A program made the translations under genes and the position numbers. Below are positions 1-58,714 of a stretch of 58,714 bases of DNA, piece after piece. Origin of the DNA: Rhodopila globiformis (lineage in GTDB: Bacteria > Pseudomonadota > Alphaproteobacteria > Acetobacterales > Acetobacteraceae); assembly GCF_002937115.1 (NCBI RefSeq), contig NZ_NHRY01000148.1:1-58714 (forward strand), read 5' to 3'. The notes beneath the pieces are model-generated. The model worked only from the letters and a program-made list of their open reading frames with translations, did no database searches and had not been told where the DNA came from. The stretch's first letter is position 1. Each line of letters begins with the position of its first letter.

Positions 1-1
1 G

Positions 2-918
2 TCTGGCCTGCTGGACGAGGCCAAGTGCTATGAGCTTGTGCGTCAGCATCGTTGGCCGGATGGCGTGCGCTGCCCTGACTGCGACAGTGCCGTGGTCATC
101 CGCAACGGCCATGATGAAGGACAGCGGCACCGACAGCGCTACCTGTGCAAGGCGTGCCATGACCGGTTCGACGATCTCACCGGCACCGTGCTGGCGGGAC
201 ATCATCAGCCACTGCGCGTGTGGGTTCTGTGCCTCTACCTGATGGGGCTGAACCTCTCCAACCGGCAGATCGCTCAGGAATTGAGCCTGGATGCCTCGGA
301 TACGCAGGCGATGACCGAGCAGCTTCGGCAGGGTCTGGTCGCACGTGCTCCTGTCGTGAAGCTGGAAGGTACGGCTGAGATCGACGAGGTCTACATCGTG
401 GCCGGGCATAAGGGCCAACCCGTTGAGGTCGAAAAAAGGGGCGTCCGGGACGGCGTCGCAGGCTTGCAGGCGCGCCGGGACGCGGCACGTTGGAAAAGGA
501 GAAACCGCCAGTGCTCGGCCTGATCCAGCGCGGCGGGCAGGTGATCCTGCACATGCTGCCCAACGTGCGGCAAGCGACGATCAAGCCGATCATCACCCAG
601 ACGGTTGCGCCCGGCACGCTGATCAATACCGATGAATATGACATTTATGCCCGACTGCCGGCCTGGGGCTACGGCCACAAGACGGTCTGCCATGCGCACG
701 GCGAGTATGCGCGTGACGAAGACGGCGATGGCTTTTGCGAAGTCCACGTCAACACAATCGAGGGCTTCTGGTCGCTGCTGCGCTCCTGGCTGCGCCCGCA
801 CCGCGGCATCTCGCAGGACAAACTGCCGCTGTATCTTGGTTTCTTCCAGTTCGTGCATAACGCACGCCGCCGCGGCAAAGCGCTGCTCGGCGCTCTCGTC
901 GGAGGCTTGGTCGGGTGA
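2..918 (+). pseudogene. IS1595 (ISXO2-like) family transposase, frameshifted and cut by the window edge
   Basis: This is a DDE-type IS transposase in two frames. The first part (from the window edge to 523) carries the N-terminal zinc-ribbon region, with CPDC and CKAC cysteine pairs, and the first catalytic acid in AEIDEVYI. The second part (in frame to 918) carries LINTDEYD and the family-typical HVNTIEGFWSLLR motif. Translation in the second frame from about 433 continues the family sequence directly (KKGRPGRRRR), so the break lies on the A6G4 tract at 432-441 and needs a -1 shift. The reading frame is already open at base 2, so the true start lies left of the window. I cannot tell whether the shift is mutational or a recoding event, and the IS ends were not identified. 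Confidence 0.8.
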
Positions 919-1264
919 GCCATCTCACCACCCTGGAACCCAATAAGAGCCTCGAGAGAATCAAAGAGTCATACCGGGGCATTGTCGGCGCGACTGACGG
1001 GCGTGAAGTGCTGGCGCGTGAACATGGGCGGGCTGGCTGGACTGGCTGAGCGGCATAGGCGCTAACTCACGCGGCCGGACGCGGCGCATCGGTCCGCCGT
1101 CATGGCGGCCATGATGACCCGCTGAACACCTCCTGAGTCGGCGTCTATAAGGCCGATTGCCCGGCTGGCGTGGCAGGACGGGCCAGATTGCGTTTCGGTG
1201 CTTGCGTCCGCCGGTGTTCCCGGCTAGGTGACGGCATCGACGCGCCACTTGCGGACGATTGCAT
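919..1264. other. Intergenic stretch between the IS transposase and tRNA-Ser
   Basis: No convincing gene is visible on either strand. The stretch should hold the right end of the IS and the tRNA promoter, but I could not identify an inverted terminal repeat or a clear -35/-10 pair. A short palindromic motif near 1099-1110 (ATGGCGGCCAT) resembles the arms of the palindromic repeats found later in the window. Confidence 0.5.
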
Positions 1265-2944
<1,680 letters not shown>

Positions 2945-2965
2945 GTCGTATGTCTCCCTGTCACA

Positions 2966-3190
2966 TCATCGGCACGACCCGAACAACTCATCGAAAAGAT
3001 CGCCGAACCACGCCTCCAACACGTCCACCTCGGCTTCCGTGACCGGGATATGCTCGGGCCAGTCGTCGGTGACGGTCCAGGTCGAAAGGTCATGCTTCGG
3101 CGGCCGGCCCGGAAACGGCCAGGGTTGACCGAGCAACGCTTCAAGTTGCTCCGATGCGGTTGGGGTGCATTCCTTGCGAAGTCTGGCCAT
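2966..3190 (-). CDS. Small hypothetical protein next to the recombinase
   Basis: This 74-aa acidic ORF (begins MARLRKECTP, ends LFDELFGSCR) lies between the recombinase and the GNAT toxin on the same strand. I do not recognise a named domain. Charged residues in the C-terminal half (VTEAEVDVLEAWFGDLFDEL) suggest an amphipathic helix. Its position 21 bp upstream of the recombinase start suggests co-transcription and perhaps a role as an accessory factor of the element, but that is inference. No strong ribosome-binding site precedes the ATG. Confidence 0.5.
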   Translation of the reverse strand: MARLRKECTPTASEQLEALLGQPWPFPGRPPKHDLSTWTVTDDWPEHIPVTEAEVDVLEAWFGDLFDELFGSCR

Positions 3191-3323
3191 TGCGCCAGAA
3201 TCGCCGAACCTGACACCTGAAAGAATAGCCTTTTCTTACGCTGGAAGCACCCGCGTACCTTGGCGCAAAAAGACTTGCGCGCGGCGGCGCGGGGCTGAAA
3301 CAGCGTAGGGGGAAAAGCGGTCG

Positions 3324-3830
3324 TCATAGCGATATCAGGTTCAGCGCCGTCGCCACCGGCAGATAGAGGGTGCGTGGCTGCCGCACCAAGGGCGCGAAGC
3401 CGAAGGCCAAATAGAAGGCCGCTGCTTGGTCGTCGATCGCGTCGGCAAAGATGGCGTGGGCGCCGATCGGAGCTGTGGCGACGGTCTTGATGGCGTCAAA
3501 CAGCAGGGCTTCGCCAAGCCCCTGTCCGGCAAAGTCGCTATGGCGGCCAAGCCAGCCGATCAGCACCGCCGGGACGGTCGGGTATCGCGGCAGTTTCTTC
3601 GCCAGTAGCTCAGGAACCTCGGTCAACGGTACGTTGCTGGATGAGAGCGTGTAGAAGCCCGCCACCCGGTCCGTCGCGATCTCCCTGGCAATGAAGCAGG
3701 TGGCGTATTTGCGCTTCACGTCCTGCGAGACGGTCTCACGGAAATAGATGTCGATCCGGTCGTTGCCGCAGGTAAAATCTGTCCGCTTGTGCGCCTTCGC
3801 CAGCGGTTCGATGGCGAAGCGGGCGCTCAC
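3324..3830 (-). CDS. GNAT-family acetyltransferase toxin (TacT/AtaT-like)
   Basis: This 168-aa protein has the GNAT fold signatures: the CGNDRIDIYFRE start typical of TacT-like toxins, the central FYTLSSSNVPL strand, the acetyl-CoA loop region GRHSDFAGQGLGEALLFDA (Q/RxxGxG/A type), and the C-terminal AAAFYLAFGFAPL. Family members acetylate the amino group of charged tRNAs and stop translation. The start overlaps the stop of the upstream DUF1778 antitoxin gene by 4 bp (ATGA), which couples their translation as in known TacA-TacT pairs. The length is normal. It most likely stabilises the island. Confidence 0.88.
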   Translation of the reverse strand: MSARFAIEPLAKAHKRTDFTCGNDRIDIYFRETVSQDVKRKYATCFIAREIATDRVAGFYTLSSSNVPLTEVPELLAKKLPRYPTVPAVLIGWLGRHSDFAGQGLGEALLFDAIKTVATAPIGAHAIFADAIDDQAAAFYLAFGFAPLVRQPRTLYLPVATALNLISL

Positions 3831-4117
3831 CGGCGCTCGATCAGCTCAGCATGGCGCTTCGCCGCGCGAGCCAGCCGCACGTTCGGCTGGGGCGGATTTA
3901 TCAGCGCTTCGGCGAAGCGGATTTGGTCCTCGCGCGCGAGGCGCATGATATCAGCGTCTTCGACGACGCGGCGCGCGTCCTCGCCGGCCGTGGAGATGAG
4001 ATAACCGGTCAGGGTCATGCCGCGCAGGCGAGCGGCGCGCTGCATCTGGTCGTAGACCTGAACTGGGACGCGCGCTTCCAATCGGGCGGTCTCGGCTTCG
4101 ATTTGGGGCTTGGGCAT
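3827..4117 (-). CDS. DUF1778 (TacA-like) ribbon-helix-helix antitoxin
   Basis: The 96-aa product begins MPKPQIEAETARLEARV. The start at 4117 is chosen because GGAAGGAGG precedes it at good spacing; an upstream in-frame start at 4216 would add 33 residues that do not look like the family. The N-terminal part fits the DNA-binding ribbon-helix-helix of DUF1778 antitoxins (RVPVQVYDQMQRAARLRGMT), and the C-terminal tail (DQIRFAEALINPPQPN) matches the toxin-wrapping segment of the family. It should neutralise the GNAT toxin and repress the operon through the palindrome just upstream. Confidence 0.88.
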   Translation of the reverse strand: MPKPQIEAETARLEARVPVQVYDQMQRAARLRGMTLTGYLISTAGEDARRVVEDADIMRLAREDQIRFAEALINPPQPNVRLARAAKRHAELIERR

Positions 4118-4141
4118 GGGGGCCTCCTTCCGCTCCATCAT

Positions 4142-4160
4142 ATACGGCATATTGCCGTAT
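4142..4160. promoter_or_regulatory. Palindromic operator of the TacAT-like operon
   Basis: A perfect 8-bp inverted repeat, ATACGGCA-tat-TGCCGTAT, lies 25 bp upstream of the antitoxin start. Position and symmetry fit the binding site of a dimeric ribbon-helix-helix antitoxin that represses its own promoter. Function is inferred from position. Confidence 0.65.
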
Positions 4161-4173
4161 TGATCAAGGCGCT

Positions 4174-6285
4174 TTACAGCCCGAGTCCGATCTGCCGCTT
4201 GCGGGTAAAGCTCCACTCGATCCCGCCGTCGTCGCGACGGAAGCCGCTGATGTGCTGGTCGAGACGCTTTTCCAGAACGGGCTGCCAGGGCACGAGCTGG
4301 AAGCCGAGTCCGTCCTCAAGCATGGCGAAGCGCCCGCTGGCGAGATTGGCGACGCCCGCCAGCCGGCCGGAGACATATTCGCCGGGCCCAGACGGGCTGT
4401 AGGTCAGTCCACGCTCGGCGGCCATCTCTTTGCCGACTCGGTCGATCTCCTGGCGCTCCAGCGCGGTGACCGTGCGCCGGGGGATGGAAATGACCCCGTC
4501 CTTCACGCTGGCATGGCCCATTTCGACGAGCCGCGCGGCGCGCCGGTCGAGCGCGGCGTTGACCTCCTGGCCAAACCCGGTTCCGGCAAGGGGCAGATGG
4601 TCTTTCGCAACAAGCTCCCTGTCGAGCCAGGTCGCGCCGTCGCTGCCAACCTGCCTGTCGAGGTCGAGCGTGGACAATGTGCGGATGCCAAAATCCTTGG
4701 GCCGGCCGGGGGCGTCATAGGCCAAGCCCCGCTCGGCGATGTCGCCGGGGATTTTCCAATGGTCGGCGTCGATGCGCTCGACATGCCCGGCGCGGCGCAA
4801 GGCTTCCAGCCTGCGCACATGGGAGCGAATGAAGGCGTCCGGGTCGCCGTGGCGCTGCTCGATGATGTCCCGCGTCGCTTCCAGATGCAGGCTCGGCTGG
4901 TAGATGCCGCCATTGGCCTCCGCCATGATCTGGATGTTGACATCCGCCGGCCGGGGATCGGCCTTGGTCGGCGCCGGATCGAGCGCGACGATGTGGCCGC
5001 GCCTGACCTCGTCCAGGCGGGCAGCGTCCGCCATCTCGACATAGTGGGTGCGTCCGTCCACGCCATCGATGACGAGGTGCAGCCGGTCGCCCATCTCGTC
5101 GCCGGCCAAGCCCTTGGCGAGCACGCGGCCCACGATCGGTTCGGTGATCTGCTTGCCGTGGGTGGCATACTGCCCCGGGGCGCGTTCGTCGGCGAGGCCG
5201 TGGTCGGCCAATGCTCGGTGCATGGTCTTGATGATGTCGCCGCGCTCGCCCAGTTCGCGCAAGGTCGGCTCGGCCTGTGCTGAGATGGACCAACGGCCAA
5301 CCTCCACCTCGGTCGCCAGCCCCATGCTCTCCAGCCTGCGGGCGCGGGCGATCAGCAGCGCCCGGTTCCGCCGCGCCGTCTCCAGCATGTCCTGGTCGGG
5401 GCGCAGATCGGCGAACGCGTGGCTCGCCTCCTGTTCGGCGATCAGTATGCGGTCCAGGCGGGTGAAGCGCTCGGCGTCCACCTCGCGCTCAAGCTGGCGG
5501 CTGACCTCCTGCTCGGTCTGCCGGCCCAGCTCCAGCGTGACGATCTCGCTCGCCCGTTCGCGGATGCCGTGGGCGATGTAGTCGCCGGCGATGTTGAGAA
5601 TCTTCCCGTCGTCGGTAACGCCGCGCAGCAGGATGTGGGTGTGCGGGTGACCGGTGTTGTGGTGATCGACCGCGATCCAGTCGAGCCTGGTTCCGAGATC
5701 GGCCTCCATCGTCTTCATCAGGTCGCGGGTGGTCTCCCGCAAGTCGGCCAGCTCCACGCCTTCCTCGGCGGAGACGATGAAGCGAAACTGGTGGCGGTCG
5801 TCTCGGCCCCGGTCGAGGAAGGTGCTGCCGTCCTCGACGTCGCGCTCGGCCGAATAGACCTGTCCCTTCTCGCCGTCGCGGTTGACGCCATCGCGCTCCA
5901 AGTAGCGCAGGTGGGCGTCCACCGCCTTTGCACTGACGAACGACCGTCCGCGCGCCGCGCCGCGCTGCGGGTTGAGCTTCACGATCCGCACTTTCACCGT
6001 CACGCGCCGTGCGCGGGTCCGCACGCCGCTGGCGTCCCGGCTCCAGGCGCTCCGGCCCTTCAGCCCGGCGGCGGCCGTAGCGCCCCGGCCTCGCGCATTG
6101 AACCGGCCGCTTCCCTTCCCGGCCGAGCTCAGCCGATTGGGGTCGCCGCCGGCGCGCCTGATGGCCTGATGCACCTCGGCCAGGAAGGTCTTCGGGCGCT
6201 GCCGGACGGCACGCGTGGTGCGTCCGTCAGCCCGGTCGCGGACCCGGCCGGGACGGACACGGAAATGCTCTTCGTCGTTCGCCAT
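4174..6285 (-). CDS. Relaxase (VirD2/TraI-like with DUF3363 domain)
   Basis: This 703-aa mobilisation nuclease should nick the element at its oriT and stay linked to the transferred strand. After a basic, low-complexity N-terminal region, the relaxase core shows the metal-binding histidine cluster DHHNTGHPHTHILLRG around residues 207-222 (HPHTH). The long C-terminal region matches the DUF3363 group of P-type relaxases (for example LDRQVGSDGATWLDREL and ASGRFAMLEDGLGFQLVPW). The length is typical. It ends just short of the antitoxin operator and is transcribed toward the recombinase. No coupling protein or mating-pair genes are found in the window, so the element probably depends on another conjugation system. 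Confidence 0.88.
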   Translation of the reverse strand: MANDEEHFRVRPGRVRDRADGRTTRAVRQRPKTFLAEVHQAIRRAGGDPNRLSSAGKGSGRFNARGRGATAAAGLKGRSAWSRDASGVRTRARRVTVKVRIVKLNPQRGAARGRSFVSAKAVDAHLRYLERDGVNRDGEKGQVYSAERDVEDGSTFLDRGRDDRHQFRFIVSAEEGVELADLRETTRDLMKTMEADLGTRLDWIAVDHHNTGHPHTHILLRGVTDDGKILNIAGDYIAHGIRERASEIVTLELGRQTEQEVSRQLEREVDAERFTRLDRILIAEQEASHAFADLRPDQDMLETARRNRALLIARARRLESMGLATEVEVGRWSISAQAEPTLRELGERGDIIKTMHRALADHGLADERAPGQYATHGKQITEPIVGRVLAKGLAGDEMGDRLHLVIDGVDGRTHYVEMADAARLDEVRRGHIVALDPAPTKADPRPADVNIQIMAEANGGIYQPSLHLEATRDIIEQRHGDPDAFIRSHVRRLEALRRAGHVERIDADHWKIPGDIAERGLAYDAPGRPKDFGIRTLSTLDLDRQVGSDGATWLDRELVAKDHLPLAGTGFGQEVNAALDRRAARLVEMGHASVKDGVISIPRRTVTALERQEIDRVGKEMAAERGLTYSPSGPGEYVSGRLAGVANLASGRFAMLEDGLGFQLVPWQPVLEKRLDQHISGFRRDDGGIEWSFTRKRQIGLGL

Positions 6286-6701
6286 GATGCGACGAGTGGA
6301 AGATCAAACGGCCGACACAAGGTCGAAAATGACGGCGTAGGGCTGTGGCGTAGAAATACTTGCTGTAGAGTAGACACGGCGGAACCGCGGACGCCGCACG
6401 TTGCGGGCGCCATCCAAAATGCCATTGAAAACGTTATGGAAATCGACTTCGCCGACGTCAGCGCACCTTGCGCCGTCTGCGGAAGGTCGCCAAAAAACAA
6501 TGTGCAGACAAACACTTAGGAACGAAGGTCCGATAGCGAGGAATCTCGCTTTATCTTGCCCTCCTAATTCGCCCTCTTCTTCGGGGCTCATATCAAACTC
6601 AAAATGCACCCACGCCCCCCGAATCAAAACCGCAAATGCGCCGTTGCCAAAAGGAGCTATTCTGCCCTAAATGGCTGCATGGATCGCCACAGGATTCGGC
6701 C
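6286..6701. other. Non-coding region upstream of the relaxase
   Basis: This gap separates the divergent relaxase and the Phd-like gene. It should contain both promoters and is the expected place for oriT. It holds the hairpin and TATCTTGCCC motif listed separately and one copy of a 15-nt sequence (6338-6352) that recurs with one mismatch after the defence operon. No gene is apparent. Confidence 0.5.
6535..6561 (+). other. Candidate oriT nick region
   Basis: A hairpin AGCGAG-gaat-CTCGCT (6535-6550) is followed directly by TATCTTGCCC (6552-6561). P-type origins such as that of RP4 have an inverted repeat upstream of a nic core close to YATCCTG/Y. Here one base differs in the core (TATCTTG). 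The location, 250 bp upstream of a P-type relaxase gene, supports the idea, but the stem is short and the call is tentative. Confidence 0.3.
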
Positions 6702-6908
6702 ATGAAAACCATGTCGGCGCGCGAGGCGAAGAACGCTTTCGGGCTGATGATCGACACCGCGCGTGCAGGCCCTGTGCTGATCGAAAAGCATGGGCGCGGC
6801 GTGGTGGTGGTGGTCGCAGTGGAAGAATATGAGCGACTTTCCGTGCAATCCGGACGCACGGAAAAGGGGGAAACGGGGACCACGCAGGCGTCGAAAAGCG
6901 GCCGATGA
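6702..6908 (+). CDS. Phd/YefM-family antitoxin-like protein without a toxin partner
   Basis: The 68-aa product begins MKTMSAREAKNAFG, the classic Phd N-terminus, and continues with the family strand pattern to VEEYERL; the tail after that is low in complexity. Phd proteins bind DNA through the N-terminal half and neutralise a toxin through the C-terminal tail. No Doc, YoeB or PIN-type toxin follows. The next gene is the defence helicase 75 bp downstream, so a role as regulator of that operon is possible. The start at 6702 is chosen for family fit over an upstream in-frame start at 6636. Confidence 0.75.
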   Translation: MKTMSAREAKNAFGLMIDTARAGPVLIEKHGRGVVVVVAVEEYERLSVQSGRTEKGETGTTQASKSGR

Positions 6909-6993
6909 AGCGATAACCCACGTCAAGATAGATTGGGTTCTGAACGGTCGTCGCCACTGGTATCAGGCGACATTGAATGAGGAGTGGGCGTGA
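6829..6993 (+). CDS. Possible small ORF coupled to the helicase gene
   Basis: A 54-codon frame starts MSDFPCNPDARKRG and ends WYQATLNEEWA. It overlaps the end of the Phd-like gene in another frame, and its stop overlaps the alternative helicase start GTG at 6990 (GTGA). The C-terminal half (HVKIDWVLNGRRHWYQATL) looks protein-like; the N-terminal half is Arg/Lys-rich and may be a frame shadow. I do not recognise it. Confidence 0.25.
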   Translation: MSDFPCNPDARKRGKRGPRRRRKAADEAITHVKIDWVLNGRRHWYQATLNEEWA

Positions 6994-9900
6994 GAACGGG
7001 ACGATCGGGCATCAAGGATAATCGTAGCAGGGGAGCGGTCCACGAGTTCATCACTGAGCGCGCGGTTCCCGACAGCCGGCTGTCCGTTGTCTCGGCCTAT
7101 TTCACGACCTTCGCTTACGATGGTCTCCGCAAGACATTGGACGGCGTCGCCCACATGCGCTTCCTCTTCGGCGAGCCGCGGTTCCTGAAGGATACGGACA
7201 ACGCTGGCCTCGTGCCGCCAGCCTTCTCGTTCGATGAGTCTGGACTGCGCCTCACCGAGCAAATACGGCAGCGCTCTGCCGCGTGGCGCTGCGCCCAATG
7301 GATCAAGGATCGCGTCGAAATACGGTCGGTCAAGCGCTCCGGCCTGTTGCACGGAAAGCTGATCCATATCGACGACGGACGCCGCCCACACGCCGTGCTC
7401 GGCAGTTCGAACTTCACGATCAACGGGCTCGGACTGGGTGATTCGCCGAACATCGAACTCAATCTGATTGTCGATAGTGATCGCGACCGGGAGGACCTTC
7501 TGGCCTGGTTCGACGAGCTATGGAGCGACACCAGCCTGACCGAAGACGTGCGCGACGAAGTGCTGCGCGCGCTCCAAGCTAGCTATGCCCACGCCGCTCC
7601 CGAGTTCGTCTATTTCAAGACGCTGCTTCACCTGTTCGGCGACTTCCTGACCGACCAGGCGGCGGAGGATGCGCTGATCCAACAGACCGCGTTCGAGCAG
7701 ACTGCGATCTGGCGCGCTTTGTTCGATTTCCAGCGTGACGGCCTCCGCGCTGTGCTTGGCAAGATCGGAAAACATGGCGGCTGCATCCTCGCTGACAGCG
7801 TCGGTTTGGGCAAAACCTTCACCGCTCTGGCGGTCATCAAGTGGTTCGAGAAGCGCAACAAGAACGTGCTCGTGCTGTGTCCAAAGAAGCTGCGCGAGAA
7901 CTGGACCGACTACCTCGCCACCAACAACAGCGAGATGAACCCGCTGCGCGAAGACAGGTTCGGCTATACCGTCCTGTCTCATACCGATCTTTCGCGTGAG
8001 AAGGGCAAGGTCGGCGACATTGACCTCGCGCGGATAGAATGGGGCAACTACGATCTCGTCGTTATCGACGAGTCCCATAATTTCCGAAGCGCATCGCGCA
8101 ACAAGACCGCTGGCGGGCGCCGCAGCCGCTACGAGCGGCTAATGGACGAGGTCATCAAGGCCGGCCTGCCGACCAAGGTTCTGCTGCTCTCGGCTACGCC
8201 GGTGAACAACGATCTAAGCGACCTCAAAGCGCAACTCGACCTGATTTCTGCCGACAGGGGAGATGGATTCATCGACCTGGGCGTGCCCAACCTGGGCACA
8301 CTGATCGGCGGGGCACGACGACGCTTTGCCGACTGGGCGAAAAGCGGCAGCCGTGATGCCGGCGAGCTGCTGAACAAGTTGCCGCCTGCGCTGTTCGGTC
8401 TGCTCGACGGCGTCACCATCGCGCGTTCGCGCAAACACGTCGAACGCCATTACGCCGCTTCGATGGAAAAGGTCGGCGGGTTTCCGAAACGGGCCGCACC
8501 CGAATCCATATTCGCCAACATCGACAGCCAGGGCGGCTTTCCGGCTTTCGAGGACGTAGATGCCGCAATCGGCAAGCTAGAGCTGGCACTCTACGGCCCG
8601 TTGACCTTCGTGCTTCCCGAGTATCGCGCCCACTATGATAAGGGTGGGAATTTCGACCAGGCCAATCGCGAAAAATACCTCATCGCGATGATGAAGATCG
8701 GCTTCCTCAAGCGCCTGGAAAGCTCGGTCAGCTCTTTCCGCCTGACGATGGATCGTATGATCGCTCGCATCGACCAGCGGCTTGGCGATCTTGACAGCTT
8801 CGACGCGACGGCGGCCATCGACACGCCGCCGCCAGATGAGATCGAGTTGGATGACGAATTGGAAGAAGCCTTCGAGGTCGGCGGCGCGCTGAAATATAAT
8901 CTCGCCCACATCGATCGGGCGGCGTGGAAGGCGGCGTTGACGCGCGATCGCGACCGGATCGCCGCGCTGGCCTCCGAAGCGCGCAATGTTACGCCCGATC
9001 GGGACGCCAAGCTGGCGCGGCTTAAGGAGATCATCCGCGCCAAGGCGGATAAGCCCACGACCAACCGAGATGGCGAGGCCAACCGCAAGATCATCCTGTT
9101 CACAGCCTTCACCGACACGGCCCGCTATCTCTACGAAGAGTTGCGTCCCCTTGCGCGCGAATGCGGGCTGCAAGCGGCACTGGTGACGGGCGACGGCTGC
9201 AAGGCGACTTTTGGCCCGGCGCGCTTTCAGGACGTGCTGGTCAATTTCGCGCCGCGCGCCAAACGCCGTGCCTTGATGCGCGGTGCCGAGACCGGCGGCG
9301 AAATCGACCTGCTGATCGCCACCGACTGCATCTCGGAAGGCCAGAATCTCCAGGACGCCGACTTGTTAGTGAATGTCGACATTCACTGGAACCCCGTGCG
9401 CCTTATCCAGCGCTTCGGGCGGATCGACCGGATCGGCAGCCGCAACGCCACAATCCGTATGGTCAATTTCTGGCCGACCGAAGACCTGAATAGATATTTG
9501 CGCCTCAAGGATCGAGTGGAGGCCCGCATGGCGCTGGTCGATCTCTCGGCCACGGGCGACGACGATCTACTCAATGCGCGGGCCGAGGCCGATGGTGACG
9601 CGCGCTGGCGCGACGAGCAACTGCTCCGTCTGAAGGACGAACTGTTCGACCTAGAAGATGCGGGGGGAGGTGTGACGCTCGCCGATTTCGCGCTCGACGA
9701 TTTCCGAGCGGACCTGCTCGGCTTTGCGCGCACGAACGAGCAGGCGTTGCGCGACGCGCCGCTGGGGCTGCACGCGATTGTCCCAAATGATGTCGACGGC
9801 GCCCTCCTCGATCCCGGCGTGATTTTCTGTCTGAGGCGCCGCCCGCCCGAGCCGAGCACGGAGCAGGCAAAGATCAACCCGCTAGACCCCCACTATCTCG

Positions 9901-10241
9901 TCTATGTGAAGGATGACGGCCCGGTGCGCCTCGGCTTCGGTCAACCCAAGCCGATCCTGGACGCCTATCGCGCGCTTTGCCTGGGGCATGATGAGCCCTT
10001 CGAGGTGCTCTGCAATGCATTTGACGACGAGACGGACCACGGCGAGAAGATGGAGCGGTATGACGGGCTGATCCGCGCCGCAGTGGCCTCCATCGGCGAA
10101 ACCTCCGCGACTCGGACATTGGCGGCGCTCACCAGCTCGCGCGGCGCACGGGTGCCCGACGGGAAAGCACAGGCGCGCGCCAGCCTGGACTATGACCTCA
10201 TTACCTGGCTCATCGTTCGGCCGACTGCGGGGGCGGCATGA
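6984..10241 (+). CDS. Defence helicase: PLD nuclease-like domain fused to an SNF2 helicase (Hma-type)
   Basis: This protein of about 1,085 aa opens the defence operon. The N-terminal phospholipase-D-like domain shows an HKD-type motif, HGKLIHIDDG ... GSSN, around residues 123-144. The SF2/SNF2 motor follows: Walker A DSVGLGKTF near 270, Walker B VVIDESHN near 360, motif III LLLSATPVNND, and the C-terminal lobe with LIATDCISEGQNLQ and QRFGRIDRIGS near 808-818. It should translocate on or remodel phage DNA, with the PLD domain as a possible nuclease. The start is GTG at 6984 or GTG at 6990; GAGGAG lies just upstream. Its stop overlaps the methylase start by 4 bp. Confidence 0.88.
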   Translation: MGVRTGRSGIKDNRSRGAVHEFITERAVPDSRLSVVSAYFTTFAYDGLRKTLDGVAHMRFLFGEPRFLKDTDNAGLVPPAFSFDESGLRLTEQIRQRSAAWRCAQWIKDRVEIRSVKRSGLLHGKLIHIDDGRRPHAVLGSSNFTINGLGLGDSPNIELNLIVDSDRDREDLLAWFDELWSDTSLTEDVRDEVLRALQASYAHAAPEFVYFKTLLHLFGDFLTDQAAEDALIQQTAFEQTAIWRALFDFQRDGLRAVLGKIGKHGGCILADSVGLGKTFTALAVIKWFEKRNKNVLVLCPKKLRENWTDYLATNNSEMNPLREDRFGYTVLSHTDLSREKGKVGDIDLARIEWGNYDLVVIDESHNFRSASRNKTAGGRRSRYERLMDEVIKAGLPTKVLLLSATPVNNDLSDLKAQLDLISADRGDGFIDLGVPNLGTLIGGARRRFADWAKSGSRDAGELLNKLPPALFGLLDGVTIARSRKHVERHYAASMEKVGGFPKRAAPESIFANIDSQGGFPAFEDVDAAIGKLELALYGPLTFVLPEYRAHYDKGGNFDQANREKYLIAMMKIGFLKRLESSVSSFRLTMDRMIARIDQRLGDLDSFDATAAIDTPPPDEIELDDELEEAFEVGGALKYNLAHIDRAAWKAALTRDRDRIAALASEARNVTPDRDAKLARLKEIIRAKADKPTTNRDGEANRKIILFTAFTDTARYLYEELRPLARECGLQAALVTGDGCKATFGPARFQDVLVNFAPRAKRRALMRGAETGGEIDLLIATDCISEGQNLQDADLLVNVDIHWNPVRLIQRFGRIDRIGSRNATIRMVNFWPTEDLNRYLRLKDRVEARMALVDLSATGDDDLLNARAEADGDARWRDEQLLRLKDELFDLEDAGGGVTLADFALDDFRADLLGFARTNEQALRDAPLGLHAIVPNDVDGALLDPGVIFCLRRRPPEPSTEQAKINPLDPHYLVYVKDDGPVRLGFGQPKPILDAYRALCLGHDEPFEVLCNAFDDETDHGEKMERYDGLIRAAVASIGETSATRTLAALTSSRGARVPDGKAQARASLDYDLITWLIVRPTAGAA

Positions 10242-13200
10242 GCCACGCCACAGAACGTCTCGCTGCGATCCGCGACGCGGTTTCGGGGCTTGCCGGCGCG
10301 GACCTCGCGGGCGCGGGTCGGAGGCTGCTCGATGTCATGGGCTATCGTAGCCCGAAGACACTGGACACTCCCGCTGCGCCCGCCCAGTTTCTTGCTGCAC
10401 TGGGCATGGATGCGGCGCGTTTCGAGACGAGCCGCTGGCGCGCGGTACATTTCCTTTTCCAGCTCACCGGCGACGAACTGCCCGCCCTGTCGCGCGGCGG
10501 CGATCCGGCGACCGGCGAGGCTTTTCAGCGGGGCGCGATCGATTCCTTCGTCTTCCTCGCCATCGACCTAGACGACGGCGGTTGGTCGCGCCGCCAGCTC
10601 GTGGCGATCGTGCGCGCCCTCAATCGCGGGTTCGCCATGCCCGTGATCGTATTGTTCCGCCATGGCGGACAAGCGACGCTGACAGTGATCGACCGCCGCG
10701 CCAACCGGCGCGACGCCGCGCGCGACGTGGTCGGCGGGCGGATCAGCCTGATCAAGGACATCAACCTTGCCAGGCCCCACCGCGCCCATGTGGAAATCCT
10801 GGCAGACCTGTCTCTCGCCGCACTCGCCGGGCGCAAGGCTCCATCGGATTTCCGCGCGCTCTATGATCTTTGGCTGGAGACGCTGTCGGCTGCCGAACTC
10901 AACAAGCGCTTCTATGAGGAACTGGCCGACTGGTTCGCCTGGGCCAGCACCAGCGCGCCGCTCGCCTTCTCCAAGGGGCAAGGCAATGGCGCGGGCGCGA
11001 AGGAAATCGCACTGATCCGCCTGCTCACTCGGCTGATGTTCGTCTGGTTCATCAAGGAAAAGGGACTCGTCCCTGAGGCGCTGTTTGATGGACCCTCGCT
11101 GGCGAAGCTGCTGAAGGAGCCGCCCGCAGCGACGCCCAGCGGTCACGGCTATTATCTTTCCATTCTACAGAACCTGTTCTTTGCCACCCTCAACACCGAA
11201 ATGCCCGAACGGCGCTGGCGGCAGGACGATGCTGGACAATCAAGGGATTACCTCGGCCACCACGTCTATCGCCATGCCACCTTGTTCGCAGAGCCGGAGA
11301 AGGCGTTGGAAGCCTTTGCCAGCGTGCCATTTCTCAACGGTGGCCTGTTCGAATGCCTGGATACCGAGGTCGCCAGCGACGATCCGCGCGCGGGCGATGC
11401 CGAGCGGGAGCGCCAGCGGCTGATCCTGCGCATCGACGGCTTTTCCGATCAGCCGGACAAGCAGCCGCGTTTGCCCAACGCCTTATTTTTCGGCGGTGCG
11501 AAGGGCGTCGATCTGTCCGGCTGGTTCGAAAAGGCCAAAGCGCCGCGCGACGTGCCCGGCCTGATCGACCTGTTCGAACGCTACAAATTCACCGTCGAGG
11601 AAAACACGCCTCTCGAAGAAGAGGCCGCGCTCGATCCCGAACTGCTGGGCAAAGTGTTCGAGAACCTGCTCGCCTCCTACAACGAGGACACCAAAACCAC
11701 CGCCCGCAACAAGTCAGGCAGCTTTTACACGCCGCGCGAGGTGGTCGATTTCATGGTCGATGAGGCGCTGGTCGCCTGGCTGCTGCCGAAACTGCCGAGC
11801 GAATTGGGATTGGAGTCCGATGGCGGAGACGAAACCCGCCTCCGTGCCCTGCTCAGCTTCGCCAGCCGTTCGCACGATTTCAGCCCTGCCCAGGTGGATG
11901 CGCTGATCGCCGCCATCGAGAGCTGCAAAGCGATTGACCCCGCCGTAGGGTCAGGCGCCTTCCCGCTCGGCCTGTTGCAGAAACTGGTTCACATGCTCGA
12001 CGTGCTGGATCCCGGCGGGGAAAAGTGGAAGGCGCGCAACCGCCTCTATTACGAACGCCGGCTCGCTGAGGCCGAGGCCATTCCGGCCGCCAGTGAGCGC
12101 GCCGCTGAGATCGAGAAGGCCCAGGAAGCGCTCGGTGAATTCGACGCCAAGTTCGAAAGCGGCCACTATCCCGACTATACCCGTAAGCTGTTCCTGATCG
12201 ACCGTTGCCTGCACGGCGTGGATATTCAACCGATCGCTGTACAAATCGCCAAGCTACGCTGCTTCATCAGCCTGGCGGTCGAGCAGAAGGAAAATCCGGG
12301 CCGTCCCAATCGCGGAATCACACCATTGCCGAACCTCGAAGCAAAATTTGTCGCCGCCAATACGCTGACGCCGCTGCACCGTCGTGGCCAGGCGGGGCTG
12401 GTCAGCCAGGACTTGCTCAGGAAGCAGCGGGCGCTGCGCGAAGCAAATCGCGCCTTCTTTGCCGCCGCGAATAGCGCCGCAAAACGGCGGGAGCAGCGCA
12501 GGATCAAGCTGCTGCGCGCGGAAATCGCCGACGAGGTTATGCGCGACCACGCCTTCGCCGGCGACGACGCCAGGAAGCTCGCAGCCTGGGGCCCGTTCGA
12601 TCCCAATGCGTTCGCACCTTTCTTCGATGCGGAATGGATGTTCGGCTTTGATCCCTCCGCTACCAGCGGTTGGTTTGACATCGCGCTGGCGAACCCGCCT
12701 TACATACGTTCTGGCAAGATCGATCCCGTCTTCAAGGTCGCGCTCAAGCGCGACTATCCGGGATTCTTCGCTGGCTCTTCGGACATCCTGACCTATTTCT
12801 TCAAGATCACCGAGAGCCTGCTCGTCAAAGGCGGCGTTCTCTCCTTTATAACCTCGAACAACTATATGCGCGCGGGCTATGGTGCGGCCACGCGGGAGTT
12901 GCTGAGTAAGCAATTCCAGCCGCTAGTGATCGTCGATTTCGGCGAACTGCCCGTCTTCAAAGCCGCCGTGGACAGCACGGTCTATATTGGTATCGACGGT
13001 GCGGGCGCCGACAAGCCCTTTCGTGCGCTCACGATCAAGACTATCGATGATATTTCCCGGCTGGGCGAAATCGTTCGCGAGAGCCCGCCTTCGATCAGGC
13101 CGAGCGAACTCGACCCTTCGGGCTGGAGCTTCGCTCCGCCGGAACTTCGAGCGCTTGCGGATCGCATGGACCGCGTTCCGACCAAGGTCAGCAATATCGT

Positions 13201-14164
13201 CGCCGACCGATTCTACTACGGCATCAAAACGGGCTTTAACGCCGCGTTCCTTATCGATGATGCGTTCCGGCAAAGGCTGCGGGCGGATGGCGCCGACCAA
13301 GCGCTCATCCGCCCGTGGATAGACGGTGGCGAGATCGGCCGCTGGGAACACGGCTATTCGGACCAATATCTTATTGCCATAGCGTCGGGCTCCAACATTA
13401 AAGGTGGCTGGCCGTGGTCGCGGCGCGGGGAATCGGACGCCGAACGCGTCTTTGCGCGCGAGCACCCAGCATTGTTCCGGCATCTTTCCCAGTGGCGCAC
13501 GGAGCTAAAGAAGCGTTCCGATAAGGGAGAGTATTGGTGGGAGCTTCGTGCCTGTGCCTATTGGGACGCATTCAAGCAGACCAAGATCGCCTACAATGAA
13601 ACCTCGGCAGAGTTGCACGCCTTCGTCGATGAAGATGGCTTCTGCTTCAACAAGACCGCCTTCATTCTCCTGCCGGAAGACCCGTGGTCGCTGCTCGCGA
13701 TTCTGCTCTCCAAGCCGCTCGACTTTTACTACCGGATGCGCTTCCCCAGCCACGGTGATCCATTCAACGGCGGGCGCCCGCAATTCCGTAAAGACCGGAT
13801 GTTGACTGTGCCAGTGCCAGTGACGACGGCTCAGCAGAGGTCCGGGCTGGCGCTACTGGCGCAGGCGGTAACACGTTGCCACGAGGCGGAGCTTCTCGCA
13901 GTTGCGGCGCGGCTTGAAGCCCTGATCAACGCCCTCGTCTACGAGTTGTTTTTCGCCGACGAGTTGCACGCGCGCAATCTGCTCCCCTTCGTCGCCGCGC
14001 GCGATGCGGGGCTGATGAACCTCGTGGCCCTTGAAGGCCCTGCGCTCGCCCGCGCCGCCGAAGACTGGTCCCGCTGCCTCGCCGACCCCGCCCACCCCCT
14101 CTACGCCACCCTCTTCGACCTGCAATCCATCGACGCGGTCAGGATTATCGAGGGGCGGGCGTGA
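10238..14164 (+). CDS. Eco57I-type adenine-specific DNA methyltransferase of the defence operon
   Basis: This 1,308-aa class I methyltransferase shows SAM-binding motif I IDPAVGSGAFPLGLL near residue 566 and the catalytic NPPY motif (ANPPYIRSGK) near residue 818, as in gamma-class N6-adenine methylases of the Eco57I and BREX PglX type. The N-terminal 450 residues precede the helical SAM-domain lead-in (LLGKVFENLLASYNE ... SGSFYTPREVV); the C-terminal part, from about residue 960, is likely target recognition. Enzymes of this size can be bifunctional type IIG nucleases, but I see no clear nuclease motif in it. The ATG overlaps the helicase stop, and its own stop overlaps the next gene's GTG, so the operon is translationally coupled. 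Confidence 0.88.
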   Translation: MSHATERLAAIRDAVSGLAGADLAGAGRRLLDVMGYRSPKTLDTPAAPAQFLAALGMDAARFETSRWRAVHFLFQLTGDELPALSRGGDPATGEAFQRGAIDSFVFLAIDLDDGGWSRRQLVAIVRALNRGFAMPVIVLFRHGGQATLTVIDRRANRRDAARDVVGGRISLIKDINLARPHRAHVEILADLSLAALAGRKAPSDFRALYDLWLETLSAAELNKRFYEELADWFAWASTSAPLAFSKGQGNGAGAKEIALIRLLTRLMFVWFIKEKGLVPEALFDGPSLAKLLKEPPAATPSGHGYYLSILQNLFFATLNTEMPERRWRQDDAGQSRDYLGHHVYRHATLFAEPEKALEAFASVPFLNGGLFECLDTEVASDDPRAGDAERERQRLILRIDGFSDQPDKQPRLPNALFFGGAKGVDLSGWFEKAKAPRDVPGLIDLFERYKFTVEENTPLEEEAALDPELLGKVFENLLASYNEDTKTTARNKSGSFYTPREVVDFMVDEALVAWLLPKLPSELGLESDGGDETRLRALLSFASRSHDFSPAQVDALIAAIESCKAIDPAVGSGAFPLGLLQKLVHMLDVLDPGGEKWKARNRLYYERRLAEAEAIPAASERAAEIEKAQEALGEFDAKFESGHYPDYTRKLFLIDRCLHGVDIQPIAVQIAKLRCFISLAVEQKENPGRPNRGITPLPNLEAKFVAANTLTPLHRRGQAGLVSQDLLRKQRALREANRAFFAAANSAAKRREQRRIKLLRAEIADEVMRDHAFAGDDARKLAAWGPFDPNAFAPFFDAEWMFGFDPSATSGWFDIALANPPYIRSGKIDPVFKVALKRDYPGFFAGSSDILTYFFKITESLLVKGGVLSFITSNNYMRAGYGAATRELLSKQFQPLVIVDFGELPVFKAAVDSTVYIGIDGAGADKPFRALTIKTIDDISRLGEIVRESPPSIRPSELDPSGWSFAPPELRALADRMDRVPTKVSNIVADRFYYGIKTGFNAAFLIDDAFRQRLRADGADQALIRPWIDGGEIGRWEHGYSDQYLIAIASGSNIKGGWPWSRRGESDAERVFAREHPALFRHLSQWRTELKKRSDKGEYWWELRACAYWDAFKQTKIAYNETSAELHAFVDEDGFCFNKTAFILLPEDPWSLLAILLSKPLDFYYRMRFPSHGDPFNGGRPQFRKDRMLTVPVPVTTAQQRSGLALLAQAVTRCHEAELLAVAARLEALINALVYELFFADELHARNLLPFVAARDAGLMNLVALEGPALARAAEDWSRCLADPAHPLYATLFDLQSIDAVRIIEGRA

Positions 14165-15066
14165 CCGATCCGCTCTGTCAGTTTTCTCGTAGCTTCCCCG
14201 ATCTGGCCGCGAGCATTCTTCACCGCGACCGCCACAAGCGCCGCAACTTCCGCGAGGAGACGATCACAGACATTTTGATCGCGGGTCTGACGGCGTTCGA
14301 GCCCTTCGGCGTGCGGGTCGATTTCCCGGCGGATGAATCGAAGACCGGCGACGACATGGACTGGGAGTTCGTCGCTCCCCGCGCCACTAATGGCCGACGC
14401 TATCTTCGCCTACACATCCAGGCCAAACGCGCCATCTTCAAACAACGGACGAGAAAACCATCCTATTGGCTCTATGAACAACTCGATCATGAAGCGCAGC
14501 TGCACGCGGGGTACGGTAGCCAGGCGGAGCGGCTGATCAACAGCGCGAGGGCGCAGCCCTGCTGCGTGCCGCTTTACATGTTTTATCATACGCTGGGCGG
14601 GCTTCAGCCTTCGGGCAGCGGGCTGCCGGCGATCGAGGGAGTGAACGCGATCTTTGCGGATTTGCTCCGACCGTTGCTTACCGCCAATCCGCCTGCCAGA
14701 GGCAACAGTGGCTGGTCAGTAGACGACAAAAAGGTCGAGAAATGGCGCCCCCATTTCATGCCGCTGTCAGATTTGCTCTGTTTTGGCGGCATTGCCGCCC
14801 TTCCAGTCTCTTCCAATGACGGGCGTGTGGCCTTTCTCGTGCGATGGATGAATGGGCTCATCTCGCCCGGCATGTTAGCGGACCGGCTGAATGCCCGTAA
14901 GCGACGTAGTATTGCTGAAACTGAGCTGGTTGACACCGCCTCCATAGAGGCAGTCGAACAGATTCCACAAGCCACGCTGCGCGCCATCGAAACGCCCGGC
15001 GCCGGCCGTGGAGGGGCGGAGATTGAGCGCCCGCGAGCGATCTTCCTTAGCGGCGATGGTGGCTGA
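14161..15066 (+). CDS. DUF6615-type protein with PD-(D/E)XK-like nuclease motifs, embedded in the defence operon
   Basis: This is a 301-aa protein. Residues 31-89 show an order typical of PD-(D/E)XK restriction-type nucleases: an acidic helix (REETITDIL, E32/E33), then TGDDMDWEF (D64, D65, D67), then a strand LHIQAKR with Q87-A-K89 as the QxK active-site half. I associate the arrangement with DUF6615, recalled rather than searched. The rest (YWLYEQLDHEAQL, LYMFYH) is unfamiliar. It starts with GTG inside the methylase stop (GTGA) and ends 2 bp before the ATPase start, so it is a coupled member of the operon. It may be the effector nuclease or an inserted accessory defence gene. Confidence 0.65.
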   Translation: MTDPLCQFSRSFPDLAASILHRDRHKRRNFREETITDILIAGLTAFEPFGVRVDFPADESKTGDDMDWEFVAPRATNGRRYLRLHIQAKRAIFKQRTRKPSYWLYEQLDHEAQLHAGYGSQAERLINSARAQPCCVPLYMFYHTLGGLQPSGSGLPAIEGVNAIFADLLRPLLTANPPARGNSGWSVDDKKVEKWRPHFMPLSDLLCFGGIAALPVSSNDGRVAFLVRWMNGLISPGMLADRLNARKRRSIAETELVDTASIEAVEQIPQATLRAIETPGAGRGGAEIERPRAIFLSGDGG

Positions 15067-15068
15067 TC

Positions 15069-16562
15069 GTGGAGGACGGCGGGAAGTCCGCATCGCAGCC
15101 ACTCAGGATCGAAAGTCTGTCGCTTCGCGCCTATCGGGCGTTCAGCGCCGAGTTGGAAATCCCGGTGCATGGCCGCAACCTGATCGTCTATGGCGAGAAC
15201 GGCGCGGGCAAGTCATCGATATACAAAGCGCTTCGCGACCTGTTTGCCCGGCGTCCGCGTCGGGACGCTTTGAAGAGCAATGCCCATGTCCACGCGCTCG
15301 ACCCGCTCTTGACCCCGCGCGTTAACGTCACCTTCAATGATGGCAGGCCGTCGCTCGAATGGACGGAGACGCGGCATCCCGGCCTGCCGACAGCGGACCC
15401 GCGCGTCGCGCTGGCGGCGTTGCGCAGTTCCTTCCTCGACTATCACGCGCTCCTGGAAACCAACGCCTTCCATGGTCAGCACCGTCCGAACCTGTTCGAC
15501 CTCGCCATCGAAACCCTGCTCGCCGATTTCGCCGACGCTACATCCGGCAAGACCCTCGCCGAACGCTGGACGGAGACCGAACGCGCCAGGCCGCACGTCC
15601 ATCGCTCGAATACCAATTATCTGACCCACGTCGAGGCGGCCTGCGCGGCCTTCAACGCCGGCCTAGAAGAAGCGCTCGACGCCATGCTGCCGATCATCAA
15701 CACCCTACTTGCCGATCTCGGCCGTCACGAAATGAGGATCGAGGCCTTCGAGCGCGGAACCGTACGCTACAATAATTCGCGGCTGAAAAAGGATCGCGGT
15801 TTCGCGGCGAAGGAACTCTACGCAAAGCTGGAGTTTCGAGGATATTACCCGCAACAGCCGCAGCATTTCCTGAACGAAGCCCGGCTTTCAGCCTTGGCGC
15901 TGGCCTTCTATCTCGCCGGCCGTCTTGCCTGCGTTCCCTCGGCGCCCTCGCAGGCGCTCAAGCTGTTGGTGCTGGACGATGTGCTGGTTGGCCTCGACTA
16001 CGCGAATCGCCGGCCGCTCCTGGCCGTATTGGATAAGCATTTCGCCGATTGGCAGATCGTGTTGCTCACCCACGACCGCCATTGGTTCGAAGTGATCCGA
16101 GCCGCCATCCCAACCGATCGCTGGACCTGCCATGAGATGTACGAGATGGTCGCGGTGACGGGCGAGGCCACGCCCTATCTGCGTCCCGTTCCGTCTGACA
16201 TCGTTAAAGCCACGCTCAAGCAGGCCCGCGATTTCATCGCTCAGAAGCATCTGCCCGCCGCCGCCAATTACGCGCGCTCCGCCTGCGAGTTGTTGCTCCG
16301 CAAGCAGTGCGAGGACAAGAAGGTTGCGTTTCCTTACAAGCCTGATCCGAAGAAAATCACGTTCGAACAACTCAAGACCGGCCTTGAGAATAAGTTCGCC
16401 GGAGATCAACCGAAACTCGACGCTCTGGCGGCGATCACCCCGCACCAGGCCCGCATACTCAACCCGCTGTCGCACGACCCCACGACCTCGCTCAATGAGG
16501 CCGAGGTAGTTGCGGCCATAGACGCGGTCGAAACCCTCACGACGGCGCTGCGAACCCCGTGA
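15069..16562 (+). CDS. RecF/SMC-like ABC ATPase of the defence operon
   Basis: This 497-aa P-loop protein begins with the DNA-repair-type ATPase start (LRAYRAFSAELEI), then Walker A GENGAGKSS at residues 42-50. An internal helical region leads to a signature-like RLSALALAFYLA and Walker B LLVLDDVLVGLD near 300, followed by the switch histidine LLTHDRHW. A separate C-terminal region (AANYARSACELLLRKQ) looks like a HEPN-type helical bundle, but I cannot confirm it. It is short for an SMC protein and lacks a long coiled coil. As the last gene of the operon it would be the ATPase partner of the helicase and methylase. Confidence 0.82.
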   Translation: MEDGGKSASQPLRIESLSLRAYRAFSAELEIPVHGRNLIVYGENGAGKSSIYKALRDLFARRPRRDALKSNAHVHALDPLLTPRVNVTFNDGRPSLEWTETRHPGLPTADPRVALAALRSSFLDYHALLETNAFHGQHRPNLFDLAIETLLADFADATSGKTLAERWTETERARPHVHRSNTNYLTHVEAACAAFNAGLEEALDAMLPIINTLLADLGRHEMRIEAFERGTVRYNNSRLKKDRGFAAKELYAKLEFRGYYPQQPQHFLNEARLSALALAFYLAGRLACVPSAPSQALKLLVLDDVLVGLDYANRRPLLAVLDKHFADWQIVLLTHDRHWFEVIRAAIPTDRWTCHEMYEMVAVTGEATPYLRPVPSDIVKATLKQARDFIAQKHLPAAANYARSACELLLRKQCEDKKVAFPYKPDPKKITFEQLKTGLENKFAGDQPKLDALAAITPHQARILNPLSHDPTTSLNEAEVVAAIDAVETLTTALRTP

Positions 16563-16835
16563 TCGACTTGGCGCGGAGCGTCATAGGGCTATGGCGTAAA
16601 CGTAGTGATCATCGCTATCGCTCGCGGCCCGCCAGCGCATTGACCATCATCCCAAACGTCCCACAAGGATAAACCGGTCAAGTCGGCTCAGGCTCTGAGT
16701 GGTTGCCGCCCGCGATCGGATCGTCGCAAACCACCCTACCCCGATCTTCAAACCGGCCCGCCGCCAAACCGACGTCCTCCTTGCGCCGCACGAAAAACCG
16801 GCGCAAAGAGATTCCCGTTTCGGGGACTGAACACG
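16563..16835. other. Junction between the island and the oxidoreductase genes
   Basis: This is the stretch where the right end of the island should lie. No copy of the tRNA-Ser 3' end is seen. Bases 16584-16598 (TAGGGCTATGGCGTA) repeat 6338-6352 in the same orientation with one mismatch. A weak purine-rich stretch precedes iorA. No gene is visible. Confidence 0.45.
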
Positions 16836-18635
16836 ATGAACGTACAGGCCAGGCCGAAGGCGGCCGATGACCTCCTTCCGCTGATGGGCAACGAGGCCAT
16901 CGCGCGCGGCGCGTGGGAAGCGGGCGTCAAGGTCGCCGCCGCCTATCCCGGTACCCCCTCGACCGAGATCCTCGAATCCCTCGCCCAGTACCCGGCCTCC
17001 GACCTCTACGCCGAATGGTCCACCAACGAAAAGGTCGCGCTCGACGTCGCCATCGGTGCCGCGCTGTCCGGCGTGCGGGCGATCTGCTGCATGAAACATG
17101 TCGGACTCAACGTCGCGGCTGACTCCCTGATGTCGCAGTCCTACATCGGCGCGCACGCCGGCCTCGTGCTGGTCGTCTGCGACGATCCCGGCATCCATTC
17201 CTCGCAGAACGAGCAGGACACCCGCCTGTTCGCGCGCTTCGCCGGCGTGCCGGTGCTGGAGCCGTCCGACGCGCAGGAAGCCTACGACTTCACGTTCCTC
17301 GCCTTCGATCTGTCGGAGCAGTTTGACACGCCGGTGATCGTGCGCTCGACCACCCGCCTGTCGCACACCCGCTCGGTCGTGCGCGTCGGCAACCGGGCCG
17401 CGCCGCCGGCCAAAGGCTTCGTCGACGCGCCGGGCAAGACCGTCACCATTCCCGCCAACGCGCGCCGGCTGCACCCGAAAGTCATCGAGCGTGAGGCGAA
17501 GCTCGCCGCCTGGCTCGAAACCGCGCCGCTCACCCGTTGGGAAAAGGGCGACACGACCTTCGCCATCGTCACCGGCTCGACGTCGTATCTGTATGTGAAA
17601 GAGGTCGCGCCGCGCGCCTCGATCCTGAAGCTCGGCGCGGCCTACCCCCTGCCTGAGGCGACGCTGCGCGCCTTCGCCGCCTCAGCCGATCGGCTGCTCG
17701 TCGTCGAGGAGCTTGAACCGGCGCTGGAAACGCAGATCCGCGCGCTCGGCCTGCCCGCCGAGGGCAAAGCGTTCTTCCCGCGCTCCGGCGAACTGTCGCC
17801 GGAACTGGTGCGCGCGGGCCTCGCCGCCGCGGGCCTGGCCGAGGCGCCGCCCGAACCCGTCCCGCTCGACATCCAGCCGATGGCGCGCCCGCCGGTGCTG
17901 TGCGCCGGCTGCCCGCACACCGGCGCCTTCTTTGCGCTGCGCGGGATCGACGCGCGGGTCGCCGGCGACATCGGCTGCTACACGCTGGCCGCGGTCGAGC
18001 CGCTGCGCTCGATCGATACCACCATCTGCATGGGCGCGAGCATCGGCAACGCCGTCGGCATGGCGGCGGCCGGGGAGAAAAAGCCGATCGTCGCCACCAT
18101 AGGCGATTCGACATTCCTGCACTCCGGCATCCCACCGCTGATCGACGCGGTCTACAACAAGGCGAACATCACCGTCGTCATCCTCGACAACGCCATCACC
18201 GCGATGACCGGCGGGCAGGACCATCCGGGCACCGGGCAAAGCCTGCGCGGCGAGCCCGCGCCAAAGGCCGACTACGAGGCGATCTGCCGCGCCGTCGGGG
18301 TAACCTGGATCCGCCGCGTCGATCCGTACGACGTCGGCCACATGTACCAGACCCTGCGCGAGGCGATCGTCCACAAGGGCGTCTCGGTCGTCATTTCCGA
18401 GCGTCCGTGCGTGCTCGATCCGGTCCGGATCAAGGGCACGCCGCTCGCGGTGAGGCAGGACGGCTGCGTCGCCTGCCAGTCGTGCATGAACCTCGGCTGC
18501 CCGGCGCTGCTCTGGTCGGACGAACTCTATGAGGGCCGGCACAAGGTGCGGATCGACGCCGCCGCCTGCATCGGCTGCACGCTGTGCGCCCAGGTCTGCA
18601 CGTCCGACTGCATCCAGCCGGTGGCCGCCGCATGA
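16836..18635 (+). CDS. iorA: Indolepyruvate ferredoxin oxidoreductase, alpha subunit
   Basis: This 599-aa subunit is the TPP-containing catalytic chain that decarboxylates aryl-pyruvates and passes electrons to iron-sulfur clusters, forming the aryl-acetyl-CoA with IorB. The N-terminal pyrimidine-binding domain includes AAAYPGTPSTEILE, and the TPP diphosphate site is GDSTFLHSGIPPLIDA near residue 425. The C-terminal ferredoxin domain carries CVACQSCMNLGC and CIGCTLCAQVC, two [4Fe-4S] clusters. The length is normal for the family. Its stop overlaps the iorB start by 4 bp. Confidence 0.93.
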   Translation: MNVQARPKAADDLLPLMGNEAIARGAWEAGVKVAAAYPGTPSTEILESLAQYPASDLYAEWSTNEKVALDVAIGAALSGVRAICCMKHVGLNVAADSLMSQSYIGAHAGLVLVVCDDPGIHSSQNEQDTRLFARFAGVPVLEPSDAQEAYDFTFLAFDLSEQFDTPVIVRSTTRLSHTRSVVRVGNRAAPPAKGFVDAPGKTVTIPANARRLHPKVIEREAKLAAWLETAPLTRWEKGDTTFAIVTGSTSYLYVKEVAPRASILKLGAAYPLPEATLRAFAASADRLLVVEELEPALETQIRALGLPAEGKAFFPRSGELSPELVRAGLAAAGLAEAPPEPVPLDIQPMARPPVLCAGCPHTGAFFALRGIDARVAGDIGCYTLAAVEPLRSIDTTICMGASIGNAVGMAAAGEKKPIVATIGDSTFLHSGIPPLIDAVYNKANITVVILDNAITAMTGGQDHPGTGQSLRGEPAPKADYEAICRAVGVTWIRRVDPYDVGHMYQTLREAIVHKGVSVVISERPCVLDPVRIKGTPLAVRQDGCVACQSCMNLGCPALLWSDELYEGRHKVRIDAAACIGCTLCAQVCTSDCIQPVAAA

Positions 18636-19549
18636 GCGCCGCGTCGCACACCGAGACAGCCCCGGCCGCGCTGGACACGACGCGTGGGCTGAACGTGATG
18701 GTCGTCGGCGTCGGCGGCCAGGGCGTGCTGATGATCTCGAAGGCGCTGGCGCTGATTGGCCAGAGGCAGGGCCTGCAAGTCAAGCAGAGCGAAGTACACG
18801 GCATGGCCAAGCGCGGCGGCGTGGTGTTCAGCCATGTGCGCTTCGGCGCGGAAGTCTGGTCGCCCACCATCGCCAGGGGCGAGGCCGACGTGCTGATCGC
18901 GCTGGAATGGGCCGAGGGCCTGCGCTGGCTGGAATTCCTCCGCCCGCAGACCGGCGTGTTCATTGCCGACACCCGCCGCATCGTGCCGCCGTTCGCCTGC
19001 CGCTCGCGCCGCCACGGCGCCCCCATGGCCTATGCGCGCGAGACGCCGGCCGAGGTGCTCGACAAGGTTGGCGAAGGCTACGCGCTCGACGCGACCGCGA
19101 TCGCCCGGGGACTGGGCGAATCCCGGGCGGCCAACACCGTGCTGCTCGGCGTGCTGTCGGCCTCGATGGACGTGTCCGCCGCCGACTGGCTCGCGGTGCT
19201 GGAGACGCTGGCGCCGCCGAAGTCGCGGGCGATCAACCTGAAGGCGTTCGAAGCCGGCCGCGCCTGGGCGGACGCGGCGCGCGGCGACCCGTCGCTGAGC
19301 TTCGACGCCGGCTTCGACACGCATGTCACACAGGCGGACCTGCCGGACGTGTCGGTCCGGCACACCATCAACGCCGCGTGGTGCAAGGGCTGCGACATCT
19401 GCGTGAAGCTCTGCCCGGAACGTTGCCTTGCGCTGAATGAGCATCAGGTCGCGTATCTCAAGGCACCGCAGGCCTGCACCGGCTGCCATGTCTGCGAATG
19501 GCTCTGCCCCGACTTCGCGATCGACGTGCAGACGACCCTCGGGACCTGA
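18632..19549 (+). CDS. iorB: Indolepyruvate ferredoxin oxidoreductase, beta subunit with fused ferredoxin domain
   Basis: This 305-aa protein starts at the ATG overlapping the iorA stop (ATGA). The first 200 residues are the gamma-type 2-oxoacid:acceptor oxidoreductase domain (VVGVGGQGVLMISKAL, then QSEVHGMAKRGG). An extra C-terminal domain has CKGCDICVKLCPERC and CTGCHVCEWLCPDF, two [4Fe-4S] sites in the manner of KorD/VorD ferredoxin subunits. IorB is usually about 200 aa without this domain, so the fusion is unusual. It could serve as the electron outlet for this enzyme and perhaps for the korABC enzyme, which lacks its own delta subunit here. Confidence 0.88.
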   Translation: MSAASHTETAPAALDTTRGLNVMVVGVGGQGVLMISKALALIGQRQGLQVKQSEVHGMAKRGGVVFSHVRFGAEVWSPTIARGEADVLIALEWAEGLRWLEFLRPQTGVFIADTRRIVPPFACRSRRHGAPMAYARETPAEVLDKVGEGYALDATAIARGLGESRAANTVLLGVLSASMDVSAADWLAVLETLAPPKSRAINLKAFEAGRAWADAARGDPSLSFDAGFDTHVTQADLPDVSVRHTINAAWCKGCDICVKLCPERCLALNEHQVAYLKAPQACTGCHVCEWLCPDFAIDVQTTLGT

Positions 19550-19610
19550 TGCAGAATAGTCGTTCCAATTGCCGCCCGGACGTTTCAACCGTCACGGCGG
19601 CCGTTCTCTC

Positions 19611-19692
19611 ATCGTCATGGCCGGGCGTGTCCCGGCCATCCACCCCCTTCCGTCGAAGCGCGGATGGCCGGGACACGCCCGGCCATGACGAT
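19611..19692. repeat. Perfect 31-bp inverted repeat (palindromic repeat family)
   Basis: Bases 19611-19641 and 19662-19692 are exact reverse complements around a 20-nt loop. Each arm is itself palindromic (GGCCGGG-n5-CCCGGCC), so RNA or single strands can form a cruciform or a double hairpin. The arms resemble palindromes at 31.17, 47.40, 51.88 and 53.54 kb, which makes this one copy of a dispersed repeat. It could also terminate iorAB transcription ahead of korA, though no U-tract follows. Confidence 0.85.
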
Positions 19693-19834
19693 GGGGAGAC
19701 GACCTTGCTCCGTCAGTTCCCCTATCTTGATACGGAAGGGCCTGTGCCCACCATGACGCGGAACGGCCGGTGCCCGCCTCCGGCGAACCGGTTGTTTCTC
19801 CCGCAATCCTTGATGTCCCCATGATGGCCTCCCA

Positions 19835-20971
19835 ATGACGACACCCTCGCTCGCCTCGCTGCACGGCAACCGCGCGTGCGCGCTCGGCGCCATCGCCGCC
19901 GGCTGCCGGTTCTTCGCCGGCTATCCGATCACGCCTTCCTCTGAAATCGCCGAGCAGATGTCGCGCGAGATGCCGCGCGCCAACGGCGTCTTCGTGCAGA
20001 TGGAGGACGAGATCAGCTCGCTGGCCGCGGTCATCGGCGCGTCCCTCGGCGGCGCCAAGGCGATGACCGCCACCAGCGGCCCCGGCTTCTCGCTGATGCA
20101 GGAGAATCTCGGATATGCCGCGATGACCGAAACCCCCTGCGTCATCGTCAACGTGATGCGCGGCGGACCCTCGACCGGCATGCCGACGCGGCCGTCGCAG
20201 GCGGACATCATGCAGGCGCGCTGGGGCACGCACGGCGATCATCCGGTCATCGTCGTCGCGCCCGCCTCGGTGCAGGAGATCTATGACGAGACCATCCGCG
20301 CCTTCAACCTGGCGGAGGAGTTCCGCACGCCGGTCATCCTGCTGTACGACGAGGTGATCGCGCACCTGCTGGAGTCCGTCGTGCTGCCGCAGCGTCATAC
20401 GGTGGCGACGATCACGCGCAAATGGGCGACGGGGGACGAAACGGCGTTCCTGCCCTATGCCGAGACGGAAGATGGCGTGCCGGTCATGGCGCGGCCGGGC
20501 GGTGGGCATCGCATCCACGTCACCGGCCTGACGCACACGCAGGATGGCTTCCCGACCCAGAAGCCGGACCTCGCCGCCAGGGCGACGCAGCGCCTGCTCG
20601 ACAAGATCGAGTTCAACCGCGACCGCATCGAACGGGTTGAAACCTTCGACACCGAGGACGCCGAAATCGTCATCGTCGCCATCGGCATCGTCGCGCGGGC
20701 CGCCCGCCGCGCCGCCCAGGACCTGCGTGCCGCCGGGATCCGGGCCGGCCTGTTCCGGCCGATCACGCTGTGGCCGTTCCCCGAGGCGGCGCTGCGCGAG
20801 GCCACGGCGAAGGCGCGGCGCGTGCTGGTTCCCGAGATGAACGCCGGCCAGCTTGCGCTGGAAGTCGAGCGGATTCTCGAGCCGGACAAGGTCGCGCGCC
20901 TCAACCGTATCGACGGCGAGCCGATCGGCCCGGGCGACATCGTCCGCAGAATTCGGGAGACCGCGGCATGA
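19835..20971 (+). CDS. korA: 2-oxoglutarate (2-oxoacid):ferredoxin oxidoreductase, alpha subunit
   Basis: This 378-aa chain carries the pyrimidine-binding and domain-II parts of a KorA/VorB-type subunit: GYPITPSSEIAEQM near the start, QMEDEISSLAAVIGAS, ATSGPGFSLMQEN, and RGGPSTGMPTRPSQAD. It starts at ATG 19835 behind the inverted repeat. Its stop overlaps korB by 4 bp, and korC overlaps korB in the same way, so the three subunits are translated together. The exact 2-oxoacid cannot be fixed by sequence; the RPSQADIMQARWG segment and the korABC order favour 2-oxoglutarate. Confidence 0.9.
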   Translation: MTTPSLASLHGNRACALGAIAAGCRFFAGYPITPSSEIAEQMSREMPRANGVFVQMEDEISSLAAVIGASLGGAKAMTATSGPGFSLMQENLGYAAMTETPCVIVNVMRGGPSTGMPTRPSQADIMQARWGTHGDHPVIVVAPASVQEIYDETIRAFNLAEEFRTPVILLYDEVIAHLLESVVLPQRHTVATITRKWATGDETAFLPYAETEDGVPVMARPGGGHRIHVTGLTHTQDGFPTQKPDLAARATQRLLDKIEFNRDRIERVETFDTEDAEIVIVAIGIVARAARRAAQDLRAAGIRAGLFRPITLWPFPEAALREATAKARRVLVPEMNAGQLALEVERILEPDKVARLNRIDGEPIGPGDIVRRIRETAA

Positions 20972-21816
20972 ACGACCTCATGCAACCGTCGTTCGACGTG
21001 AAGGACTACCTGCGGCTGCAGATGATGCCGCATTTCATGTGCCCGGGCTGCGGCCACGGCATTGCGCTGCGCAGCCTGCTGTGGGCGGTGCACGAACTCG
21101 GCATCGACAAGAACCGGCTCGCGGTCGTGTGCGGCATCGGCTGCTCGGGGCGCGTCGGCGCCTATGTCGACGCCAACACGTTCCACACCACGCACGGCCG
21201 CCCGCTGGCCTTCGCGACCGGGTTGAAGCTGGCCCGGCCCGACCTGACGGTGGTGGTTATCACCGGCGACGGCGATTGCCTCGCGATTGGCGGCAACCAC
21301 CTGATCCATGCCTGCCGCCGCAATCTCGACCTGACGTGCCTGATGCTCAACAACGAGGTCTATGGCATGACCGGCGGCCAGGTGTCGCCGACGACGGCGG
21401 TTGACCGCCTGACCACCACCACGCCGCACGGCAACGCCGAGCCAACGTTCGATGCCTGCCGCCTGGCCGACGCCGCCGGGGCGAGCTTCGTCGGACGGGA
21501 GGTGACGCGCCAGGCGCCGGCACTGAAGAACGTCATCAAGGCGGGCCTCGCGCATGAGGGCTTCTCGTTCATCGAGGTGATGTCCGACTGCACCGAGATC
21601 TACGGCCGCAAGAACGACCTGGGCGAGTCGCCCGAGATGATCCTGTCGCAGAAGAGCGACATGCGCCCCGAGGCGTTTGGCAACGTCGCCGACGAACCGT
21701 TCCGCCCCAACCGCCTGCGCGCCGGCGTTCTCGTGCAGCGTGACCGCCCCGAATACGGCCGCATCTACCGCCAGCGTGCGGCGGCCGAGCAGGCGAAAGC
21801 GAAGGCAAAGCCATGA
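20968..21816 (+). CDS. korB: 2-oxoglutarate (2-oxoacid):ferredoxin oxidoreductase, beta subunit
   Basis: This 282-aa TPP-binding subunit starts at the ATG overlapping the korA stop. It shows the Fe-S and TPP motifs of the family: FMCPGCGHGIALR, GIGCSGRVGAYVD, and the diphosphate site ITGDGDCLAIGGNHLIHA ending in NNEVYGMTGGQ. The C-terminus is lysine-rich. It partners KorA for decarboxylation and electron transfer to ferredoxin. Confidence 0.92.
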   Translation: MNDLMQPSFDVKDYLRLQMMPHFMCPGCGHGIALRSLLWAVHELGIDKNRLAVVCGIGCSGRVGAYVDANTFHTTHGRPLAFATGLKLARPDLTVVVITGDGDCLAIGGNHLIHACRRNLDLTCLMLNNEVYGMTGGQVSPTTAVDRLTTTTPHGNAEPTFDACRLADAAGASFVGREVTRQAPALKNVIKAGLAHEGFSFIEVMSDCTEIYGRKNDLGESPEMILSQKSDMRPEAFGNVADEPFRPNRLRAGVLVQRDRPEYGRIYRQRAAAEQAKAKAKP

Positions 21817-22406
21817 CTGTCCACGCCCATCGTGCCGAAATACGCCTCGCCGGCAGCGGCGGACAGGGGCTGATCACCGGCATGCATATCCTGTTCCGCG
21901 CCCTGGCGATCGAGGGCCGGCGCGCGGCGCAGTCGCAGAGCTACGAGCCGACCTCGCGCGGTGGATTCTGCTATTCGGACCTGGTGGTGTCGGATGAGTC
22001 CGGTGATTATCCGCTGGCGACCGGTCTCGACATGGTTGCCGCGCTGTCGCAGGTCGGCCTCGAGCGGTCGCTGCCGCTGATCAGGCCAGGGGCGTTGCTG
22101 ATCGTCGATGAGCGGCTGGTGCCGGAGCCGCCGGCATCCGGTTTCGACCTGCATGTCCTGCCGATTGCCGCCCGGGCGGTTGAGGTCGGCAGCCCTCGCA
22201 TCGCCAATGTCGTGGCGCTTGGGGCGCTGGCGCATCTTGGCCGGCTGGTGAGCGAGGAAATGCTGGAAGAGGCGGTGCGGCTGGAGACGCCGCCGAAATT
22301 CGCGGACCTCAATCTCGCGGCGGTTCGGCAGGGGTGGGGGTTGGTCGGCGCGCGGGTTGGGGTTCGATGTTTGTCCGCATCGTGTCCGCCTATGTGTATC
22401 GGATAG
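21813..22406 (+). CDS. korC: 2-oxoacid:acceptor oxidoreductase, gamma subunit
   Basis: This 197-aa subunit starts at the ATG overlapping the korB stop. It has the gamma-domain signature IRLAGSGGQGLITG near the N-terminus followed by QSQSYEPTSRGGFCYSDLVVS, which shapes the CoA-binding side of the enzyme. The last 15 or so residues are atypical and may be an extension. The kor operon ends here; no ferredoxin (korD) gene follows, so the fused IorB domain or a distant ferredoxin would take the electrons. Confidence 0.9.
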   Translation: MTVHAHRAEIRLAGSGGQGLITGMHILFRALAIEGRRAAQSQSYEPTSRGGFCYSDLVVSDESGDYPLATGLDMVAALSQVGLERSLPLIRPGALLIVDERLVPEPPASGFDLHVLPIAARAVEVGSPRIANVVALGALAHLGRLVSEEMLEEAVRLETPPKFADLNLAAVRQGWGLVGARVGVRCLSASCPPMCIG

Positions 22407-22835
22407 GGCTGATTATACACATGTCGTGCGGCGCGTGGCAACGTCAGCCGTGACAAGCGAGGGGCACCGCGGCGGTTGGACTTCGCAACTGACAATTGCC
22501 TGAATGGGCGGGCGTAGCGGTAATGGGGACAGACTTGTAGGTGCGCTCTGCGCCCATGTTGGGCATTCAGGCGGTGGTGGCGGCACCGCCGAAGCGGACT
22601 CTGCCCAGCAGCCGTCGGATGGTGGGAGTGGGTAGAGAACTCAGGCATCCCCTCATTTTGGCCATAGCGTGACATTGACATACAAGAATTGGCAGCGCGG
22701 TCGGGGATTCTGAAAAGAATCGCAGTCCCAGCGCTGACGCAAGGATCTTGCGTCTTGAGCCGCCCCACTTTCCGGCGCGGCGATCTGGCCGAATCTGCTC
22801 TGCAACCATCAACACGGTCCTGCGGAGCGCGCGTC
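22407..22835. other. Intergenic region after korC
   Basis: No gene is supported. It contains the likely left flank of the IS4-like remnant. On the minus strand around 22560-22640 there is a short frame (GRVRFGGAATTA) that resembles a transposase C-terminus, too short to call. Confidence 0.35.
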
Positions 22836-23152
22836 ATGACCCTCACCCACCACGTCTCGTTCGACGAGGTTCGCCAGGTTCTTGGCGGCGTGCTTGGCCC
22901 GGATCTGCACGCCAAGCGCATCGACAGCCTGTGCGACGCCGCCCTCGGCGTGCTGCGCAGCGGCTCGCTCGCAGTTGCCGCCATCGGCCACGGACTGGCC
23001 GCCGCTCGTGGCGCACTGACCAAGCATGCCATCAAACAGGTTGACCGCCTGTTATCCAACCCCGGCATCAAGATCGACGACATCCAGGTCCTGTGGGTGC
23101 CCTATGTCGTCGGCGCCCGCACCGCGATCGCGGTCGCCATGGACTGGACCGA
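22836..23152 (+). pseudogene. N-terminal fragment of an IS4-like family transposase
   Basis: The frame starts MTLTHHVSFDEVRQVLGG and continues through KHAIKQVDRLLSNPGI to VAMDWTD, the N-terminal third of a transposase that I associate with the IS4 group. The sequence after DWTD no longer fits the family. It passes straight into transketolase-like coding in another frame. The catalytic core is missing, so it is inactive. Confidence 0.65.
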
Positions 23153-23157
23153 CCCTG

Positions 23158-23817
23158 AGACCGGCAATCGACCTGCCCAACGACCCCGGCAGATCCTATG
23201 CCAGGACGCCATTGCCGAAGCCGCCGAATTTCCCGGCTCCTGCGTCGCTGGACTACGATCCTTCGAAGCCTGTCGCGACGCGCGAGGCCTACGGATTTGC
23301 CCTCAAGCGACTGGGCGCGGTGAATCCGCACATCGTGGCTGTTTCGGGCGACGTGAAGAACTCGACTTTCTCGGAAATATTCGGCGACGCCTTCCCGGAT
23401 CATTTCTATCAGGGCTACATCGCCGAACAGAATCTCGTCAGCGCGGGTGTGGGACTCGCCGCGCGCGGCAAGGTGCCTTTCCTTGATACCTTTGCGTGCT
23501 TTCTGGCTCGCGCCTATGACCAGGTGCGCATGGCAGCCATCAGCCGGAGCAACATCAACCTGTGCGGATCGCATTGCGGCGTTTCCATCGGTGAGGACAG
23601 CCGGTCTCATATGGCGCTGGAGGATATTGCGATGTTCCGCGCCGTTCATTCCTCGACGGTTCTTTACCCGGGCGATGCCATCTCCACGGAGAGGCTGGTG
23701 GAAACCATGGCGGGGGCGTGCAGGCATCAACTACCTGCGGACGTCCCGGCCGAAATTTCCGATTCTCTGTTCGCAGGACGAGAGGTTCCCGATCCCCGGA
23801 TTCAAGGTGCTCCGACG
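23158..23817 (+). pseudogene. Transketolase fragment, truncated at both ends and frameshifted
   Basis: In frame 1 the translation reads as the central part of transketolase: DPSKPVATREAYGFALKRL, VSGDVKNSTFSEIFGD, GYIAEQNLVSAGVGLAA and LDTFACFLARAYDQVR, the pyrimidine-binding domain, which should donate the TPP-contacting Glu (AEQNL). At the G-run near 23711-23716 the frame shifts, and the family sequence continues as GINYLRTSRPKFPILCSQDERF until about 23817, where similarity stops. The N-terminal TPP domain and the C-terminal domain are absent, so it cannot make an active enzyme. Confidence 0.75.
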
Positions 23818-23834
23818 ATTCTCATCTTGATTGT

Positions 23835-24292
23835 CGCGCTACACAAAGCACCGATAACGCATCCACCTCGCCCGATCCATCAGCTCGCGCAGGATCAGGC
23901 CAACCTCGATTGTCTTGCCGATGTCGGCATCATCTGCGATGAGCAACCGTGGCACTGGCAAGCGAAGGGCCATCAGCAAAGGTACGAGCTGGTAGGCCCG
24001 AGGTTCGAATGCAAGTTACGCGGCCGATCTGAAGGGATCTGCGCCGCGACGCAGCGTCGGATGCAATGCATCCGCGAGCAGTGCGGCCTTCGCCTGAACT
24101 GCTGTGGAGGCGTCGGCAGGCAGATCAAATCGGGCAGGCTCAACCGGAATGATTTCAAGCTCTGGGAAGGATAACCGTGTCGTTCTCCCCGCCTGAGAGA
24201 GGGCGGAGAGCCAGAATGCCGTCTTGCCAGGATGGCAGCGCGACCCACTTGCGCCCACGGGCGCGGACCAGATCTCCGGGGGCAAAGTTCAT
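23835..24292 (-). pseudogene. Decayed N-terminal piece of an SNF2/RapA-like helicase
   Basis: On the minus strand the ATG at 24292 opens MNFAPGDLVRARGRKWV and reads to about 24178. The family-like sequence then shifts frame (PELEIIPVEPARFDLPADAS) and shifts again ([21 protein letters not shown]), reaching a Walker A-like [20 protein letters not shown], where the usual DEVGLGKT is degraded. It ends at a stop near 23843. These are the N-terminal region and first motif of a large defence-type helicase. The rest is lost, so this is a remnant of a second system. Confidence 0.6.
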
Positions 24293-24600
24293 CGTCACCG
24301 GGTCATTCCCTCAAACATCGAGACCATCGCTTCAGGAACGCCCGCAGCAACTGCTTCTGGGAGCCCGAACAGAGACCAGCCTTTGGTTTCCGCCGCCATT
24401 CGCGTCGCGTCGCTCAGAGGAGCGACGCAGGCGGCGACAAAATGACTACGCCAGCAAAGGTCATCTCCTGGCCAGAGAAGCTGACGGTAGAGGCATCGGG
24501 GGATCAGCTTTCCTCAGCCCATGAAATGGTCCTATGATGTCTTCTGCATTCATCGAAGGCGCTTCAAGGATCCACCCTTAAACAGCAACCGGGAACAGAG
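24293..24600. other. Stretch without a supported gene
   Basis: This roughly 310-bp stretch follows the helicase remnant. It would hold the remnant's former promoter and the leader of the next ORF. Short frames exist but none resembles a known protein. Confidence 0.35.
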
Positions 24601-25260
24601 ATGCCGCTATCTCCGACTGTGACTCCAATAATAAGTGGCGCAGGATTGGGGGCCCGTGGCGTTACGGGATTCCCAACTGGCACCCGCATGGAAAGCTGGA
24701 CTACCAGCCCCGCCCCCTGGCTGAGTTCCATTCAAACAGCCGCCGCCGTGGCATTGCCCACCGCAAGTGCAGCAACCTCGGCGCTGGGGCCATGGGGGAT
24801 CGTGGCGGGTACCGGGCTCGGCATGGTTTGCGGCACCATCATGGATGGCGTCGATGCTTACGATACGCAGAACACCGTTGCGCAACTCAAAGAATATCGG
24901 AATCTTGTGATCAACTCGCGTCATCTGAACCTGACCGATGACCAACGGACGAGCCTTTTGACGGTGATCAACTTCGCGCTGACGAAAAAGCAGCGCCATT
25001 TCAACATCGCCGTCGGCCAGGCCGCAACCCTGCAAGTTGGAAGGATCGGGACAGCCGCCTATCGTGCTGGGCGGGCGGTATACAAGTCCGCCAAAGGTAT
25101 AAAGGGGGCGGCCCGCGATGACGCAGCGGACATACTCCTTAATCTTGCTCAGCAGCAAGGCGGTGCCGGGACAGTGGCAAGAGCAATAATTCGGGTCATT
25201 GCAAAGAGGAATTTCGAGGATATTCTGAAGCACTCCATCAAGGAGTCGCTGAGAAGCTGA
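24601..25260 (+). CDS. Orphan protein with hydrophobic Gly/Ala-rich segment; possible T6SS-linked effector
   Basis: This 219-aa ORF is not recognised. Residues 44-83 (SIQTAAAVALPTASAATSAL, then PWGIVAGTGLGMVCGTI) form a long small-residue hydrophobic stretch. The C-terminal half is rich in basic and helical sequence (AYRAGRAVYKSAKGIKGAA, RNFEDILKHSIKESL). Polymorphic effectors next to vgrG often have such regions near the N-terminus. It lies 1.3 kb upstream of vgrG on the same strand, and no PAAR or immunity gene accompanies it. Its start follows a weak purine-rich site (GGGAACAGAG). A chance ORF cannot be excluded. Confidence 0.5.
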   Translation: MPLSPTVTPIISGAGLGARGVTGFPTGTRMESWTTSPAPWLSSIQTAAAVALPTASAATSALGPWGIVAGTGLGMVCGTIMDGVDAYDTQNTVAQLKEYRNLVINSRHLNLTDDQRTSLLTVINFALTKKQRHFNIAVGQAATLQVGRIGTAAYRAGRAVYKSAKGIKGAARDDAADILLNLAQQQGGAGTVARAIIRVIAKRNFEDILKHSIKESLRS

Positions 25261-26545
25261 ACCCTCCTTACTCTCGAACACGACTATTCGCGGCCCTGTA
25301 GCCGCGCAGGCGAATTCCTGAAGCGGGCGACACGCCAGGGCAGTAGGCCGGTTTCGGTACTGAAGATCGGCATCATGAACCGCCAGATCGCCACCATCTG
25401 GCAGGATGACATGGTCGCCGCCCTTGCCAGGCTGATGCTCGACCGCGGTGTCCCCGCGCCGCCATTCTTTGACGAAGGCGGAACGCTGCTTGGTACGGTC
25501 AGCAATATCGACAGACGGCGCATGCTGATCCGTTTTGAATGCGGCAAGGAATGGCGTTCCCGCCTGAAGAGGCGAAGCGGAGCGCATGAACCGCCACGAC
25601 AAAAAAAACGACCGCAGCTGCCGGGGATGCCGGTCCCTCAGCGGACGGTGCGCGCCGCATTGCCGGCTGCGGCGCTTGCTCCATCCGCGCATGAACAGGA
25701 TGACACTGCAACCCGACCGGCAGTTGCGCGGCTGCGCCAGTGCCCGACCCAAGATCTCCGCCGAACAGGACGGCCGGCGGCCTGGAGCCTGTGCCCGGGC
25801 TTGTCCTGGGTAGCCGCCATGACGAGGGGGGCAGACCGCCGCGCCCCAAGCGCCGTCTCGATCCCTGTGCGGTTCGCTGTCGCACGCGCCGGGGCATCGG
25901 CTTGACCGTCTTCTTGATATGACGCGCTGTTGTATCCGGGCTTCACCTTCCGGAAACGAGTTGTCTTCTCGGCTCAACCGAAGGTGCCAACCGGATTTCA
26001 CGAAGTCGATGAAGCGCTCAGGCAGATCAAGGCAATCATCGCACCGGGGCCACCAGTGCCTATAAACAGATTGTTATCCAACGACCTCCAGCGCAGCCAA
26101 GAGCCACCTGTGTCGAAAGCAACCACTTGCAATTACGCATATTTTTGACGCCTTCCCGCCTGCGAACGCCGGTGCGGATTTCGGCTTCATCCCGCCACCG
26201 CATTGCTAAAATGGAACGCACGAGGTTTTCTGCGTATGTAACACGTTGATCCGAACGTGACCGGGTTCGGGAGCGGGACGCCCAGTGAACGCCATGAATG
26301 CTCGATTGCCGCAACAGGACGCCGAACTCGTCGATGTGGCCCGGCTCGGCGCCGCGATGGCTCCATCATGGACCGTTCGGCTGCGGCGGCTCCGGTGATG
26401 AGCCGCATGGTAAACCGATGGCGCAACGGCCCAGCATGATCACAGGCTACGTCGTTCGAACATGCCCGGTCACGATGCTGTCCCGTAACGGAAACGCGGC
26501 GCTCGTGCATCGACGACCGGCCCTGAAAAGACAGCGGGCCTGATC
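25261..26545. other. 1.3-kb region without a convincing gene
   Basis: Several overlapping open frames cover this stretch on both strands, none with recognisable motifs. The best, at about 25375-25600 on the plus strand (MNRQIATIWQDDMVAALARL ... LIRFECGKEWRSR), reads like protein for about 75 codons and then becomes low-complexity; it may be a decayed gene. The region probably holds the vgrG promoter. Confidence 0.4.
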
Positions 26546-28486
26546 ATGGTCATATGGTCCCGCGCCAAAGCCACACTTGCCATGACATCGCCACTCGGGG
26601 GCGAGGTCCTGATCCCGACTCGCCTGTCCGCTCAGGAAGGTATCAGCCAAACTTTTACATTTGAGGTCCAGGTTGTCAGCCAGGCCGGTGCCGTGGACCC
26701 GAATGCGCTGCTCAGTCACGCGGCTTGCGTCACCCTGCAGTCGGATAATCGCCCGATCCGCTACTTCCATGGCATCGTGCATCGCATCAGCAGCGAGGGC
26801 ATGGTCCGCGGTCGTTCCAACGACGAATATCACGTCTATCGCCTTTTGCTGGTCCCCCGCCTGTGGTTCCTGGATCAAACGACGGATTGCCGTGTCTTTC
26901 AGGAACTGTCCGTCCCCGATATCCTGACTCAGCTGTTCAATGATGCCGGATTGAAGGACTTCAGCCTGCCGAGGTCGGACAAGAAGCGCGAGTACACGGT
27001 GCAGTTCAACGAAACCGACTTGGCATTTGCAACCAGGTTGATGGAAGAAGAGGGATACTATTATTTCTTTGAACACAGTGCATCCGGCCACAAGCTGATC
27101 GTCGCCGACCAGGGTGTCGCATTCAAGGACATTCCGGACGCCGCCCTGCACCTGTCAGGCGCCAACGACCCGGCCACCATAACGGCCTGGTCCCATGTCG
27201 CCCGTACGGTCCGGGGCAAGATGCGGCTGAAGGACTATGACCCCGAAAATCCGGATGCCCTGCTGCAGGCCGACAAGAACACAAAGCTGAAGACCAGCGG
27301 CAAGGAGCAGAGGGATGATTTCCGTTGGCCGGCATACACCGTCCAGAGCGGCACGCTGGACAACCGGACGCAATGGGAAATGGAAGCGGCCGAGGCCCAG
27401 GCCCACCAGTTCCAGGCCACCAGCCACTTCGGAACGCTGGTGCCCGGCGGCAAGTTCAAGCTTTCCAGCCGCCCCGCCAGCCAGTATGACGGAACCTATG
27501 TCGTGCGTTCGGTGAACCACGAGGCCACCGACGACAGTTGGCTCACCCAGAACGGCACTGTTTCGTACGAGAACAGTTTTATCTGCTTCCCGGCGACGAT
27601 TACCTGGCGCCAGCCCATGGTGACGCCGCGCCCGCGCATGCAGGGAATTCATGCCGCCCTGGTCCTCGGCCCGCAGCACACCAGGGGTACCGAAATCAGA
27701 AGCCAGGACGGCGAGGAAATCCACACCGACTCCTTGGGGCGGGTGAAGGTCCGCTTCTACTGGGATCACCGGGCTGATGCCGCAGGCGGGCAAGCGATCT
27801 GGGCGCGCGTGGTGCAGCCCTGGGCCGGAAAGGGCTGGGGTGCCCAGTTCATCCCCCGTGTGGGGACCGAAGTGGCCGTCTCGTTCGTCAACGGCGACCC
27901 GGACTGCCCGATCATCGTTGGGGGCCTGTACAACGGCCGCGATACCCCGATCTTTGCCGAGGGCGAGAAGACCAGGCTTGGCTTTCGGACGCGAAGCACG
28001 CTGAAGGGCGGCAAGTCCAACTTCAGCGAATTCAGCATTGACGACAAGTCCGGGCAGGAACTGGTCTTTCTTCATGCCGAAAAGGACCTGACCACCGAAG
28101 TCGAAAACGACCAGGCCACCAAGGTCGGACACGATCAGACCCTGACGGTTGACAACTGCCGCATCGTCACGGTCAAGAAGGATGAAACGATCGAGATAAC
28201 GCAGAACCGCTCGGTTACGATCGACCAGGGCAACGACGCGCTCGACATCCGGATGGGCAACCTGTCGATCAAGGCTGACGCCGGCAAGATCGAGATTTCG
28301 GCGTTGCAGTCGGTCACGCTGACAGTCGGCGGAAATTCAATTAAGATCGACCAGGAGGGGGTGGCCATCAACGGCATTATGGTCAAGGTCGCCGGCCAGG
28401 CTATGACAGACGTCAGCGCGCCCATGACCAAGATTTCAGGCGATGGCATGCTCACTCTTAAGGGCGGCATCATGATGCTGAACTGA
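26546..28486 (+). CDS. vgrG: Type VI secretion tip protein VgrG (TssI)
   Basis: This 646-aa spike protein has the gp27-like N-terminal half (YFHGIVHRISSEG, YHVYRLLLVPRLWFLDQTTDCRVFQ, a hallmark of VgrG), the OB-fold/gp5 region (DSLGRVKVRFYWDHR, WARVVQPWAGKGWG, PRVGTEVAVSFVNGDPDCPIIVGGLYNG), and a C-terminal beta-helix needle with repeats such as VENDQATKVGHDQTLTV. No extra effector domain follows the needle, so it is a structural VgrG. It heads the plus-strand T6SS genes, and the next gene starts 1 bp after its stop. Confidence 0.95.
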   Translation: MVIWSRAKATLAMTSPLGGEVLIPTRLSAQEGISQTFTFEVQVVSQAGAVDPNALLSHAACVTLQSDNRPIRYFHGIVHRISSEGMVRGRSNDEYHVYRLLLVPRLWFLDQTTDCRVFQELSVPDILTQLFNDAGLKDFSLPRSDKKREYTVQFNETDLAFATRLMEEEGYYYFFEHSASGHKLIVADQGVAFKDIPDAALHLSGANDPATITAWSHVARTVRGKMRLKDYDPENPDALLQADKNTKLKTSGKEQRDDFRWPAYTVQSGTLDNRTQWEMEAAEAQAHQFQATSHFGTLVPGGKFKLSSRPASQYDGTYVVRSVNHEATDDSWLTQNGTVSYENSFICFPATITWRQPMVTPRPRMQGIHAALVLGPQHTRGTEIRSQDGEEIHTDSLGRVKVRFYWDHRADAAGGQAIWARVVQPWAGKGWGAQFIPRVGTEVAVSFVNGDPDCPIIVGGLYNGRDTPIFAEGEKTRLGFRTRSTLKGGKSNFSEFSIDDKSGQELVFLHAEKDLTTEVENDQATKVGHDQTLTVDNCRIVTVKKDETIEITQNRSVTIDQGNDALDIRMGNLSIKADAGKIEISALQSVTLTVGGNSIKIDQEGVAINGIMVKVAGQAMTDVSAPMTKISGDGMLTLKGGIMMLN

Positions 28487-28487
28487 C

Positions 28488-29078
28488 ATGTCGGAAACAC
28501 TGGCGAAGTTCAATGCAACCGATCTGGCCACGCTACTGCCGCGCCTGGCGCTGCCCGCGGATCCGGCGAGCGTGATCCATGACTGCGCCACCGTGCCCAA
28601 GGCTCTTGCGGCGCTGGAGGCGGGAGGCTTCCGGATCGAAGCGGTCCGGCTGGTCGCGCATGCACTGCCGCGGCGGGAGGCCGTCTGGTGGGCTTGCATG
28701 TGCGCCATTCATACCGCGCCGCCTGACCTGCCCGCAGCTGACCGCGCGGCGCGGGAAGCCGCGGAAGACTGGGTGCGCCAGCCAACGGACCAGGTGCGGC
28801 GCACTGCCATGGCGCGCGCGCAGGCCACCGCGTTCGGCACGCCGGAGGCCTGGGCCGCCGTCGCGGCGTTCTGGAGCGGCGACTCCATGGCGCCGGAGAG
28901 CCAGCCCGCCGTTCCGCCTCCGCCTCATCTCACCGGCACCGCCGTCGCGGGGTCCGTTGCATTGTCCGCCGTTCGCGGCGATGTATCCCGCCGCCCGGCA
29001 CGCCTGGAACGCTTCCTGGAAAGCGCCCGCAACATCGCATCCGGCGGGCCCGGCCGCCTGGCCGTTGAAAATGCCTGA
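28488..29078 (+). CDS. T6SS-associated protein of unknown function (DUF6931-like)
   Basis: This 196-aa protein begins MSETLAKFNATDLATLLPRL and contains HALPRREAVWWACMCA and AWAAVAAFWSGDSMAP. It matches my recollection of DUF6931 proteins found between vgrG and the FHA gene of T6SS clusters. The function is not known. It starts 1 bp after vgrG and may be an adaptor for VgrG or a cargo protein. No signal peptide or membrane segment is evident. Confidence 0.6.
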   Translation: MSETLAKFNATDLATLLPRLALPADPASVIHDCATVPKALAALEAGGFRIEAVRLVAHALPRREAVWWACMCAIHTAPPDLPAADRAAREAAEDWVRQPTDQVRRTAMARAQATAFGTPEAWAAVAAFWSGDSMAPESQPAVPPPPHLTGTAVAGSVALSAVRGDVSRRPARLERFLESARNIASGGPGRLAVENA

Positions 29079-29129
29079 TCCCAGCCATTGGCAAAGCCTG
29101 CGCACCCATCCGGGCAGGAGGCTGCAGCT

Positions 29130-30428
29130 GTGCAACTGACCCTGAACGTCCTGCGATGCCCGCCGGCGGTGACACCGGAAACCCGTGTCCTGACCGGCGG
29201 CGAGTTCTCCCTTGGCCGGGGTCCGGGCGTGGACTGGGTACTGAGCGACGTGAACCAGATGGTTTCCCGCCAGCATTGCACGCTGGCATTTCGTTCCGGC
29301 GAATGGCAACTCCTGGACAACAGTGCGAACGGGACCTTCGCGAACAACGATGAGGCGCCGATCGGCAAGGGCAACAAGCGTGTGCTTCGCGACCACGACC
29401 GATTGCGCATCGGGCCGTATGAGATCGAGGTGCTGCTCGACCAGGGCGAGCGTCCCGCCGATCCCGGGCCTTTCGTCGCCAGGCGGGAGCCCGGCATCCC
29501 GTACGACGATCCGTTCGGCGATCCGCTTTGGCCGGAAGATCCGAAGGCATCCTTCGCAGGTCGGACGCAGGACGACCATTCGTCGGTGCTGGATGACGCG
29601 CTCTACCCACCCAGCCCGGTCGAGCAGGTGTCGGTGCCCGGCGGGGGCCTTATCCCGGCCGGTGACCTGTTGCCGGAAGGCTGGGACAATGATCTGCTGC
29701 CAGGCGTGCCGGATCCCGAGCCGGCACCATCCGGCACGCTGCAGCCGGAACCGGTGTTCGCGCCGCGCAGCCCGCCCCCCCAGCTGCCATCGCAACCGCC
29801 GCCTGTGGTTGCACCGGCGCCGCAGCCGGCCGCCGATGGGTCGCTGCTGGCTGCCTTCCTCGCTGGCGCAGGCTTGCCGAACGCAAATGTCGCCGACCCG
29901 GCCCTGGCAATGGAACGCTTGGGTGAGGCCTTTCGCGCTCTTGTCTCCGGGTTGCGCTCTGTCCTGATTGCGCGCGCTTCGATCAAGAGCGAGTTTCGCA
30001 TCGAACAGACGATGATCCGGGCACGCAACAACAATCCGCTGAAGTTCGCCGCCAACGATGACGACGCGGTATCCGCTCTGCTGAACGCCGGCCGACCGAC
30101 CGATACGACGCCGGCGCGGGCGGTATCGGACGCGCTGCGCGATATCCGGCTGCATGAACTCGCCACCATGGCGGCGATGCAAACCGCCGTGCGCGCCCTG
30201 CTTCAGCGCCTGGACCCGGACAGGATCAGCGCCACCCAAGGGCAGGCCCGGTCCATGCTGCCGGGGCACAGGAAGGTCCGTGCATGGGACATGTATGAGG
30301 CCCTGCACGCCGAGATCAGCCAGGCGCTCAGCGACGATTTCGACAGCGTCTTCGGCAAGGCGTTCGCCCGCGCCTATGAAGAAGCGCTGGAAGATCTCGC
30401 CCGGGATCGACCAGGGGGACGCAGGTGA
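29130..30428 (+). CDS. tagH: T6SS FHA-domain protein TagH (Fha)
   Basis: The start is taken as GTG 29130, preceded by GGAGG, rather than an upstream in-frame codon at 29088. The protein of about 432 aa has an N-terminal FHA domain (GEFSLGRGPGVDWVLSD, VSRQHC, NSANGTFANN) that binds phosphothreonine, a proline-rich linker, and the C-terminal TagH domain (FRALVSGLRSVLIARASIK, NPLKFAANDDDAVSALL). In Agrobacterium the TagH homolog Fha binds phosphorylated TssL after PpkA acts. Its stop overlaps the GTG start of tssJ. Confidence 0.92.
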   Translation: MQLTLNVLRCPPAVTPETRVLTGGEFSLGRGPGVDWVLSDVNQMVSRQHCTLAFRSGEWQLLDNSANGTFANNDEAPIGKGNKRVLRDHDRLRIGPYEIEVLLDQGERPADPGPFVARREPGIPYDDPFGDPLWPEDPKASFAGRTQDDHSSVLDDALYPPSPVEQVSVPGGGLIPAGDLLPEGWDNDLLPGVPDPEPAPSGTLQPEPVFAPRSPPPQLPSQPPPVVAPAPQPAADGSLLAAFLAGAGLPNANVADPALAMERLGEAFRALVSGLRSVLIARASIKSEFRIEQTMIRARNNNPLKFAANDDDAVSALLNAGRPTDTTPARAVSDALRDIRLHELATMAAMQTAVRALLQRLDPDRISATQGQARSMLPGHRKVRAWDMYEALHAEISQALSDDFDSVFGKAFARAYEEALEDLARDRPGGRR

Positions 30429-30952
30429 ACGTCACCGGGAGGAAACCAGGCAAGCGATACGGCGGCTCCCGGGCGCGTCTGTTGGCTGCCCGCCGCGGTC
30501 TGCTGCTGATCTGCGTGCAATTGTCCGCATGCTCGTCGGATCAGAAGTCGCCTGAACCGCCTCCGCCACCTGTGGTAATGCTTTCTTTGGCTGGCAGCAC
30601 GGACCAGAATCCTGACATCAACGGCGCGGCCTCGCCTGTTGACGTGCGCATCATCCAACTGGTCGAGCCGCATCGCTTCGAATACGCCGACGCCTATGCG
30701 TTCCTGGACAGCGAGCGGAAGGCACTGGGTTCCGACGAGGCCGCCACCCAGGATGTTTTCGTCAACCCGTCGGAACGGCGCAGCATCAGGATCGACCCGA
30801 AGCCGGGGGTCACGGCCATCGGCATCGCGGCACTGTACCGCGACATCGACAATGCGCAATGGCGCGCCGTCGCCCCGATCGCCACCCATGGCACCACGAA
30901 GCTGTCGGCCACCATTGGCCGGTTGGCCGTAACCTTGCGGCCTGCGCCATGA
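30425..30952 (+). CDS. tssJ: T6SS outer-membrane lipoprotein TssJ
   Basis: This 175-aa lipoprotein starts with GTG inside the tagH stop. A basic N-terminal leader and hydrophobic stretch (GLLLICVQLSAC) end in the lipobox LSAC with the lipidated Cys. The mature part is a beta-rich TssJ fold (DINGAASPVDVRIIQLVEP ... FEYADAYAFLD). It anchors the TssM periplasmic domain to the outer membrane. The leader is long and Arg-rich, so an internal start is possible. Confidence 0.9.
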   Translation: MNVTGRKPGKRYGGSRARLLAARRGLLLICVQLSACSSDQKSPEPPPPPVVMLSLAGSTDQNPDINGAASPVDVRIIQLVEPHRFEYADAYAFLDSERKALGSDEAATQDVFVNPSERRSIRIDPKPGVTAIGIAALYRDIDNAQWRAVAPIATHGTTKLSATIGRLAVTLRPAP

Positions 30953-31165
30953 CGCCTCTGCCGTGCCCACGCCAGGACGCATGCGAGCCTCATGCCGCAA
31001 TGACGGAGTTCAACGCCGTGATGTCCGCCCCCGAGCCGCCAGAGCGAACCGCAGACAGATTGGGATGCATTGACCGCGCCGCCCTCCCGCCATGGCGCGA
31101 TTTGTCCGGGCCACCTGTCGCGGTACGTGCCGCGAGAGGTGGCCGGATGCGGCGAACGGCCTGGT

Positions 31166-31253
31166 CGTCATGGCGGCCGCAGGGCCGCCATCCACGCCCT
31201 TCCGCGGCATCAACGCCGCCAGCCGTGGATGCCGGGCCTTCACCCGGCATGAT
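31166..31253. repeat. Dispersed palindromic repeat
   Basis: The stretch opens CGTCATGGCGGCC-GCAGGGCCGCCATCCACGCC and closes with GTGGATGCCGGGCC-ttca-CCCGGCATGAT, matching the arm pattern CGTCATGGCCGGGC...CCGGCCATCCAC of the repeat at 19611-19692 with substitutions. Confidence 0.65.
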
Positions 31254-31295
31254 TAAATGGCAGTGCGGCCAGCCCGCTATGTCAGCGCCTATGCG

Positions 31296-31351
31296 GCTTG
31301 TCCGGGCCGCCTGTTCAAGCACTCGTGCTGCGATAGGCGGCCCGGACAAGC
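31296..31351. repeat. 17-bp perfect inverted repeat upstream of tssK
   Basis: GCTTGTCCGGGCCGCCT (31296-31312) is the reverse complement of AGGCGGCCCGGACAAGC (31335-31351), with a 22-nt loop. The flank at 31273-31296 also recurs inverted at 51894-51917. Confidence 0.8.
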
Positions 31352-31412
31352 CACACCATGACGGTGGAGGAATGCGCCTGGCCTGTTTGCAGCCTTCGGA
31401 CGATTTCCACCC

Positions 31413-32735
31413 ATGAGCTGGACCAACCGCGTGATCTGGCAGGAAGGCATGTTCCTGCGCACGCAGCACTTCCAGCAGCAAGACCGGTGGACCGAGCAGA
31501 TCATCCAGGGCTGGGTCAAGGCGCTGCGCCTGCATGGCTGGGGGCTGGTCCAGTACGCGCTGAACCGCGATCTGCTCGCCAGCGGGCGGTTCGCCCTGAG
31601 TTCCGCGGCCGGCGTGTTCGAAGACGGCACGCCGTTTTCTCTGCCCGGCGACGCCGATCATCCGCCGCCCCTCGAGGTACCGGAAAATACGCGCAATGTG
31701 CTGGTTTACCTCGGCGTGCCCATCCGCCAGGCGGGCGCGATCGAGGTGGGAGACGGCCCCACCATGGGCCGCTATTCCTCCTGCCCATTCGAGGCATACG
31801 ACACCCATTCCGCCTCGCCCCAACCCGCGGACCTGCAGGTCGGCCGCCTGAACCTGCGCTACCTGCTGGAAACCGACGACCGCGCCGGATTCCTGGGTAT
31901 CGGACTGGCCCGCGTGACCGAGGTCACCGCCGATCGCCGCGTCGTTCTCGATGAACGCTGGATACCGCCTGCCATCGTATGCTCAGGTGTCACGCCGCTG
32001 TCGGGCCTGATCACGGAACTTACGGGCATGCTGAACCAGCGCGGCGAGGCGCTGGCGGCGCGCATGACCGCGCCCGGGCAGGCCGGTGTCGCCCAGGTGG
32101 CCGATTTCCTGCTGCTGCAATCCGTCAATGGCTGGCAGAACGTTCTGGCGCACTGGGCCGATGCCGCCAATGTCCACCCGGAAGCGCTGTACACGACCCT
32201 GGTGCAGATGGCCGGCGAGTTCGCGACCTTCCTGGAGACGCGGCGGCCGACGAAATACCCGGCCTATCGCCACGACGACCTGCAGCGCAGCTTCGCCCCT
32301 GTGGTGGCCGATTTGCGGCGCGCGCTGTCCACCGTGCTGGAGCAGACGGCAATCCCGATCCCGCTGCGGGAAGCCCGCCACGGCGTGCGGGTCGGCCCGA
32401 TCAGCGACCGCAGCATTCTGCGCGCCTCGGGCTTCGTGCTGACTGTTCAATGCGACATGCCGACCGAAACGCTACGCCGCGCATTCCCGTCACAGGTGAA
32501 AATCGGCGCCGTGGAGCACATCCGCGAACTGGTGAATGTCGCCCTTCCCGGCATCGCCGTGCGCGCCCTTCCGGTGGCCCCGCGGCAATTGCCGTTCTAC
32601 GCCGGCGCCACCTACTTCGAGCTGGATCGCGCCAGCCCGCACTGGCAGCAGATGCAGAATTCCGGTGGCTTCGCGATCCATGTGTCCGGCGATTTCCCCA
32701 ACCTGCGGCTGGAACTCTGGGCGATCCGAGGATGA
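31413..32735 (+). CDS. tssK: T6SS baseplate protein TssK
   Basis: This 440-aa protein begins MSWTNRVIWQEGMFLRTQHFQQQDR, the characteristic TssK start, and includes GLVQYALNRDLLASGRFALSSAAG and the C-terminal receptor part ending FPNLRLELWAIRG. TssK trimers connect the baseplate to the TssJLM complex. It starts behind the palindromic intergenic region, and its stop overlaps the tssL start (ATGA). Confidence 0.93.
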   Translation: MSWTNRVIWQEGMFLRTQHFQQQDRWTEQIIQGWVKALRLHGWGLVQYALNRDLLASGRFALSSAAGVFEDGTPFSLPGDADHPPPLEVPENTRNVLVYLGVPIRQAGAIEVGDGPTMGRYSSCPFEAYDTHSASPQPADLQVGRLNLRYLLETDDRAGFLGIGLARVTEVTADRRVVLDERWIPPAIVCSGVTPLSGLITELTGMLNQRGEALAARMTAPGQAGVAQVADFLLLQSVNGWQNVLAHWADAANVHPEALYTTLVQMAGEFATFLETRRPTKYPAYRHDDLQRSFAPVVADLRRALSTVLEQTAIPIPLREARHGVRVGPISDRSILRASGFVLTVQCDMPTETLRRAFPSQVKIGAVEHIRELVNVALPGIAVRALPVAPRQLPFYAGATYFELDRASPHWQQMQNSGGFAIHVSGDFPNLRLELWAIRG

Positions 32736-34129
32736 GCGACAATCCCTTCGACGAGGACAGCGATCGCACCGTCATCCGTCCGGTACCCGGCGGAATACGC
32801 CCGACCCGGACGCCGCCGCCCGATTTGTCGGCGACGCGCGCGCCCCCGTCCGCCGCGCCGCGTTCCGCGGCCGACGCCACATTGGCCGGCCGGCCCGCGA
32901 CTGCCGCCGTCGATGCCGGTCCGATCGTCCTTGGCCTCAATCCGCTGGTTTCCGCGGCCGGCCCCTTGCTCGCCCTGATTGCCCGGCTTTCGCGCACCTT
33001 TTCCCAGCCCGACCCGGCAGACCTGCGGGAACGGACGCTGCGCCAGATCCGCGATTTCGAGCGCGAGGCCCGCACCCACGACCTGCCGCACGACCTGGTC
33101 ATCAAGGCGCGGTATGTGCTGTGCGCCGCGCTCGATGACGTGGCGCAAAACACGGAATGGGGCAGCAACGGCGAATGGGCGTCGCGCCCATTGCTGGTGG
33201 GATTCCGCGAAGGGCTGCGGGGCTACGAGGGCATCCAGAGCGGCGTCGGCTTCTTCCGCCTGCTGGATGATGCCAAGCGCAATCCCGGCGCTGAACTGCC
33301 GCTGCTGGAACTGATCTACCTGTGCCTCAGCCTGGGCTTCCTGGGTGAGCTTCGGGTCAGCCAGAGACCCCTGGCGGCTCTCGACCGCGTCCGGCAGGAT
33401 CTGTACACGGTCATTTCCAATCATCGGAAGCCGGCGGAAGCTGCCCTCTCGCCGCACTGGCAAGGGGTGGGCGTGCCATATGTGCCGCCGCGCCGGGCGG
33501 TTCCCGTATGGGTCATCGGCACGGCCGCATTGGCTGCGATCGGCAGCCTGTTCGTCTGGTTCACCACCGACCTGAACGCCGCTTCCAACACGGTATTCGA
33601 ACGCATGCTGTCCGCCCCTGTCGCGCAGCAGCCGCAGATCGTGCGCGCAAAGCCGGTGCTGCCGCCCGCCCGGGTTGTTGTGAGTCAACCGCAGCCGCCC
33701 GAAACGCTGGCGACCCTCCTGAAGCCTGAAATTGACCGCGGCCTGGTCAAGATCCTGGGAGATCATGCCATGCCCGTCATCCGCATCACCAACCGCGGCA
33801 TGTTCGCCTCGGGCAGCGCCACTGTCGCCGGCGCATACGTTCCCCTGCTGCGGCGGATCGGCCAGGCGCTGAACATGGAACAAGGCCCCGTGCAGGTTGA
33901 CGGGTACACGGACAACCAGCCAATCCATACGGTGCGCTTTCCGTCGAACTTCCAGCTGTCCGCCGCTCGGGCCGAGGCCGCGGCGGCGATCATCGGGCGT
34001 GAGTTCAAGCAACCCGACCGGCTCACCGCGCGCGGCCACGCCGATGCCGACCCGATTGCCTCCAACGACACGCCCGAGGGCCGGGCGGAGAACCGGCGGA
34101 TCGAAATCGTGCTGCACAGGCAGGACTGA
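32732..34129 (+). CDS. tssL: T6SS inner-membrane protein TssL with OmpA-like peptidoglycan-binding domain
   Basis: The start is the ATG overlapping the tssK stop, giving 465 aa. An N-terminal Thr/Pro-rich tail (DRTVIRPVPGGIRPTRTPPP) could be a PpkA phosphorylation target. The DotU/IcmH domain follows (ALDDVAQNTEWGSNGEWASRPL), then a transmembrane segment (VWVIGTAALAAIGSLFVWFT) and a C-terminal OmpA-like domain (VDGYTDNQPIHTVRFPSNFQLS ... NRRIEIVLHRQ) that grips peptidoglycan. In Agrobacterium phosphorylation of the TssL N-terminus recruits Fha. The gene is 2 bp from tssM. Confidence 0.93.
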   Translation: MSDNPFDEDSDRTVIRPVPGGIRPTRTPPPDLSATRAPPSAAPRSAADATLAGRPATAAVDAGPIVLGLNPLVSAAGPLLALIARLSRTFSQPDPADLRERTLRQIRDFEREARTHDLPHDLVIKARYVLCAALDDVAQNTEWGSNGEWASRPLLVGFREGLRGYEGIQSGVGFFRLLDDAKRNPGAELPLLELIYLCLSLGFLGELRVSQRPLAALDRVRQDLYTVISNHRKPAEAALSPHWQGVGVPYVPPRRAVPVWVIGTAALAAIGSLFVWFTTDLNAASNTVFERMLSAPVAQQPQIVRAKPVLPPARVVVSQPQPPETLATLLKPEIDRGLVKILGDHAMPVIRITNRGMFASGSATVAGAYVPLLRRIGQALNMEQGPVQVDGYTDNQPIHTVRFPSNFQLSAARAEAAAAIIGREFKQPDRLTARGHADADPIASNDTPEGRAENRRIEIVLHRQD

Positions 34130-34131
34130 CC

Positions 34132-37100
34132 ATGCGGTCGATCGTTCGCATCCTTGGTTCCCGCTGGTTCCTGAGCTTCATCGGTATCGTCCTGCTGGCA
34201 TTGCTGGTCTGGTGGTTCGGGCCGTTCCTGCCGGCACTGGAGGGCTGGATCCCCCGCGCGGCGATCATCGCCGCCATGGCGCTGGCCTGGGCCGGCGCGA
34301 ATCTGCTGCTGGACCTGCGCCGGCGCCGCCGGGACGCGGCCCTGGTCGCCGGCGCCACCCAGGCTGAACCCGACCACGGCGCCCTGGCCTCGGCCGAGGA
34401 AGAGGCGGCGCTCCACGACAAACTGACCGCCGCCCTGACCATGCTCAGGAAGGCGTCGGGCTCGCGCGGCTATCTGTATGAACAGCCTTGGTATGCCATC
34501 ATTGGCCCGCCCGGCACCGGCAAGACCACGGCGCTGCTGAATGCTGGCCTGAAGTTCCCCCTGGCGGCGGAGATGGGCCAGAAGGTGGCGGGGTTCGGCG
34601 GCACGCGGATGTGCGACTGGTGGTTCACCGATGATGCGGTGCTGATCGATACCGCCGGCCGCTATACCACCCAGGAAGACTCGACGGTGGACAAGGCGGG
34701 CTGGAACGCCTTCCTGTCGCTGCTGCGGCGCACCCGCACGCGCCAGCCATTGAACGGATTGATCGTCGTGTTCGCGCTGCAGGATGCGCAGCAGCCGGAG
34801 AGCAGCATCGGCGGGTCCACCCCGGCCCAGCGCTCCGCCCATGCCGCCACGATACGCCGCCGCATCAAGGACGTATATGAGCAGCTTGGCGTGCGGGTGC
34901 CGGTTTATGCGGTCTTCACCAAGGCCGACCTCGTGGCCGGCTTCGTCGATTTCTTCAGCGACCTGGATCGCGAGAAACTGGGCCAAGTCTGGGGCATGAC
35001 CTTCCCGCTGGCGGTCTCGAGGGGCGGCGCTGCCAAGGATTTCGCAAACGAATACGCCCTGCTGATGCAGCGCCTGAACGACCGGCTGCTGGACCGGCTG
35101 CAGGCCGAGCGCGGCGCCGACCGCCGGCCCCTGATCGCCGACTTCCCGGCGCAGATGGCAAGCCTGCAGCAGCCGCTGAGCGAGTTCATCACGGAGGCCT
35201 TTGGCGCCTCTCGCCTGGACGCCGCCCCGATGCTGCGCGGCGTTTATTTCACCTCCGGCACGCAGGAGGGAACGCCGATCGATCGTCTGACGGCGGTGAT
35301 GGCCCGAAGCTTCGGCATCGATCAGGTGCGCGCCAGGCCACTGACGCCGGAGCGCGGCCGCAGCTATTTCCTGACGCGCCTGCTGAAGGACGTCATCTTC
35401 AACGAATCGATGCTGATCTCGCGCAATCCCGCGGCAGTGCGGCGCAACCGCCTGCTGCGCGCGGGCGCCGCTGTGGCCGCCGTGCTGGTGGCCGCAGCCG
35501 GCGCCGGCGCATTGTTGCAGACCAGGGCGGTGAATAACGCCGCGACGGCGGATGCCGGCCGGGCGCTGGACGACTACACCGCGGCAGCGCAGGCCTTGCC
35601 GCTGGATGCGGTGCGGGATGCCGACCTGCGGCGGATCCTGCCTGTGCTGGACAAAGCCCGGGCTCTGCCGTTCGGCGATCGGGACAGTGACGCATCCGTG
35701 ATGCAGTTGTTCCCTGGACTGTCCCAGATCCCGAAGCTGCGCGCGGGCGCTGAAACTGTCTATAGGAACGCGTTGCGGAACGTCCTGCTGCCGCGGCTGA
35801 TCCTGCGCCTGGAAAACCAGATGCGGCAGAACTTCGATAAGCCCACCTTCCTATACGAGGCAACCCGGATCTACATGGAGCTTGGCTCGCTGCATTCGCC
35901 GGAGCCAACGTTGATCAAGCAGTGGATGCACTACGATTGGGCTTCTGCCTTCAGCAGCCCGGCTGACAGCGGTGTCCGTCACCGGCTTGAGCAGCATCTG
36001 GCCGCGCTGCTGGACGAGCCTTTGCCGAAATACCCGCTGGACGGCGCCCTGATCGACAGTGCCCGCAGCACTTTCAGCCGTGTCAGCCTGGCCGACCGGG
36101 TGTACAGCGCGATCCGGACCTCCCCGCAGGCCGCTGCGCTGCCGCCCTGGCGGCCGAGTGATGCGGCTGGCCCGGCGGGTGTGCGCCTGTTCCATCGCCG
36201 CTCCGGCCTGCCCATGACCGACGGGATTGCGGGCTTCTTCACCGTCGAGGGCTTCTACAAGGTCTTGCTGCCGCAATTGCCCAGTGCCACCCGCCAGGCC
36301 GAGAGCGAAAGCTGGCTGCTCGGCCCCCAGGCGGAAATCGATCCGACGAGCCCGCAGGCGCTGTCGCTGCTGCCCGACGTGATCGCGCTGTATGAAAAGG
36401 ATTACGAGAAGACCTGGGACGCGCTGCTTGCCGACATCGACATCGATCCGCTCGACAACATGCAGCAGGCCATCCAGGCCCTTTATATCCTGTCCTCGCC
36501 GCTGTCGCCGATGCGCGACCTGCTGAACGGCATCGTTCGTCAGTTGACCCTGTCCGTGCCCCCGGCATCCGGTCCCGGCGCCGCGACAGGTGTCGCGGCG
36601 GCTGCGAACGCTGTGGATTCGCGCCTGCAGAACCTGTTCAAGAAAGCCGAGCCGTCGGCGGAGCCGCCCGGCAAGGCAGTTGAGACCTACTACGCGCCGC
36701 TGATCGCCTATGTTGGCAAGGGGCCCGGCGCGCCCATCGACATGCTGCTGAAGCTGCTGAACGACCTGCAGCAGCAGTTGGCGCGCCTGTCCGCTACGCC
36801 ACAGGGCGCATCCGTCGCCTCGGTCGTGGGAAGCGACCCTACCCAGCCGCTGCTTGCCGAGGCATCCCGCGCGCCCGAACCGATCCGTCGCTGGATAACT
36901 GTTCTGACCGGCGGCGGCGATACGCTGCGCAGCCGCGATGCGCAGAAAAGCGCAACCGCGGCGTTTAACGCCCCCGGCGGTCCCGCTGCGTTGTGCCGGC
37001 AGGCGGTGGCCGGGCGTTATCCGTTCTCTCCGTCGTCGCCGAACGGCATTCCGCTGGACGATTTCGCGCGCCTGTTTGCGCCGAACGGCTTGCTGGATCA

Positions 37101-37653
37101 GTTCTTCACCACCCAATTGCGCCCGTTCGTGGACACGTCCGGGCCCGTGTGGCGGGCCCAGGCGGTGGACGGCGTTGCCCCACCCGTGTCGCCTGGCGCG
37201 CTGGCGCAGTTCCAGCGCGCCGCCGCCATCCGCGACCTGTTCTTCGCCAACGGCGGCAGCGAACCAACGGTGCGCTTCGACATCCAGCCATTGACGCTGG
37301 ACAGCGGCGCCACGCAGGTGACGCTCGATTTCGACGGCAGGGAACTGGTCTATGCGCACGGGCCGTTGCGCGGCATGTCCGTCACCTGGCCGGGGCCGAA
37401 CCATATGAACAATGTCCGGCTGGTCTTCGATTCGTCCGGGGCCGGCGGTCCCGCCGCGCTGCAGGCCACCGGCCCCTGGGCGTTGTTCCGGCTGTTCGGC
37501 CAGGGGCATCTGGCGCGGGCAGGATCTGCTGACGAATACGTCCTGAGCTTTGACGTGGGCGACCACCACGTGACCTATCAGATCCGCGCCAGCTCGGTAC
37601 TGAATCCGTTCATGCCGGGCGTGCTGCGGGATTTCCGGTGCCCCTCGCTATGA
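34132..37653 (+). CDS. tssM: T6SS inner-membrane motor protein TssM (IcmF)
   Basis: This 1,173-aa protein has two N-terminal transmembrane helices (residues 13-52, FLSFIGIVLLALLVWWFGPF), a cytosolic NTPase-like domain with Walker A IIGPPGTGKTTALLNAG near residues 122-138, a third transmembrane segment near residue 445 (AGAAVAAVLVAAAGAGALL), and a long periplasmic part ending in the IcmF C-terminal domain (WPGPNHMNNVRLVF). It spans the envelope and binds TssJ. Walker A is intact, as in energised TssM proteins. Its stop overlaps the tagF ATG. Confidence 0.94.
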   Translation: MRSIVRILGSRWFLSFIGIVLLALLVWWFGPFLPALEGWIPRAAIIAAMALAWAGANLLLDLRRRRRDAALVAGATQAEPDHGALASAEEEAALHDKLTAALTMLRKASGSRGYLYEQPWYAIIGPPGTGKTTALLNAGLKFPLAAEMGQKVAGFGGTRMCDWWFTDDAVLIDTAGRYTTQEDSTVDKAGWNAFLSLLRRTRTRQPLNGLIVVFALQDAQQPESSIGGSTPAQRSAHAATIRRRIKDVYEQLGVRVPVYAVFTKADLVAGFVDFFSDLDREKLGQVWGMTFPLAVSRGGAAKDFANEYALLMQRLNDRLLDRLQAERGADRRPLIADFPAQMASLQQPLSEFITEAFGASRLDAAPMLRGVYFTSGTQEGTPIDRLTAVMARSFGIDQVRARPLTPERGRSYFLTRLLKDVIFNESMLISRNPAAVRRNRLLRAGAAVAAVLVAAAGAGALLQTRAVNNAATADAGRALDDYTAAAQALPLDAVRDADLRRILPVLDKARALPFGDRDSDASVMQLFPGLSQIPKLRAGAETVYRNALRNVLLPRLILRLENQMRQNFDKPTFLYEATRIYMELGSLHSPEPTLIKQWMHYDWASAFSSPADSGVRHRLEQHLAALLDEPLPKYPLDGALIDSARSTFSRVSLADRVYSAIRTSPQAAALPPWRPSDAAGPAGVRLFHRRSGLPMTDGIAGFFTVEGFYKVLLPQLPSATRQAESESWLLGPQAEIDPTSPQALSLLPDVIALYEKDYEKTWDALLADIDIDPLDNMQQAIQALYILSSPLSPMRDLLNGIVRQLTLSVPPASGPGAATGVAAAANAVDSRLQNLFKKAEPSAEPPGKAVETYYAPLIAYVGKGPGAPIDMLLKLLNDLQQQLARLSATPQGASVASVVGSDPTQPLLAEASRAPEPIRRWITVLTGGGDTLRSRDAQKSATAAFNAPGGPAALCRQAVAGRYPFSPSSPNGIPLDDFARLFAPNGLLDQFFTTQLRPFVDTSGPVWRAQAVDGVAPPVSPGALAQFQRAAAIRDLFFANGGSEPTVRFDIQPLTLDSGATQVTLDFDGRELVYAHGPLRGMSVTWPGPNHMNNVRLVFDSSGAGGPAALQATGPWALFRLFGQGHLARAGSADEYVLSFDVGDHHVTYQIRASSVLNPFMPGVLRDFRCPSL

Positions 37654-38081
37654 CCCTGCCGCTGGCCACGGGGATCTTCGGCAAATTACCGGTGCGGGGC
37701 GATTTTGTTCGCCTGGGGTTGCCGCGCGACTGCACGGATGGATGGGACCATTGGCTGTCGGAGATGACGGCGGAGACCCAAAGGCGGGCGGGTGCGGCGT
37801 GGCTCGACGCCTTGCAGGATGTCGTGTCACCCGAAGATGCCAGGAGGATGATGGATGTCCCGGACCTTCATCTGGCTGTCGTTTCGGCTTCACGATGGTG
37901 GACCGACGGTTCCGCGCTGGTTGAGCCCACCGGGATCACTTTGGACGGTCTGCCGGGCGCCCCGGTTTTCGCGGCCATGCTGGGCTGCCGCCAACCTGGC
38001 GCGACCCCACCGGATGAAACGCCCGGGCGGGCCGGGCCGCCGGAACGGCTGCTTCTGAGCGACCGCCCTGAGAACATGTGA
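37650..38081 (+). CDS. tagF: TagF/ImpM-like T6SS regulator, short form
   Basis: The start is the ATG overlapping the tssM stop. The N-terminal residues GIFGKLPVRGDFVRLGLPRDCTDGWDHWL are the TagF/ImpM signature, but the product is only 143 aa, against about 200 or more in the family. The central part with the conserved aromatic motif (VWRFAL/GVL type) is missing or diverged, and the C-terminus (PDETPGRAGPPERLLLSDRP) is low-complexity. TagF represses T6SS post-translationally by sequestering Fha. Here the short form may be compromised. Confidence 0.8.
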   Translation: MTLPLATGIFGKLPVRGDFVRLGLPRDCTDGWDHWLSEMTAETQRRAGAAWLDALQDVVSPEDARRMMDVPDLHLAVVSASRWWTDGSALVEPTGITLDGLPGAPVFAAMLGCRQPGATPPDETPGRAGPPERLLLSDRPENM

Positions 38082-38135
38082 CACGAGAACATAGGAAACA
38101 CAACCAAGGCGAAGATGCCAGGAGGAGCCGCCGAT

Positions 38136-38873
38136 ATGACAACGCCGCAATTCCTGTCCTGGGCGGCCACGCATCCAAGCGCAGGCCGCTCGTACAACGA
38201 GGATGCGTTTGTTGACCGGCCGGCGCTTGGGCTATGGGCGGTCGCTGACGGGGCGGGGGGGCACGAGGGCGGGCAGATGGCCTCGGGCATGCTGCGGAGC
38301 GCGCTGGAAGCCATTCCCGAGTCTGTATCGGCCGCGGAACTTCTGGCCGAAGTGCGGGCAGGCATCGAAGCCACGCATATCTCGTTGCGCGCTTTGGCAG
38401 AGCGGGACGGGCGGCCGATCCTGGGCGCCTCCACGATTGTCGTGCTGATGCTGCGGGATGAGCATTTTGCCTGTCTTTGGGCCGGGGACTCGCGATGCTA
38501 CCTGCTGCGCGACGGCGTGCTGCAGCAGATTACCCACGACCACAGCCTTGTGCAGGAACTGGTGGACAGCGGTGCCATCCATCCGGAGGACGCGGAGGCT
38601 CATCCGCAGGGGAATGTGATCACCCGCGCTGTTGGTGCCGATATGGACGAACTGGTGCTGGACAAGGCGAGTAACCGGACCCAGCCGGGGGATCGGTTCC
38701 TGTTGTGCAGCGATGGGCTGTACAAGAGTGTGCCCGAAGTGGAACTGGCGCGTTTGCTGGCGGAGGATACCGGGGTGCCACCGACGCAAGCGATGATTGC
38801 CGCGGCGCTGGCGATGAATGCGAGTGACAATGTGACGGCGGTGGCTATCTTGATCGGCGGAAGACTTGAGTGA
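38136..38873 (+). CDS. pppA: PP2C-type protein phosphatase PppA
   Basis: The start ATG at 38136 follows AGGAGGAG. The 245-aa phosphatase has the PP2C motifs: SYNEDAFVDRP (metal-binding Asp), WAVADGAGGHEGG, LWAGDSRCYLLRDG and CSDGLYKSV, ending NASDNVTAVAILI. It reverses phosphorylation by PpkA kinases, so it should reset TssL/Fha after firing. Spacing to tagF is 54 bp. Confidence 0.92.
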   Translation: MTTPQFLSWAATHPSAGRSYNEDAFVDRPALGLWAVADGAGGHEGGQMASGMLRSALEAIPESVSAAELLAEVRAGIEATHISLRALAERDGRPILGASTIVVLMLRDEHFACLWAGDSRCYLLRDGVLQQITHDHSLVQELVDSGAIHPEDAEAHPQGNVITRAVGADMDELVLDKASNRTQPGDRFLLCSDGLYKSVPEVELARLLAEDTGVPPTQAMIAAALAMNASDNVTAVAILIGGRLE

Positions 38874-39031
38874 CCCGGTGTCACCGCCGATGCAGCGTGC
38901 CAGTCGGGTACCCTTCACCGCGGGAGAGCAAGTTACGATTGATGCTTTGGAATCCACAGACGAGTATTGGCCAAACAGCTATACGTTGGATGACGTTCCA
39001 CCAACTCGTGATACATAACCGGATTGAGATT

Positions 39032-39508
39032 CTACACCTTCGACATCTGCGTCAGATCATAACCCACCGTATCCGGACTCCCCTGCGTCTGCGGTGTCAG
39101 CCCTGTATATGTAATCATGATCTTGGTGAAGTTCAGCGACAACGACTCCGTCGGGTTATCACCTCCAGTGGACACGCTGTACCCGCTGATGCCGGTGTTC
39201 GACAACTTGTAGGTCAGAAACGTCGTGACCGTATCCTTCGTCGTCGAAGTCATTTTCAACATCACGTCGTTGGCAAGATTGCCCGCAACCGCGTCCTGAA
39301 ACAATTTATTGGAGGCGACGTCCATCACCTTTGTGACCGTGACCTCGCTGATGCTGGGCTCCGAACCTTCGCGCGATTCGGGTGAGCGTGACGCCGAACC
39401 GATCGCACGTCCGACGCCCCATTGCAGCGAGTGCAACTCGATCCACTTTTCGAAGCCCTTCGTGGTGACAGCCCCGTCGATGGATCCGTACTTCATGTAG
39501 ATCGCCAT
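39032..39508 (-). CDS. hcp: T6SS inner-tube protein Hcp (TssD)
   Basis: This 158-aa protein matches Hcp1-like tube proteins: MAIYMKYGSIDGAVTTKGFEKWIELHSLQWGVGR, then SEPSISEVTVTKVMDVASNKLFQ, and KYKLSNTG-like strands ending in TGLTPQTQG and YDLTQ. It is on the minus strand 30 bp behind clpV, so the two are probably co-transcribed. It converges with pppA across about 160 bp. Confidence 0.95.
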   Translation of the reverse strand: MAIYMKYGSIDGAVTTKGFEKWIELHSLQWGVGRAIGSASRSPESREGSEPSISEVTVTKVMDVASNKLFQDAVAGNLANDVMLKMTSTTKDTVTTFLTYKLSNTGISGYSVSTGGDNPTESLSLNFTKIMITYTGLTPQTQGSPDTVGYDLTQMSKV

Positions 39509-39538
39509 TGCGCCCCCCCTATCGCCGTAAGATCCAGT

Positions 39539-42178
39539 CTAGTGAATATCGTAGTAAAACGAACTCCGGCCGTCCACTCCGATCCGTATCATTTGTACGG
39601 CGGAGCCCTCGGCCAGCCGAGCCAGAACCAAGGCTGACAGTTCAGGCAGCAGCGTGCGCGACAGTATCTTCTCGATGTTGCGAGCGCCGGACGATGTCTC
39701 GGTGCATCGCGCCGCAATCGTGTCCACAACGTCGGGACCCCAGGCCAGGTCGGCCTTGTAGGCCTCCGTCACCCTCTGTCTGACGCGTCCCAACTGCAGC
39801 GTGACGATCTGCCTGATGATATCAGGCGAAAGCGGGAAATAGGGCACCAGCGTCACGCGCCCCAGGAAGGCCGGTTTGAAGTGTTTCATCAGTTCCGGCA
39901 TCAGGGCATCCGCCAATCCGTCCGCATCAGGCGCCGTGTCCGGGTCCGCGCACAGCCGGCCAATCAGGTCCGTAGCCGCATTCGACGTCATGATGATAAC
40001 GGTGTTCTTAAAGTCGATGTCGCGGCCTTCGCCGTCCTTCATGTTGCCCTTGTCGAACACCTGGAAGAACACATCCTGCACCCCGGGATGCGCCTTCTCC
40101 ATCTCATCCAGCAGGATCACCGAGTATGGCCGCCGCCGCACCGCTTCGGTCAGAATTCCGCCTTCGCCGTAGCCGACGTAACCGGGAGGACTTCCCATCA
40201 GCAGGCTGACTTTGTGTTCCTCCTTGAACTCCGTCATGTTGATCGTCGTCAGGTTCTGTTCGCCGCCATACAGCAGATCGGCCAGCGCCAGGGCGGTTTC
40301 CGTCTTTCCGGTGCCTGATGTGCCAACCATCAGAAAAACCCCGACCGGCTTTCGCGGATCCGTCAGCCCCGCGCGGCTTGTTCGGATCGATTGCGAAACA
40401 GCCTCCAACGCATGAGGCTGCCCGACGATCCGCCGCTCCATCGCCTCCTTCAACTGCAGCACCGTGCGGATTTCATTGGATCGCATCCGTCCGGCCGGGA
40501 TGCCGGTCCAGCTTGCGACAACCTCTGCCACCGCCTGTTCGTCCACAACCGGATGAATCAGCGGTTCCTCGCCCTGCAACGCATGCAGTGACCGGACAGT
40601 CTCGATCAGCCGGTTCCTCGTCGCGTCGGCCGTTCCCACGTCCGTATCGTTTTCGATAGTCCGGCGCAGTTCGGCCATCTGCGCAACCAGCGCCTTTTCC
40701 TGTTGCCAGCGATCGTACAGCGCGGCGCGGACATCGGAGAGTTCCGCCCGCTCCGTCTTCAGCGCCGCGCGCCTGTCTGCGTGGTCCTCGCCCGCCGCGG
40801 TCTCTCGCTCCAGGATACCCAGTTCCGTGTCGATCAGGCCAATCCGCCGCTCGCGGTCCTCGATCGGCGCCGGCACGGCGGCCTGGCTCATGGCCACGCG
40901 GGCACAGGCGGTATCGATCAGGCCGACAGCCTTGTCCGGAAGCTGCCGCGAGGGGATATAGCGTGCCGAAAGACGCACGGCGGCACTGACGGCGTCGTCC
41001 AGGATGCGGACCTTGTGGTGCTGTTCAAGCGTTTCGACCAGGCCGCGGATCATTGCCGTCGCAACCGGCTCCGACGGTTCCTCCACCTTCACCACCTGGA
41101 AGCGACGTGTCAGCGCCGCATCCTTTTCCACATACTTCTTGTACTCGGCCCAGGTGGTGGCGGCGATCGTCCGCAATTCCCCACGGGCCAGGGCGGGCTT
41201 CAGCAGATTGGCCGCGTCGCCTTGTCCGGCCGCGCCGCCCGCGCCGATCAGCGTGTGCGCCTCATCGATGAACAGGATGATCGGCCGTGGGCTTGCCTTC
41301 ACTTCGTCGATAACATTGCGCAGACGGTTCTCAAATTCTCCCTTTACACCGGCGCCTGCCTGCAGAAGGCCGAGATCGAGGCTGCGCACCGCGACGTCCT
41401 TCAGCGCGGGAGGCACATCGCCCTGGGCAATCCGCAGCGCAAAACCTTCCACTACGGCGGTCTTTCCGACCCCGGCCTCGCCCGTCAGCATCGGATTGTT
41501 CTGCCGCCGCCGGGTCAGGATGTCGATCACCTGCCTTATTTCCGTGTCCCGGCCCAGGATCGGGTCGATCCTTCCGGCCGCCGCCTGGGCGGTCAGATCG
41601 GTGGTGAACTGGTCCAGCGCCCCTGTGGCGGGCCGCGCCATGGCGTCGGACCCGCCGATCTCCGGTCCTGCAGCCTCCGGTCGTTGGCCGGTTGGCGCGG
41701 CCTCGGCACTGTTGGCGGTGATGGCGGCGAAATCACGCTTCAGCAGATCGGGCGGAATCTTCAGCAACTGGCTGGAGGCATCCCGCGCCCGGCGCGCCAA
41801 GGTTTCGTCGGCAAGCAAGGCCCAGATCAGATGCCCGGACCGGATCATCGTCTGCCCGAACTCCACCGAAGCCAGCAGCCACGCCTGCTTCGTGAGTTCC
41901 ACCAGTTCCGGCGCCAGCGACGGCGCGCGGCCATTGCCGGTCCGCATCCTGTCCAGCGCTTTGTTCAGATCCGCCGACAGCCGGCCGGAATCCACTTCGT
42001 AATGGCGCAGGATCGCGGCCACATCGCCGTCGGTCCGGTCCCACAACGTATGCAGCCAGTGTTCTATTTCGACATTGTAATGTGTGCGCGACAGGGTCAA
42101 CCCGGCTGCGGCTTCCAGCGCCCGGCGGCAGGGCTCGTTTAGTCTGGAAACCAGCTGTTTCAGGTCGATGCCGGCCAT
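39539..42178 (-). CDS. clpV: T6SS sheath-disassembly ATPase ClpV (TssH)
   Basis: This 879-aa Hsp100 protein has the ClpV N-terminal repeat domain (LSRTHYNVEIEHWLHTLWDR), the first AAA module with Walker A GEAGVGKTA, Walker B IILFIDEAH, a middle coiled-coil domain, and the second module with Walker A VGTSGTGKTE, pore loop GSPPGYVGYGEGG and sensor region ILLDEMEKAH. It recycles contracted TssBC sheaths. It is divergent from tssA across 263 bp that must contain both promoters. Confidence 0.95.
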   Translation of the reverse strand: MAGIDLKQLVSRLNEPCRRALEAAAGLTLSRTHYNVEIEHWLHTLWDRTDGDVAAILRHYEVDSGRLSADLNKALDRMRTGNGRAPSLAPELVELTKQAWLLASVEFGQTMIRSGHLIWALLADETLARRARDASSQLLKIPPDLLKRDFAAITANSAEAAPTGQRPEAAGPEIGGSDAMARPATGALDQFTTDLTAQAAAGRIDPILGRDTEIRQVIDILTRRRQNNPMLTGEAGVGKTAVVEGFALRIAQGDVPPALKDVAVRSLDLGLLQAGAGVKGEFENRLRNVIDEVKASPRPIILFIDEAHTLIGAGGAAGQGDAANLLKPALARGELRTIAATTWAEYKKYVEKDAALTRRFQVVKVEEPSEPVATAMIRGLVETLEQHHKVRILDDAVSAAVRLSARYIPSRQLPDKAVGLIDTACARVAMSQAAVPAPIEDRERRIGLIDTELGILERETAAGEDHADRRAALKTERAELSDVRAALYDRWQQEKALVAQMAELRRTIENDTDVGTADATRNRLIETVRSLHALQGEEPLIHPVVDEQAVAEVVASWTGIPAGRMRSNEIRTVLQLKEAMERRIVGQPHALEAVSQSIRTSRAGLTDPRKPVGVFLMVGTSGTGKTETALALADLLYGGEQNLTTINMTEFKEEHKVSLLMGSPPGYVGYGEGGILTEAVRRRPYSVILLDEMEKAHPGVQDVFFQVFDKGNMKDGEGRDIDFKNTVIIMTSNAATDLIGRLCADPDTAPDADGLADALMPELMKHFKPAFLGRVTLVPYFPLSPDIIRQIVTLQLGRVRQRVTEAYKADLAWGPDVVDTIAARCTETSSGARNIEKILSRTLLPELSALVLARLAEGSAVQMIRIGVDGRSSFYYDIH

Positions 42179-42441
42179 GTCGCTTCCCGTTCCACGGCAG
42201 TGATGCCAGATGACGGCATCTGGTCGCTCTTCTCAGTGATCTACACTATGTGCTAGGTGAAGAAGTTGTCCAGTGCCGAGTCACGCTGGCCGTCCCGGCA
42301 TCCAGCCCGGTGGACCCAGCCTCGTGAACCCAGTCCAGTGAACCGGTTCCGGAACGCGCGAACACATAGTCTGTGGAAGCACGTGGCCCTGTCGATCAGG
42401 ATGAAACGGCTTCGAGACAGGGGACGAAAGGACCAGGGATT

Positions 42442-43572
42442 TTGAACCTGCCGGAGGGATTCGATCTCGATGCGCTGTTGGCGCCGATCTCGCCGGACGC
42501 CCCGCAGGGTATCGACGTCCGGGAAGATCGTTCCGCACAATTGCTCTATAATCGGATGCGCGATGCCCGATCCGAAGCGCGCGCCGTGGAACGTGAGCTT
42601 GAATCCTACGATACCGGGATGTCCGCCTCGCCACCGGACCCCGCGCCTCTGTGGCGCATGTTGCGCGACCTTGGCACGCAATTGCTGACAGAGCGGACCA
42701 AGGACCTGGAAATCGCGGCCTGGCTTACCGAATCCTTGGTCCGCAGCAACGGCTTGCGTGGCCTTGCCGCCGGCAGCCATCTGATCGAAGGCCTGGCGAC
42801 CCGCTACTGGGATGTTCTGTATCCTTCGCCGGACGAATACGGCATGGAAACGCGCGTCGCGCCGTTGGCAGGGCTCTGTGGCCGTGGCGGCGCCGGTACG
42901 CTCGCCGCGCCGTTGTTCCGGCTTGTGCTGTTCCGGCGGCCGGACGGCTCCCCGGTGGCACTTTATCAATACCAGGCGTCCGCAAGACTGCCGACGATGG
43001 AACCGGCGGTGCGCCAGCAACGGATCGACGCCGGCATAATACCCTTTGAGGACCTCGAGAACGACGCGCGCACCGTCGGCCGAGCCTCGCTCGCCGAACT
43101 TTCCTCGGATGCCGCCGTGGCTCTCGCGTCCTGGAGCGCGATGGCCGCCGTCATCGACGCGAAGGCGGGCGCCGACGCGCCCGCGATGTCAAGTGTCCGT
43201 GACATCATCCAGGAGCTTGGCCAGATCGCAGGCCGATACGTACCGCAGGTTGCCCACGCGGACAGCTCCGCCGTCATGGACGTAAATGCGCATGCCGAAG
43301 CGCCGGATCAGCCGGCGTTGCCGTCATTGTCCTCGCAATTATCTTCGCCGCAAAATCTGACGCGGGACAGCGCACTGCAGATTCTCGATACGATTTCGGA
43401 CTTTTTCCGGCGGACCGAACCGCACTCCCCGCTTTCCTACACCCTGGCCGAGGCGGTGCGCAGGGCCCGAATGCCCTGGCTGGAACTGCTTGATGAGGTC
43501 ATCGCGGATCGCAGCAGCCGTGATGCTTTCCTGACAAACCTTGGCATCCGGCCACCGCCGTCGAACGAATGA
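42442..43572 (+). CDS. tssA: T6SS baseplate/cap protein TssA
   Basis: The protein has the ImpA N-terminal domain (LDALLAPISPDAPQGIDVRED, then DLEIAAWLTESLVRSNGLRGLA, GLATRYWDVLYPSPDEYGME) and ends with VRRARMPWLELLDEVI, the shorter TssA type. TTG at 42442 is taken as start because the family begins close to GFDLDALL; GTG at 42373 would add 23 residues and cannot be excluded. It opens the sheath-assembly operon. Confidence 0.9.
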   Translation: MNLPEGFDLDALLAPISPDAPQGIDVREDRSAQLLYNRMRDARSEARAVERELESYDTGMSASPPDPAPLWRMLRDLGTQLLTERTKDLEIAAWLTESLVRSNGLRGLAAGSHLIEGLATRYWDVLYPSPDEYGMETRVAPLAGLCGRGGAGTLAAPLFRLVLFRRPDGSPVALYQYQASARLPTMEPAVRQQRIDAGIIPFEDLENDARTVGRASLAELSSDAAVALASWSAMAAVIDAKAGADAPAMSSVRDIIQELGQIAGRYVPQVAHADSSAVMDVNAHAEAPDQPALPSLSSQLSSPQNLTRDSALQILDTISDFFRRTEPHSPLSYTLAEAVRRARMPWLELLDEVIADRSSRDAFLTNLGIRPPPSNE

Positions 43573-43738
43573 AACCGCCAGACGGCCTGCCGCCGGACTG
43601 CGGGATGACACATTTTCGCGTTTCTGCTCCGCGTCACTTGAATTTTCGATTTTCTTCCGTTGTTGACCGCATTGCATCACCCGCTAGTATCCTGCCACCT
43701 GGGAAAAAATGTGCCCCTAGCGGGCTGAACCATGGGAA

Positions 43739-44254
43739 ATGGGCATGAGTGGAAGCGTCCACGATAAACTGAGCCGGGTGCGCAAGCCGCGGGTTCACAT
43801 CACTTATGAAGTGGAAACTGAAGGCGCTCAGGTTGAGCGGGAACTGCCCTTCGTGATGGGCGTCATGGGCGATTTTTCCGGTGACCCAACCGCGCCGCTG
43901 CGCCCATTGGCGGACCGGAAGTTCATCCAGATCGACCGGGACAACTTCGACGATGTCATGGCCAGCATGATGCCCGGACTCAAGCTGAAGGTGGACAACA
44001 AACTGTCCGACGACGGCACGCAGATGGCGGTCGAACTCGCCTTCCGCTCGATCGAGGATTTCGAACCCGCGCGCGTCGCCCAGCAGGTTCCGGCGTTGCG
44101 CACACTTCTGGAGACGCGTGCCAAGCTGCGCGACCTGATGTCCAAGGTGGACCGCTCAGAGGAGCTTGAAAATCTCCTTGAGCAGGTTTTGCAGAACGAC
44201 AACGAAATGAAGGCGCTTTCCAGCCAGCTCGGCCTCGACAAGCAGGGGGATTGA
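43739..44254 (+). CDS. tssB: T6SS sheath small subunit TssB
   Basis: This 171-aa protein (or 169 aa from ATG 43745) carries the TssB features: [56 protein letters not shown] and a C-terminal helix ([20 protein letters not shown]). It pairs with TssC to make the contractile sheath. The stop is 4 bp from the tssC GTG. Confidence 0.94.
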
Positions 44255-44258
44255 AGCA

Positions 44259-45752
44259 GTGTCGGGAACCCAGTCCGTACCCTCTGCAGCCGGCGCTCCG
44301 GCCGCCGAGACCGTCTCCATACTCGATCAGGTCGTATCTGCAACGAAGCAGACAGCCCCGGACCAGGCCCAGGATCTGGTCAGGAACCTGCTGGAACAGG
44401 CGATGGCCGGGACGGTCACGTTCGACAAGAATCTGACCCGTACCTTCGACAAGGCTATCGCCGCCATCGATCACAAGTTGTCGGCGCAGCTCAACGCGAT
44501 CATGCACGATCCGAAGTTCACGCAGTTGGAAGGAAGCTGGCGTGGGCTGCATCACCTTGTGCAGAACAGCGAAACCGGCACCAGCCTGAAGATCAAGGTG
44601 CTGAACATTTCCAAGCGTGACTTGTCCCGCGACCTGCAGCGCGCCGTGGAATTCGATCAAAGCCAATTGTTCAAGAAAATCTATGAGAATGAGTTCGGAA
44701 CCCCTGGCGGCGAGCCGTATGGTGCGCTGATCGGCGATTATGAGTGGAGCCAGCATCCGGATGATATCGAAACCCTGCGCCTGATATCCAACGTCGCGGC
44801 GAGCGCCTTCGCACCGTTCATCTCCGCGGCCGGACCGGGAATGTTCGGCTTTGAGTCCTGGACCGAGCTGTCCCGCCCGCGCGACCTCGCCAAGATCTTC
44901 GAGTCCGCTGACTATACGAAATGGCGCAGCTTTCGCGACAGCGAGGACTCCCGCTTTGTCAGTCTTGTCATGCCTCGCACCCTGGCACGGCTTCCATACG
45001 GAAGGGCGACGAAACAGATCGACGAGTTCGATTATGAGGAAGCGCCTCGGGACACATCCGGCGCGGCCAAGCCCTTGCAGCACGATGAATATTGCTGGAT
45101 GAACGCCGCCTACGCCATGGGCGCAAGAATGACCGACGCATTTGCCAGGTACGGCTTCTGTACCGCCATTCGCGGCGCGGAAGGCGGCGGCAAGGTCGAA
45201 AACCTGCCAACCCATGTCTTCATGTCGGACGATGGCGATCTGGACACCAAGTGCCCGACCGAAATCGCCATTACCGATCGCAGGGAATTCGAACTGTCGA
45301 ACCTCGGCTTCCTGCCGCTCTGTCACTACAAGAATACGGACTATTCAGTTTTCTTCGGTGCGGCGTCGGTACAGAAGCCCAAGAAATATGATCGTCCCGA
45401 AGCCACCGCCAATGCCGCCATCTCCGCTCGCCTGCCATATCTGATGGCCTCCGGCCGCTTCGCGCACTACCTGAAGGTCATGGCCCGCGACAAGATCGGC
45501 AGCTTTCAGGAAGCCGCCGATGTCGAAATGATGCTGAACCGCTGGATCGCCAATTATGTGAACACCAATCCAAATGCGGGCCAGGAGATGAAGGCGCAAT
45601 ACCCGCTGCGCGAAGCCCGCGTCGAAGTCAGGGAAATCCCTGGCCGGCCCGGGTCATACAACGCCATAGCCCATATCCGCCCCTGGCTGCAAATGGAAGA
45701 ATTGACGACCAGCCTACGCATGGTGGCCCGAATCCCGTCCGCCGCAGCCTGA
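44259..45752 (+). CDS. tssC: T6SS sheath large subunit TssC (first copy)
   Basis: This 497-aa TssC starts at GTG 44259. It has the canonical sequence: [46 protein letters not shown] helix, [17 protein letters not shown], and the C-terminal [17 protein letters not shown] and [22 protein letters not shown]. It should be the main sheath protein next to TssB. Confidence 0.95.
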
Positions 45753-45783
45753 GCCCCGGCTTGCCGCCGGTGGGGCAGAGGAT

Positions 45784-47322
45784 ATGAACAAGGCGTCAGC
45801 TTCCAGTCACAAAGCGCCAGCCGAGCAAGGCGCCACCACGCGGCTTCGCGCATCCGTGCTGGCCGGGACGTTTGTCGGCCGTGCCGACGAAGATCTGGCA
45901 GAAATCTTCGCCACTTTCCTGTCTGCGGATCACCACGCCGCGCTGAAGCTATGGTTCGGCACCGAGCGGCCTGATGTCGATACAGTGGCAGTGCGAGGCG
46001 CCCTGGATCGCGACATTGCCGCGATCGACGCAATGCTGTCGGAACAGATCGATGCCATCCTGCATCATCCCGGCATGCTGCGACTGGAAGGCAGGTGGCG
46101 CGGCCTGTCCTGGCTGGTGAACGGCGCGGACCTGAACGCCCGGCTGAAGATCAAGCTGCTCAATGTCACCTGGCCGGAAATCTGCCGCGACCTCGATCTG
46201 GCGTTGGAATTCGACCAAAGCCAGCTGTTTCGCAAGATTTACGAGGAAGAATTCGGCTCCCCCGGCGGCGAGCCCTATGGGCTGATCATCATCGACCACG
46301 AAGTCCGTCATCAGGCCGGTGGCCACGCACGCAGTGACGATGTCAGCGCACTGGCATCGCTTTCCAGCGTCGCCGCCGCCGCCTTTTCACCGATGATCCT
46401 TGGTGCCTCGCCGGCACTGCTGGAAGTCGATCACTTTTACGAACTAGCCAATGTTCTGGATGTCACCGCGCCTTTACGCAATACCGACCACGCCCGCTGG
46501 CGCGGCCTGGGGACCCGAACCGACATGCGCTTCGTCGGCGTCGCCCTGCCGCGGATGCTCGCGCGTCCGCCCTGGCAGGATGACGGAACACGCGACGACG
46601 GCTTCCGTTACGCCGAATACGCGCCGGGCCCGGAACATCGCGTCTGGTCCAATGCGGCCTACGGGTTCGGGGCCGTCGTCGCCCGCGCGTTCGCCACTTA
46701 TGCCTGGCCTGCCGACCTGCGCGGCGTGGAAGTCGACCGGATCGGCGGTGGGCTCGTGCAGCACGCACCGGCGGAACCGTTCCGGACGGAATTCGATCTG
46801 GTCTGGCCTCGCATCCCGCTCGAGATTGTCTGGAACGATCGCCAGGAACGTGAGTTTGCCGCGAACGGCCTGATCCCGCTGGCATCCGTGCCCAACACCG
46901 AGGAACTGGTCTTCGGTGCCGTCGGCAGCCTGCTGATCCCGCCGCGCCGAACCGGCAGGAATGCGGCGCCGGTCAATGCCAACGCCCACGTCTCCTCGCA
47001 GCTCAATTCGATCTTGTGCGCATCCCGTTTCGCCCATTACCTGAAGCTGATGGGCCGGCAGATGGTCGGTTCGTTCCGGACTGCCGACGAAATCGAGCGC
47101 CAGCTGCAGGGCTGGCTTACCCGCTACGTCAATGGCAACCTGTCCGCCGCCGCGGAAAGCCGGGCGCGGCATCCCTTGGTCGCGGCACAGGTAGAGGTCC
47201 GGGAACAGATCGGCAGGCCCGGCAGCTTCGGCTGCATCGTGCGCCTCCAGCCGCACTATCAGCTCGATGATCTCGCGGCGACGTTCCAGCTCGTGACGGA
47301 TTTCGGCGGGGCACGACTATGA
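45784..47322 (+). CDS. Second TssC-like sheath protein (TssC paralog, ImpD type)
   Basis: This 512-aa paralog keeps the TssC plan ([77 protein letters not shown]) but is diverged and has a different N-terminus. Agrobacterium and Rhizobium imp clusters also encode two TssC proteins (TssC40/TssC41, ImpC/ImpD), where both join the sheath. It follows the first copy by 31 bp. Separation of roles is inferred from that family knowledge. Confidence 0.9.
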   Translation: MNKASASSHKAPAEQGATTRLRASVLAGTFVGRADEDLAEIFATFLSADHHAALKLWFGTERPDVDTVAVRGALDRDIAAIDAMLSEQIDAILHHPGMLRLEGRWRGLSWLVNGADLNARLKIKLLNVTWPEICRDLDLALEFDQSQLFRKIYEEEFGSPGGEPYGLIIIDHEVRHQAGGHARSDDVSALASLSSVAAAAFSPMILGASPALLEVDHFYELANVLDVTAPLRNTDHARWRGLGTRTDMRFVGVALPRMLARPPWQDDGTRDDGFRYAEYAPGPEHRVWSNAAYGFGAVVARAFATYAWPADLRGVEVDRIGGGLVQHAPAEPFRTEFDLVWPRIPLEIVWNDRQEREFAANGLIPLASVPNTEELVFGAVGSLLIPPRRTGRNAAPVNANAHVSSQLNSILCASRFAHYLKLMGRQMVGSFRTADEIERQLQGWLTRYVNGNLSAAAESRARHPLVAAQVEVREQIGRPGSFGCIVRLQPHYQLDDLAATFQLVTDFGGARL

Positions 47323-47395
47323 GACCGGCCACTCTGGCATTTGACCGTCGGACCGCAGGCTTCCTGGTGTCACGGCGGGTGCAGGCCGTTGCTGC

Positions 47396-47512
47396 AATGT
47401 CATGCCGGGCGCAGGCCCGGCATCCACACCTTGCGGTGCCGATACCGGCAGAAGGCGTGGATGGCGGCCTTCCCGACCTTCGCTGGGGACAGGATTCATC
47501 CACCATGACGAA
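47396..47512. repeat. Dispersed palindromic repeat between the tssC paralog and tagJ
   Basis: The copy contains ATGCCGGG-cgcagg-CCCGGCAT (47402-47423) followed by CCACACC...GGCGTGGATGGCGG, matching the dispersed family. It fills most of the 244-bp gap between the two genes. Confidence 0.6.
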
Positions 47513-47566
47513 TTGGCAGCGGCCGGGATCAACGGCTGTTGGTATGAGAGAGCAGGATATCGTTCC

Positions 47567-48364
47567 ATGAGCGATGAGACCGTCGCATCGTTGCTGCGGC
47601 AGGGCCGGCTGGCTGACGCCATCGGCGCGGCGCAGGCCACCGTTCGCAAGGCGCCCACCAATCTCGACGCCCGGGTGCTGCTGGCCGAACTGCTGCTGGC
47701 GGCTGGTAATCTGGAACGGGCCGATGTGCTGATGGACGCAGCCGCGGCGGTGGATGCGACCGCGTCGCTGGTTGCCGCCGAGTTCCGCCAGCTCATCCGT
47801 GCCGAAACCGCGCGCCGGCAATTGTTCCAGGATGGCCGCTTGCCGGAATTCCTGTCCGGTCCAACGCCCGCGCAGCGGCTTCAGCTTGCCGCCATTGTCG
47901 CGATGCAGGCCGGGGATGGAACCGAAGCCGCCCGTCAGTCGGACCTGGCCGAGGCGACGCGCCCGCGCGTTCCGGGCTACGCGGGCGACGCCACGTTCGA
48001 CGATTTCCGGGATGCCGATGACCTTCTGGCGGGCAGCCTGGAAGTGCTGACCACGACAGGCAAATACTTCTGGATCCCGACCGAGAGGGTCACCAGCGCG
48101 GTCTTCCATCCGCCGGCCCGGTTGCGGGACCTGATCTGGCGCCGCGTGTCCATGGCCGTGGCCGAGGGGCCGGAGGGCGATGTCTATATGCCTGTCATCT
48201 ACCCGGTCGCCGATGCGGTTTCCGATCTGCAGCGTCTCGGGCGGGAAACCGATTGGCGCGAAATGCCCGGCGGCCTTGTGCGCGGGGTAGGCCAGAAACT
48301 GTTTCTCGCCGGAGAGGACGGCATTGATGCCATGGCCCTGACAGCCCTGCGGTTCGGCGCATGA
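47567..48364 (+). CDS. tagJ: T6SS accessory protein TagJ (ImpE)
   Basis: The start is ATG 47567, giving 265 aa. The N-terminal part is TPR-like (LLRQGRLADAIGAAQATVRKAP, LLAELLLAAGNLERADVLMDAA) and the C-terminal domain has the ImpE signature (VLTTTGKYFWIPTERVTSAVFHPPARLRDLIWRR). In other bacteria TagJ contacts the TssB sheath N-terminus and assists ClpV. The tssE start overlaps its stop by 4 bp. Confidence 0.9.
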   Translation: MSDETVASLLRQGRLADAIGAAQATVRKAPTNLDARVLLAELLLAAGNLERADVLMDAAAAVDATASLVAAEFRQLIRAETARRQLFQDGRLPEFLSGPTPAQRLQLAAIVAMQAGDGTEAARQSDLAEATRPRVPGYAGDATFDDFRDADDLLAGSLEVLTTTGKYFWIPTERVTSAVFHPPARLRDLIWRRVSMAVAEGPEGDVYMPVIYPVADAVSDLQRLGRETDWREMPGGLVRGVGQKLFLAGEDGIDAMALTALRFGA

Positions 48365-48876
48365 GCCGCCGCCCGGGCATGGATCCGCGGAATCAATCGC
48401 TGCGCTTCCAGGCGCCATTGCTGGACCGTCTGATCGATCTCAACCCCGGCCAGCGCAGCGACGGGGTTTCGTTTCCCGGCGATTCGCTGACCGCGCTGCG
48501 CAATGCCGTGCGGCGCGATCTTGAAGCCCTGCTGAATGCCCGCCGCCGCTGGCGTTCCTGGCCGGCGTCCCTCAGGCACCTCGCCGTTTCGCCCATCGGC
48601 TACGGTCTTCCCGATTTCAGTGCCGGCGCTTTCAACGATCCCCGGCAGCGGGAAGAACTCCGGTTTGAGGTCGAGGACACGATCCGCCGGTTCGAGCCCA
48701 GGTTCCTGTCGCTCACCGTGTCCCTGCAGAACGCCGATGCACCGCTCGACTCGGCGTTGCGACTACGCATCGACGCCGTCCTGCATGCCGATCCGGCCCC
48801 CGAGCCGATTTCATTCGATACATTCGTGGATCCGTCGGCCGACGAGGTGATCGTGGTCGCCCGCGATGCGCCCTGA
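48361..48876 (+). CDS. tssE: T6SS baseplate protein TssE (gp25-like)
   Basis: This 171-aa protein has the gp25/TssE pattern: LLDRLIDLNPGQ near the start, LRNAVRRDLEALLNARRRW, SPIGYGLPDFS and IRRFEPRFLSLTVSLQ (the EPRL-type motif, here EPRF, that links wedge to sheath). It starts inside the tagJ stop and precedes tssF by 11 bp. Confidence 0.92.
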   Translation: MSRRPGMDPRNQSLRFQAPLLDRLIDLNPGQRSDGVSFPGDSLTALRNAVRRDLEALLNARRRWRSWPASLRHLAVSPIGYGLPDFSAGAFNDPRQREELRFEVEDTIRRFEPRFLSLTVSLQNADAPLDSALRLRIDAVLHADPAPEPISFDTFVDPSADEVIVVARDAP

Positions 48877-48887
48877 GGACAGGGCCT

Positions 48888-50738
48888 GTGTCTGAAACGC
48901 TGCTGCCCTATTACGATCGCGAGCTGAACGCCATCAAGCAGCTGGCAGGCGAGTTCGCCGAGGCGCATCCGAAGATCGCCGGACGCCTGCGCCTTTCGCC
49001 CGATGGCGTGGACGATCCGCACGTCTTGCGGCTGCTGGAAGGCATGGCGTTTCTCGCGGCGCGCGTTCAGCATCGCCTGGACGATGAATTTCCGGAACTC
49101 ACCGACGCCCTGCTTGGGCTTCTGTACCCGCATTATCTGGCCCCGGTGCCGTCCTGCATGGTCGCGCAACTGGCCTGCCAGCCGGACCTGCTGACGCCGG
49201 CCCGGTTGCCCGCCGGTCTTGCCGTCGATACGGAACCGGTGCGGGGCGAAACCCTTCGCTATCGCACCACGACCCCGGTGACGCTATGGCCGGTCACGGT
49301 CGAAGCCGTCCGCCTGTCCGGACAGCCCATCGTTGCGCCCGCCAATCCCGCCGCGGCGGGCGCTGCCGCTGTGCTGCGCATCACCCTGGCGTGCCTGGTT
49401 CCAGAGGTAACCTTTTCGCAGCTTGCCATCGACCGTCTGCGTTTCTTCCTGCGCGGCCCGCCGAACCAGACCCTGCCGCTGTACGAACTCGTCTGTGGAC
49501 ACGTGATCTCGGTCGCCCTCGCCGACACCGCCGCCGATGCCAGCCCGGTCATTCTCCCGCCCGGTGCGGTGCAACCCGGCGGCTTCGGCCCCGACGAAGC
49601 CCTGCTTCCCTGGTCGGCCCGTGGGTTTTCCGGATTCCGGCTGATGACAGAATACTTCGCCTTTCCCGAGAAGTTCCTGTTCATCGACATCGGCGAACTC
49701 GATCGCAAGACGCTGCTGCCCTGCGGCAACCGCCTGGAAATCTTCCTCTATCTCGACCGCCCCGCGCCAGAACTTGAACGCACAGTCGGCCAGCAATCGC
49801 TGGCCCTTGGCTGCACGCCGCTCGTCAACCTGTTCCCGCAACGCTGCGAGCCCATCCCCCTGACGCACACCGATATCGAATACCGGCTGGAACCGGACGC
49901 TCGCCGCCCTCGCGCGACCGAGGTATGGGGGGTGGAGCGGGTGCGTGAAACGCTGCCCGATGGCACCCAGCGCCCCTGGTATCCGTTCCATCGGCTGACG
50001 GAGTCCGCCATCCGGACCGAAATCGCGGGCGGCCACTACCACGTCGCCCGGCGCGAGGCCGCGTTCGGCGTCCCGGGAACCGAGGTCTTCCTGGCTCCGC
50101 ATGACCCGGGTTTCGATCCCGCCGCCGCCGCGGACACCGTGCTGTCCGTCGATGCGCTCTGCCTGAATCGTGACCTGCCCACTGATCTTCCTTTTGGTGG
50201 CGGCCATCCGACGCTTCGCCTCGTGGAAGGCATCGCCGCGGTTTCCGCGATCACGGCAGTTTCGCCTGCAACGAATACCTTGCGCCCACCGCTGCGCGAC
50301 AGGAAATTCTGGCACCTTATCTCCCACTTGTCCCTGGGCCATCTGTCGGTCACCGGCGGCCCCGATGGCGCGGCGGTGCTGAAGGAGATTCTGCGGCTGT
50401 ATGACCTGCGCAACACGGCGGAAACGCGGGCCGCGATCGATGCAATCACCGCGATCAGCAGCCAGCCTGGCGTGGCGCGCGCGCCCGAACCGCCGCAAAC
50501 CGGTCAACATCGGCGTCGTGTCCCCCCTGTGTTCTGCCGCGGCCTCGACATTACCCTGGAACTGGAGCCCCGGGCATGGCAGGTCGGAGGACTTTTTCTG
50601 CTGGCATCGATTCTGGAGCGGTTCTTTGCCCTGAATGCGACGATCAACAGTTTCACGCGTACCCGGATCGTGCTCCGTGGCCGCCCGGGGGACGCCGCGT
50701 CCTGGCCGGCGCGCAGCGGGACACGGCTGCTGGGATGA
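48888..50738 (+). CDS. tssF: T6SS baseplate protein TssF
   Basis: This 616-aa protein begins with GTG and reads VSETLLPYYDRELNAIKQLAGEFAEAHPKIAGRL, the TssF hallmark. It continues with VDDPHVLRLLEGMAFLAARV and LTDALLGLLYPHYLAPVPS, and its C-terminal part has RLVEGIAAVSAIT and a typical end (FLLASILERFFALNATINSF). TssF and TssG form the baseplate wedge. The stop overlaps the tssG start. Confidence 0.95.
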   Translation: MSETLLPYYDRELNAIKQLAGEFAEAHPKIAGRLRLSPDGVDDPHVLRLLEGMAFLAARVQHRLDDEFPELTDALLGLLYPHYLAPVPSCMVAQLACQPDLLTPARLPAGLAVDTEPVRGETLRYRTTTPVTLWPVTVEAVRLSGQPIVAPANPAAAGAAAVLRITLACLVPEVTFSQLAIDRLRFFLRGPPNQTLPLYELVCGHVISVALADTAADASPVILPPGAVQPGGFGPDEALLPWSARGFSGFRLMTEYFAFPEKFLFIDIGELDRKTLLPCGNRLEIFLYLDRPAPELERTVGQQSLALGCTPLVNLFPQRCEPIPLTHTDIEYRLEPDARRPRATEVWGVERVRETLPDGTQRPWYPFHRLTESAIRTEIAGGHYHVARREAAFGVPGTEVFLAPHDPGFDPAAAADTVLSVDALCLNRDLPTDLPFGGGHPTLRLVEGIAAVSAITAVSPATNTLRPPLRDRKFWHLISHLSLGHLSVTGGPDGAAVLKEILRLYDLRNTAETRAAIDAITAISSQPGVARAPEPPQTGQHRRRVPPVFCRGLDITLELEPRAWQVGGLFLLASILERFFALNATINSFTRTRIVLRGRPGDAASWPARSGTRLLG

Positions 50739-51853
50739 CCGCCGATCCGGCTGAACCCGCTCCCCTGGTCCGGCGGCCACGCAACGCGCCGCTCGCCCGC
50801 TTGCAGCGGCAGCCGCGCCGCTTCACCTTCGATGCGATGGTGCGCGTGCTGATGCGCGCGGCATCGACGGACGAGCCATCGTCCGCAGTCCGCTTCCGCA
50901 CCCCGCCGGGCCTCGCTTTCCCGGCAGCGGACGTGCAGGAGGTACGAGACGCCGCATCCAGGCGGGACGTGGTCGTCGGCGTGATGGGCCTGACCGGTCC
51001 ATCCGGGGTGCTGCCGCGATATTATTCTGAAATGATTGTGCAGACGCTGCGCGGCGGTTCGACTGCGCTGCATCAGTTCCTCGATCTGCTCGGCGAGCGC
51101 TTCGTCGGTTTTTTCGCGATGGCCGCGACGAAGTACCGCCCCTCCCGTGCCGCGGATGTTGCCCGGTTGCGGCGAACCCCGCAACCTGACGCCATTTCCC
51201 AGGTGCTGCTGGCGCTGACCGGGCATGCAACACCGCATATCGCGCCTCGCCTCGCCACCGGCGTCAACCCGCTGCTGCACTACGCCGGGCTGTTCGCCAT
51301 GCGGCCTCGTTCAGCCGAACGCCTGGGTGCCATGCTGACGGACTGGCTCGGCACATCGGTGCAGATCATCGAATTTGCCGGCGCCTGGCTCTGGCTGCCT
51401 CCCGACCAACGCAGCCGTGTCGGCGTCGCCGGCAGTTTCCGTCAACTCGGGATCGATGCCGCGCTCGGCGTGCGTGCCTTCAGCCCGGAGGCACGGATGC
51501 TGCTGCGCATCGGCCCGCTCAGCCGGGCGGATTTCGACCGGATGTTGCCCGACCGGGAAATTCTGCAAAGTCTGGTATCCCTGGTCCGCGCATTTGTCGG
51601 GCCCGAGCTCGGCTTCGCGGTCAATCCCGTCCTTGCCGCCGCCGACGTGTCTCGCGCGGATACGCCCGGTGCCCTGCAACTTTCCCTCGACGCGGCTGTC
51701 CGGCCGCGCCTGGGCTGGAACACGTGGCTGCCCATCGACAGCGGCAGCTTCCTGCCGCAGCGCGACGCGGCCGATGCCATTTTCGATGCCGATGCGATCG
51801 AGGCGCAGCAAGCCCGAAGCAGCACGGCTCATACCAACCAGCGTACAGTCTGA
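50735..51853 (+). CDS. tssG: T6SS baseplate protein TssG
   Basis: The start is the ATG overlapping the tssF stop, giving 372 aa. Diagnostic segments are RFTFDAMVRVLMRA, VRFRTPPGLAFPAADV, GLTGPSGVLPRYYSEMI and FLDLLGERFVGFFAMA, and the C-terminal LGWNTWLP closes the family pattern. It completes the wedge with TssF and TssE. A palindromic repeat follows. Confidence 0.94.
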   Translation: MTADPAEPAPLVRRPRNAPLARLQRQPRRFTFDAMVRVLMRAASTDEPSSAVRFRTPPGLAFPAADVQEVRDAASRRDVVVGVMGLTGPSGVLPRYYSEMIVQTLRGGSTALHQFLDLLGERFVGFFAMAATKYRPSRAADVARLRRTPQPDAISQVLLALTGHATPHIAPRLATGVNPLLHYAGLFAMRPRSAERLGAMLTDWLGTSVQIIEFAGAWLWLPPDQRSRVGVAGSFRQLGIDAALGVRAFSPEARMLLRIGPLSRADFDRMLPDREILQSLVSLVRAFVGPELGFAVNPVLAAADVSRADTPGALQLSLDAAVRPRLGWNTWLPIDSGSFLPQRDAADAIFDADAIEAQQARSSTAHTNQRTV

Positions 51854-51873
51854 CCGTTGGGCGTCGGCGCCTG

Positions 51874-51931
51874 ATCGTCATGGCCTGGCTTGTCCGCATA
51901 GGCGCCAACATAGCGGGTGCCGGGCCATGAC
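51874..51931. repeat. Dispersed palindromic repeat downstream of tssG
   Basis: GTCATGGCCTGGC at the left pairs with GCCGGGCCATGAC at the right. The internal segment at 51894-51917 is the inverse of 31273-31296 with two mismatches. It lies between tssG and the methyltransferase gene and may end the baseplate transcript. Confidence 0.65.
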
Positions 51932-51982
51932 AGGAGGGCAACGGTCACTCTCAATGCCGACTGGTATCAAAAGGAGCGTAGC

Positions 51983-53482
51983 ATGAACGGCTGGAACAGC
52001 GGCTATGTCACCGACGTTCCCTACACGGCCGGGTGGTACAGCCAGCAATCGCCGGTGATGATGGCGCTGGCCTGCCAGTTGTGCGGCGTCGCTGTTCCGT
52101 TTCCGCGGGATGCAGACCCGGTGCATCTTCTGGAACTCGGTTGCGGTCAGGGCTACGGCGCACTCGTGCAGGCGGCAAGCAACCCGGGGTGGCGGGTCAC
52201 CGCCATCGACTTCAATCCGACCCATATCGCTGCCGCGCGGGCGTGGGCGGTGGAGGCCGGCTTGACGAATATTTGCTTCATCGAAGCCGACCTTGCGACA
52301 TTTGCCGAAGATCCGGTGGGGCGGGACATCCCCGAAGCCGATTTCGTCACCATGCACGGCGTCTGGAGCTGGGTGCCCGATTCCGTGCAGTCCGGCATCG
52401 TTCGCCTCTTGCGGCAAAAGCTGCGCGCCGGCGGTGTGCTGCACCTCAGCTACAACGGGCTGCCCGCCTGGGGTCCGGTCCTTGGCATGCAGCGCCTGTT
52501 GCGCGAAGCCGGCCGCCGCCTCGCCTGGCGCAGCGACCATCAGGCCGAGGAGGGCATGGCGGTGGTGAAGGCGTTGCTGGCGGCTGAGGCGCGCCATCTC
52601 GATCGTGCGCCCATGGTCAAGGCGCTGCTTGCGCGTCTAGAGGACGTGCCGCGTGGCTATCTCGCCCATGAATACATGAATGAATTCTGGCGCCCCTGCT
52701 TCCTGGCCGATGTCGCGGCGGCGCTGTCGGGTGCGAAACTGGAATGGATTGGTTCCTCGCAGCTGATCGAGAACTTTCCGGCGCTGACCATGACCGATGC
52801 CCAGCGGGCGATTGCCAACAGGTTCGAGGACCCGCTGATGCGCGAAATGGTCAAGGACCTGTGCGTGGAACGGTCACTGCGGCACGATCTGTTCGTCCGC
52901 GGCGCCCGGCGCGTCGGCAATGCAACCCGCGACGAGATGTTGATGGACGTCGTCATCGGCATGGGCGTCCATCCCGACGAGCTGCCGGCGGAGGTCGAGG
53001 TTCCGACCGGGCAGGCGCGGTTCAACGCGGCGTTCTACGGACCCGTGGTCGAAGCCGCGAGCCGGCAGGCCAGCCGCGTCGGCGACCTGCTGCGGTTGGC
53101 GGAGGTCGAGGGCAATCGCGACAATCCCGCAGAATTGCTGGGCATGTTGGTCGGCGCAAACCTGGCCTATCCGGTCCTGCGGCCGGATGCCGATCCCGAT
53201 CCTGGCGCCATGCACTTCAACCGGATCGCCGCGCGCCGCCTTGCCCGCTCGGAAAGCCTGAACCGAGTCGTGGGCCTGGCGAGTCATCGCCTTGGCGCCG
53301 GGGCGCATGGCAGCCTTCTGGATCTGCTCGTGCTCGACCGGCTCGACGCCGGAGATGCGGTCGTACCGGACCTGCTTCGGCTGATCGCGCCTCCGTCCAA
53401 CGCCGTCTCCGCGCTGCGGCAGGCGATCGAGCACAGCCTTCACCGCAGAATGCCGATCCTGCGCGCGGCCGGCGTTTACTGA
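51983..53482 (+). CDS. SAM-dependent methyltransferase with regulatory domain, T6SS-linked
   Basis: The start at 51983 follows AAAAGGAGCG; an upstream in-frame codon at 51917 is less likely. The 499-aa protein has SAM motif I LLELGCGQGYGALVQAAS, post-I VTAIDFNPTHIA and motif IV DFVTMHGVWSWVP, then a 'methyltransferase regulatory' type region (GYLAHEYMNEFWRPCFLADV, TMTDAQRAIANRF) and a helical C-terminus. The substrate is unknown. The order baseplate-methyltransferase-sensor-kinase suggests modification of a T6SS component or an effector. Confidence 0.82.
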   Translation: MNGWNSGYVTDVPYTAGWYSQQSPVMMALACQLCGVAVPFPRDADPVHLLELGCGQGYGALVQAASNPGWRVTAIDFNPTHIAAARAWAVEAGLTNICFIEADLATFAEDPVGRDIPEADFVTMHGVWSWVPDSVQSGIVRLLRQKLRAGGVLHLSYNGLPAWGPVLGMQRLLREAGRRLAWRSDHQAEEGMAVVKALLAAEARHLDRAPMVKALLARLEDVPRGYLAHEYMNEFWRPCFLADVAAALSGAKLEWIGSSQLIENFPALTMTDAQRAIANRFEDPLMREMVKDLCVERSLRHDLFVRGARRVGNATRDEMLMDVVIGMGVHPDELPAEVEVPTGQARFNAAFYGPVVEAASRQASRVGDLLRLAEVEGNRDNPAELLGMLVGANLAYPVLRPDADPDPGAMHFNRIAARRLARSESLNRVVGLASHRLGAGAHGSLLDLLVLDRLDAGDAVVPDLLRLIAPPSNAVSALRQAIEHSLHRRMPILRAAGVY

Positions 53483-53840
53483 CGGCGACAGCAAAGCCGC
53501 ACGCAGTTTGGGATTGGTGGACGGCGTATCTTCCGCGTCATGGCCGGCGCAGGCCCGCCATCCAGGCATTTGCCGTGATCGGCATCGCAAGGCGTGGACG
53601 GTCCGCCTTCGCGGACCATGACAAGGAGAGGACGGTGCCCTGCACCCAATCAGGCGGTGATTCCCGGATGGGCCCAAGGGGCGTCCCAACCTGCTTGCGG
53701 TTTGCTGTCACCAGTGTCGCGCACAACGGCCCGACGGCGGCATGTTGCGACGGGAGACTGTCCGCGCAGGCGCCGAACTGGCAAATTTCCGCGGCTTCGT
53801 CCAAAGTCACCGGAATTCAGCGAGAAGCGGGCGGGTGGCG
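53483..53840. other. Intergenic region before the haem sensor
   Basis: This gap contains one copy of the palindromic repeat family (listed separately) and, after it, about 200 bp that should hold the promoter of the sensor-kinase genes. I see no gene in it. Confidence 0.45.
53536..53622. repeat. Dispersed palindromic repeat
   Basis: The left arm CGTCATGGCCGGC-gcagg-CCCGCCATCCAGG and the right arm GGCGTGGACGG...GCGGACCATGAC follow the family pattern with a longer, partly paired loop (GCATTTGCCGTGATCGGCATC). Confidence 0.6.
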
Positions 53841-54716
53841 ATGGGCCTGAGGACAAAGTTCAATGTGGCTATCGTGGCGGCTTTCCTGATCGGTTTCGCC
53901 GCCGCGGGCTTCTTCCTGCGGAACCTGTTCATTGAGGATGCACGCCAGCAGGTGCTGCAAGAGGCCGGCATCATGATGAGCGCGGCCAATGCGATCCGGA
54001 AGTTCACGGATACCTATATCGGACCGCTGGCGGCACAGCAGAACAACTCCGGCCAGCAGTTCGTCGCTGCGTCCGTCCCGTCCTTCGTCGCGCAGACGAC
54101 GTTCAAGACGCTGCGGGCACAGTACCCCGATTTCACCTACCGGGAACCCGCGTTGAATCCCACCAATCCCACGGACCGGCCAACCGACTGGGAAGCCGAC
54201 TTCATCAATGCATTCCGCGACAAGTCCGGATTGAAGCAACTGACCGGCGACCGGGAAACCCCGACCGGACGCGTGCTGAGCCTCGCGCGGCCGATCCCGA
54301 TCGACAGTCCCGCCTGTCTGCGATGCCACAGCACGCCGGCGGAAGCGCCGCCGGCCATGCTGGCCACCTATGGCCGCGACAACGGGTTCGGCTGGAAACT
54401 GCATGAGGTTGTCGGCGCGCAGGTCGTGTCGGTGCCAATGTCGCTGCCAATGCAACGGGCGGAAGCCAGGTTCATGGCCTTCATGATCATCCTGTTCGGG
54501 GTGTTCCTGCTGGTTTTGATCATCCTGAACGTATTGTTGCACTACACCGTCATCCGGCCCGTGCTAACGCTATCCCACATCGCCAACGCGGTCAGCCTGG
54601 GTGATTCAAGCGTGGAGGAGTATGAGCGGAAGGGTCGGGATGAAATCGCCATCCTGTCCAGTGCGTTCAACCGGATGCGTCGCAGCCTGGACAGCGCCAT
54701 GAGGATGCTCGAGTGA
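53841..54716 (+). CDS. Membrane sensor with DUF3365 (Tll0287-like) c-type haem domain and HAMP
   Basis: The start ATG 53841 begins MGLRTKFNVAIVAAFLIGFAA, an N-terminal transmembrane helix, giving 291 aa. The periplasmic domain carries ACLRCHSTP, a CxxCH covalent-haem motif, in a DUF3365 context (DWEADFINAFRD, VLSLARPIPIDSPACL). A second helix (FMAFMIILFGVFLLVLIILNV) leads into a HAMP domain (VIRPVLTLSHIANAVSLGD). No kinase or output domain follows in the same protein. It sits 16 bp upstream of a Ser/Thr kinase, so the kinase or a partner may be its output. A haem redox or gas sensor is inferred. Confidence 0.85.
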   Translation: MGLRTKFNVAIVAAFLIGFAAAGFFLRNLFIEDARQQVLQEAGIMMSAANAIRKFTDTYIGPLAAQQNNSGQQFVAASVPSFVAQTTFKTLRAQYPDFTYREPALNPTNPTDRPTDWEADFINAFRDKSGLKQLTGDRETPTGRVLSLARPIPIDSPACLRCHSTPAEAPPAMLATYGRDNGFGWKLHEVVGAQVVSVPMSLPMQRAEARFMAFMIILFGVFLLVLIILNVLLHYTVIRPVLTLSHIANAVSLGDSSVEEYERKGRDEIAILSSAFNRMRRSLDSAMRMLE

Positions 54717-54732
54717 TGACCGGTCAGCTTCC

Positions 54733-56145
54733 ATGAACGGCCCCGGCAAGCCGTCGGCGATCGGCCGATACCGGGTCGTGGATGTCCTTGGCCGTGGTTC
54801 GATGGGCGTGGTTTACCGGGCGCATGATCCGGTCATCGACCGCGATGTCGCGATCAAGCTGGTGCATCTCGATGCGGAGGATGCAGAGCAGCAAGCAGAC
54901 TCGCTCCTTCGCTTCCGCAACGAAGTTCAGGCGGCAGGCCGGTGCGCTCATCCGAGCATCGTCGCGGTCTATGACTTTCTGGAACAGGATGGCGACCCGG
55001 CCATCGTGATGGAACTGGTGGAGGGCGGCAGCCTGCATCGCCTTCTGCGCGATCCCGGCCGGCGCGCAACGCTGTCACCGCAGGACGTCTTGCTTCCGGT
55101 GCTCGACGCACTGGGACACGCGCACGGGCTGGGCATCATCCATCGCGACATCAAGCCGGCGAACATTCTGCTCACGGCAGACGGCAAGGCGAAGATCACC
55201 GATTTCGGCATTGCCCGCGTTGCAGGAGGCGTCCACGCCACGCGGTATGGCATGATGCTGGGAACCCCGAGCTATATGGCGCCCGAGCAGGTGGAGGGCG
55301 ACAAGGTCGATGCCCGTACGGACCTGTTTTCCATCGGCGCTGTACTGTTCGAAATGGTGTCGGGCAAGCCGCCGTTCGCAGGTTCGACCCTGACCGAAAC
55401 GATTCTGCGCCTTTCCGGGCCCGATCCGGTGGATTTGCAACCGGTTCTGGTGGCCGGGGCCTACGCCTATATCGACATCCTGCGATGTGCGCTGGCCAAG
55501 AATCCGGCGCATCGGTTTCAGAGATCCGACGAATTTGGCGCTGCGTTGCGGGCAGTTGCCGGCGATCAGCCGGACGTTTCACAGGAAACCGTGATTTTCT
55601 CGCACCGGACAGGGCGTTCCTGGGATCCCGCTTTTCTGCAACAGGTCGAGCGGCAACTGGCTACGCTCACCGGGCCTATCGCGAGAACGGCCGTCTTGCG
55701 TGCCGCCGCGAGTTCCAACAGTAACGACGAGCTCTATGCGACGCTGGCACGCGGCCTGCCCAATCCGTCCGATCGCGTGCGATTCCTGCGCGCCGTCGGA
55801 GGCGGCCGCCGCGAGCCGACATTGGGCGCGACATTGGGCGCGACACTCGGTGCGCCGCTGAGCGGCAATACGTCCTTCGGAACAGCCGCATCGCAGGCGC
55901 CACGGCCGCCATCGGCAGTGTGCCCGCAGGCATGGACTATTTCCCGCGAGGCGATGGCGGCGGCGCAGGCTGTCTTGGTCGTCTATACCGGCCCGATTGC
56001 CCGCATGCTGGTGCGGAAGGCGGCAGCCGAGGCTGTCTCAAGCAAGGATTTCATTGAGCGCCTGTGCGCCCATGTCACCCGGTCGGATGAGCAGGCAAAG
56101 CTCCGTCGCCAGTTGCGGTCGGAAGTCGAGCCAAAGCTGAACTGA
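54733..56145 (+). CDS. Cytosolic Ser/Thr protein kinase with duplicated C-terminal domain (PpkA-like)
   Basis: This 470-aa kinase has an intact catalytic domain: Gly loop LGRGSMGVVYRA at 19-30, VAIK lysine 42, HRDIKPANIL near 138, DFGIAR near 158 and SYMAPEQVEG. No transmembrane segment follows. The C-terminal part has two repeated helical units, LTGPIARTAVLRAAASSN and YTGPIARMLVRKAAAEAV, separated by a small 12-bp tandem repeat coding LGAT units (about residues 361-372). It probably phosphorylates T6SS proteins such as TssL. Confidence 0.9.
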   Translation: MNGPGKPSAIGRYRVVDVLGRGSMGVVYRAHDPVIDRDVAIKLVHLDAEDAEQQADSLLRFRNEVQAAGRCAHPSIVAVYDFLEQDGDPAIVMELVEGGSLHRLLRDPGRRATLSPQDVLLPVLDALGHAHGLGIIHRDIKPANILLTADGKAKITDFGIARVAGGVHATRYGMMLGTPSYMAPEQVEGDKVDARTDLFSIGAVLFEMVSGKPPFAGSTLTETILRLSGPDPVDLQPVLVAGAYAYIDILRCALAKNPAHRFQRSDEFGAALRAVAGDQPDVSQETVIFSHRTGRSWDPAFLQQVERQLATLTGPIARTAVLRAAASSNSNDELYATLARGLPNPSDRVRFLRAVGGGRREPTLGATLGATLGAPLSGNTSFGTAASQAPRPPSAVCPQAWTISREAMAAAQAVLVVYTGPIARMLVRKAAAEAVSSKDFIERLCAHVTRSDEQAKLRRQLRSEVEPKLN

Positions 56146-56745
56146 TCGCCTGTCGGAGATGATCTGGAATGCAGGCAACCGGATGCAAAGATTCCGGAAA
56201 CGGTTCGCCGCGACCGTAGCTCATACCGTCCTGACGATAAGGCAACGTCTACGCAGTCTGCCCGGTCTGCGATATGTTGTAAGTTGGTGCCTTCGGCTCG
56301 CCCTGGCTATTACGGCTAATAGATATTCCCGGCCATCGGGCAAGAGCCTGATTTTGCGGTCGTTTCCGAGATCTGTGCATCCGGTGGGGGATACAGGCAG
56401 CCGCGCCGCTTCATGACGTTGTTGATCACGTCGTGCGAACTGGCGGCGCTTCCATCTCCGGTCCAGGCGCCATTCCGCCGTCGCGTGACAAGAACAGGGG
56501 GCGCTATGGCCGGTAAAGGTTCGTGCGGCTTCGCGCCGGCAGCGTACCGCGCGCACGCGCCATCCCCAACGGGTACCTGAAGACACATCTTGGTGAACGA
56601 GCACTGCTACTTTTACGTTGTCTGGCTTTTTGGCTATGAGTGGCTGTTTTAGTCGAATGATAAGCTTAGGTTTGGTGGCAGCCGGACGCGAGCAGCGCGG
56701 GTTGTCGGCGAACAATCGGCCAACTGCCAGTGTTGCCAGGGGAAA
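56146..56745. other. 600-bp region between the two kinases
   Basis: No convincing gene is visible. Short frames on both strands lack motifs. It presumably holds the promoter of the second kinase gene, but no clear consensus was seen. Its base composition is more AT-rich near 56590-56680 than the flanks. Confidence 0.45.
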
Positions 56746-58593
56746 ATGCGTACAACAATCGAACGTATCGGCAAATATGAGTTGAAAGCCCCCCTTGCGC
56801 GCACCCCCACGAGCACGGTTTACGAAGCCTGGGACACCGTCATCGCCCGTCGTGTCGCCTTGAAGCTGATGCCGCTGTCCGCCGTGGAAGAGTTCGATGA
56901 GCGGGAGGCGTTTGCCCGGTTCAAGCGCGGCGCACAAGCCGCCGGGCAACTCAATCACTCGAATATCGTCGCAGTCTATGACTTTGGCGAGACCGACTCC
57001 TATGCCTATCTGGTGATGGAGTTCGTTAGCGGCACGACACTGAAGAATGTCTTCGATGGCAACCAACGCTTCGCCTTGCCGGAGATCTGCAGGATTATCG
57101 GATCGGTTCTGGACGCCCTTCAGTACAGCCACGACCGCGGTGTGGTCCATCGGGACGTCAAGCCCGCCAACATCATGCTGACCAAGGAAAAGCAGGTCAA
57201 AATCACCGATTTCGGCATCGCGCGCCTGGAGGACAGCCAGATAACCCAGGCGGGGATGGTCATCGGCACGCCCGCGTACATGTCCCCCGAGCAGTTTCTT
57301 GGCGAAAACATCGACTGGCGCACGGATATCTATTCCGCCGGCGTGGTGCTGTACCAGATGCTTACCGGGGAGCGCCCGTACGAAGGCAACCTGGCGACGA
57401 TCATGCATAAAGTCCTTTATGGATCGCCGCTTCCGCCATCCCGGGTGTCCACGCTGGTGACGCCAGCACTCGATGCAGTTGTCACCAAAGCAATGGCCCG
57501 CGACCGGGAGAACCGTTTCAAAACAGCAAGCGAGTTCCATGAGGCGTTGCTGACGGCCGCGATGCCTGCCGCGCCGGATGCCGGGAAAGCTGCCCCGATC
57601 CCGCTCCGCCCGAATGGTCAGGCCCGTCCGCAGCGGGCGAAAAAGTCTGCACCGGCCATCGGCGTCGTTGCCTTCGGCGGCTTGATTGCCGCAGCACTTG
57701 GTCTCGGCGGCTACTATGTGGTCCGGCAGTGGACCTCGCCGGGCAGCGCTGATATGCAACAAAATTCCGATGCCGCACGTGTCCAGCAACAGGCACAGGC
57801 GCGCATTCTTGAGGAGCAGGCCCGCCAGCAGCAGGCACAGGTTCGACTTCAGCAGCAGGATGCCGCTCGGCAACAACAGCAGGCGCAGCGTCAACAGGAA
57901 GAGGCAGCACGCCAGCAGCAAGCACAACTGCAGCAAGAGCAGGAAGACAGTCAACGCCAACAGCAAGCCCTGCGGCAACAGGAAGAAGAGGCACGTCAGC
58001 GGCAGCAGGAAGCGCAACGGCAGGCGGACCAGCAGCGCCAGCAACTGGAGGCGCAGCGGCAGGCGGACCAGCAGGCCCGCTTGCAGCAGGAGATGGCTCG
58101 GTTCAAGCAACAGGAGCAGGCGCGTCTGCGCCAGCAGCAGCAACAGGAACTTGCACGCCAGCGGCGTGAAACTGCTCGCCAGGAACCGGAACATAATCGG
58201 CTGGCACGGGAGCAGACAGGAGCAAAACCGAAAGCGGCCGACGACGACGCGGCAGTGGGCGGAGCGGCCAAGCCATCCTATCCCGTTACATCGACCAGCG
58301 GCGCGCTCGGACTTCTTTGCGTCTCTGTCACCCCGGACACCGCCGGCCGCTTCGGGCTGCAGACGCCAGAGGGCATGATCGTCACTGGCGTCCTCGCCGG
58401 CGGCGCTGCGGAGCGGGCAGGCATTCGGCTCGATGACCTGATCCTGAAGGTAAAGGGGCTGGAAATCAGCAACTTGTCGTCACTGTCGAAAATCGCCAGT
58501 GATGTCCCGCCGGGACAAACGGTGCCGGTGGAAATCATCCGCGACGGAAACCGCCACGTCCTGCGCCTTTCTCTGGATGCAGTCCGCCGTTAG
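56746..58593 (+). CDS. ppkA: Membrane Ser/Thr kinase with Gln-rich stalk and PDZ domain (PpkA-like)
   Basis: This 615-aa protein has a kinase domain with Lys40 (RRVALKLM), HRDVKPANIML near 139 and DFGIARLE near 158. The Gly-rich loop, however, reads APLARTPTSTVYEA, without the usual glycines. A linker leads to a transmembrane segment (GVVAFGGLIAAALGLGGYYVV, about 304-325). The outside part is a roughly 160-aa Gln/Arg/Glu-rich coiled coil (about 345-500), and a C-terminal PDZ-like domain follows (VTPDTAGRFGLQTPEGMIV, GVLAGGAAERAGIRLDDLIL). It should sense envelope state and trigger T6SS firing through phosphorylation. The symbol follows T6SS context and layout. Confidence 0.85.
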   Translation: MRTTIERIGKYELKAPLARTPTSTVYEAWDTVIARRVALKLMPLSAVEEFDEREAFARFKRGAQAAGQLNHSNIVAVYDFGETDSYAYLVMEFVSGTTLKNVFDGNQRFALPEICRIIGSVLDALQYSHDRGVVHRDVKPANIMLTKEKQVKITDFGIARLEDSQITQAGMVIGTPAYMSPEQFLGENIDWRTDIYSAGVVLYQMLTGERPYEGNLATIMHKVLYGSPLPPSRVSTLVTPALDAVVTKAMARDRENRFKTASEFHEALLTAAMPAAPDAGKAAPIPLRPNGQARPQRAKKSAPAIGVVAFGGLIAAALGLGGYYVVRQWTSPGSADMQQNSDAARVQQQAQARILEEQARQQQAQVRLQQQDAARQQQQAQRQQEEAARQQQAQLQQEQEDSQRQQQALRQQEEEARQRQQEAQRQADQQRQQLEAQRQADQQARLQQEMARFKQQEQARLRQQQQQELARQRRETARQEPEHNRLAREQTGAKPKAADDDAAVGGAAKPSYPVTSTSGALGLLCVSVTPDTAGRFGLQTPEGMIVTGVLAGGAAERAGIRLDDLILKVKGLEISNLSSLSKIASDVPPGQTVPVEIIRDGNRHVLRLSLDAVRR

Positions 58594-58714
58594 AAGGCTT
58601 CCGGTTCGAGCAGATCCGGGGGTAAGCCCCTTCGCCACGGGCCGCGGTTGATTGGGCCGATTCGCTGCCAGACGAACGCGACCTGTTCGTGCTCTCCGCG
58701 ACCACCTTACCCGA
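58594..58714. other. Window end
   Basis: The last 121 bp follow the kinase stop. No gene can be called; a short open frame runs off the end. Confidence 0.3.

Follow-up and report, generated by a model that had tools for sequence, protein, structure and literature searches.

We analyzed a 58,714-nt window from Rhodopila globiformis (assembly GCF_002937115.1, contig NZ_NHRY01000148.1). The window contains a mobile element that carries an operon of four same-strand genes, which we call A, B, C, and D. Two comparisons below are with G497, a genome of another genus. The features, by window position, are:

1322..16634, no strand assigned: mobile element with the operon, starting with the 3′ part of tRNA-Ser(CGA) and ending just past gene D
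6984..10241, plus strand: gene A, 1085 aa, N-terminal PLD/HKD nuclease domain and SNF2 helicase (Pfam PLDc_2, SNF2-rel_dom, Helicase_C)
7350..7373, plus strand: HKD motif HGKLIHID of A, residues 123-130
10238..14164, plus strand: gene B, 1308 aa, Eco57I-type methylase with a TaqI_C specificity region (Pfam Eco57I, 90.6 bits; TaqI_C, 27.6 bits)
10538..10909, plus strand: DUF4391-like segment toward the N terminus of B (residues 101-224)
12708..13910, plus strand: target-recognition region of B that has been exchanged, approximately residues 824-1224; DNA homology to G497 ends at 12708 and returns at 13910
14158..15092, plus strand: embedded segment of the window, in whose place G497 has 65 bp
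14161..15066, plus strand: gene C, 301 aa, DUF6615 (PF20320) protein, embedded gene
15069..16562, plus strand: gene D, 497 aa, Rad50/SMC-head-like ABC ATPase (Pfam SMC_N)

All four ORFs are full length, with every motif present. A and B overlap by ATGA (10238-10241), B and C by GTGA (14161-14164), and 2 bp separate C, ending at 15066, from D, starting at 15069. An earlier sequence-only reading had described this layout of two 4-bp overlaps and a 2-bp last gap, and the coordinates and junction sequences agree with it. The motifs it named are also present in the translations: the SNF2 set and HGKLIHID in A, DPAVGSGAF and NPPY in B, and GENGAGKSS and LVLDDVLVGLD in D. A scan for sigma-70 promoters found none, with 2.1 expected by chance. 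Pfam was run on nine genes, the four operon genes and five in the left flank.

The helicase best fits the PADLOC family C3a139 ('HKD+Snf2', 345.6 bits, versus 98.7 bits for HmaA). In alignments of close homologs, H123 and K125 are present in all 115 rows and D130 in 98. More distant relatives, about 37-44% identical to A, are accompanied by separate DUF4391, type III Mod, and type III Res genes. HKD is kept in the helicases that occur with B and D, whereas all 18 DUF4391-linked relatives lack it at the aligned position. Since A retains an intact HKD site and relatives equipped with a type III Res subunit have lost theirs, A is probably the cutter in this operon.

The methylase matches PADLOC REase_MTase_IIG at 278.5 bits. 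Like type IIG restriction-methylases, B has a methylase core and a TaqI_C specificity region, but it has no recognised N-terminal nuclease, carries the DUF4391-like segment instead, and accompanies a helicase and an ATPase. The segment scores 35.8 bits against a DUF4391 profile made from A-linked genes, a match that is specific among 4082 ORFs, and hhalign assigned probabilities of 93.7-96.1% in five of five methylases found with A and D. Pfam's own DUF4391 model gave a non-significant match to B (E 0.022), and the hhalign probability was 10.7% for a related Planktothrix methylase (45% identical).

Gene C matches PF20320 at 190.1 bits (curated cut-off, 23.8). Its predicted fold carries a PD-(D/E)XK superfamily site of the form E-D-QxK, made up of E32/E33, D65, Q87, and K89, and these residues are kept in 36 of 36 aligned DUF6615 sequences. 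The AF2 model (pLDDT 86.9) has moderate structural matches to Hjc, RecU, SwaI, PvuII, and EcoRV; a PDB sequence search with the DUF6615 profile returned two weak matches, neither of them a nuclease. PADLOC contained no match to C at E <= 0.01, and DUF6615 was named nowhere in the open literature searched.

Gene D matches SMC_N/AAA_21; its coiled coil is short, and its C-terminal region is helical and bears an NPxSH motif. Foldseek, run on an AF2 model with pLDDT 87.6, gave Rad50 as the best match (E 8.8e-12). P466 and H469 are present in 40 of 40 homologs, while C-x1-2-C occurs in one of the 40 and is absent from the window protein. We make no claim that D ends in an active HEPN RNase: the P and H are conserved, but the residue preceding NPxSH, an arginine, is not conserved among the aligned sequences.

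In addition to the defence operon, the element, which is probably mobilizable, encodes a serine recombinase, a GNAT/TacA-type pair, an RlxS-type relaxase, and a Phd-type ORF. The G497 counterpart, which adjoins tRNA-Ser(GGA), is collinear with window positions 1322-12708 (94.8% DNA identity), 13910-14157 (92.3%), and 15093-16634 (96.5%), so that the whole element is about 95% identical except for C and the methylase target-recognition region. Same-genus flank homology starts again at 16705. No direct repeat of 14 or more bases that could be a right-hand att site was found between 1-7000 and 16400-20000. In two other genomes, G006 and G008, the tRNA is on one contig and the right flank on another.

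Both exceptions fall within the operon. Gene C is a clean presence/absence difference in the whole-element comparison, and it is absent beside a D that is 97% identical to that of the window. The B proteins are 88-100% identical in residues 1-800 and 26-38% identical in residues 851-1150; judged by this alignment, the target-recognition region is swapped between otherwise near-identical methylases. The G497 B gene has an in-frame stop, and thus this closest comparison lacking C may be inactive.

Genes A, B, and D occur together without C at four other loci (L062 in G497, L063 in G018, L064 in G470, and L116). In G018, A and B are full length and 96% identical to those of the window, and D is only 38% identical. 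Using the best 120 of 7997 A proteins and the best 120 of 1388 D proteins, we also found nine A-D cluster pairs whose longest contigs are of equal size, versus 0.40 expected; together with the four loci, this shows that the association exceeds chance. PF20320 was detected in none of five genomes (G018, G497, G470, G780, and G243), nor in any control of that scan, although the same family search does find C in the window. The operon core is therefore A, B, and D, and the related operons readable in full lack C. The sequence-only interpretation is partly supported: its claim of a defence operon holds, and the operon is restriction-like. The A homolog of G780 (L051) is 54% identical and lies at a contig end. 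Weaker helicase matches were seen in G210, G120 (twice), and G131, and a D match in G851.

DUF6615 genes, in turn, have no constant neighbor. At 29 of 29 genome loci, 12 of which end at contig ends, A, B, and D are missing beside them, save for a 59-bit helicase match in L030, and no Pfam family among the best 25 of 84 is found in more than three of 103 nearby genes. Their neighbors match many different defence families. DUF6615 is not always a lone gene, as a same-strand ORF lies within 60 bp in 9 of 28 loci. Given core loci without C, an intact PD-(D/E)XK site, and no constant partner elsewhere, C is probably an embedded extra nuclease. The DUF6615 protein had been proposed to be either the effector nuclease or embedded cargo; the evidence favors cargo and disfavors an effector, since the core occurs four times without C, in G018 with A and B nearly unchanged, and the HKD site of A is itself intact.

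We consider it probable that A, B, and D form a restriction-modification-like defence system, carried on the mobilizable element, in which C is an embedded additional nuclease gene. Judging from its domains and the exchanged region, B would methylate DNA at sites set by the exchangeable target-recognition region, marking self. A would be the restriction enzyme, its SNF2 motor traveling on unmarked DNA and its HKD domain cutting, a role suggested by the intact HKD site and by HKD loss in relatives with a type III Res subunit. The DUF4391-like segment of B probably serves to dock A, given that in type III-linked relatives the helicase gene is followed by a stand-alone DUF4391 gene. The Rad50/SMC-like ATPase, D, probably has a gating or sensing role, although this is a guess. 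C would be a self-sufficient PD-(D/E)XK DNase that provides a second, independent cutting activity, which may be useful against phages that block or escape the core system. If so, an HKD-SNF2 helicase, an Eco57I methylase with a DUF4391-like segment, and a Rad50-like ATPase constitute a distinct restriction-like system, its kin offer a natural experiment on the switching of cutting domains, HKD being missing where Res is found, and DUF6615 joins the probable anti-phage nucleases missed by PADLOC, the detection library searched. The near-identical elements differ in C and in their target-recognition regions, which opens the function of the extra nuclease and the methylation specificity to direct tests.

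In one branch of the system, C could instead function as a fourth subunit. D would then license or activate the DUF6615 nuclease, as happens between ABC ATPases and their partner nucleases elsewhere. The tight coupling of C to B and D would fit, and window C belongs to a DUF6615 branch whose members are 53-93% identical. Moreover, two DUF6615 clusters have longest contigs (40887 and 27925 bp) equal to those of a close A homolog, versus 0.21 such pairs expected overall and 0.025 above 10 kb; these clusters may share a contig with A, and C may be a recurring partner. However, of the possible A-C pairs only that of the window is verified, the core genes are missing beside C at all 29 genome loci (12 of them truncated at contig ends), and the nearly identical D of G497 stands without C, making a subunit role unlikely. 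A possible C-D pair on a 4187-bp contig was dismissed (one match versus 0.51 expected). We give even less weight to a classical type II pair in which the methylase B has C as its cognate endonuclease and neither is related to A and D. The two genes adjoin, but at four loci B accompanies A and D in the absence of C, no B homolog lies beside C at any of the 29, and no Pfam family among the best 25 of 84 is shared by more than three of 103 genes near DUF6615, although single methylases of other kinds may occur there; each is found without the other. It is similarly improbable that an old element carries the operon as a decaying remnant. Such a remnant does exist elsewhere (the N terminus of A beside a D fragment, L084) and G497 B contains a stop, but the window genes are complete and DNA identity of about 95% has been kept between genera.

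The operon had also been called Hma-type, and here the ATPase is decisive. According to the available part of PMC12839542, a DUF499 ATPase defines Hma and BREX-related (BR) systems, and Type-2 BR systems use an HKD-SNF2 helicase as the restriction effector, together with a methylase and an ATPase, and can contain embedded auxiliary PD-(D/E)XK nucleases. The window operon has the same three labels, and A is an SWI2/SNF2 helicase (SNF2-rel_dom, Helicase_C) with some similarity to HmaA. However, D is an ABC protein with a Rad50/SMC head rather than a DUF499 AAA+ ATPase (Pfam gave no hit to DUF499 at E <= 0.1), the nine genes scanned contained no DUF3780 match, and B is Eco57I/type IIG-like. HmaB has been called an m5C methylase (PMC8565338, available in part). 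The PADLOC comparison called for by the sequence-only reading identified the helicase, as C3a139, and left C unmatched; neither HmaB nor HmaC models were among the best 25 of 47 families for B or D. Membership is refuted by the ATPase family, and an Hma system with a divergent ATPase is the least probable of the alternatives. Gene C does resemble the embedded BREX and BR nucleases in lying within a core operon (PMC12839542), differing in that its family is neither named in the literature searched nor matched by PADLOC.

Other known systems share parts of the operon. CxC ABC-ATPase/PbeABCD systems have an HKD nuclease fused to an SF2 helicase and an ABC ATPase, some with a DNA methylase (PMC10853773, available in part), and the operon proteins match PbeA at 41.8 bits and PbeC at 18.2 bits. 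Unlike these systems, D has no CxC Zn-hook and the operon has no DndE gene: the interval from A to D has no space for another gene, and no DndE-type match was obtained among the genes scanned with Pfam. With DISARM models, A matches DrmD at 119 bits (NCBIfam 143.5, cut-off 610), its helicase part DrmA at 62.8 bits, and B DrmMI weakly at 47.2 bits; the nine scanned genes included no separate DrmA or DUF1998/DrmB gene. D has its best PADLOC match to mad3 (48.7 bits) and B a weak match to mad2 (29.9 bits), but the four-gene operon is not the MAD1-MAD8 set of MADS.

A further parallel is offered by the SNF2-DUF4391-type III operons, which have a homologous helicase, DUF4391, and embedded genes. 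They differ in that HKD is lost, DUF4391 is a separate gene, and Mod and Res stand where the window has B and D; conversely, B is of the Eco57I type and no Res gene lies within the window operon. A tentative reading, to which we assign slightly less than even chances, is that SNF2/PLD helicases and their DUF4391 partner together make up a single modular restriction chassis that exists in two builds, both docking embedded defence genes, including DUF6615. One build would combine a type III Mod-Res pair with a helicase whose nuclease site is dead and a free DUF4391; the other would combine an Eco57I methylase, to which a DUF4391-like segment is fused, with a Rad50-like ATPase and a helicase whose nuclease site is alive. 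Embedded genes, mostly of defence families, occur in 6 of the 18 related DUF4391-linked operons and include GmrSD-type (twice), AbiJ-like plus PDC-M59A, Schlafen AlbA_2, OLD-TOPRIM plus DUF2130, and DarG-like genes.

The operon contains four genes. All four reading frames, their overlaps, and their motifs, as described in the sequence-only reading, were found on the window sequence:

6984-10241, plus strand: A, HKD/PLD nuclease and SNF2 helicase (Pfam PLDc_2, SNF2-rel_dom, and Helicase_C; PADLOC C3a139 "HKD+Snf2", 345.6 bits)
10238-14164, plus strand: B, Eco57I-type methylase (Pfam Eco57I and TaqI_C; PADLOC type IIG restriction-methylase, 278.5 bits)
14161-15066, plus strand: C, PD-(D/E)XK-type protein (Pfam DUF6615, PF20320, 190 bits; zero PADLOC matches at E ≤ 0.01)
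15069-16562, plus strand: D, ABC ATPase (Pfam SMC_N; top PADLOC match mad3, 48.7 bits)

The operon is a restriction-like system with recognizable logic. The sequence-only reading had called it Hma-type. Hma systems combine a helicase, a methylase, and a DUF499 ATPase (PMC12839542; PMC8565338); as D is instead an SMC_N, Rad50/SMC-like protein, we rejected Hma membership. By composition, the nearest systems are the CxC ABC-ATPase/Pbe systems, which comprise an HKD-SF2 helicase, an ABC ATPase, DndE, and sometimes a methylase (PMC10853773), although the window's operon lacks their CxC hook and DndE. D has a fold like Rad50/SMC heads and a C-terminal helical region with an NPxSH motif, in which P and H are invariant; our guess is that it could be a gate or sensor.

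To the same reading, the DUF6615 protein was either the effector nuclease or embedded cargo. Searches with A, counting the window's own copy, gave matches in 14 of 385 genomes of the class (E ≤ 1e-20) and 15 of 395 of the order (E ≤ 1e-100). We read the surroundings of 25 matches, leaving out four weaker class-level ones. A, B, and D occur together in three: G497 (99%, 75%, and 97% identical to the window, respectively), G018, from the same genus (96%, 96%, and 38%), and G470 (84%, 64%, and 40%). None of the three carries C. In G780, A (54%) lies at a contig end, with the positions of B and D out of view. An IMG/VR contig, L116 (52%, 45%, and 41%), adds a fourth locus that has A, B, and D but no C. 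These four loci support the cargo option, with C as a predicted embedded extra nuclease. A search for PF20320 gave no match in any of five genomes, where no control was positive, though the same search recovers the window's C. Searches with D (E ≤ 1e-40) gave matches in 2 of 398 phylum-level and 3 of 397 family-level genomes, the window's copy counted. L084 is a remnant in which a piece from the N terminus of A (84%) directly adjoins one from the C terminus of D (48%), as if the middle of the operon had been deleted.

The window and G497 elements differ in two blocks. One, 14158-15092, is gene C, in place of which G497 has 65 bp. The other, 12708-13910, is the target-recognition region of B: protein identity to G497 is 88-100% over residues 1-800 and 26-38% over residues 851-1150. 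The G497 copy may be inactive, since an in-frame stop follows residue 1163 of its B; in G018, B is full length, with the same target-recognition region as in the window (88-100%). Third-position GC is 0.69 in C versus 0.76-0.77 in A, B, and D, a weak hint that C has a separate origin.

A single pattern-based search through 84,980 species genomes yielded 29 DUF6615 loci. Neither B nor D adjoins DUF6615 at any of them (12 of the 29 end early at contig ends), and a helicase match to A occurs only at L030 (59 bits). With two viral contigs added, 28 of 31 loci have an intact DUF6615 ORF by a simple gene caller. As another ORF lies within 60 bp on the same strand in 9 of these 28, mostly a different one each, DUF6615 is sometimes not a lone gene, yet has no constant partner. 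Among the 103 nearest genes of at least 150 aa at 27 loci, none of the 25 Pfam families listed (of 84) was common to more than three. PADLOC matches of these neighbors at E ≤ 1e-20 (25 of 88 listed) include Gabija, AbiE, PifA, SspF, Avs3a, HerA, Dsr1, PD-Lambda-4, MzaB, and CBASS E1-E2/JAB, nearly all one gene each in a raw list of matches. C also matched in 10 of 72,556 plasmid records; in one of the four examined, Shedu lies nearby, and in two an AAA ATPase adjoins a helicase. Among the clusters listed, two DUF6615 clusters (59% and 39% to C) pair with an A cluster (79% and 78% to A) whose longest contig is equally long, where chance predicts 0.21 pairs (0.025 for contigs over 10 kb); the same test gave nine A-D pairs versus 0.40. 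The possible A-C pairs count against C being a one-off. The open literature searched, with most subscription journals outside it, names DUF6615 in no paper and DUF4391 in one, and describes neither as a defense component. DUF6615 is probably a family of defense nucleases, for which the PADLOC library searched has no model. At L091, genes for DUF6615 and a patatin-like phospholipase overlap, and at L003 a CBASS-type E2/ThiF/JAB protein lies upstream of DUF6615.

Which protein would cut in the window's system is suggested by A and its distant relatives (about 37-44% identical), which lie mostly in operons of A, DUF4391, and type III Mod and Res. In an alignment of the window's A with listed close homologues longer than 1000 aa (6 of 121, being shorter, left out), H123 and K125 are present in 115 of 115 rows and D130 in 98. 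The 28 loci examined, of which L071-L073 are closely related and L086-L088 were hand-picked from the plasmid match list, comprise four A-B-D loci, 18 with DUF4391 after A (Mod in view in 17), five with A alone (in one, L076, a DUF4391-like frame runs off the contig), and one without A. HKD is missing at the aligned place in all 18 DUF4391-linked helicases; HxK is displaced by a few residues in L077 and L078 and found elsewhere in some others. HxK is retained in a 28% relative seen by itself (L083). By Pfam, PLDc_2 was found in L116 but in none of three DUF4391-linked helicases tested. Since the nuclease site is intact where the Res subunit is missing in this set, A is the likely cutter. A 2008 paper describes an HKD domain replacing REase in type III-like helicases of MORC-linked operons (PMC2292703).

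When a profile built from 15 DUF4391 proteins linked to A was run against 4082 ORFs of the examined loci (E ≤ 0.01), its matches were confined to DUF4391 genes and the methylases of A-B-D loci (32-37 bits). The segment spans residues 101-224 of B; Pfam's own DUF4391 model reaches only E 0.022. By hhalign probability against DUF4391, five of five A-B-D methylases scored 93.7-96.1%, five other Eco57I-type methylases at 1.4% or less, a Planktothrix relative at 10.7%, and a Parabacteroides relative at 0.1%. We read the segment as a putative shared docking segment.

Gene embedding is a habit of A's helicase family: 6 of 18 DUF4391 operons contain extra genes:

L065, L067: GmrSD-type
L077: AbiJ-like and PDC-M59A
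L080: Schlafen AlbA_2 protein with weak PADLOC matches
L088: OLD-TOPRIM and DUF2130 proteins
L066: 192-aa protein matching DarG

DarG is usually an antitoxin, so the embedded genes are not all nucleases. BREX and BREX-related loci have the same habit, most often with PD-(D/E)XK nucleases (PMC12839542). On a Parabacteroides plasmid (L125), an SNF2 protein and an Eco57I-type methylase are followed by an unannotated 304-aa protein, matching nothing in Pfam or PADLOC, and a TIR protein, possibly a further embedded pair.

The operon is cargo of a mobile element. Left of the operon lie a tRNA-Ser, a serine recombinase, a GNAT/TacA-type pair, and an RlxS-type relaxase. G497, from a different genus in the same family, has the element in collinear form (94.8% identical to the window over 11,387 bp). 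Homology begins within tRNA-Ser and stops 72 bp past D, and from 16705 onward the window is homologous to same-genus genomes. The tRNA anticodon is CGA in the window (1265-1354) and GGA in the other genus (G497/L094). The recombinase ORF extends into the tRNA-Ser gene. The GNAT acetyltransferase adjoining a TacA1-type antitoxin (3324-4216) is probably a toxin-antitoxin pair of the element. Directly 5′ of A, a small Phd/YefM-type antitoxin ORF (6702-6908; Pfam 46.6 bits), with no neighboring toxin gene recognized, might regulate the operon. Further right, 26546-43572 holds type VI secretion genes:

26546-28486: VgrG-like hub
34132-37653: IcmF
39539-42178, minus strand: ClpB/ClpV-type ATPase
42373-43572: ImpA

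Left of tRNA-Ser, an IS1595/ISXO2-type transposase is split over two ORFs (38-918), and parts of this region also occur on other contigs of the same genome.
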